Shown: positions 1-20,796 of the stretch, one piece after another | How positions within the stretch are numbered: position 1 is the first letter of the stretch | How the letters are laid out: every line of letters begins with the position of its first letter | Source of the DNA: a virus | Length of the DNA stretch: 20,796 bases | IMG/VR virus record: IMGVR_UViG_3300017950_001508 | Coordinates: 1 to 20,796 of that record | Reading direction: 5' to 3' (one strand) | Notes under the pieces: model-generated | Told to the model about the DNA's origin: nothing | What the model saw: only the letters and a program-made list of their open reading frames with translations | The model's database searches: none | Program-made: the position numbers and the translations under genes

Positions 1-483
1 AAGCCTCAAAGCGACCCTACAGCCAGCCGAGTGGTAGATGGGTATACAGCAGACAACCTAAAGCGTTTACACAACGGTATGCCGCAACGTGCATACACTG
101 AAACCAAACGCAAATGGAGCGGTCGTCCGAGTCCTAAATTTGAAATACCTGCTGATGCAATGCATAAACCAGATGCAAAAGTGCCTTGGCATATGCAAGT
201 AGAATTTAGAGACAAAGACGGTAAAGCATGGTATATGGATCAAGCAGAACGTTTTAATGCTTTCAACTTTAACAAGTTTAAAGGCTGGAGTTGTAATGCT
301 GGTTATCAAGGTATTATCATTCGTGAGCCAGATGGCAGTGTGAAACGCAGTTATAGTTGCCACGATGTGCCTCTTGGCAATATTGAAACAGGATTTAAAC
401 TGTTTGACAAGGCTATGCCTTGTATAACCGAAAGTTGTGTCAGTAGTGCTGATAGTAAAATACCTAAGAGGAAAATCAAATGA
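1..483 (+). CDS. Radical SAM protein, C-terminal twitch/SPASM-like part (5' truncated by window)
   Basis: The frame is open from base 1 to the TGA at 481-483, so this is the 3' part of a longer gene; the GTG at 31 is internal and need not be a start. Four cysteines (codons at 292, 358, 421 and 436) sit in a GWSC ... SYSC ... PLGNI ... PC-x4-C arrangement, as in the auxiliary cluster-binding C-terminal domain of the twitch/SPASM radical SAM proteins common in marine T4-like phages. The CxxxCxxC radical SAM core would lie upstream of base 1 and cannot be seen. The tail ends in a basic SKIPKRK segment. The stop overlaps the start of the P450 gene (ATGA), indicating translational coupling. Family by motif recall; substrate unknown. 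Confidence 0.75.
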   Translation, partial: KPQSDPTASRVVDGYTADNLKRLHNGMPQRAYTETKRKWSGRPSPKFEIPADAMHKPDAKVPWHMQVEFRDKDGKAWYMDQAERFNAFNFNKFKGWSCNAGYQGIIIREPDGSVKRSYSCHDVPLGNIETGFKLFDKAMPCITESCVSSADSKIPKRKIK

Positions 484-1727
484 GGAAAATTGATTTTGAA
501 ATTGTTAATCCTGATTTCTTATACAAAATGGACGAACACATAACATTTTGTTTTAAAAACGAAGAACGCGGCTTCTTTTGGCACCCAGTATATAAACATT
601 GGATTATCTTTTCGATGGATCGCCTTAAAGAGGCATCTAAAATGAATGATAGATTCAGTCTTGCAAAAACATCTCCAGCACCATTTGATCCTACTCCTCT
701 TGGAGGTGTTTGGAGAGCAGGATATGCGTTGACACTTCGTGAAGGTCCGCATCACCACCTTGCTAAAAAACATAGTTTAGATTGGATTAAACGTCGAGCA
801 GGCGATTTTACAAAAATCTTTACAGATAACTTATATAAAGATCTTGACTCGATTAAAAAGGGCGTTCCATTTAAAGCATACGATGTCATAGGCAAAACAG
901 TAACAGATACCCAAGTTCAATCAATTGAGTTTCCGTGGGATGCATTGGATGTTACTGAAGATTATGTAAAAGACGGATTTCATAAGTGGATGCGTCCTGG
1001 AAATGTATTTTCAAACTTTAATCCGGACTTTGATTACGATAAGCCTGTATCAGAGACTACTGAGTTTTATAGTATGTTCTCTCGTATAGTTAACGAAGCA
1101 ATAGAATATTATCATAACAATGATAAAGATTACGATACTATGATTAATATGACTAAAAACCTCAACGACAAACAATCTGAATATAACGATAATCCTAAAC
1201 TAATGGCGTATATGTTTATTCAGTCTTTATGGACAGTGGTTATTCCTACATTTTCGTTAAGTTTATATCAGAACATTTTAATGAACTTTTGTAAATATCC
1301 AGATATTGTTAAACGTATAAAAGAAGATAGGTCTTTAGTTTCTGCATTTGCTAGAGAAAGTTTACGATTAGCACCTTTAAAGGGCGGCGTACGAGATATT
1401 GTTGACGATACAGTATTTCATGGTTATAAGTTTGATGGAGGCGGCCGCATTTTGTTATATACATATGGTGCCAATCGAGATCCAAAATATTATAAAGATC
1501 CGTTAGTATTTAGACTTGAAAGAGATAACGAACCGTTGCCGGTAACACTTGCATATGGCCCGCATCATTGTACAGGTGATTTTCTTGTTAAGCATTTTTT
1601 AGAAATTATTACAAATGCATTATTAGATAGATTTGATACGTTTGAGATTACAAGACAGCCTGAGCTATTGCCTGCTATGTTTGGAAGTACAACTGTTTAC
1701 AAAGATTTAGAAATGGTATTTTCGTGA
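480..1727 (+). CDS. Cytochrome P450 family protein
   Basis: The 415-residue length matches bacterial soluble class I P450s. The K-helix ExxR motif is E293-S-L-R296. The meander follows as ANRDPKYYKDPLVFRLER. The heme loop is AYGPHHCTG with C364 as the expected axial thiolate, although the usual phenylalanine of FGxGxHxCxG is replaced (AYGP). The I-helix region around residues 250-260 reads TVVIPTF. T257 could be the conserved threonine, but the acidic residue normally before it is absent (P256). P450s usually insert one oxygen atom using O2 and electrons from a ferredoxin/reductase pair; no redox partner is encoded here, so host electron donors would be needed. The altered oxygen-activation site leaves room for peroxide use or other chemistry (inference). 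The start overlaps the upstream stop (ATGA) and the end overlaps the next gene (GTGA). The protein has no N-terminal membrane anchor. P450 genes are rare in phages. Confidence 0.88.
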   Translation: MRKIDFEIVNPDFLYKMDEHITFCFKNEERGFFWHPVYKHWIIFSMDRLKEASKMNDRFSLAKTSPAPFDPTPLGGVWRAGYALTLREGPHHHLAKKHSLDWIKRRAGDFTKIFTDNLYKDLDSIKKGVPFKAYDVIGKTVTDTQVQSIEFPWDALDVTEDYVKDGFHKWMRPGNVFSNFNPDFDYDKPVSETTEFYSMFSRIVNEAIEYYHNNDKDYDTMINMTKNLNDKQSEYNDNPKLMAYMFIQSLWTVVIPTFSLSLYQNILMNFCKYPDIVKRIKEDRSLVSAFARESLRLAPLKGGVRDIVDDTVFHGYKFDGGGRILLYTYGANRDPKYYKDPLVFRLERDNEPLPVTLAYGPHHCTGDFLVKHFLEIITNALLDRFDTFEITRQPELLPAMFGSTTVYKDLEMVFS

Positions 1728-2239
1728 TAGAAACAAGGATTATATCTAAACCTACCTTGCAGTTATTAGAATTCATTAATGAATGTGATAGGATGAATTA
1801 CAATAATAACAATAGCCTAGAGTCTATGAAATTTAATAACACATTACGTATTGGCGGAAACTGGTTCGCCACTTTTCATAATACTAAAATTGTTGGCATA
1901 AGCGGAGTACATCCATTCCTCAACGGTATACGAGCATTATTTAGAGGATGTCAACTTTATTCAATTCCTGGCGGATTAAGTAAGAATCATATGAATTGTT
2001 GGATGTTTCGCTATCACTTGCCTATAGTAATTAATATGTACAGCAATAAGCCTATATACATAACAACTAATACCGAAACTGACCACAGCGGCAAAATGTT
2101 AAAGTTAAACAAACTTTATCACATACTTGAAAAAAAACAAATAGTAGAACATCTAGGGTGTCAAAAGGTTTTTGATACCGAACAAAATATATGGAAACTA
2201 AATATAAAAGAATATTGTAAGATAAACCCGGAGATTTAA
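1724..2239 (+). CDS. GNAT-like acyltransferase fold protein
   Basis: The gene encodes 171 residues and starts at a GTG that overlaps the P450 stop (GTGA). The layout resembles diverged GNAT N-acyltransferases of marine phages: an N-terminal helix, a strand pair GGNWFATF..KIVGISGVH (about residues 44-63), a RALFRGCQLY segment, a THTxTDHSGKM-like helix start near residue 120, and a closing IWKLN strand. A clear Q/RxxGxG/A acetyl-CoA loop is not visible, so activity and acyl donor are uncertain. In context it could transfer an acyl group activated by the adenylating enzyme two genes downstream, but that is inference. It is one codon-tight member of the + strand operon; its TAA directly abuts the next ATG. 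Confidence 0.5.
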   Translation: MIETRIISKPTLQLLEFINECDRMNYNNNNSLESMKFNNTLRIGGNWFATFHNTKIVGISGVHPFLNGIRALFRGCQLYSIPGGLSKNHMNCWMFRYHLPIVINMYSNKPIYITTNTETDHSGKMLKLNKLYHILEKKQIVEHLGCQKVFDTEQNIWKLNIKEYCKINPEI

Positions 2240-3427
2240 ATGAAGATTGCTATATTAGGTGCTGGAAGTGCAGGGGTATTAACTGCAGGCTGTTTACTTA
2301 AAGATTTTAAAAATCGTGAAATTGAGTTAGAGCTTACCCATGTATATGATCCAAGTAAGCCTATCCTCGGAGTAGGTGAGAGTACAACGTCAGAAGTAAC
2401 CTTTGCTATTGGTCAGGCATTTGATTTCATATTTGCAACAGAAGCAAAAGAACTCAACAGCACAACTAAGTACGGCACACATTACATTGATTGGAGAGAG
2501 AAAGATATTATTTTTCCTTTTCAATCAGGATATCATGCTATCCATTTTGATGCAAAAGATTTTGTTAAAATGGGCATGGAACGCTTAAAAAAATTATATA
2601 ATAGTTATACTGTATTACACGGTAACGTAGAAAGAGTATCGCAAAGTTTTACTGATTATACTAACGAATCAAGAGGCGGCGAACTAACCGTAGACGGAAA
2701 ACTGCACATATTTGATTATATTATCGATTGTCGAGGTAGACCGACAGATTTTACTGATTACAATGAATGTAACCTTGTTCTAAACTCTGCTTTGGTATAT
2801 GATGATCCAACACCATCTGATTTTGGATTCACACGTCATGTTGCTCATAAGTATGGATGGATGTTTGTTATTCCATTACAACATAGGACATCTCATGGCT
2901 TCCTGTACAACAGTGAGTTTTGTACACGTGAAGAAGCTGAAAAGGAACTTATTCGTATCACAGATGCAACAGATGCAGATACAAAAAACTTCCGTACATT
3001 TGATTTAAAACCATATTATTGTAAGAAGACAGTTGACCAACGTTTATTAAAAAATGGAAACTGTGCAGTGTTCTTTGAACCAATGAGTGCAAATTCGTTG
3101 TATATGGCTGTTAAAAACTGTCAAATACTTTCTGATTATATACGAGGCGAAATTAACGGCTCTCGAGCAAACGAGCTATGTATTTTAAACTATCGTGCAG
3201 TAGAAGATTTAATTAACTTAATCTATCATGGAGGCTCTATATACAAAAACGAATTTTGGGACTGGGCAAAGAAAACATCTGCTGAACGTATAGAAAAGAC
3301 TGATGTATTGAAACGATATGTAAAAGGGCAAAACGACGAAATGTTTAAAACTATTACTGAACGGTTCATGGGTCATCACGTTTTAAAATACGTTGACCAA
3401 GAGTTTGGATTTCATTACTTTGATTGA
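2240..3427 (+). CDS. Flavin-dependent tryptophan halogenase-like protein
   Basis: The 395 residues start at an ATG abutting the previous TAA, with GGAG six bases upstream. The FAD-binding GxGxxG is seen at the N terminus (GAGSAGVLTAG). GVGESTTSE follows, matching the GEST/GEAT signature of the PrnA family. K77 in TTKYGTHYIDW aligns with the catalytic lysine (K79 of PrnA), and W207-M-F-V-I-P212 is a variant of the WxWxIP halogenase motif with Phe for the second Trp. EPMSANSLY (E280-Y288) lies where PrnA has the PLESTG chloride/substrate loop, so the catalytic Glu and the chloride-contacting Ser-Thr appear replaced by S283, A284 and N285. The fold is therefore well supported, but halogenation is doubtful; it may be a flavin monooxygenase or oxidase, or use another acid. 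PrnA is about 540 residues, so this is a short member. Related genes are annotated in marine T4-like phages. No flavin reductase is encoded here. Confidence 0.82.
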   Translation: MKIAILGAGSAGVLTAGCLLKDFKNREIELELTHVYDPSKPILGVGESTTSEVTFAIGQAFDFIFATEAKELNSTTKYGTHYIDWREKDIIFPFQSGYHAIHFDAKDFVKMGMERLKKLYNSYTVLHGNVERVSQSFTDYTNESRGGELTVDGKLHIFDYIIDCRGRPTDFTDYNECNLVLNSALVYDDPTPSDFGFTRHVAHKYGWMFVIPLQHRTSHGFLYNSEFCTREEAEKELIRITDATDADTKNFRTFDLKPYYCKKTVDQRLLKNGNCAVFFEPMSANSLYMAVKNCQILSDYIRGEINGSRANELCILNYRAVEDLINLIYHGGSIYKNEFWDWAKKTSAERIEKTDVLKRYVKGQNDEMFKTITERFMGHHVLKYVDQEFGFHYFD

Positions 3428-4160
3428 TAAATTAGAACATATTATTGTAAATGGCATAACTATTAAAACATCGGGTACATCCGGAGTTCCAAAAGAGATA
3501 TATCAGCCCCCAAGTAAAATAGTAGCAGATGCCAAATGTGCAATCCAAGTTCAGGATATTAATGTGCATAGTTCTATATACACTTGTTTAAGTTTAGAGC
3601 GTGCTGGAGGATTGTTTGCCCAATCTATTCCAGGATTGATAGCTGGTGCAACAGTTAACTTTGATAAATTTAATCTATATAAATATACTAAAGTAGCAGA
3701 TAGATATACTCATACACATTTAACCCCAAAGCAAGCAAAGGGTGTTATGTTAACAAAGGGATTTAAAACACTTGACTTAACCGGCAAAACATTTTTAGTA
3801 GGATCTGAGCCCGTCACGTATGATATTATTGAAGGTTTTATCAATCGAGGTGCTCGAGTAATATGTATATGGGGAATGACCGAAGTTGGAGTAAATGCCA
3901 TTATGCATATATTTAATAACATAGAAGAAGTGTATGCACTTAAAGATATTACGCCTGCTAACTCTACTGTACTCGGTAATATATTTAACTGTGATTATAA
4001 GATAGACAAAGAAAATAGATTATTAGTAAAAGGTGATATATCTGTATATGGGGACAACTGGTTTAATACACAAGATCAAGTAATAGAACAAGACGGAATA
4101 TTATTCTACATTGGAAGAAACGGCACTCCAGTAGACTTTAATAATCCAAGGAAAGGATAA
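3420..4160 (+). CDS. Minimal adenylate-forming (AMP-binding) enzyme
   Basis: The ANL-superfamily core motifs are present in order, numbered from the TTG at 3420. The P-loop is TSGTSGVPK (residues 17-25, motif A3), A5 is WGMTE (151-155), A7 is NTQDQ with ribose-binding D219, and A8 is YIGR with R233. Family members convert a carboxylate to an acyl-adenylate and often then to an acyl-CoA. At about 246 residues it lacks the usual N-terminal 150 or so residues and ends straight after A8, with no C-terminal lobe and no A10 lysine. If functional it would keep ATP and carboxylate binding but not the domain-rotating second half-reaction (inference). There is no ATG. TTG at 3420 overlaps the upstream stop by 8 bases; TTGs at 3393 and 3405 are alternatives with longer overlap. 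The acid substrate is unknown; the short GNAT-like neighbour is a possible acyl acceptor enzyme. Confidence 0.78.
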   Translation: MIDKLEHIIVNGITIKTSGTSGVPKEIYQPPSKIVADAKCAIQVQDINVHSSIYTCLSLERAGGLFAQSIPGLIAGATVNFDKFNLYKYTKVADRYTHTHLTPKQAKGVMLTKGFKTLDLTGKTFLVGSEPVTYDIIEGFINRGARVICIWGMTEVGVNAIMHIFNNIEEVYALKDITPANSTVLGNIFNCDYKIDKENRLLVKGDISVYGDNWFNTQDQVIEQDGILFYIGRNGTPVDFNNPRKG

Positions 4161-4161
4161 T

Positions 4162-6237
4162 ATGAAAACATATGATGTTATAATCATGACTGAAGGCAGC
4201 GACCCGGTATTTAATGTAGCACGGGGAATCGGCGGCTATAAAATTGCATCTGCTTTACGCAATGAAGGATATAGTGTTTTTGTATTAAATAACTTTTCAC
4301 ATTGGATTAAAAACGGAATGATTAAACAAATTCTTGACAAGTTAATCGGTGATAACACACTATGGGTTGGATTTAGTTCTTCGTTGTTTATGAGAAAGAG
4401 TAACGAAGTATATACCAAACGACATACACGAGATACTAATAAAAAAAATATTCTTTGGCGCTGGCCTACTGAAGACGAAGATATTAGAAAAATGACTGAT
4501 TATATTCGATATACCAAAGGTGTAAAAACTGTATACGGCGGCAGTATGTCATATCATCGAGCCGAAGAAGTTAAAAATGAAATAGATTATTATGTAGTTG
4601 GAATGGGCGAACATACTGCATTAAATATTACTAATCACTTAAAAAATGGTACAGATCTTAACTATAATGCCAATCTCGGAACTACTCCCTATATATTTGA
4701 TTATGATCAAAAAGGAGCGTTATTTGATTTTAGAAATACAAAAGTAAACTATATTCCAGAGGACTTTTGGAGTGCGGAAGAAGCTATGGGTATCGAATTT
4801 GGCCGTGGATGCATTTTTAAATGTAAGTTTTGTGCTTATCCATTGATAGGAAAGAAAAAAGGCGATCAATCTTTTTTAAGAGATAAAGAATGTATCAAAC
4901 ACGAATTAAAACAAAACTATGAGTTATATGGCACTACAAAGTATATAATTATCGATGATACATTTAATGAGCAGACTGTTAAGCTACAAGCTATTGCAGA
5001 TGCCATAGAAGAAATTAATCTACCAGAACAACTACAGTTTTCGGCATTTATACGTATTGATCTTGTAGCAAAATGGCCAGAGCAACTAGAACTACTTAAA
5101 AAAATCAATGTGTGTTCTTGGTTTCTCGGTGTTGAATCGTTGAATTATGAGTCAGCCAAGACAATCGGAAAGGGTTGTCCTAGCGCAACAATTTTTGAAA
5201 CAATCAGAAAATCTCGAGAAGTATTTGATGGATCGTTAAGTGTTTACGGTAGCTTTATTGCTGGGTTGCCTTATGATAGTAAAGAAACAATGGATGTTTG
5301 GACTAAGGATGTTATTAAAAACAAAGATCTGTTTGATGCTTTTTCTTTTAGCCCATTAGAGCTCGGCACAGCATCTGAGCTTTCAAAAAATCCAGAAAAG
5401 TTTGGCTATACAGTATATACTGATGATGAAAAGCAAAACAAATGGCGTACTAAAGATTGGGATAGTGACGAGGCTGTTGAATACGTAAAAGTACTTACAA
5501 AAGATTTTATCGATGATATTAAAGTTTCTACCTTCTTTTTAATGTTTTATCAGTGTCTTGGATATTCATTCGAAGAACTTAGAAAAATGACATTTACTGA
5601 ATTATTTACAAGTGCCGAGCCTCGTCGTAAAGCACGGCATTTTTTAGAAAAATCTTATTATTCAAAAGTTGAAAACCTTTTAGAAATAAAGAAGCCCGAA
5701 CCTAATATAAGATATATGAAAAACTTATCGGTTAACCAAGATTTAAAATCTAAATTAAGAAAAGAGTTTTATGAAAACAAGTCACTTGCTAAAGTATTTA
5801 CTGCTTCCAACGAGCACGAAACAAAAAGCATTGATCATCTTCGTGTGATTAGACAAGACGATATGTCTAATTGTAACGTAGCAAATAGTATAGCAAATCA
5901 TGTTAGTTCTATTATTGGTTGCAAAGCTGTTCCTAGGTATTATATACAAGACGGAGATAGTTACCTATCTCCTCATCGTGATCATGGAACAATAACTGCT
6001 TTAAATATAATACTAGATGGCGACGGTCCTATAACATGGAATAGTCCTATATCCTGGAACGAAGATATCGATGTCTATTATGAAGGTGCTTTGCTTAATG
6101 TACAAGAAGAGCACAGTGTACAAACATATAATGAAAGAGTACTTTTTAAACTAGCAATTTTTGATAAAAGTTATGACGAAGTATTAGAAGCAATCAACGG
6201 CAAAGAAGGAGATTTATTTGGCATTGATTCATTATGA
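4162..6237 (+). CDS. B12-binding-type radical SAM protein fused to a C-terminal 2OG-oxygenase-like domain
   Basis: This 691-residue protein shows three parts. Residues 1-165 resemble the Rossmann-like B12-binding domain of class B radical SAM enzymes (GGYKIASALRNEGY near the start, YGGS... and VVGMGEHT later; no DxHxxG, as is common in this class). Residues 210-440 hold the radical SAM core with C217-IFK-C221-KF-C224, preceded by GIEFGRG. After a linker of about 120 residues, residues 570-680 form a double-stranded beta-helix-like oxygenase domain with H605-R-D607, a distal H651 and R659, the spacing of the Asp/Asn beta-hydroxylase-like 2OG-Fe(II) family. B12 radical SAM enzymes typically methylate or rearrange unactivated carbons; 2OG oxygenases hydroxylate. 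The fusion suggests two successive steps on one substrate (inference). The start follows the previous TAA by one base after an AAGGAAAGGA ribosome site. The substrate is unknown. Confidence 0.85.
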   Translation: MKTYDVIIMTEGSDPVFNVARGIGGYKIASALRNEGYSVFVLNNFSHWIKNGMIKQILDKLIGDNTLWVGFSSSLFMRKSNEVYTKRHTRDTNKKNILWRWPTEDEDIRKMTDYIRYTKGVKTVYGGSMSYHRAEEVKNEIDYYVVGMGEHTALNITNHLKNGTDLNYNANLGTTPYIFDYDQKGALFDFRNTKVNYIPEDFWSAEEAMGIEFGRGCIFKCKFCAYPLIGKKKGDQSFLRDKECIKHELKQNYELYGTTKYIIIDDTFNEQTVKLQAIADAIEEINLPEQLQFSAFIRIDLVAKWPEQLELLKKINVCSWFLGVESLNYESAKTIGKGCPSATIFETIRKSREVFDGSLSVYGSFIAGLPYDSKETMDVWTKDVIKNKDLFDAFSFSPLELGTASELSKNPEKFGYTVYTDDEKQNKWRTKDWDSDEAVEYVKVLTKDFIDDIKVSTFFLMFYQCLGYSFEELRKMTFTELFTSAEPRRKARHFLEKSYYSKVENLLEIKKPEPNIRYMKNLSVNQDLKSKLRKEFYENKSLAKVFTASNEHETKSIDHLRVIRQDDMSNCNVANSIANHVSSIIGCKAVPRYYIQDGDSYLSPHRDHGTITALNIILDGDGPITWNSPISWNEDIDVYYEGALLNVQEEHSVQTYNERVLFKLAIFDKSYDEVLEAINGKEGDLFGIDSL
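6206..6211 (+). promoter_or_regulatory. Ribosome binding site fixing a TTG start
   Basis: A full AAGGAG lies inside the end of the radical SAM gene, six bases before the TTG at 6218. It supports that TTG as the start of the downstream oxygenase, because no ATG lies nearby in frame. Confidence 0.7.
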
Positions 6238-6796
6238 TACAATAAACTTACCGATAGTCGAAGGTCTGTTAGAAGAATTAGACAACTTAAATTTAGAATG
6301 GTTCAAACCTTCTAATCCACACAGCGCTCAACAGATATGTTTAAATGCCGCACCAGGCTATACAGATGATTATAGCTTTGGGGCTGGTTACTTTGCAGAT
6401 AAAGGCAAGTCTGATTTCTTTATTAGACTTACACCAGAAGGAGATGTTAGAATACCAATGTCTCCAAAGTCAGTATACGACTGGGAGCTGTGTGATGTTT
6501 TTAAAGGCACATTGTTTAATCACGCCTATTGTGTATTAGAAACAAAATACACTGTCGGTAGAGTGCGTCTATTAAAATCAAAACCGTATACTTGTATGAA
6601 TTGGCATATAGATCCAATTCCTCGTATACATTATCCAATACAAACCAACGAGGCTTGTCTTATGATTATCGAAGATGAAGTATACCATTTACCAAAAGAT
6701 CAATGGACATTTGCTCATACAGATAAAGGAAATCATACTGCGTTAAATGCTAGTAATATTGATCGTATTCATTTAGTAGCAGATATATTACCATGA
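6218..6796 (+). CDS. Aspartyl/asparaginyl beta-hydroxylase-like 2OG-Fe(II) oxygenase
   Basis: This 192-residue protein has the metal facial triad H130-I-D132 and H173, plus the 2OG-binding-type R183. These sit in the family's usual surroundings: NWHIDPIPRIHYPI, then TNEACLMIIEDE, HLP, NHTALNAS and DRIHLV. Family members hydroxylate Asp/Asn or related groups using 2-oxoglutarate, O2 and Fe(II). Stand-alone copies are frequent in cyanophages and pelagiphages with unknown targets. The TTG start overlaps the previous gene by 20 bases behind a strong AAGGAG, and the stop overlaps the methyltransferase start (ATGA). The N-terminal 90 residues carry no motif I recognise. It is one of three such domains in the window, the others being the C terminus of the upstream protein and a - strand gene at 13487-14041. 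Confidence 0.82.
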   Translation: MALIHYDTINLPIVEGLLEELDNLNLEWFKPSNPHSAQQICLNAAPGYTDDYSFGAGYFADKGKSDFFIRLTPEGDVRIPMSPKSVYDWELCDVFKGTLFNHAYCVLETKYTVGRVRLLKSKPYTCMNWHIDPIPRIHYPIQTNEACLMIIEDEVYHLPKDQWTFAHTDKGNHTALNASNIDRIHLVADILP

Positions 6797-7470
6797 TATT
6801 TAAAAAACTTAATGTGTTTAATATATTTGATCAGTTTGTAACTGATTACAAAAATAAAAAAATATTAGACTTTGGAGGAAACCGAGGTAATCTAATTAGT
6901 TATAGCAACGGCAAAATCCATGAAAAAAACTATACTTGTATGGACGTAAGTAAGGATTCATTGAATGCTCTTTTAAATGAACACCCGGCTGCAAATGTAG
7001 TTTATTGGAACAGATACCATTCTATATATAATCCTGCTGGTAGTAAAACAGAAACATTTCCAAATATTGGAATATTTGATATTTCGTTTGCTAACAGTGT
7101 ATTTACTCATCATAACTTAGAAGAACTACTTTATTGTGTAGAAAACCTATGTACCATATCTACATATGTATATTTTACATATATCGATCCATCTAATCAA
7201 AAAATATTTGATATACTTCATAATACGCACAGAACAATAGATGTTTCAGAAAAACAAATGAAAAAAATACGCAGCAATAAAGTTTCGTATATTACAAATA
7301 ACGATAACATGCTATGGTCTGTATTTGATACGGTCGAACTTAAAAAGTCTATAAAAAAATATTCTAGATTTCAGTTATCTATAGAAGATGGACTAACAGA
7401 CGGATTTAACTGGATGAAAATTACAGTGTTAGATAGAAATATTATTGTACCATCTTTAATAGGATATTAA
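6793..7470 (+). CDS. Class I SAM-dependent methyltransferase
   Basis: The 225-residue protein has motif I ILDFGGNRGN (residues 24-33) after a short helix, the acidic post-II residue in CMDVSKDSLN near residue 51, and a motif IV-like FDISFANSVFTHHNLEELL near residue 97. The order and spacing are those of Rossmann-fold methyltransferases, which move a methyl from SAM to O, N, C or S. There is no N(D)PPY motif, so an adenine-N6 or cytosine-N4 DNA methylase is unlikely; a small-molecule or protein methyltransferase fits better. It starts with an ATGA overlap on the oxygenase and is followed after one base by the PP-loop gene, so it belongs to the same coupled operon. The substrate is not deducible. 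Confidence 0.78.
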   Translation: MIFKKLNVFNIFDQFVTDYKNKKILDFGGNRGNLISYSNGKIHEKNYTCMDVSKDSLNALLNEHPAANVVYWNRYHSIYNPAGSKTETFPNIGIFDISFANSVFTHHNLEELLYCVENLCTISTYVYFTYIDPSNQKIFDILHNTHRTIDVSEKQMKKIRSNKVSYITNNDNMLWSVFDTVELKKSIKKYSRFQLSIEDGLTDGFNWMKITVLDRNIIVPSLIGY

Positions 7471-7471
7471 A

Positions 7472-8170
7472 ATGATTTTTACAAAAGATGATTTTCCAGA
7501 TGGACCACCTAAGCAAGTTATATTAATGTTATCAGGCGGATTAGATTCTGCAATATTATTTTATTTAATTTGCAAACACTTTCCAAAAACTTATATTGTT
7601 CCGTTTTCAGGTGATGATGCATGTAATCCTGCAGACATACTTTGTGCTTATGATATTTTAAAATTTATGCGTAAAAGATTTCCTGATGCTAACATAGGAA
7701 AGCACGAAACATATAGATTTGACACTAATGATACTTTTTGGTTTAAAAAAGCTAAGGATCAATTTGATAACTTTACTTTTTCGTCAATAGAAGGATTATC
7801 AAAATATTTTCAGCTAATGGCGGCTCTTAAGAAAGTTAGAGAACAAAATAATATATTAACATTTGTTAATGCAGTAACAGCTAACCCACCAAATGAAGAA
7901 ATGAACCTGCACGGGTTAGAAAACGGCGCAGATCAATATAGAAATGTTTGTATTGAGCCAAGACTATCCAAAACTATATATGGAAATGTTCTGTATAAAC
8001 CGTGGATAAACACAAACAAGCGCGACATAGCAAAGATTTATAAACAAGAAAACTTAATGGAATCATTATATAAGTTAACAAAATCGTGCGTAGATCCTAC
8101 TGCTACTTATGAAAAAAGGGAATGTGGATTATGTTGGTGGTGTCGAGAAAAAAAATGGGGATTTGAATAA
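7472..8170 (+). CDS. QueC-like PP-loop ATPase (7-cyano-7-deazaguanine synthase family)
   Basis: The PP-loop SGGLDS is at residues 21-26, preceded by hydrophobic VILML. The C terminus has C206-x11-C218-GL-C221-WW-C224, matching the structural zinc site of QueC, and ends in KKWGFE. The total of 232 residues equals the QueC length. QueC uses ATP to turn 7-carboxy-7-deazaguanine and ammonia into the nitrile preQ0. QueD, QueE and FolE are not in this window, so a deazaguanine role depends on genes elsewhere or on the host. Other PP-loop ATPases of this shape make amide or nitrile bonds on adenylated acids, which would suit the operon (inference). It follows the methyltransferase by one base. It is the last gene before a late promoter, so it probably ends the tailoring operon, although no terminator is visible. 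Confidence 0.75.
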   Translation: MIFTKDDFPDGPPKQVILMLSGGLDSAILFYLICKHFPKTYIVPFSGDDACNPADILCAYDILKFMRKRFPDANIGKHETYRFDTNDTFWFKKAKDQFDNFTFSSIEGLSKYFQLMAALKKVREQNNILTFVNAVTANPPNEEMNLHGLENGADQYRNVCIEPRLSKTIYGNVLYKPWINTNKRDIAKIYKQENLMESLYKLTKSCVDPTATYEKRECGLCWWCREKKWGFE

Positions 8171-8203
8171 TAATCAAATCTATTTAATATGTTACACAAA
8201 AAA

Positions 8204-8211
8204 TATAAATA
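8204..8211 (+). promoter_or_regulatory. T4-type late promoter
   Basis: An exact TATAAATA box sits in the 70-base gap before the small membrane-protein pair. The start codon follows 29 bases after the box, with AAGGAG at 8229-8234. T4-like phages use this element with their late sigma factor, so the pair should be expressed late and separately from the enzyme operon upstream. Confidence 0.75.
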
Positions 8212-8240
8212 ATGATATATTGTAACATAAGGAGAACGAT

Positions 8241-8450
8241 ATGACTACATTAACTGCACACTGCGAAAAGGCTGACACTGGATATTTTGGACATCTTAAA
8301 ATTGGATCACACATGGTATTTTGGTCATTGGCAGTATTTATAACAAGTACAATACATGCTATCTTTCCATTTGTGCTTGAAGCATCATCTATGAATGCAG
8401 CAAAGAAATTGGCAAGTTTAGTAGACACAACATTTGAGCATCATAAATGA
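8241..8450 (+). CDS. Small DUF6356-like membrane protein, copy 1
   Basis: This 69-residue protein has one hydrophobic segment (about residues 28-47, MVFWSLAVFITSTIHAIFPF) holding the family-type IHAxFPF motif, preceded by GYFGHLK. It is then amphipathic to the end. It starts at an ATG six bases after AAGGAG and 29 bases after a late promoter. The similar order of motifs in the next gene (GYF-H, then a hydrophobic stretch, then IHAxFPF) indicates a tandem duplication. Assignment to DUF6356 is by recalled pattern. The function is unknown. Late expression and a short transmembrane protein would be compatible with a membrane role such as lysis control, but nothing proves that. The stop overlaps the next start (ATGA). 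Confidence 0.7.
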   Translation: MTTLTAHCEKADTGYFGHLKIGSHMVFWSLAVFITSTIHAIFPFVLEASSMNAAKKLASLVDTTFEHHK

Positions 8451-8707
8451 GCCTTTTTAAAAATAGCATTATAAATTTTGAGCATCTTAAAGACGTAAGG
8501 TCTGGATATTTTTTGCATATGTGGTATGCTATTAAGTTGTCATCACACTCATTACTAATTCCATTAACTGGTTTTATACATGCATTCTTTCCATTCATTT
8601 TCCCAGCGTTGCCGCATAAATTTGCATTACGTCAAGTGTCAATGGCTGAAGAGTTGTTCAAGGAATTACAAGCAGTGATTGAAGCTGAAAAAGAAGCTAA
8701 GAAATAA
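8447..8707 (+). CDS. Small DUF6356-like membrane protein, copy 2
   Basis: This 86-residue paralogue of the preceding gene carries FEHLKDVRSGYFLH, a hydrophobic stretch with SLLIPLTGFIHAFFPFIF (about residues 34-51), and a charged C-terminal helix rich in Glu and Lys. The shared IHAxFPF segment is the hallmark. ATGA coupling to copy 1 implies that both are made from the same late transcript. One membrane span, or a re-entrant pair broken by the prolines, is likely. The gene is followed within nine bases by the convergent terminator hairpin. No enzymatic motif is present. Confidence 0.7.
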   Translation: MSLFKNSIINFEHLKDVRSGYFLHMWYAIKLSSHSLLIPLTGFIHAFFPFIFPALPHKFALRQVSMAEELFKELQAVIEAEKEAKK

Positions 8708-8715
8708 CCAATTTA

Positions 8716-8751
8716 TGGGATAGAAACGGTGTCAACCTCTATCCCACTTTT
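8716..8751. terminator. Hairpin terminator between convergent operons
   Basis: TGGGATAGA (8716-8724) pairs perfectly with TCTATCCCA (8738-8746) and is followed by CTTTT on the + strand. It ends the + strand transcript and overlaps the last codons of the - strand protein gene. On the - strand the stem is followed by TAAATT, a weaker tail, so two-way action is possible but less sure. Confidence 0.7.
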
Positions 8752-11734
8752 GGATATAGTTTATTTGTATACCGCTAGTACGCAAGCCAGATTTTATTTT
8801 ACTTTTACGCTTTGGAAATACTGTTTGAGTAAACTGTGTTGCATCTTGGTATATAACCTTTGGTGCTTCGTCAGTTTCTATACTAGGATAGTCAGTCCAG
8901 TTAGCCTCGGTTGCAGTTGTTGATTCAGATCCATAATAAAAGTTATCAGTTGTTTGTCCTGGCATGTTTGAAAGATATGTTTTAATATCTGCATATGTCC
9001 AGTTTCTATTAAACTGCACTAAGGTAGAAATAAATCCAGCTGCACATGGACACGCTGCACTTGTACCACTAAATCCTGTATCCTCGGGTACTCCTGAACC
9101 ACTACCGCTGTTGGCAGTAAATCCAGAATATACAGCAGGGTACCTGCCTTCTGGAGTATAGCTTTTATTTGCTGATAATATTCCATCTGCAGGGGCATAC
9201 AAGTCTATACCATTGCCTCTGTCGCTATATCCAACTTTGCGTTCTTTTGCACCAACAGCATGATCATCATCCAATGCACCAATGTTGATTGTTTTATATG
9301 TAACTTCACCATTGCTAATAAGCGGTCCGTTGTTGTATTCAGGGTCCTGCGTACTTCCGTTACTTACAACATATCCTGATACACCTGCCAGACTTGGATC
9401 GTCTTGTGCTGGTGTGTTTCCATCTTGGAATATGCTTCTAATAGTAGCAAGTGATGGTTTGCTAATAACTGGAGCAATGTATGTGTTGTGTAGTGCGTAT
9501 CCTAGCGGATTGTTTGCTAGAATGCCTGCTTGAGTACGCATTAAATCACTCCATTCAGGAGCAAGACTTCCGCCATCCCATAATTCTGTGTATTCAAACA
9601 TTGCAAAGTTCAGTAGGAACAAATATTCTTTTGCGGCTACTTCAAATGCATCCCCATCAGTCTTCCAAGTGTCTCCGCCGTATCCCGAACTATCCCACAT
9701 GCCTGCATCGTATGCTTCTTCCATAGCCGCATACAGTGGACCACTTGCCCAGTCTGCACTAATATAAGAATACAACTTTAATGACACAGCATCTAAGCCA
9801 TGCATATGAAGTGTATGGAATACGTGTTCAATAACTTCTTGTGCATCGTTGTCACCGTCTCCGTAACCATCGCCGGTTGAATTCAAATACCAAACCATAT
9901 CGTTTGCTACATGGCTATCAAATAGTGGTGATAGATTCCAAAAAGTAATACCATCATCTGTTAAGAAGTTTGTGCTATAGTCTCCACCGGCGCCTCTTGC
10001 TACTCGTTGTAGTGTTGGTCCTTGGGCTGCATGATAAGTTCCTGCGTCACCACTGAGTGTTTTAATAACAGTTCTTTGTGCAGCTTCATTAATACCTGCG
10101 GCATTTTTGTCTAAGAAAAGTTCAAACATACGTCCAACTTTTTCTAACCATGCATCTGGCACTGCTACCTGCCCGCCAACGCTACCGGCTCCTACAATAC
10201 GTACACCATTAACTGTAAGTTCACGCTTAAAGAAATCGCTACCGAGACCGTCACTTAAATCATGTTTGCCACCTTGTTGCGGAAATCCACGTCTATTGGT
10301 TGTACCAGTGGTTTCTACGCTAAATTCAAAATAACTGCTTTCTTCGATAGTGTCATCGCTGTTGGCACTGATATAGTTGTCAAAATCAGGATGCCCCCAG
10401 TTGGTTTGTTTTTGGTTACTGTTGCCAGCAGCACACACAAATATTACTCCGCTGTCGATAAGTTCGTCTAATGCAGTTGTAAGTGAGTTGGTTTTCATTT
10501 CACTTTTCCAGCGACCGCCATCTCCTTGTGATCCCATATGTGAGATAAATGTAGGTTCTGCACCTGTTCCTGCATATGTTACAGGAGCATCTTCTCTAAA
10601 ATGATACCATCCTGGGTTTGAACCTTTGCTTGCACGATATCCCCAACTGTTTGAACTTACAGTAGGGTCTTGTGTGCCGTATGCAGGATTTACTGGTTTT
10701 GTATTGTGGAATATTTTTTGTAAATCAAAGCCTGGTTCGATGTCAGTACTATTAGTGCCATATAAGTTAAGTGCCCATTTGTTAGCGTTGTATGCCCAGC
10801 CCTGTGTTCTACCGTATGTAAGCGCCATACAGGGCGTACAGTGCTGTCCTACAGTGCTTGGTATTGTATTTGTGCCGTTGCAATATGCTCTTGTGTATCC
10901 GCTTGTAATAAACGATACGATACCTGCACTAGGAAACTTTGCATTGAATACACTACTTCTATTGCCTGTGCTTGTCCACCAACCTCTTGCAAAACTTTCT
11001 ACAGGTACAATAGTACCATCCCAACGTGTTATAAGTCTATTATCTGGATCTGCATTAAAATAATCTGGATCTAAATAATAAGGTGCATCTAAACATAAAT
11101 CTAGTACATCGCAACTTCCGTTACCTGGTAGTAGATTACCACCTATGTATCCATTTGGTTTTTCGCCTTCTGTGTCCCTATTGAACTCAGGGTGACCGAT
11201 CCATCCAGCGCCATCATCAGCTACAATGACATCAACATGCTTGCCGTCTCCCCATTGAGGTATTTTACTTGTTTTTACAACGTTATCTGCGTCACCGCCT
11301 TCTATCCAAGGATCGACTAGTGTGCTACCTCTTAATGTTCCCCAGTTGGTTCTATTGATATCTGTTGAATCAGGTGTGCCGGGCAATGTGTTTGAAGTTT
11401 CCATTTCTTTGTAAACTTTAACTGTATTTTTGTATCTATTAAAGTTTTTTGGAGCACTTGCATAAAGTTCGTCCGGCGGCGCCTTATATGTTTCAGGATA
11501 TTTCGAGTAATCGATATTGATAAACTTTATACGTGGATCTGCTTTTAGTGCAGTTGCTTCTGCATCTGTTAAGGAAAAACTTCCTCTTGTAAGACTATGT
11601 TCTTTTTCATCTGTGCATGTGCATACTCTATCTGGAATAGTTGCAATCCCATTAGTTGCTTCGCAAAGTTGATTGTGTATTTCGATATATTGTTCTGCTG
11701 TATTCGTTCCTAACGAATAATATTGTTCACTCAT
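8732..11734 (-). CDS. Subtilisin-family (S8) serine peptidase-like phage protein with a large insertion
   Basis: The 1000-residue protein carries the subtilase triad in order. D173 is in VIVADDGAG with a following HPEF, H298 is in GQHCTP (the usual HGT has become HCT), and S892 is in GFSGTSAACP. The oxyanion Asn is N438 in VCAAGNSNQ. Between N438 and S892 there are about 450 residues instead of about 65. This stretch includes an alpha-rich segment near residues 540-770 with a His cluster, E636-H637-x2-H640-x2-H643-x-H645, that looks metal-binding. There is no signal peptide and the N terminus begins MSEQYYSLG. It is the last gene of the late structural block, 11 bases after the tail fibre gene, so a virion or tail-associated protease is the likely role (inference). 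It is preceded by AAGGG near the start and ends inside the shared terminator hairpin. Cysteines are numerous for a phage structural protein. Confidence 0.85.
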   Translation of the reverse strand: MSEQYYSLGTNTAEQYIEIHNQLCEATNGIATIPDRVCTCTDEKEHSLTRGSFSLTDAEATALKADPRIKFINIDYSKYPETYKAPPDELYASAPKNFNRYKNTVKVYKEMETSNTLPGTPDSTDINRTNWGTLRGSTLVDPWIEGGDADNVVKTSKIPQWGDGKHVDVIVADDGAGWIGHPEFNRDTEGEKPNGYIGGNLLPGNGSCDVLDLCLDAPYYLDPDYFNADPDNRLITRWDGTIVPVESFARGWWTSTGNRSSVFNAKFPSAGIVSFITSGYTRAYCNGTNTIPSTVGQHCTPCMALTYGRTQGWAYNANKWALNLYGTNSTDIEPGFDLQKIFHNTKPVNPAYGTQDPTVSSNSWGYRASKGSNPGWYHFREDAPVTYAGTGAEPTFISHMGSQGDGGRWKSEMKTNSLTTALDELIDSGVIFVCAAGNSNQKQTNWGHPDFDNYISANSDDTIEESSYFEFSVETTGTTNRRGFPQQGGKHDLSDGLGSDFFKRELTVNGVRIVGAGSVGGQVAVPDAWLEKVGRMFELFLDKNAAGINEAAQRTVIKTLSGDAGTYHAAQGPTLQRVARGAGGDYSTNFLTDDGITFWNLSPLFDSHVANDMVWYLNSTGDGYGDGDNDAQEVIEHVFHTLHMHGLDAVSLKLYSYISADWASGPLYAAMEEAYDAGMWDSSGYGGDTWKTDGDAFEVAAKEYLFLLNFAMFEYTELWDGGSLAPEWSDLMRTQAGILANNPLGYALHNTYIAPVISKPSLATIRSIFQDGNTPAQDDPSLAGVSGYVVSNGSTQDPEYNNGPLISNGEVTYKTINIGALDDDHAVGAKERKVGYSDRGNGIDLYAPADGILSANKSYTPEGRYPAVYSGFTANSGSGSGVPEDTGFSGTSAACPCAAGFISTLVQFNRNWTYADIKTYLSNMPGQTTDNFYYGSESTTATEANWTDYPSIETDEAPKVIYQDATQFTQTVFPKRKSKIKSGLRTSGIQINYIQKWDRG

Positions 11735-11745
11735 ATTTCTAGCCC

Positions 11746-13428
11746 TTAGATTAAGTTAGCCCAAGCACCATTCTCATATCCTTGGAATTTGTTGTCAGTT
11801 GTATTATAAATCATATCGCCATTTTCGGCAGCTAGTGCATCACGTTCTACAGTAGTAAAACTTGCTAGTTTAAACGGACTACTCGATACCTCAACTCTTG
11901 TTCCTGCTGCAAGAATAATATCAGTGTCACTTGATATCTCTGGTGTTCCGCTGGCATTGGTAATAATATTTTCAACTTCGATTGTATCTGCAATAATCTT
12001 GTTTGTAACTATAAGATTGTTTTCTATAGTAACATCGCTGTTCATAACAACAGCAGGAATAAATGTGATTGCACTTGAGTCTGCGCTATCTATTGTTCCT
12101 GAAATAACTGCGTTAGTTGTTTCGATAGGACCGATAATCTTTCCAGCCGCTCCGTCTATCATAGTACTACTATCGTCAGCAAACACACTACCTTTTATAT
12201 CAAATGCAGATCCTGCTTGTATAGCATCTGTAATGCCGTATCCTGCTAGTGTTGTTGGAGTTACACCTAAATCAGTAAAATCTACTACTGTATTGGTAAT
12301 AGTTATATTACCTTCTGCATCACTTGTTGTAGTAATATTAGTTCCGCCTAGTATGCCAATAGTTTCTTGACCGTTAACAACTCTTAATGTACTATCGTCT
12401 GCTGTGATATTCCAGTGTGAATAGTTGTCAGTACTGCCGCCGCCACCACTAGATACTTCACGCATGTTTAACCAGTTGCCAGCTTCAAATATTTGATATC
12501 TACTGGTTGTAGTGTTATAGATCATCATACCTTCGGCACCTGTGAGTGCGTCACGTTCTTCCGTTGTAAATGATCCTGTTTGTATAAAGCCTGATGCTTT
12601 AGCATTACCGACTACATCTAATGATTCAGTTGGAGTAATTGTACCAATACCAAACTTTTTTTCCTTAAATGCAAAATAGTCAGTAGGATCTACAAAAGAA
12701 CCAGTTGATGATGATGAAAATAACAAGGCATTTTCTCTACCTACGATTATCCCTGTTTCCAATAATCCATTGGAATCATTTCTCGAAAATCGTATCATAC
12801 CGTAGTTTATTGCAGTATCTCCAGTTAAATCTAATTCACTTTCTCTTTGAAGTTGTAAAGCGCCGAGGTTGTTAACTGAGTTTACTACAATTCTAGATGA
12901 CACAGCGTTATTATCATTTCCAAAATTGTAGTCGTTAGATGTACTTTTATATCTTTCTACATTTATGCTACTATTAACACCGTCTACTAGTAATGTGCTA
13001 TCGTCGCCGAACACACTACCAGTCATATCACCATCAAATGTACCTGTTACAGTTCCAACAACATTACCTGTTACATTACCTGTTACATCACCTATGAAAC
13101 TATTAGCGGTTATTATGCCAGTACCTGCACCGCTTGCCGTAATATCTCCTGATATATTAATATCACCATCACCGACAATTTCTTGTCCAGTAATACTTAA
13201 ATCAACATCAATACTAATGTTTGCGTCACCGAGTGTTAACACCGATGCTGTAGCATTATCGGTAATACCAGTTAAACTTCCGCCACTACCACCTTGTAGT
13301 ACACCTCCGGGTGTAATTCCATCGCCAACGTATAGTTTTTTAGTATCAGTAACATATATTATTTCGCCCTCTGCCGGCGTAATACTTGTCCTGTTTGCTT
13401 CTGTTCCGCGTCTTAGCTTTAAAGCCAT
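11746..13428 (-). CDS. Phage tail fibre / virion structural protein
   Basis: The 560-residue protein opens with the marine-phage fibre signature: LKLRRGTEANRTSITPAEGE, then IIYVTDTKKLYVGDG and a Gly-rich GGSGG. The middle is beta-rich with Gly/Asn/Val/Thr repeats (GNVTGNVVGTVTG) and two copies of GSVFxDDS...DGxxxxI. Two copies of a module with FTTxERDAL, MIYNTT and NGAW/AGNW lie near residues 280-330 and at the extreme C terminus (about 510-560). Such proteins form host-binding fibres or attachment structures on the virion. The ATG at 13426-13428 is preceded by AGGAG and lies about 30 bases after a GATAAATA late promoter. The subtilase-like gene follows and shares the transcript. The receptor target cannot be inferred. 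Confidence 0.83.
   Translation of the reverse strand: MALKLRRGTEANRTSITPAEGEIIYVTDTKKLYVGDGITPGGVLQGGSGGSLTGITDNATASVLTLGDANISIDVDLSITGQEIVGDGDINISGDITASGAGTGIITANSFIGDVTGNVTGNVVGTVTGTFDGDMTGSVFGDDSTLLVDGVNSSINVERYKSTSNDYNFGNDNNAVSSRIVVNSVNNLGALQLQRESELDLTGDTAINYGMIRFSRNDSNGLLETGIIVGRENALLFSSSSTGSFVDPTDYFAFKEKKFGIGTITPTESLDVVGNAKASGFIQTGSFTTEERDALTGAEGMMIYNTTTSRYQIFEAGNWLNMREVSSGGGGSTDNYSHWNITADDSTLRVVNGQETIGILGGTNITTTSDAEGNITITNTVVDFTDLGVTPTTLAGYGITDAIQAGSAFDIKGSVFADDSSTMIDGAAGKIIGPIETTNAVISGTIDSADSSAITFIPAVVMNSDVTIENNLIVTNKIIADTIEVENIITNASGTPEISSDTDIILAAGTRVEVSSSPFKLASFTTVERDALAAENGDMIYNTTDNKFQGYENGAWANLI
13061..13093. repeat. Short 12-base tandem repeat inside the tail fibre gene
   Basis: ACATTACCTGTT occurs at 13061-13072 and again exactly at 13073-13084, with a partial copy to 13093. 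On the - strand it encodes a Gly-Asn-Val-Thr type four-residue repeat. Such runs can change copy number by slippage. Confidence 0.7.
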
Positions 13429-13456
13429 GTTAAAGTCTCCTAGGTACTGTTTTATA

Positions 13457-13464
13457 TATTTATC
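13457..13464 (-). promoter_or_regulatory. T4-type late promoter (GATAAATA) for the tail fibre block
   Basis: The - strand reads GATAAATA, fitting the NATAAATA late box of marine T4-like phages. It is in the 58-base gap between the oxygenase gene and the tail fibre, 29 bases before the fibre start. Confidence 0.6.
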
Positions 13465-13486
13465 ATATCTGTACAGAAACTATTTC

Positions 13487-14041
13487 TTAAGAAATACAAA
13501 AAACTAAATGTACACGAGCATATTTACTTGCATTTATTGCAGTATGTTGCAATCTGGTATTTACAAGATATGTATTGCCAAATGGAAGTCTTACAACTTG
13601 ATCGTTAATGATCATCATACAGTTTTCGTTTGTATAGATCGGAATATGTATTCTTGGAGATTGATCTGTGTGATAAGTTAAACAAGTCTTATGTTCCATT
13701 AGCATAAACCTGCCTCTTGTAATATTGTATTGTTGATTAATTTTTTCTACAACAGTTTTAAAATAGGTGTTTTTATAGATATTGCATAACTCTGTAAAGT
13801 CTTCTTGTTTGTATATTTTTTTTCTTAATGGCAGTTTTCCATTAGGATTTTTATCATATTCTACCCAGTCATAAAAAAGACTGCCACAACTTTCATACAA
13901 TTGTATGTCTGATGGACAGCCTTTTCTACATTGTAAAGCAACTTGTTTCAAGTTACTTTGGAGTAAATGGTCTATATTTAAACTGTTATACGTATCGATA
14001 ATTTTGTTATAATCGATATCTAAATCAATTTTAGTTATCAT
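13487..14041 (-). CDS. Aspartyl/asparaginyl beta-hydroxylase-like 2OG-Fe(II) oxygenase (second stand-alone copy)
   Basis: The 184-residue protein has H124-T-D126 in TYHTDQSPRIHIPI, distal H166 in QHTAINAS, and R176 in ARVHLVF, the full metal and 2-oxoglutarate set. TNENCMMIINDQ and RLPFGN between them match the + strand copy at 6218-6796. The N-terminal 100 residues differ, with several cysteines (QCRKGC, ESCGS). It starts with an ATGA overlap on the upstream gene and lies just before the tail fibre promoter. This suggests it belongs to the structural block rather than to the enzyme operon. A role in hydroxylating virion or host proteins is possible but unproven. Confidence 0.82.
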   Translation of the reverse strand: MITKIDLDIDYNKIIDTYNSLNIDHLLQSNLKQVALQCRKGCPSDIQLYESCGSLFYDWVEYDKNPNGKLPLRKKIYKQEDFTELCNIYKNTYFKTVVEKINQQYNITRGRFMLMEHKTCLTYHTDQSPRIHIPIYTNENCMMIINDQVVRLPFGNTYLVNTRLQHTAINASKYARVHLVFCIS

Positions 14042-14331
14042 TTGTTTACTTTAAGAAACCGTGTTGTTCTTTTTTGAATGTCTTTTTTTAAACGTTCAGT
14101 ATCTAATCTAAAATCAACCTTATCGATTGTTTCATCATATTCTTTAAAAAACTCTTCTAGTATAGAATCAACATCGTCGGTAGATTGTTTGGTTTTTTTG
14201 ATATCAATTTCCCATTCTTTCCCATCAATAAACCCAACAATGACAGTATTGATATATTCTAATGGAATATAATCCATATCAATATCATTTAGTATTTCTT
14301 CCCAATACTCGTCTTTGTTTTTATCCGTCAC
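14038..14331 (-). CDS. Conserved T4-like marine phage protein, unknown function
   Basis: This acidic 97-residue protein has an IPLEYINTVIVGFIDGKEWE beta segment, a Glu/Asp-rich helix (SILEEFFKEYDETIDK), and a basic end DIQKRTTRFLKVNK. I recognise the pattern as one conserved next to structural genes in marine T4-like phages but know no function. It has no membrane segment and no catalytic motif. It overlaps its upstream neighbour by 11 bases and its downstream neighbour by four (ATGA), so it is translated as part of the same late block. Confidence 0.7.
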   Translation of the reverse strand: MTDKNKDEYWEEILNDIDMDYIPLEYINTVIVGFIDGKEWEIDIKKTKQSTDDVDSILEEFFKEYDETIDKVDFRLDTERLKKDIQKRTTRFLKVNK

Positions 14332-14968
14332 TGGTTTCAGTTTTCTTTTCTGTCACCTTTGCTTTCTTCTTGATGGTTGGTACTAATTCTTCAGCTTGTG
14401 CTCGGAGTGCTTTTGCTTCTTTATACAAAGCATCTGCTTGTGATCTGTATTGCGCCGCAAGTGCGTTATCATCAAGTACACCGTCTGTAGAGACTGTAGT
14501 TTCGTTAGTATAAACTGCGGTAGGATCAACAGCTGGCTCTGATTGATTACTTGGCTGTGGAGCAGTTTGACCACCTGGGCCTTTAAGTGCCAAGTCGTTT
14601 ACTGTAACACCTTTTTGTTCCGCAATAGTACTGTTTAGTACATTAAGAGCAATGTTGGTGTTACCATTTGGCGTCATTTCAATAGCTTGGGTTGGAACTT
14701 TTCTCAACTTGCCTGTTTGTTGAAATCCTGCCAACATATTACGTCCATCTGGCAAATATGCACGAGCCATTGCTTCTGCAAACTCGTATGCTTCTTGACC
14801 GGCAGCAGATTCAACAACTCTAATCAAACTGTCATGTTCGTCTGCACTAAGATTTTCTGTTTGTACAACCAAGCAGTTATCAGGATCGCCTGGAATAACT
14901 CGATATGCTACAACTACTTTACGTCTATTGGCAGCAACTCTGCCTACATGTTTAAGCGCCATCTTCAT
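14321..14968 (-). CDS. Conserved T4-like marine phage protein, probably virion-related
   Basis: The 215-residue protein begins MKMALKHVGRVAANRRKVVV, followed by YRVIPGDPDNCLVVQTE, a pattern I associate with proteins conserved across cyanomyophages. Residues 40-75 form an Ala/Glu-rich helical region. Residues 125-165 are a low-complexity Pro/Ser/Gln/Thr linker, and the C terminus (about 165-205) is an Ala/Lys/Glu coiled-coil-like helix ending in a Lys/Glu-rich tail. It overlaps the preceding gene by 17 bases and the following gene by 11. Its position between a late promoter and the tail fibre supports a structural or assembly role, but no function is demonstrated. Confidence 0.72.
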   Translation of the reverse strand: MKMALKHVGRVAANRRKVVVAYRVIPGDPDNCLVVQTENLSADEHDSLIRVVESAAGQEAYEFAEAMARAYLPDGRNMLAGFQQTGKLRKVPTQAIEMTPNGNTNIALNVLNSTIAEQKGVTVNDLALKGPGGQTAPQPSNQSEPAVDPTAVYTNETTVSTDGVLDDNALAAQYRSQADALYKEAKALRAQAEELVPTIKKKAKVTEKKTETSDG

Positions 14969-15191
14969 TCTCCTGTGGAGTTTCTGTCATTGCTGCTTCA
15001 GCACCTTCTTTTGCTGCTTTGGCTTGTGCTTCTACTTCTTTTAAGAAAGCATCTAGTTTATTATATAACGCACCTACATTAGCCAACTCATTAGCCTTAA
15101 ATGTACCACGTTCTGTTGCAAGTTCGATAACAGCTCTTGCTAATGCTAAATCTTGAATATTTAATTCATTTGCTTGTGTATTTTCGGTCAT
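14952..15191 (-). CDS. Small conserved T4-like phage protein, unknown function
   Basis: The 79-residue protein has LNIQDLALARAVIELATERG, then FKANELANVGALYNKLDAFL, and an Ala/Glu/Lys helix with an acidic end. It is probably fully helical with coiled-coil potential. AAGGAG lies six bases before the ATG at 15191, and the TATAAATA late promoter is about 20 bases upstream, making it the first gene of this late unit. The start of the next gene lies inside its 3' end. The pattern is familiar from cyanophage genomes without assigned function. Confidence 0.72.
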   Translation of the reverse strand: MTENTQANELNIQDLALARAVIELATERGTFKANELANVGALYNKLDAFLKEVEAQAKAAKEGAEAAMTETPQENEDGA

Positions 15192-15211
15192 ATTTTACTC
15201 CTTGTATAATT

Positions 15212-15219
15212 TATTTATA
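15212..15219 (-). promoter_or_regulatory. T4-type late promoter
   Basis: The - strand reads exactly TATAAATA, in the 37-base gap between the gene ending at 15229 and the start at 15191. This is a second perfect copy of the box seen at 8204. It would start the late unit of four genes running to 13487. Confidence 0.75.
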
Positions 15220-15228
15220 ACCAGTGTT

Positions 15229-15507
15229 TTAGTTGTACTTCAAATGTGGACAAGCCAGCATAAAGAAGCTAAGTTCTTTTGAACTTTCAAATCCAATATA
15301 ATGTTGCTGTACAAGATTGTTTACTTCATCTAACTGAATAGAGTTACCAAAAAAGTATCTTCCGGATAGATTTTCAGTAATCCAGTCACATATTACTTGA
15401 TCCAAGTTATATCTACGTGGAATACTTATTGTAGTAAAATGAGGAGGGCAAAAATCTACCCTCCTTATATCTAATACATCGAGAGGATTAGGGTCTTTTA
15501 GTTTCAA
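15229..15507 (-). CDS. Small conserved phage protein, unknown function
   Basis: This 92-residue protein includes DFCPPHFTTISIPRRYN, a WITENLSGRYFFGNS core, and a C-terminal ELSFFMLACPHLKYN. The start is a TTG that overlaps the VWA gene's stop (TTGA), with AGGAGG four bases upstream inside that gene; no ATG is available in frame. The Cys and aromatic content suggests a compact folded protein. There is no known motif. Coupling to the VWA gene suggests co-expression with the MoxR/VWA pair, though a functional link is not shown. Confidence 0.65.
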   Translation of the reverse strand: MKLKDPNPLDVLDIRRVDFCPPHFTTISIPRRYNLDQVICDWITENLSGRYFFGNSIQLDEVNNLVQQHYIGFESSKELSFFMLACPHLKYN

Positions 15508-16796
15508 GCCGCCTCCTCATAATGTGCTGTAACACCAAACGGCGCTTGTAAGTTTTTATCATGGTGTGAGTGAATAACAAATACTGTCTCACAATAATCT
15601 TCATCACCCCAGCTATCCCAAGCATATCCATCTGTGAACATAATAAACTTCTTAGGCTGGATGTCATTGTCTTTCATGTAAGTCCAGTTCACCATAAAGT
15701 CAGTGCCGCCGCCACCTAAGATTTCATAGTCGTATAGGCTTTCACCATTGTCTGCACTAAAGTCTTGCTCGTTATAAACTTTAGTATCAAAACACCATAA
15801 CTTGATCTTATAGTCTTTGAACTCATCCATAATGCCTTGTATTTCACCTAAGAAGTCAGCTGCCTGACTATTACCAATACTACCCGACATGTCAATGCAG
15901 ATACACAGGTCAATAGTATCTTGGAAATCCATACCTGGAAGTATTGCACCAGTGTGCCAACCTTTGCGTGAAGGGCGGCTAAATGTAAAGTCGCTTTTGA
16001 TAGTACTTTGGATTTGCTGACGAATAAGCTCACGCCAGTTCATCTTAGGCTCTGTAAGATCTTTGATCATACGTCGAACACCTGCAGGAACATTACCCGC
16101 ACCTGCCGTCTGTGCAGCATTAATCATTGCTTCTTTTACTTCGTCGCGAATTTGATCTAGTTCTGCTTTGCTATAACGCGGACGCCCTTTGCCGTCACCG
16201 TTGCCTTCTTCGTCACCATCGCCTGTGCCGTCACCTTCTAGATCCAAATGTTCGTCTAACATTTCGCCAAGTTGCTTGAGTGCTTCTTCACCGTTCTTTT
16301 TAGCTTCTTCGAACAGCTCGTCATAGACTTCTTCACTAGTCCAACCTTCATATTTAAAGTCTTGATAACAATCTACGATACTAGGCTTGACACCAATACG
16401 ATCACGTACAAGTAGATTGTTTACAATGTAGTCTGCGGCAATGTTATACAACATAGGATTACGGTCATCACGCCGTCCTAAGTGATCAAATACGCAATGC
16501 AAAATCTCATGTGCAATAACAAACTCAATTTCTTTGTTATTCATAGCATTAAAGAATTGCGTATTAAAGTATAAGTTTCTGCCATCTACAGCGGCAGTAC
16601 CTAGCCATTCATCTGCTGCCTGAATACGTAAACGTGTAGCCATGTTACCAAAGAACGGATGATGTAGTAGCAACCCTATTCGTGCAACAATAATGCGGTC
16701 AAGTACTTCTACACGCATTGCTTCTAGTTCGTTTGGAGTAATATCTGGATTTGGCGTCCAGTTTTTTAGTTTACTTGCTGTATCTTTAGTAGCCAT
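15504..16796 (-). CDS. HExxH metallopeptidase-like / VWA domain protein (DUF2201-type)
   Basis: The 430-residue protein has an N-terminal metallopeptidase-like domain with H96-E97-x2-H100 in IAHEILHCVFDHLG and a third His-containing turn. A Gly/Asp/Glu-rich linker near residues 190-205 and a helical middle follow. The C-terminal von Willebrand A-type domain has MIDAS D302-M-S-G-S306 and a GGGGTDF segment. Such proteins pair with MoxR AAA+ ATPases, which here is the next gene upstream; together they are thought to act in metal insertion or protein remodelling. GAGGTGAGGAC precedes the ATG. The gene has its own sigma70-like promoter just after the MoxR terminator, so it is probably an early or middle gene. 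Targets in phages are unknown. The family call is by recalled architecture. Confidence 0.85.
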   Translation of the reverse strand: MATKDTASKLKNWTPNPDITPNELEAMRVEVLDRIIVARIGLLLHHPFFGNMATRLRIQAADEWLGTAAVDGRNLYFNTQFFNAMNNKEIEFVIAHEILHCVFDHLGRRDDRNPMLYNIAADYIVNNLLVRDRIGVKPSIVDCYQDFKYEGWTSEEVYDELFEEAKKNGEEALKQLGEMLDEHLDLEGDGTGDGDEEGNGDGKGRPRYSKAELDQIRDEVKEAMINAAQTAGAGNVPAGVRRMIKDLTEPKMNWRELIRQQIQSTIKSDFTFSRPSRKGWHTGAILPGMDFQDTIDLCICIDMSGSIGNSQAADFLGEIQGIMDEFKDYKIKLWCFDTKVYNEQDFSADNGESLYDYEILGGGGTDFMVNWTYMKDNDIQPKKFIMFTDGYAWDSWGDEDYCETVFVIHSHHDKNLQAPFGVTAHYEEAA

Positions 16797-16815
16797 GTCC
16801 TCACCTCATATAAGT

Positions 16816-16834
16816 GTTATATATTTAATATAAC
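16816..16834. promoter_or_regulatory. Perfect palindrome over the VWA promoter
   Basis: GTTATAT and ATATAAC flank a 5-base ATTTA core and overlap the -10 box of the VWA promoter. It could be an operator for a dimeric repressor, or simply AT-rich sequence. Confidence 0.35.
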
Positions 16835-16854
16835 ATATTTACTATTAATGTCAA
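16827..16854 (-). promoter_or_regulatory. Sigma70-like promoter for the VWA gene
   Basis: The - strand has TTGACA (16849-16854), a 16-base spacer and TATATT (16827-16832). It lies between the terminator of the MoxR gene and the VWA start 31 bases downstream. It shares its -35 surroundings with the MoxR promoter. Confidence 0.7.
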
Positions 16855-16862
16855 CCTTTAAA
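16842..16862 (-). repeat. 21-base promoter-upstream element, copy A
   Basis: This is identical at 20 of 21 positions to 18045-18065. On the - strand both copies have TTTAAAGG directly before TTGACA and TAATAG after it. The match extends beyond the -35 hexamer, so it is more than chance promoter similarity. Confidence 0.75.
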
Positions 16863-16867
16863 TAGAA

Positions 16868-16893
16868 TAATGGGCAGCCGAAACTGCCCATTA
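16868..16893 (-). terminator. Rho-independent terminator of the MoxR gene
   Basis: TAATGGGCAG and CTGCCCATTA form a perfect 10-base stem around a six-base loop that contains TTCG on the - strand. A T-rich ATTATTCTATTT follows in the direction of MoxR transcription. Confidence 0.75.
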
Positions 16894-16902
16894 TGTACCA
16901 AC

Positions 16903-17988
16903 TTAAACCTGTTGCGCTGCCTTAATATACTTACCATAGCGATCGTGGAACTCATCAAAGCATTCCACTTCGTCTGGATCGATAGGAAGTGCATATTGGG
17001 TAATAGCAAGTTTGACACCCATAACAACCAATTCAACATCAAAATTGTCCATTGCAAAGCGCAGGAAGTTATTTACTTTGTCATCGAACTTCTTGTCATT
17101 TTTATCACATGCTTCTTTCAGTTCGTAGCAGAGTGAAACTGTTAAGGAATACATAGCACTGATTTCTTTAGTTTTTAGCTCTTTTACTTTACCTGCTAGA
17201 ATATCTGTTGGGTTTGGCATACTTGAGGCAACCTTACGGTGTGCCATAAACTTGACAGCAAGACCTTCACCTACTGTACCTGCAACCAAGTCAGTAGTTG
17301 TATTATCGTCAATTTCGTCTGCGATTAGTTCACTAACAAAAGACCAACTACGTGGCGTTGCAAACGAACGGCTTGCTGACTTTGGATCAAAATCATACAA
17401 GTCTTTTTTTGCAAACGTCAAGTAACCTACAACGTCTTTGTGGATATTATTGTTAACACTCCACTCAAACCAGTCATCGAAGTTGACAGCAAGTTCCAAG
17501 TGTACAAAGCGGTTAGCCAACGGCGCAGGCATACGATATGTAACACCTTTATCGCTTTCGCGATTGCCGGCTGCAACAATAATAACATTGTCAGGTAGTT
17601 TATAAGTACCTACACGACGGTTAAGGATTAGCTGGTATGCTGCCGCTTGCACAGCAGGTGCCGCTGAGTTCATTTCATCTAAGAAAAGTACAATATTGTC
17701 GTATTGTGCTGCCATTTCTTGATCTGGCAGTTCACTTGGAGCACCCCATGCCATTTTAACATTATTACTGTCAAAGTATGGAATACCCTTAATGTCAGTT
17801 GGATCCCAAAGACTCAACCGAATATCAATAAGATGCGAGTTAGAAAAACTTGCAGTAATCTGTTCTACAATATCGGATTTACCAATACCTGGAGGTCCCC
17901 AAAGAAAAACAGGACGCTTCTTTTGCATTGCATGACGAAGAGCGTTTTTTGCTTTATTTGGAGAAACGGTGCGAATTACGTCTGACAT
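16903..17988 (-). CDS. MoxR-type AAA+ ATPase
   Basis: The 361-residue ATPase has Walker A G31-PPGIG-K37-S38, Walker B LFLDEMN with D104-E105, and sensor 1 N142 in VAAGNRESD. A C-terminal AAA+ lid and helical region runs to the end (GKYIKAAQQV). The length fits single-domain MoxR proteins. These oligomeric ATPases work with VWA-domain partners as chaperones or metal-insertion machines; the VWA/HExxH gene follows immediately downstream. AAGGAA precedes the ATG at 17988. A sigma70-like promoter lies about 40 bases upstream and a hairpin terminator lies after the stop, so it is expressed as its own unit although functionally paired with the VWA gene. Confidence 0.88.
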   Translation of the reverse strand: MSDVIRTVSPNKAKNALRHAMQKKRPVFLWGPPGIGKSDIVEQITASFSNSHLIDIRLSLWDPTDIKGIPYFDSNNVKMAWGAPSELPDQEMAAQYDNIVLFLDEMNSAAPAVQAAAYQLILNRRVGTYKLPDNVIIVAAGNRESDKGVTYRMPAPLANRFVHLELAVNFDDWFEWSVNNNIHKDVVGYLTFAKKDLYDFDPKSASRSFATPRSWSFVSELIADEIDDNTTTDLVAGTVGEGLAVKFMAHRKVASSMPNPTDILAGKVKELKTKEISAMYSLTVSLCYELKEACDKNDKKFDDKVNNFLRFAMDNFDVELVVMGVKLAITQYALPIDPDEVECFDEFHDRYGKYIKAAQQV

Positions 17989-18028
17989 TTTATATTCCTT
18001 TTAGATTTGTGTTCAGTGCCTATACAGT

Positions 18029-18057
18029 ACAATAGCATTAACTGCTATTAGTGTCAA
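18029..18057 (-). promoter_or_regulatory. Sigma70-like promoter for the MoxR gene
   Basis: The - strand has TTGACA (18052-18057), a 17-base spacer and TATTGT (18029-18034). The start codon at 17988 is 40 bases downstream. TTAATGC just before the -10 recurs before the -10 of the nuclease promoter near 20605. Confidence 0.65.
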
Positions 18058-18065
18058 CCTTTAAA
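18045..18065 (-). repeat. 21-base promoter-upstream element, copy B
   Basis: This second copy of the element at 16842-16862 differs by one base. It lies around the -35 box of the MoxR promoter. Confidence 0.75.
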
Positions 18066-18098
18066 GTAAAGTTTTTTGATATTTTTTTATTTTATTAT

Positions 18099-18132
18099 AA
18101 AAGAAAAAGGGAGTAGCGGCAACTACTCCCTT
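18099..18132 (-). terminator. Rho-independent terminator after the 18.2-20.6 kb gene run
   Basis: AAGGGAGTAG (18107-18116) pairs perfectly with CTACTCCCTT (18123-18132) around a six-base loop. On the - strand the stem is followed by TTTTTCTTTT-type sequence. It ends the gene run whose last member stops at 18156. Confidence 0.85.
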
Positions 18133-18155
18133 CTCCTTGACCGATCCAATATAGA

Positions 18156-18566
18156 TTAGTCTGCTCTGCTGCCTGCGGAAATCTCATCTTGATTCTGTCT
18201 ATTCATTGCTTTAGTCAATCCATACTTGCGTAAATCACCACTAAACAGCCCAAGCTCGATTGCTTTACGTTCATCTGTAACCGTTATACTTCGATTTGTA
18301 AGATAATATGGACAAGTTATAAACTTATCAAGGTGTATTATAATCTGTGTGGTTAGAGGAATGTCTCTTGGATAAGGTATATCATATGTAGTAATGCCAA
18401 TTTGATTGATGACATCAAACCCTTCTTCTGTGAGTCTTAGACCACCATTGCCTTTGGTACGTGTATTCTGCCACCACAATGGCATGTATTCTTTTACGTT
18501 AATATCATTATAACTTTTATTAAGTTCTTTTAAAAAAAGTTTAGTATAGGTAACTTTGTCAGTCAA
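18156..18566 (-). CDS. Conserved phage protein, unknown function
   Basis: I place the start at the TTG at 18566 (136 residues), which overlaps the previous stop by eight bases and has AAGGTGAG upstream. The longer reading from the ATG at 18608 overlaps the previous gene by 50 bases. The protein has MPLWWQNTRTKGNGGLRLTE, then EGFDVINQIGI, a LTTQIIIHLDKFITCPYYL segment, and a C-terminal ERKAIELGLFSGDLRKYGL. The GGLRLTEEGF motif is familiar from T4-like phages without known function. There is no catalytic motif or membrane span. It is the last gene before the strong terminator. Confidence 0.65.
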   Translation of the reverse strand: MTDKVTYTKLFLKELNKSYNDINVKEYMPLWWQNTRTKGNGGLRLTEEGFDVINQIGITTYDIPYPRDIPLTTQIIIHLDKFITCPYYLTNRSITVTDERKAIELGLFSGDLRKYGLTKAMNRQNQDEISAGSRAD

Positions 18567-18846
18567 ACAACTTCTCACCTTCAGATAACATATATACCGA
18601 AAAGTCATTGCAGTTAAACATATTGTTTAGTTTTTTAGCTAGATTATGTGCATGTCCAGGATTTGAAAAACTAGTTTTCTTATATTTAGGACCTGGATAG
18701 TTGGTCAATGCATTTGAACTTTTCAAATTAAATGGTTTATCTTGATAGAACACTGCCCAAATAGCTTCTGCATCTAAAATTTGTTCACATTTGTAGGTGA
18801 CTTTATTTGTATACTCAAGTCTAATAACTGGTTTTGGTCTACTCAT
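18559..18846 (-). CDS. Small conserved T4-like phage protein, unknown function
   Basis: The basic 95-residue protein starts MSRPKPVIRLEYTNKVTYKC. It carries EQILDAEAIWAVFYQDKPFN, a NYPGPKYKKTSFSNPGHAHN core, and a hydrophobic/acidic end. I recall this pattern as conserved in cyanophages and pelagiphages with no function assigned. A GATAAATA box is about 29 bases before the ATG, and the next gene is coupled by an 8-base overlap. Confidence 0.7.
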   Translation of the reverse strand: MSRPKPVIRLEYTNKVTYKCEQILDAEAIWAVFYQDKPFNLKSSNALTNYPGPKYKKTSFSNPGHAHNLAKKLNNMFNCNDFSVYMLSEGEKLFD

Positions 18847-18874
18847 AATGCGTGTCCTTTATTAACTACGCATA

Positions 18875-18882
18875 TATTTATC
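18875..18882 (-). promoter_or_regulatory. Possible T4-type late promoter (GATAAATA)
   Basis: The - strand reads GATAAATA in the 39-base gap before the gene starting at 18846. The box-to-start distance of 29 bases equals that of the boxes at 8204 and 13457, which strengthens it. Confidence 0.5.
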
Positions 18883-18885
18883 TTT

Positions 18886-19128
18886 TTACCAAGCCCCAGA
18901 GTCCATATTTACTTCAATGATTTGATCTTCATTGAGCTTTTCAAGTTTACTATCGATGATTTTTTCTAAATCTCCATGTAACCTTGCCATAACTTCGCCT
19001 AATGTAAGTGCTAATATTTTTGCTTGATTTATATCAAGTCTTATTTCTCTTGCTTTACTTTGTTCAGCAGCTTTCACCATTTGGATCAGCTGCTGTATTG
19101 GCATTGTATTAATAGGATCTGTTGACAT
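18886..19128 (-). CDS. Small conserved T4-like phage protein, unknown function
   Basis: The 80-residue protein reads MSTDPINTMPIQQLIQMVKA, then AAEQSKAREIRLDINQAKIL, an LGEVMARLHGDLEK helix, and an acidic end with NMDSGAW. It is mostly helical and likely oligomeric. The pattern is shared with cyanophage proteins of unknown function. Its ATG lies 20 bases inside the end of the upstream gene. No good Shine-Dalgarno sequence is visible, so translational coupling is probable. Confidence 0.7.
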   Translation of the reverse strand: MSTDPINTMPIQQLIQMVKAAEQSKAREIRLDINQAKILALTLGEVMARLHGDLEKIIDSKLEKLNEDQIIEVNMDSGAW

Positions 19129-19582
19129 TGCTTAGTGCTGCTTTCATTTCTAACTCAGTCTTGTATGGACCTAAATATTCATTACGTTCAATAGTAATTA
19201 GCTTTGGACAGTAACTTTTAAGCCAGTTAACATTAAACTTAACAAGATAATATCCAGCACAATATACACTTTTAGACTTTTTACTTTTAGTAAACAATGG
19301 CAGTTTATGTTTAATATCGTACATGCTGTTGTAAGGAGTTGTACGGGTTGGATATCCGTGTACTTCTCTGTTTGAATGTTTAGTTTCATTTTTAATATTT
19401 GCAACTAAAAAGTTTTTTCCAAATGTCTTTTTTAACTGATTTTCACTTCGATAAAACTTAACAGAACCTTTTTGACTAACAACAAATCCTTCATCGTTTT
19501 TTGAAAGAGTACCGACTCGTAATCCTTCTTCTTCAACGATCCAGAATTTATTTTCTAGTACTGGTTTAGCTTTCATAGTCAT
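19109..19582 (-). CDS. Conserved T4-like marine phage protein, unknown function
   Basis: I choose the ATG at 19582 (158 residues, MTMKAKPVLENKFWIVEEEG) because it overlaps the nuclease stop as ATGA; the upstream ATG at 19651 would overlap that gene by 73 bases. The core has PYNSMYDIKHKLPLFTKSKK, then SKSVYCAGYYLVKF and SYCPKLITIERNEYLGPYKT. I recognise the block as conserved in cyanophages next to the RNase H-like nuclease, but no biochemical role is known to me. The high Lys and Tyr content might suit nucleic acid contact, which is only a guess. It is translationally coupled on both sides. Confidence 0.7.
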   Translation of the reverse strand: MTMKAKPVLENKFWIVEEEGLRVGTLSKNDEGFVVSQKGSVKFYRSENQLKKTFGKNFLVANIKNETKHSNREVHGYPTRTTPYNSMYDIKHKLPLFTKSKKSKSVYCAGYYLVKFNVNWLKSYCPKLITIERNEYLGPYKTELEMKAALSNVNRSY

Positions 19583-20562
19583 TGTGGATATCTCGCTTGT
19601 AATGGATCTGCATAACTCGCTGCTTGGTCTGCAATACGTTGCATATCCCATTTAGCACAAAACTTCATAAGACGCATGCCAACTTGTGTAATGTCTTTAG
19701 GTTTAACTTCTGCAACAGTGTTATCTATTTCTTGTCTGATATGTTCGGGCTGCGCAGTTAAATCACACAATGTAACATTGCGTGTATAATCATCTAGTAC
19801 ACGATGTTCTACGCCTTCATGATCAGTCCAGCGTTGCAACATCATATTATTCCAACTAAAGCCTTTTGTAGTTTTGTCAGCAAATGCTTCTAGGAGTCCA
19901 ACTTTGTTTTTTGTGCCTTTTTTTCTAACACCTGGATAGGCGCTAAACACATTGTCACTAGTGTCGCCACGCATACATTTTTCAAACAACATGAATTCAG
20001 GTTCTGGAGCAGGCTTTGGCTCCTTTGTCTTCTTATCCAAGACGGGCTTGCCTTTGTCATCAAAGTATCCTTCAACTGTAATAGTAGTATTACTTACCCC
20101 ATTGTACTGTCTAACATTAGGAGCAATAAGTTGTGCAAAGTCACCGTCTGTGCTGATAATAACATGATTGTCATTAGGATGTGCCTGCACCCAGCCTGCA
20201 ATCAAGTCATCTGCTTCTAGTACAGGATTTTGCATTACAGTACAGTTAGTTTTATTGCCAATAAAGTCTTTAAACTCATCAAAGATCTCCCAAAACAATG
20301 TATCTTCTTCTTGCTGTTGTACAGTCATTGCATCGCGATGTTCTTTACGATTACGCTTGTAAGGCTCGTAGTAATCCTTGCGCCAACTACGGCCTTCTAA
20401 GCAGAACACAACATGATCTGCATTAAAGTCCAACCATGCTTTCTTTACACTATTAAGTGTAATATGTAGTGCCATGCCGAGTTTAGTATCAAGATCACCA
20501 CGTACTACATGTCTTGCACGAAAGAATGTGTTTGCTGTATCTACTAAGATATAAGTGCTCAT
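19579..20562 (-). CDS. rnh: 5'-3' exonuclease / flap nuclease, T4 RNase H-like
   Basis: The 327-residue FEN-family nuclease has the full acidic metal set: D8 in YILVDTAN, E116-x-D118-D119 in LEADDLIAG, D139-x-D141 in STDGDFAQL, and D200-x2-D203 in MRGDTSDN. It also has the basic CLEGRSWRKDYYEPYKRNRK arch near residue 54. T4 RNase H removes RNA primers and adjacent DNA from lagging-strand fragments. The family length is about 305 residues, so it is complete. Its ATG at 20562 is preceded by GAGG and driven by a near-consensus sigma70-like promoter. The ATGA overlap with the next gene places it at the head of an early or replication operon. The symbol follows the T4 homologue. Confidence 0.88.
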   Translation of the reverse strand: MSTYILVDTANTFFRARHVVRGDLDTKLGMALHITLNSVKKAWLDFNADHVVFCLEGRSWRKDYYEPYKRNRKEHRDAMTVQQQEEDTLFWEIFDEFKDFIGNKTNCTVMQNPVLEADDLIAGWVQAHPNDNHVIISTDGDFAQLIAPNVRQYNGVSNTTITVEGYFDDKGKPVLDKKTKEPKPAPEPEFMLFEKCMRGDTSDNVFSAYPGVRKKGTKNKVGLLEAFADKTTKGFSWNNMMLQRWTDHEGVEHRVLDDYTRNVTLCDLTAQPEHIRQEIDNTVAEVKPKDITQVGMRLMKFCAKWDMQRIADQAASYADPLQARYPQ

Positions 20563-20598
20563 TTAGATGCCTCTGTTATTTGTTTAATGTTATTACTG

Positions 20599-20627
20599 AT
20601 TGTAGCATTAAAATCATCGTTTGTCAA
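20599..20627 (-). promoter_or_regulatory. Sigma70-like promoter for the nuclease operon
   Basis: The - strand reads TTGACA (20622-20627), a 17-base spacer, then TACAAT (20599-20604), 36 bases before the nuclease ATG. It is the best match to the sigma70 consensus in the window, so the host polymerase should read it. Confidence 0.75.
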
Positions 20628-20640
20628 GTTATAATGTATT

Positions 20641-20796
20641 TCATGATACTTCACTGCGTCCTTTGTCAATAGGTACAACATTAATGTAACCAGCACCTCG
20701 ATCTGTGTCCATGCCTTCTTCTGCTAACATGTTATACACAATATCACGGAACCAACGATCTACAATTTCTTCTTGTGGATCATCATTAGTGCCGTA
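20641..20796 (-). CDS. Conserved protein, C-terminal end only (cut by window)
   Basis: An open frame enters from the window's right edge and stops at 20641-20643, giving the last 51 residues. They include DDPQEEIVDRWFRDIVYNML, then AEEGMDTDRGAGYINVVPI and a short polar end. The frame is free of stops and its codon use looks like its neighbours, so it is most likely the 3' end of a real gene on the same strand. I do not recognise the family from this fragment. The nuclease promoter lies directly after its stop. Confidence 0.6.
   Translation of the reverse strand, partial: YGTNDDPQEEIVDRWFRDIVYNMLAEEGMDTDRGAGYINVVPIDKGRSEVS

Follow-up and report, generated by a model that had tools for sequence, protein, structure and literature searches.

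In a family of uncultured marine T4-like phages, tailoring enzymes are encoded in a conserved operon whose invariant heart is a truncated ANL (AMP-binding) enzyme beside a predicted GNAT acyltransferase, often with DUF6356. The best explanation, a tentative one, is a late, modular tailoring pathway built on this acyl-activation and acyl-transfer core, with a part of the virion, for instance the adjacent Mtd-type tail fibre, as its most likely target. The operon occupies positions 1–8170 of the viral record IMGVR_UViG_3300017950_001508; the window is the whole stretch analysed, 20,796 nt long. Its nine open reading frames, all on the + strand (Table 1), meet in overlaps of 4–35 nt or gaps of 0–1 nt, so the statement of an earlier note that no gap exceeds one base is exact. 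The enzyme families named there are also backed, by profile matches for g2 and g4–g9, by Foldseek for g3 and, for g1, by a homologue in the related locus L001. By itself g1 matches no family; the full L001 homologue (370 aa) matches Radical_SAM at 7.7e-15 and has the motif CNYKCSYC, and g1 compares with L001 7129–8241 at 90.6%. The TTG start of g5 at 3393 is uncertain. Small hydrophobic proteins are also encoded within the operon, and glycosyltransferase- and sulfotransferase-like genes are among the neighbours of the cluster.

Table 1. Position, strand and supporting match of the operon genes and their downstream neighbours in the window
Feature	Position	Strand	Support or remark
g1, C-terminal part of radical SAM enzyme	1..483	+	5′-open; accessory
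g2, cytochrome P450, 415 aa	480..1727	+	PF00067 1e-12
g3, predicted GNAT-fold acyltransferase, core gene	1724..2239	+	AlphaFold and Foldseek; ANL adjacency
g4, flavin-dependent halogenase-like protein, optional	2240..3427	+	PF04820 (Trp_halogenase) 4.5e-31; phrog_2928 2.5e-66
g5, truncated ANL (AMP-binding) enzyme, motifs A3–A8 only, core gene	3393..4160	+	PF00501 5.3e-11, profile 170–378
g6, fusion of B12-type radical SAM and C-terminal 2OG-oxygenase-like domain	4162..6237	+	Radical_SAM 9e-15
g7, Fe(II)/2OG oxygenase, Asp/Arg hydroxylase family	6218..6796	+	PF05118 (Asp_Arg_Hydrox) 1.5e-5
g8, SAM-dependent methyltransferase	6793..7470	+	PF08242 (Methyltransf_12) 2.3e-6; DFGGNRGN
g9, QueC-like PP-loop ATPase with Cys motif, accessory	7472..8170	+	PF06508 2.2e-8
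T4-type late promoter motif TATAAATA	8204..8211	+	−37 from DUF6356 gene
DUF6356 protein 1, 69 aa, hydrophobic stretch	8241..8450	+	PF19883 6.6e-7
DUF6356 protein 2, 86 aa	8447..8707	+	PF19883 6.5e-8
Subtilase-domain phage protein, neighbour	8732..11734	−	PF00082 6.3e-12; phrog_9158 4.4e-80
Tail fibre with major-tropism-determinant N-terminal domain, neighbour	11746..13428	−	Mtd_N 1.4e-12
Late motif GATAAATA of Mtd-type tail fibre gene	13457–13464

The gene set is found again in 20 IMG/VR contigs, with 14 non-redundant lineages including the window, and related viral contigs conserve the gene order (15–20 independent contigs). Purifying selection is strong (dN/dS mostly 0.04–0.2). Recurring order and selection make the operon more than chance: in relatives the genes are linked and intact, not scattered or decayed, and the junction to phage genes near 8.2 kb, where the earlier note had allowed for a chimera, is the same in L001, L008, L013, L014 and L041. 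The nine-gene operon is therefore real, phage-resident and conserved, but nine genes are not its unit. Homologues of g1 lie 5′ of the ANL–GNAT module in seven other loci (L117, L118, L121, L142, L144, L150 and L152), those of g9 are close to the module in only a subset of loci, the halogenase-like gene is missing from L041, L042, L047 and L057, and the functional unit extends past g9 to 8707 through the two DUF6356 genes (8241–8707). The core genes of the phages are closest to those of Sinorhizobium phages phiM12/phiN3 and Methylophilales phage Melnitz (40–53% identity). Among 50,697 cultured phages, no relatives of the P450, the B12 radical SAM protein or the DUF6356 protein were found; searches of cultured phages for c10 (a 100-aa protein discussed below) and for the ANL and GNAT of L096 were likewise empty. 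Pattern scans of 84,980 prokaryote species, which detect close relatives only, gave no relative of the P450 or the GNAT; a bacterial origin was rejected on these scans. No description of such a cluster was found in the open-access literature, which agrees with the earlier view that no known pathway fits the set.

Truncated ANL and GNAT genes stand side by side in 40 of 43 non-redundant phage loci, two of the exceptions being cut-off contigs, and the divergence of the two proteins is correlated (r = 0.64, 0 of 2000 permutations). Dozens of further large phages have the pair, frequently accompanied by the small DUF6356 protein. The viral ANL proteins (224–267 aa) keep motifs A3, A5, A7 and A8 (SGT[ST]G-x-x-K, WGMTE, Asp and GR), which they share with the MenE/acyl-CoA synthetase class. 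In contrast to that class, they stop at the A8 hinge, and the N-terminal subdomain (~150 residues) and the entire C-terminal domain with the A10 Lys are gone in every aligned viral homologue. For the partner gene g3, sequence matches to known families are absent. The AlphaFold model of its product (pLDDT 86.7) points to a GNAT fold, since Foldseek aligns it with GNAT acetyltransferases (best 7.6e-6); there are 52 matches at E ≤ 0.001 and, among the matches listed, nearly all are GNAT-type acyltransferases.

Of the tailoring enzymes around this core, the P450 has an invariant E293 and R296 (ExxR, 293–296) and an invariant heme loop YGPHHC with Cys364; the acid–alcohol pair of the I-helix is not kept, an invariant Pro256–Thr257 aligning with the Asp–Thr of P450tol. 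The cluster motif of g6 is CIFKCKFC, and the form CIF[KR]CKFC, a CxxxCxxC motif, is found in 13 of 13 sequences checked; the cobalamin-binding match of g6 (PF02310, 2.9e-5) is below the Pfam cut-off and DxHxxG is absent. Its C-terminal 2OG-oxygenase-like domain (HRD, about 5719–6234) is a separate open reading frame in L004, L005, L007, L015, L041, L042 and L047, and HxD is retained except in L008 and L014. In g7, H130, D132, H173 and R183, i.e. the HxD...H triad and the distal Arg, are invariant.

In relatives, the cluster appears from promoter motifs to be switched on by the same late signal as virion genes. Each of the 11 testable loci has the T4-type motif NATAAATA at −23 to −42 of the first cluster gene, compared with 90 of 20,000 random positions (0.45%). 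This motif is the late promoter published for marine T4-like phages (PMC2984593), and elsewhere it marks mainly tail and baseplate genes. The 11 loci are all relatives of the window, which itself starts inside g1 and so lies outside this count. For the window-type arrangement no late promoter was found, the upstream genes in G001 being without the motif, nor was one found before the L095 and L096 modules. The TATAAATA site ahead of the first DUF6356 gene is kept 5′ of 7 of 10 homologues; raw counts of TATAAATA in the window show no enrichment, and what is informative is solely where the motif lies with respect to start codons. In L136, L138 and L147, a tail fibre, an unknown protein, GNAT, DUF6356 and ANL constitute one block after a single late promoter. 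With a narrow motif detector, a recognisable tail fibre is seen in 13 of 68 ANL loci. The earlier statement that the enzymes are not characteristic of phage structure is too strong, since virion-coupled modification is indicated at least as much by the late promoter and the tail-fibre neighbourhood.

Because a conserved late tailoring set is joined to a phage two-enzyme core, the carrier phages probably make or decorate something chemically unusual during particle assembly. In the proposed pathway, the ANL protein would activate a carboxylate to an acyl-adenylate, possibly with a partner because its catalytic-lysine domain is missing, and the GNAT would move the acyl group onto an amine. Oxidation, alkylation or methylation of this group or of its acceptor would fall to the P450, flavin enzyme, B12 radical SAM, 2OG oxygenases and methyltransferase. 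The acceptor would most likely be a virion component made simultaneously, the lead candidate being the Mtd-type tail fibre next to the cluster, or the glycan of this fibre; swapping of tailoring genes would therefore diversify the phage surface. Against this explanation stand the low share of ANL loci with a recognisable tail fibre and the arrangements for which no late promoter was found; moreover, the ANL, truncated of its lysine-bearing C-terminal domain, may not adenylate alone, and the tail-fibre region may be a plain cargo hotspot.

The main rival, possible but unlikely, is a free small molecule, namely a halogenated or oxidised, acylated metabolite made late in infection and aimed at the host, co-infecting phages or nearby bacteria. 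Enzymes of these types belong to natural-product tailoring, and a FabF-like ketosynthase lies 3′ of the cluster in L004, L005, L007 and L015. Furthermore, g4 belongs to the family of VirX1 and cyanophage tryptophan-halogenase-like proteins (phrog_2928), as a distant relative with 34.5% identity to the S-SSM5 protein, and VirX1 halogenates many small aromatics (PMC8407142). The FAD motif GAGSAG (GxGxxG) is present and the invariant Lys77 aligns with the catalytic Lys79 of PrnA/RebH. Unlike these phage relatives, g4 has WMFVIP instead of WxWxIP and a serine at the active-site glutamate (PrnA E346/RebH E357; EPMSANS versus EPLESTG), a residue also missing from phenol halogenases (PMC8407142), and it sits in a tailoring operon, whereas the S-SSM5 and S-SSM7 genes sit amid ordinary phage genes. 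Both this replacement and the dispensability of g4 speak against a free metabolite, which also leaves the late promoter and the tail-fibre neighbourhood unexplained. The ‘natural-product cluster’ of the earlier note is possible, but in the core no carrier protein, NRPS/PKS, exporter or clear precursor peptide was found.

Modification of the host envelope is improbable. A lipid or surface glycan would be acylated, hydroxylated and methylated for superinfection exclusion or virion release. This would suit g7, whose family PF05118 includes lipid A and ornithine-lipid hydroxylases, g6, whose best B12 radical SAM model is the lipid-biosynthesis family TIGR04072 (1.2e-17), and the P450, whose relatives include enzymes oxidising alkanes and fatty acids, as well as the small hydrophobic proteins and the glycosyltransferase- and sulfotransferase-like neighbours. 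But exclusion would call for early, not late, expression, no transmembrane segment is visible by eye in g7, and the nearest solved structures of g7 are beta-hydroxylases (PDB 7v4f ‘beta-hydroxylase’, 5.6e-13) and a proline hydroxylase.

A peptide natural product or modified protein with c10 as substrate is quite improbable. This 100-aa protein is found only directly 5′ of the cluster P450 (12 of 12 loci), heads the late transcript and combines a conserved C-terminal GW-x-I-x-F-x-P-x-TADL with a variable remainder. Against a substrate role, the predicted structure of c10 (pLDDT 94.6) is a compact, ferredoxin-like fold in which the conserved tail is part of the sheet, and c10 is absent from the site in 6 of 14 lineages, the window included; a search for RiPP precursors did not find its motif in window-type or L008-type loci, and c10-like homology in L155/L161 (~12 bits) is not relied on. 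In ApyO/ApyD-type peptide pathways, which also pair a P450 with a B12 radical SAM enzyme, the NCBIfam models match g2 and g6 weakly (1.6e-4 and 7e-6), far under curated cut-offs; here no clear short precursor peptide was found, and the ANL–GNAT core is not common to those pathways as far as tested. Nucleotide or DNA modification, suggested by the QueC-like ATPase and radical SAM genes, is very improbable, since the QueC-like gene is only an accessory one and the cluster has the promoter and the location of virion genes; no other deazaguanine genes (preQ0 pathway, insertion enzyme) were recognised in the window, a partial contig. An assembly chimera or decaying host cargo, suggested by an operon AT-richer than its flank, is refuted by the same cluster and downstream phage genes in independent contigs and by purifying selection.

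As a rule, the auxiliary genes of phages encode single enzymes derived from hosts. Glycan-modification islands of large phages carry methyltransferase, glycosyltransferase-, sulfotransferase- and radical-SAM-type genes near tail fibres, as does the present cluster, but to our knowledge the P450, flavin enzyme, B12 radical SAM and ANL–GNAT core are absent from described islands. Multi-gene biosynthetic sets on phages also include the clusters of Dragos et al. 2021, described, as cited in PMC10452541, as interbacterial weapons. Unlike those clusters, as far as that citation presents them, the operon sits among late genes of T4-like phages and its enzyme families are undetected in prokaryote genomes, as scanned here for close relatives.

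A broader reading, rather doubtful at present, is that large lytic phages have their own class of late tailoring pathways modifying the receptor-binding apparatus, on a phage-specific truncated ANL–GNAT core, with P450, halogenase-like, B12 radical SAM, 2OG oxygenase, sulfotransferase-like and methyltransferase enzymes. If true, this would be virion post-translational chemistry of a category not described before. In the present case the phages seem to have as their own a complete multi-enzyme pathway that is under selection and timed with virion assembly. If the product is a free compound, the phages would be an unrecognised natural-product source; either way, the enzymes on offer are compact and phage-specific, namely a minimal ANL, a P450 whose I-helix is atypical and a B12 radical SAM–oxygenase fusion. 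If the virion is decorated, the pathway would add an extra chemical layer of host recognition in abundant marine T4-like phages.

The nine open reading frames of the operon, placed at 1-8170 by the earlier note, lie there, all on the + strand, where neighbouring frames either overlap by 4-35 nt or are separated by 0-1 nt. The enzyme types claimed (P450, halogenase-like, AMP-binding, radical SAM, methyltransferase and QueC) are backed by Pfam, NCBIfam and PHROGs, which also give an Asp/Arg hydroxylase match for the seventh gene. ORF1 holds the final part of a radical SAM enzyme; the complete homologue (370 aa) lies in the related locus L001. ORF3 matches no sequence family and is predicted to adopt a GNAT acyltransferase fold. 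Two DUF6356 genes follow. The observation of a nine-gene operon is confirmed; its interpretation as a biosynthetic or tailoring pathway is partly supported.

Coordinates of features in the window and in related IMG/VR loci
Feature	Locus	Position	Strand	Remark
Late-promoter motif	window	8204-8211		ahead of DUF6356 pair
DUF6356 gene 1	window	8241-8450	+	same strand as operon, continues it
DUF6356 gene 2	window	8447-8707	+	same strand as operon, continues it
Subtilase-domain phage protein, 1000 aa	window	8732-11734	-	
0.9-kb patch of subtilase gene	window	9366-10243		79% DNA identity to cyanophage S-RIM2
Tail fibre, Mtd N-terminal domain	window	11746-13428		PF18454, 1.4e-12
Second 2OG oxygenase	window	13487-14041	-	31% identity to seventh operon gene; directly upstream of tail fibre gene, same strand
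Radical SAM/SPASM-type run	G001 (L034-L036)	~3.3-35 kb		upstream of cluster
FabF-like ketosynthase	L005	16486-17709		shortly downstream of cluster; active site looks intact
HemE-like gene (uroporphyrinogen decarboxylase)	L037 (G006)	9596-10573		by eye; late-promoter motif upstream
TctA-/TctC-like genes	L099	12841-15367		
Split ANL pieces	L119	8158-9186		Pfam
Split ANL pieces	L166	12013-13449		by eye
Split ANL pieces	L113	14378-15995		by eye

Scans of IMG/VR returned 15 contigs for the halogenase and 20 for the P450, with 14 lineages, counting the window, left as non-redundant at 95% nucleotide identity. Relatives maintain the order P450, GNAT, (halogenase), ANL (truncated AMP-binding enzyme), B12 radical SAM, (2OG), methyltransferase, (DUF6356). 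The P450 is 415 aa long in nearly all, with 75-94% identity across the aligned set. For almost every core gene dN/dS is 0.036-0.2; the few values above this reflect pairs that hardly differ at synonymous sites. By these sequence measures, the cluster is real and selected. An assembly chimera is refuted, since the junction to phage genes at ~8.7 kb recurs in five relatives (L001, L008, L013, L014 and L041). T4-like genes occur elsewhere on these contigs; the nearest relative of baseplate gp6 is in Sinorhizobium phage phiN3 (39.7%), and those of the primase-helicase are in Melnitz (51%) and phiM12 (53%). Outside the S-RIM2 patch, the window has no near match among cultured phages.

Three arrangements occur upstream of the P450: the radical SAM gene (window, L001, L041, L042, L047), the small protein c10 (L002, L003, L005-L007, L010-L012, L015, L049, L057, L059) or neither (L008, L009, L013, L014). 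L041, L042, L047 and L057 lack the halogenase, and in the first three the 2OG gene is flipped. Window-type B12 radical SAM proteins carry a fused C-terminal 2OG-like domain, which is a separate ORF in L004, L005, L007, L015, L041, L042 and L047 and has lost HxD in L008 and L014. Around the cluster, the G001 run of many radical SAM/SPASM-type genes also holds methyltransferases, a nitroreductase-like and an aminotransferase-like gene; a ~319 aa membrane protein, phosphate permease-like by eye, is encoded upstream in L002, L003, L006, L011 and L012; and the FabF-like ketosynthase of L005 is also present in the related loci L004, L007 and L015.

The P450 has intact ExxR and Cys loop, with Pro replacing the I-helix acid. 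Judged against a RebH sequence, the flavin enzyme retains the catalytic Lys but neither the Glu nor the second Trp in WxWxIP; phenol-type halogenation and hydroxylation are both possible. The ANL has all nucleotide-binding motifs and lacks the A10 lysine domain. In L119 an N-terminal ANL-like protein adjoins the ANL-GNAT module, so split ANL activity is possible. The B12 radical SAM protein has the motif CIFKCKFC and a weak B12-binding match, and lacks DxHxxG. The 2OG enzyme keeps the full triad plus Arg.

The short ANL protein forms a phage family of 70 loci, on contigs up to 383 kb, in a scan with divergent homologues. GNAT lies on the same strand, with starts ≤1.7 kb apart, in 40 of 43 non-redundant loci; in two of the other three, the contig ends at the ANL gene. 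ANL and GNAT distances are correlated (r = 0.64, 0/2000 permutations). Of the 43, 18-20 contain DUF6356 and 25 contain a third family (~250 aa, fused to GNAT in L096 and L099). A sulfotransferase-like family also recurs nearby, as do methyltransferases, 2OG oxygenases, radical SAM/SPASM proteins, radical SAM proteins of the ORF1 type and QueC-like ATPases. Tripartite tricarboxylate transporter genes (TctA-/TctC-like) occur in nine of the 43 (e.g. L099, L113, L136, L155 and L161), and in three loci the module lies next to what appears to be a divided ANL, its N-terminal and central pieces encoded by distinct phage genes.

Marine T4-like phages have a published late promoter, NATAAATA (PMC2984593). 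This motif lies 23-42 nt ahead of the start of the gene that opens the cluster in 8/8 c10-first and 3/3 P450-first loci, which are not fully independent (L003/L006 and L008/L013 are near-identical pairs); its background rate is 0.45% at 20,000 random positions. Elsewhere in these contigs it mainly precedes tail fibre, baseplate and other structural genes, and it precedes the DUF6356 pair in 7/10 loci. Because the operon's first gene begins outside the window, and the radical SAM array that precedes the P450 in G001 showed no late motif, we infer late expression of the window-type operon from its relatives. The HemE-like gene lies on a T4-like phage contig. Nowhere in IMG/VR is c10 seen except immediately ahead of this P450 (12/12; L202-L211, L049, L059). 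It has 100 aa, an invariant C-terminal P-x-TADL and a predicted compact ferredoxin-like fold; its possible roles include substrate, scaffold and chaperone.

The Mtd-type tail fibre adjoins the subtilase-domain protein. L136, L138 and L147 each have a single late promoter followed by one block made up of tail fibre, an unknown protein, GNAT, DUF6356 and ANL. Together these neighbourhoods favour, without proving, a virion component as acceptor; tail fibres are recognised in only 13 of 68 ANL loci. Tentatively ranked first is late tailoring on the ANL-GNAT core, which would modify a virion component late in infection. A free metabolite as product comes second and is rather doubtful; modification of the host envelope is improbable. 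Since the ANL-GNAT core is widespread in phages with recurring neighbours, the window operon is, on its gene content, an elaborated form of a common phage module.

Follow-up and report, generated by a model that had tools for sequence, protein, structure and literature searches.

Acyl-CoA synthetases, the adenylation domains of nonribosomal peptide synthetases, and luciferases together form the ANL superfamily. ANL enzymes are two-domain machines in which the C-terminal lobe swings between two half-reactions, and in the full-length enzymes the A10 lysine of this lobe is important for adenylation. The positively charged residues that contact CoA in acyl-CoA ligases are found mainly in the C-terminal domain, and fatty acyl-AMP ligases shield the acyl-AMP from CoA (PMC8460268). 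Here, we describe a marine-virus gene encoding 246–255 residues of an ANL (PF00501) protein, referred to as mini-ANL, which apparently represents an undescribed miniature form without the usual CoA-handling lobe. The gene occupies positions 3420 (or 3393)–4160 of the analyzed stretch of 20,796 nucleotides (the window), which was taken from IMG/VR record IMGVR_UViG_3300017950_001508.

The open frame for mini-ANL runs from 3393 to 4160 on the plus strand and has candidate TTG starts at 3393, 3405, and 3420. Because no ATG precedes motif A3, the start is uncertain by about nine residues; an ATG-started relative of 255 residues (L003) has a similar stretch ahead of A3. Using numbering from the TTG at 3393, A3 corresponds to TSGTSGVPK (residues 26–34), A5 to WGMTE (residues 160–164), A7 to WFNTQD (W223, T226, and D228), and A8 to G241–R242. 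All four motifs thus lie in the frame 3420–4160, within about 246 residues, as the original prediction, made from the sequence alone, had stated. The frame stops 13 residues past R242; mini-ANL contains neither an A10 lobe nor an A10 lysine, and a profile search of the window record did not find AMP-binding_C (PF13193), which bears out the predicted absence of the A10 lobe. PF00501 matched the window protein with E = 5e-11 and 42.4 bits (gathering score, 29.9), and a bacterial member of the family (L090) scored 41.4 bits. The match to the window protein was confined to profile positions 170–378 of 384, meaning that the N-terminal third is missing, again as predicted. The adjoining genes are intact, as had also been claimed: the halogenase-like gene upstream ends at 3427, overlapping the start of mini-ANL, and the radical SAM gene downstream begins at 4162.

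The fold prediction that had been proposed as a check gave a confident model. The AlphaFold2 model, obtained with ten family members (pLDDT 88.2, pTM 0.87), is an ANL N-terminal core, with the best VIA-align score to 5ie2 (Z 22.6, rmsd 2.9 over 244 residues) and Z scores of about 20 to many ANL chains for model residues 2–255. The PF00501 score, motifs A3, A5, A7, and A8, and the predicted N-domain fold place mini-ANL among ANL N-terminal cores; lacking both the N-terminal region before A3 and the A10 lobe, it does not belong to the complete two-domain enzymes.

Consecutive scans of IMG/VR yielded 3, 12, and 198 related loci; the last set was reduced to its best 80. A scan of bacterial genomes yielded 49 loci. 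From these, a set of 104 members was assembled, comprising 56 viral sequences that remained after dereplication at about 93% identity and all 48 bacterial sequences without dereplication, with one contig-edge frame left out. The search of viral metagenomes thus retrieved same-length homologues of the window protein, at 41–98% identity. Lengths range from 223 to 283 residues in all viral open frames examined and in the 104-member set, in which 9–55 residues (median 21) precede the A3 serine and 1–18 residues (median 2) follow the A8 arginine. No full-length member was found among the relatives, and none extends more than 18 residues beyond A8. Invariant in all 104 members are G28, S60, F93, H107, G137, W160, G161, M162, E164, G166, I170, G195, L210, W223, T226, D228, and R242. 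The A3 residues S27 and K34 are kept in 99% and 94% of members, respectively, and position 122 is a lysine in 91% and otherwise mostly an arginine; these percentages lean toward the SAR11 members because these are many and alike.

The loss of both the N-terminal region and the C-terminal lobe could mean that mini-ANL is a degraded piece or a pseudogene derived from a complete ligase. Such an origin is exceedingly improbable, given that length and end point stay constant across the 104 members, that selection is purifying, and that no remnants flank the mini-ANL genes. The dN/dS ratio was 0.058–0.239 in the 15 pairs for which it could be computed (dS was saturated in two pairs) and 0.087 for the window protein and its nearest relative. 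Neither of the signs of decay named in the original prediction, a frameshift relative to full-length homologues or drift typical of a pseudogene, was thus seen, and a pseudogene or frameshift was ruled out. Two relatives (L003 and L007) have no halogenase gene and carry mini-ANL directly after the GNAT gene, which shows that the short form is independent of the overlap between the halogenase-like and mini-ANL genes of the window. The conclusion that mini-ANL is a stable compact form and not a decayed fragment, as first suggested for the window gene, is strongly supported.

Among the bacterial carriers are uncultured Pelagibacteraceae (SAR11), Methylophilaceae, SAR116, Chromatiaceae, and other Gammaproteobacteria, many of them represented by metagenome-assembled genomes (MAGs). 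A quick tree of 86 members has its viral and bacterial rows intermingled, with eight label changes, at least four of which are forced by well-supported branches. Three bacterial MAG contigs (L122, L123, and L132) carry the viral-type combination of GNAT, DUF6356, and mini-ANL genes and group with viral members; they may be contigs of viral origin that binning placed in MAGs. Searches of sequenced phages with tblastn gave no match for the window mini-ANL, the L014 member, the L014 GNAT protein, or the radical SAM protein. No PHROG family matches mini-ANL, and none of the Pfam, PHROG, and NCBIfam libraries searched contains an entry dedicated to it. The record of one locus (L064) encodes a second, longer AMP-binding protein (2459–3886; 475 residues; PF00501, E = 3.8e-8) about 4 kb from its mini-ANL gene.

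In the window, mini-ANL lies in a run of plus-strand genes. The run includes genes for a cytochrome P450-like protein (480–1727; PF00067, E = 1e-12; 12 of 56 loci), the GNAT-fold protein discussed later, the flavin-dependent halogenase-like protein (2240–3427; PF04820, E = 4.5e-31, phrog_2928; 10 of 56), and, after mini-ANL, a radical SAM protein of the B12-binding type with an extra C-terminal domain (4162–6237; PF04055 and PF02310; 12 of 56). These are followed by an oxygenase-like protein of the Asp/Arg hydroxylase type (6218–6796; PF05118, E = 1.5e-5; 13 of 56), a methyltransferase-like protein (6793–7470; PF08242, E = 2.3e-6, just under the cut-off; 10 of 56), and a QueC-like PP-loop protein (7472–8170; PF06508, E = 2.2e-8). 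Apart from mini-ANL and the GNAT gene, each of the genes just listed occurs at 10–13 of the 56 loci, largely within the clade of the window, and the gene set of this clade looks like a virus-borne biosynthetic cassette. The literature searched contained nothing on a pelagiphage halogenase with a radical SAM protein. The extra domain accounts for about 190 of the 691 residues of the window's radical SAM protein; its L003 counterpart has 503 residues (5729–7240), and a separate L003 gene for 167 residues (7856–8359) resembles the extra domain. On the minus strand, positions 8732–11,734 encode a protein of 1000 residues with a subtilisin-like GTSAACP motif, adjoining apparent phage structural genes.

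The original prediction named the GNAT-like and the QueC-like neighbor as possible recipients of an acyl-adenylate. The QueC-like protein is an unlikely acceptor, being present at 10 of 56 loci, and that part of the proposal is weakly supported at best. The commonest viral partner is the GNAT-fold protein (1724–2239, plus strand), which a profile search detected at 48 of the 56 viral loci and at 3 of the 49 bacterial ones. By sequence, its profile gave only a weak match to solved structures (3t9y, E = 0.017), so that fold prediction was needed; the AlphaFold2 model (pLDDT 92.5) has a GNAT fold, with a VIA Z score of 12.7 to 8gxj. Neither Pfam nor PHROG assigns this family above threshold. None of 42 GNAT-partner sequences contains the acetyl-CoA phosphate loop, Q/RxxGxG/A, although its absence is no proof that the donor is something other than CoA. 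Counted by eye over the 48 viral loci, the GNAT gene is directly downstream of mini-ANL at 15 and directly upstream at 7; it lies upstream across approximately 140–600 bp, a gap usually holding a DUF6356 gene, at 15, about 1.1 kb upstream, as across the halogenase gene of the window, at 9, and 2–3 kb upstream at 2. At two loci (L036, 8732–9985; L050, 8733–9986), mini-ANL is directly followed by a gene for a 417-residue fusion in which a further N-terminal domain precedes the GNAT-fold partner. Hand-over to the GNAT-like neighbor is plausible in viruses, considering its frequency and its fold, and this loop-less GNAT-fold protein is the leading candidate for an acceptor there. It is not obligatory, since the GNAT partner was missing from all 21 whole genomes of bacterial carriers in searches whose controls were positive (5 of 5); this rules out GNAT as a universal partner and hand-over to it as the general function.

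The usual partner of mini-ANL in bacteria is the DUF6356 family (PF19883), present at 36 of 49 bacterial loci and at 31 of 56 viral loci. At 33 of the 49 bacterial loci, the DUF6356 gene is directly upstream of mini-ANL, mostly overlapping it. Several bacterial carrier genomes lack DUF6356, which rules it out as a universal partner. The window encodes two small proteins of the DUF6356 type in tandem (8241–8450, above the cut-off in the genome search, and 8447–8707, PF19883, 33 bits, above the cut-off; both on the plus strand), and this pair ends the plus-strand gene run, just ahead of the opposite-strand genes. Inspection of gene neighborhoods by eye showed DUF6356 repeatedly beside an Lrp/AsnC-type regulator-like gene in Alphaproteobacteria (L146–L149, L151, L153, and L155), and, in SAR11 (L090 and L105), an SDR-like gene upstream of DUF6356 and mini-ANL, next to a photolyase/cryptochrome-like gene. 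In the literature searched, DUF6356 is mentioned by a single paper.

Computation shows the predicted fold, the conservation of the nucleotide motifs, the uniform end point, the selection on the gene, and its association with other genes. For the function of mini-ANL, we infer adenylation chemistry, independence from CoA, and hand-over of the product. Our preferred reading, held tentatively and at somewhat less than even probability, is that this miniature ANL branch forms an acyl- or aminoacyl-adenylate, or keeps one bound, with no part for CoA, and that the viral members most likely pass the activated group to the GNAT partner. Mini-ANL would keep only the part of an ANL enzyme that grips ATP/AMP and the carboxylate, stopping at the A8 hinge, and this core would make or hold the adenylate without involvement of CoA. 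In viruses, the activated group would go to the GNAT-fold partner lacking the acetyl-CoA phosphate loop, and in many bacteria, DUF6356 would be the associated partner in place of GNAT. Because CoA contacts reside mainly in the C-terminal domain, mini-ANL is unlikely to form CoA thioesters in the usual way. The importance of the A10 lysine in full-length enzymes implies that an isolated core may work slowly or not at all; candidates for a substitute are K122 of the core or a partner protein. A broader version, in which a CoA-free two-part acylation system has been spread by viruses, with the half-enzyme passing its adenylate to the loop-less GNAT and DUF6356 taking the matching role in bacteria such as SAR11, is possible but doubtful.

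Several other functions would accommodate the same core. Mini-ANL could be a binding protein without catalytic activity, sensing or sequestering AMP, ATP, or ready-made acyl-adenylate and regulating its partners; the A10 lobe is missing in every member and yet the nucleotide-binding residues are invariant, and many bacterial members have no GNAT partner. We consider this unlikely, since the A3 loop with its lysine and A5 are kept as in catalysts and the viral copies are placed in enzyme-rich cassettes. The recurrent association with GNAT in viruses and DUF6356 in bacteria suggests that a partner matters, which makes it quite unlikely that mini-ANL is a self-sufficient enzyme with an open, lobe-less active site where an amine or alcohol would attack the acyl-adenylate directly. 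Amide-bond synthetases of the ANL superfamily do use such direct attack by the acceptor, and some bacterial members are beside neither GNAT nor DUF6356, most of their genomes lacking DUF6356 altogether. The close upstream placement of DUF6356 in bacteria would also fit a split enzyme, in which DUF6356, GNAT, or an ANL C-lobe of the host supplies the lysine or lobe for an ordinary ANL reaction, possibly with CoA. This is decidedly improbable, as several carriers have no DUF6356, bacterial carriers have no GNAT, and a search of 18 viral records found no PF13193 in 17 of them; on the latter result, a C-lobe supplied in trans by the virus was rejected.

The literature searched contained nothing about AMP-binding enzymes of viruses, nor did it describe any naturally occurring core-only ANL family, although its journal coverage was partial, so that this is no proof of absence. 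A large natural family that is always without the C-lobe allows testing of the core alone and of its completion by a separate protein. If the two-part, CoA-free reading is true, an N-terminal core by itself is enough for an ANL enzyme to function in nature. The association with mini-ANL also offers an initial clue to what DUF6356 and the viral GNAT-fold family do in abundant ocean bacteria and their viruses.

Among known systems, the top Foldseek match of the mini-ANL model was MenE, the o-succinylbenzoate-CoA ligase, from Staphylococcus aureus (3ipl; E = 1e-13, 22% identity), and the best sequence matches of the family profile among solved structures were feruloyl-CoA synthetase and MenE. All NCBIfam equivalog matches were far under their cut-offs, the MenE model (TIGR01923) scoring 24.3 bits against a cut-off of 330.15. 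MenE (3ipl, 5bur, and 5c5h) shares motifs A3 to A8 with mini-ANL but has a full N-terminal region and an A10 lobe and produces CoA thioesters. The core of fatty acyl-AMP ligases (3kxw and 3lnv) matches the mini-ANL model with Z scores of about 21; unlike mini-ANL, these are complete two-domain enzymes, which load a carrier protein with the acyl group and exclude CoA by different means. For the GNAT partner, the Foldseek matches include FeeM (2g0b), a GNAT-fold N-acyl amino acid synthase of a class that takes acyl-ACP instead of acetyl-CoA (PMC11631085). Like mini-ANL, a short ANL-type protein from Dyadobacter (4gs5, 350 residues) and the 362-residue PRK07824 model have little sequence before A3, and residues 2–246 of the mini-ANL model align with residues 16–249 of 4gs5. 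Both continue for about 100 residues after the aligned part, whereas the miniature family stops at the hinge.

Follow-up and report, generated by a model that had tools for sequence, protein, structure and literature searches.

The question raised by the gene at 4162..6237 of this virus DNA is whether a single chain really joins a B12-type radical SAM enzyme to a 2-oxoglutarate (2OG) oxygenase-like domain, as the original prediction had it, and what such a protein would do in a phage. The window, i.e., the whole stretch of DNA that was analysed, is the entire IMG/VR virus record IMGVR_UViG_3300017950_001508, with a length of 20,796 bases, and is a single metagenomic contig. On its left side, from 1 to about 8,700, the plus-strand genes form an operon-like set. 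Its right half consists of minus-strand, phage-like genes, which include those of a subtilase-domain protein, a protein with the Mtd N-terminal domain (tail-fibre-like), a phage ATPase, a metallopeptidase/VWA protein and a 5'-3' exonuclease, and it is therefore concluded that the cassette is located in a phage. The features of the left side are as follows.

1..483, plus strand: partial radical SAM protein from upstream (C-terminal part only), which is whole in a relative (L002, 3207-4319)
480..1727, plus strand: cytochrome P450, 415 aa (PF00067, E 1e-12)
1724..2239, plus strand: acyltransferase-like (GNAT-like) protein, 171 aa, family conserved
2240..3427, plus strand: flavin-dependent halogenase-like protein, 395 aa (PF04820, E 4.5e-31; phrog_2928, 2.5e-66)
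3393..4160, plus strand: short adenylating (AMP-binding) protein, with 255 aa when read from the first listed start (PF00501, E 5.3e-11)
4162..6237, plus strand: fused gene, 691 aa, B12-type radical SAM plus C-terminal 2OG-oxygenase-like domain
4243..4623, plus strand: B12-binding-like domain, residues 28-154 (PF02310, E 2.9e-5)
4792..5292, plus strand: radical SAM core, residues 211-377 (PF04055, E 9e-15)
4810..4833, plus strand: CIFKCKFC, the [4Fe-4S] cysteine motif C217/C221/C224
5683..5700, plus strand: residues 508-513, where the two domains are joined, from comparison with unfused proteins
5701..6231, plus strand: 2OG-oxygenase-like domain, residues 514-690 (AlphaFold2 and PDB oxygenase matches)
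5974..5982, plus strand: H605-R606-D607, predicted iron ligands 1 and 2 (HxD in 17 of 19 rows)
6112..6114, plus strand: H651, predicted third iron ligand (19 of 19 rows)
6136..6138, plus strand: R659, putative contact of the 2-oxoglutarate carboxylate (19 of 19 rows)
6218..6796, plus strand: separate Asp/Arg-hydroxylase-family oxygenase, 192 aa (PF05118, 25.3 bits, over the cut-off of 22.6)
6793..7470, plus strand: methyltransferase-like protein (PF08242, E 2.3e-6, 28.7 bits, just under the cut-off of 30)
7472..8170, plus strand: QueC-like ATP pyrophosphatase (PF06508, 34.3 bits, over the cut-off of 22)

The open reading frame 4162-6237 on the plus strand is translated into 691 aa with no internal stop. 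In its N-terminal half the CIFKCKFC motif is found exactly where the C217/C221/C224 cluster had been placed, the CxxxCxxC pattern is kept in all the 11 fused genes described below, and the PF04055 match has 55.7 bits, above the cut-off of 29.5. For the B12-type domain the PF02310 match is weak, with 24.3 bits being below the curated cut-off of 32.1. A B12-binding match at E <= 0.01 occurs in 6 of the 11 rows of the corresponding alignment, in which one row is an oxygenase domain on its own. The top NCBIfam models for the fused protein are B12-type radical SAM families (TIGR04072, 1.2e-17; TIGR04479 PhpK, 1e-16), with all the NCBIfam radical SAM models scoring far under their curated cut-offs; on the model of the PhpK P-methyltransferases (TIGR04479), for example, the protein reaches 60.5 bits against a cut-off of 600 and is thus not a member. 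The N-terminal half likely binds cobalamin, with the Pfam match being below its cut-off. Among the isolate phages, the whole fused protein matches 2 records of Streptomyces phage SF3 with 22.5% identity, over residues 197-392, i.e., over the radical SAM part only. The fold prediction of the full-length protein with 7 sequences gave a pLDDT of 43.8 and is unusable.

The last ~180 residues of the fused protein match nothing in Pfam or among the PDB sequences and nothing useful in PHROGs, and the comparison of the C-terminal domain and its stand-alone relatives with Pfam, PHROGs, PDB and the isolate phages gave nothing useful, with zero matches of the domain at E <= 1 among 50,697 isolate phage records. 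The Pfam model PF05118 (Asp_Arg_Hydrox) does not match the domain of the window, and it matches 2 of the 19 members of the domain alignment with a best E of 0.034, which is short of membership. A NitrOD2 match with E of about 0.001, in 2 of the 19 members, was set aside as scattered. Because there is no family-level sequence match of the domain, the oxygenase assignment rests on its homologues and on its fold. The alignment of 19 rows consists of the window domain and 18 homologues that are 19-63% identical to it, drawn from the fused homologues, from same-operon stand-alone neighbours and from stand-alone proteins that make up a broader family in phages. H605-R-D607, H651 and R659 are located where they had been predicted, HxD is present in 13 of the 13 stand-alone rows, and the predicted metal-site residues are conserved down to 19% identity with the window domain.

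When residues 514-690 of the window protein are folded by AlphaFold2 with the 19-row alignment, the mean pLDDT is 91.8, the pTM is 0.88 and the predicted fold is that of a double-stranded beta-helix oxygenase; the objection that this region might have no oxygenase fold thus fails. In the comparison with the PDB by Foldseek, the top of the list has 2OG-Fe(II) oxygenases interspersed with other cupins, the best being 6n1f_D (E 6.2e-7), along with PolD and human AspH (5apa, TMq 0.58). By VIA-align, the HIF-type and bacterial prolyl hydroxylases stand near the top (Z 13.3-13.2; for the HIF-type prolyl hydroxylase 6f0w_A, Z 13.3, rmsd 2.9 and 150 residues aligned), followed by the AlkB homologues (Z 12.8-12.6) and by 7v4m (Z 12.2, rmsd 2.4). 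Rows within 1 Z are tied and therefore a single oxygenase subfamily is not preferred. Viral models named as 2OG-Fe(II) oxygenases also match the predicted fold. Based on the alignment and the model, H605, D607, H651 and R659 fit the Fe(II)/2OG oxygenase superfamily, of which the domain, as judged by sequence, is a phage family of its own. The answer to the first part of our question is thus that a B12-type radical SAM protein is fused to a domain with the predicted Fe(II)/2OG-oxygenase fold, in which the predicted metal site is intact.

It was also proposed that the gene immediately after it encodes a separate oxygenase from the family of the fused domain. A second oxygenase does lie at 6218-6796, but it is AspH-like and only remotely related to the fused domain. 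All 10 rows of the AspH-like family keep its H, D, H and R, and its profile matches 7v4f with E 1.6e-12. The comparison by hhalign of the profile of the fused domain with that of the AspH-like family (19 versus 10 rows) gives a probability of 67.8% and E 4.9e-5, with HxD, H and R aligned and with the control comparison with the P450 profile giving 0.3%, whereas smaller profiles give 1.1% (9 versus 8 rows) and 3.1% (19 versus 8 rows). As the link is seen only with the larger profiles, the neighbour was rejected as a member of the own family of the fused domain; the two, by these profile comparisons, are of the same superfamily and of different families, with a remote kinship.

How the fusion is distributed was examined in 22 contigs that carry the operon or a part of it, i.e., the window, 20 loci of a P450-anchored scan and L021. 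The fused reading frame is present intact in 11 of them (the window, L002, L005, L006, L007, L008, L009, L017, L019, L023 and L024), each time as one clean frame of 673-691 codons with a single terminal stop. Since the fused gene is the same in L007 and L008 and the same in L017, L023 and L024, 8 distinct sequences remain, and these fall into three lineages that are about 69-74% identical in DNA. In 7 of the 22 contigs the two domains are separate nearby genes, with the order of radical SAM, AspH-like and stand-alone oxygenase genes in L020, L021, L074 and L075, and with the AspH-like gene, reversed, between the two halves in L060, L061 and L066. The separate nearby genes in sister phages imply that the fusion joins two proteins from one gene set. 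In L022, an 84-kb contig that is possibly a fragment, both oxygenases are absent, with zero matches to either profile, and the remaining 3 of the 22 contigs (L068, L076 and L078) end too early for the fusion state to be scored.

The unfused radical SAM proteins end near YY.KV..FLGL, just before the joint, and the stand-alone oxygenases start with M.KYLTHLP, just after it; across the joint the window protein reads YYSKVENLLEIKKPEPNIRYMKNL. The two domains thus lie in one chain as claimed, but the linker that had been expected between them is, from the comparison of the fused with the unfused genes, a joint of only roughly five to ten residues. The joint is similar in all three fused lineages and therefore fits a single fusion event. 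In the tree of the domain the fused rows fall on one side (82/79), and the tree of the radical SAM part neither shows nor rejects a single origin (p-AU 0.296), so that a single origin of the fusion is weakly supported by the sequences. A tree that included L085 and L076 was set aside, the branch of L085 being very long.

The oxygenase is not equally well kept in all the lineages. In L017, L019, L023 and L024 (4 of the 11 fused contigs, 2 distinct sequences) RTE replaces HRD, with the distal His and the Arg retained and with the domain still fused and in frame, while HxD is intact in the other 7, the window included. Thus, of the chemistry that had been predicted, the fold and the motif hold, whereas Fe(II) hydroxylation would be a presumed activity, with its motif changed in one of the three fused lineages. 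Between L019 and L024 the C-terminal domain has a dN/dS ratio of 0.50, the radical SAM half one of 0.08 and the AspH-like gene one of 0.13, and for four pairs with the intact motif the domain has ratios of about 0.06-0.19, indicative of purifying selection, where some of the pairs have few differences. The domain of the RTE lineage looks like a decaying catalytic domain that is still attached, and the loss of HxD together with the relaxed selection in one lineage implies that the oxygenase activity is not needed everywhere. L022, which is devoid of both oxygenases, retains the genes of the P450, the acyltransferase-like, the halogenase-like, the adenylating and the radical SAM proteins, and therefore the oxygenase steps would be late or optional.

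The operon context was absent from the earlier finding, and consists of the P450, the halogenase-like protein, the adenylating protein and the other genes listed above. In the P450, C364 (the heme Cys) and E293/R296 (ExxR) are invariant in 9 of 9 rows, and zero matches at E <= 1e-3 were found among the 50,697 isolate phage records. The protein at 1724..2239, which we take to be acyltransferase-like (GNAT-like), belongs to a family with weak FeeM matches in 2 of 9 members (best E 0.032). The halogenase-like protein matches PF04820 with 108.6 bits against the cut-off of 21, and its relatives occur at E <= 1e-10 in 46 of the 50,697 isolate records. We take the motifs of the flavin-dependent halogenases to be the FAD motif, the catalytic Lys, WxWxIP and the catalytic Glu (Glu346 of PrnA). 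Here GAGSAG, the FAD motif, lies near the start and the Lys of STTKYGT aligns with a Lys of Thal; in 11 of 11 members of the family the sequence GWMFVIP has Phe for the second Trp of WxWxIP, and, with the alignment read by eye, Ser occupies the expected position of the catalytic Glu in 11 of 11. Some halogenases may deviate from WxWxIP or the catalytic Glu. The halogenase-like gene is missing in L060, L061, L066 and L076. The PF00501 match of the adenylating protein covers profile positions 170-378 of 384. The QueC-like gene is found in only part of the operon family, and a DUF6356 gene is also in the operon. A 100-aa reading frame before the P450, which we call pep100, is present in L005, L006, L007, L008, L009, L020, L022, L068, L074, L075, L076 and L078 and absent in the window, L002, L017, L019, L024, L060, L061 and L066, with zero isolate-phage matches; being absent beside several operons, it is not required beside the operon, and with this patchy occurrence it was rejected as the precursor peptide of the operon.

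The joining of the two chemistries had been said to be rare, which is borne out. When a broader radical SAM alignment was used for a scan, at least 598 stretches were obtained, at least 359 of which are relatives, and among the best 80 of these distant phage relatives none is fused and none has a radical SAM reading frame of more than 600 aa. With profiles at E 1e-5 and within the flanks examined, 1 of these 80 loci has a stand-alone oxygenase of the fused-domain family and 20 have an AspH-like gene. In one pattern scan of 84,980 bacterial and archaeal species, 29 loci were found, none of which matches past query residue 430. Phages thus commonly carry this radical SAM family, with 0 of 80 fused, and the fused form is particular to the P450 operon. 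The best bacterial relative of the radical SAM part is in Enhygromyxa salina (L025), with 28% identity over residues 5-430; a homologue of the C-terminal domain was not found in that genome or in 282 genomes of the same phylum, a result of little weight as no known-positive genome was included. In one more distant phage record (L085/L106/L186), about 9 kb contain, as separate genes, a P450 (E 1e-16), a B12-type radical SAM gene (31% identical to that of the window, E 2e-57), a stand-alone oxygenase of the fused-domain family and an AspH-like gene; neither a halogenase nor an AMP-binding gene was found on the 59 kb of the contig. This single case is suggestive, not strong, backing for a functional set. 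The fusion architecture was not found beyond the operon-bearing phage group in any collection searched, and neither the radical SAM/2OG-oxygenase fusion nor the P450 operon was found among the titles and abstracts obtained from searches of open-access PMC. Each part is of a known kind, while the fusion is apparently new and the operon apparently undescribed.

What the protein would do can be proposed as follows. The N-terminal half would perform cobalamin/SAM-radical chemistry and the C-terminal half Fe(II)/2OG oxidation, acting in succession. The radical SAM half might transfer a methyl group from methylcobalamin to an unactivated carbon of the substrate, or remake it in another way, and then the C-terminal half, with Fe(II), O2 and 2-oxoglutarate, would hydroxylate or otherwise oxidize the same product, with a further hydroxylation perhaps made by the separate Asp/Arg-hydroxylase-like enzyme. 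As a guess, the substrate would be a small acid or amino acid that is activated by the short AMP-binding protein and is then passed on by the acyltransferase-like protein, oxidized by the P450 and methylated; the product might go to the host or to the virion. We consider it somewhat probable, by a narrow lean, that the protein, encoded in a biosynthetic operon carried by phages, is a bifunctional tailoring enzyme that makes first the B12-radical step and then the oxidation on one substrate. More tentatively, and with a little more doubt than trust, a one-chain enzyme in three phage lineages may perform the B12-radical and the iron-oxygenase steps on the same intermediate, within a previously undescribed phage pathway (P450, halogenase-like flavoprotein, adenylation, acyltransferase-like, methyltransferase and two oxygenases) that gives a new metabolite or a virion decoration during infection.

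Several other explanations have to be weighed against the successive action of the two halves on one substrate. That an artefact of assembly or sequencing joined two genes, which the window being one metagenomic contig might suggest, is practically negligible, because the clean frame in 11 contigs with 8 distinct sequences and in three lineages excludes a sequencing error. The C-terminal domain might instead be mainly accessory, serving for substrate binding, oligomerisation or AspH-like docking, with the catalysis secondary or being lost. This would accord with RTE in place of HxD in 4 of the 11 fused contigs (2 distinct sequences), where the domain stays in frame, and with L022, which does without the domain; HxD is, however, intact in the other 7 and in all 13 stand-alone rows, and the relaxed selection (0.50 versus 0.08) coincides exactly with the loss of the motif, as is expected for the decay of a catalytic domain, and we thus hold the accessory role to be improbable. 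It would also be conceivable that the reactions of the two halves do not follow one another on one intermediate, the fusion merely balancing the expression of two pathway enzymes, as the persistence of separate genes in 7 contigs with the AspH-like gene in between would allow. The very short joint, similar in the three lineages, argues against this because it implies that the domains are kept close, and we regard mere balancing of expression as unlikely. As to the bifunctional tailoring enzyme itself, it counts in its favour that both oxygenases are missing together in L022, and against it that the two domains are rarely near each other outside the P450 operon (1 of the 80 best radical SAM loci).

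A different matter is the kind of substrate. The operon could modify a macromolecule of the virion or host, a protein or a glycan, in place of a free small molecule, which would be compatible with successive as well as with non-successive steps. In the relative G001 many radical SAM-like and glycosyltransferase-like genes (labelled by eye) lie beside the operon, and an AspH-like gene adjoins the tail-fibre-like gene, both in favour of a macromolecule, whereas adenylating enzymes, P450s and halogenase-like proteins are commoner in small-molecule pathways; a macromolecular target is a possibility to be taken seriously, though on the doubtful side.

If the bifunctional tailoring enzyme proposed above is real, a pathway of several oxidative tailoring steps, like those usually associated with antibiotic producers, is carried by phages, with the operon conserved across several lineages, and the operon suggests that these uncultivated phages make or decorate a molecule. 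A comparison of the fused version with the naturally unfused versions of the sister phages would address whether one protein can run, on one substrate, a radical step that is sensitive to oxygen and another step that requires it, and through the relatives with separate genes the predicted pathway can be tested.

Finally, we compare the protein and its operon with known systems. The class 1 cobalamin-dependent radical SAM enzymes, such as OxsB, TokK and TsrM (PMC13331322) and those of the PhpK and HpnJ NCBIfam models, have the same order of a B12-like domain followed by a CxxxCxxC radical SAM core, whereas the fused protein scores far under the curated cut-offs of such models; in the main text of PMC13331322 the word "oxygenase" never appears and therefore no such C-terminal domain is described in that text. 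The fused domain has the predicted fold, HxD...H and the basic residue after the distal His in common with Fe(II)/2OG oxygenases such as the prolyl hydroxylases, AlkB and AspH; it differs in having no significant Pfam or PDB sequence match, in forming its own phage family and in having a radical SAM part attached. The non-heme hydroxylase of a nucleoside-antibiotic pathway, 7v4f/7v4m, is the top sequence match of the AspH-like family and also resembles the fused domain in fold, but its chain of 182 aa lacks a radical SAM part and has no sequence match to the fused domain. The cyanophage halogenases, including VirX1 (6qgm; Gkotsi 2019, as cited in PMC10452541), are of the same Pfam family as the 395-aa protein (VirX1, E 5.1e-8), with less than 60% identity, and the operon of the 395-aa protein differs in including a P450 and the fusion. 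P450 genes are likewise carried by other viruses, namely the giant viruses and Mycobacterium phage Adler, as mentioned in PMC9405906, and that of the window belongs to a conserved operon.

It is noted that, in the operon contigs of other uncultivated phages, a conserved small ORF occurs immediately ahead of the P450 gene, as in the following copies:

L020 (oxygenase unfused), 3973-4281
L022 (without either oxygenase), 4052-4354
L005 (fused), 2451-2753

The ORF, found in these three contigs and others, encodes 97-104 aa, belongs to no known family and, in those copies read, terminates in the conserved GWxIxFxPxTADL. Its product could be a precursor or a chaperone, or else be unrelated. Downstream of the operon, three phage contigs, all with unfused genes, carry a beta-ketoacyl synthase gene:

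L074, 16444-17652 (PF00109, 3.9e-41; PF02801, 1.1e-28)
L075, 15890-17098
L020, 12541-13764

In G001, a phage contig related to the window (pieces L010, L011 and L002), much of the 50 kb surrounding the operon is densely packed with genes that, judged by eye, resemble those for radical SAM/SPASM proteins, glycosyltransferases and PP-loop proteins. L010 also contains a second gene pair, paralogous to the operon's own, which hints that the AMP-binding and acyltransferase-like proteins function jointly:

L010, 5579-7229, minus strand, AMP-binding (PF00501, E 1.4e-16) plus acyltransferase-like

Oxygenase-family genes are also present elsewhere:

window, 13487-14041, minus strand, second Asp/Arg-hydroxylase-family gene (37.9 bits versus a cut-off of 22.6)
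L084, 349-813, stand-alone member of the fused-oxygenase family

The former adjoins a tail-fibre-like gene, and it is possible that its product hydroxylates a virion protein. The latter directly precedes genes labelled by eye as uvsX-like and helicase-like; this 4.3-kb contig showed no radical SAM gene. Relatives of the window's B12-type radical SAM enzyme are encoded in at least 359 phage stretches in the viral contig scan. A P450 differing from that of the operon is encoded in a distant phage contig:

L186, 3338-4471, P450 (PF00067, E 1e-16)

P450s may be commoner in uncultivated phages than isolate records indicate.
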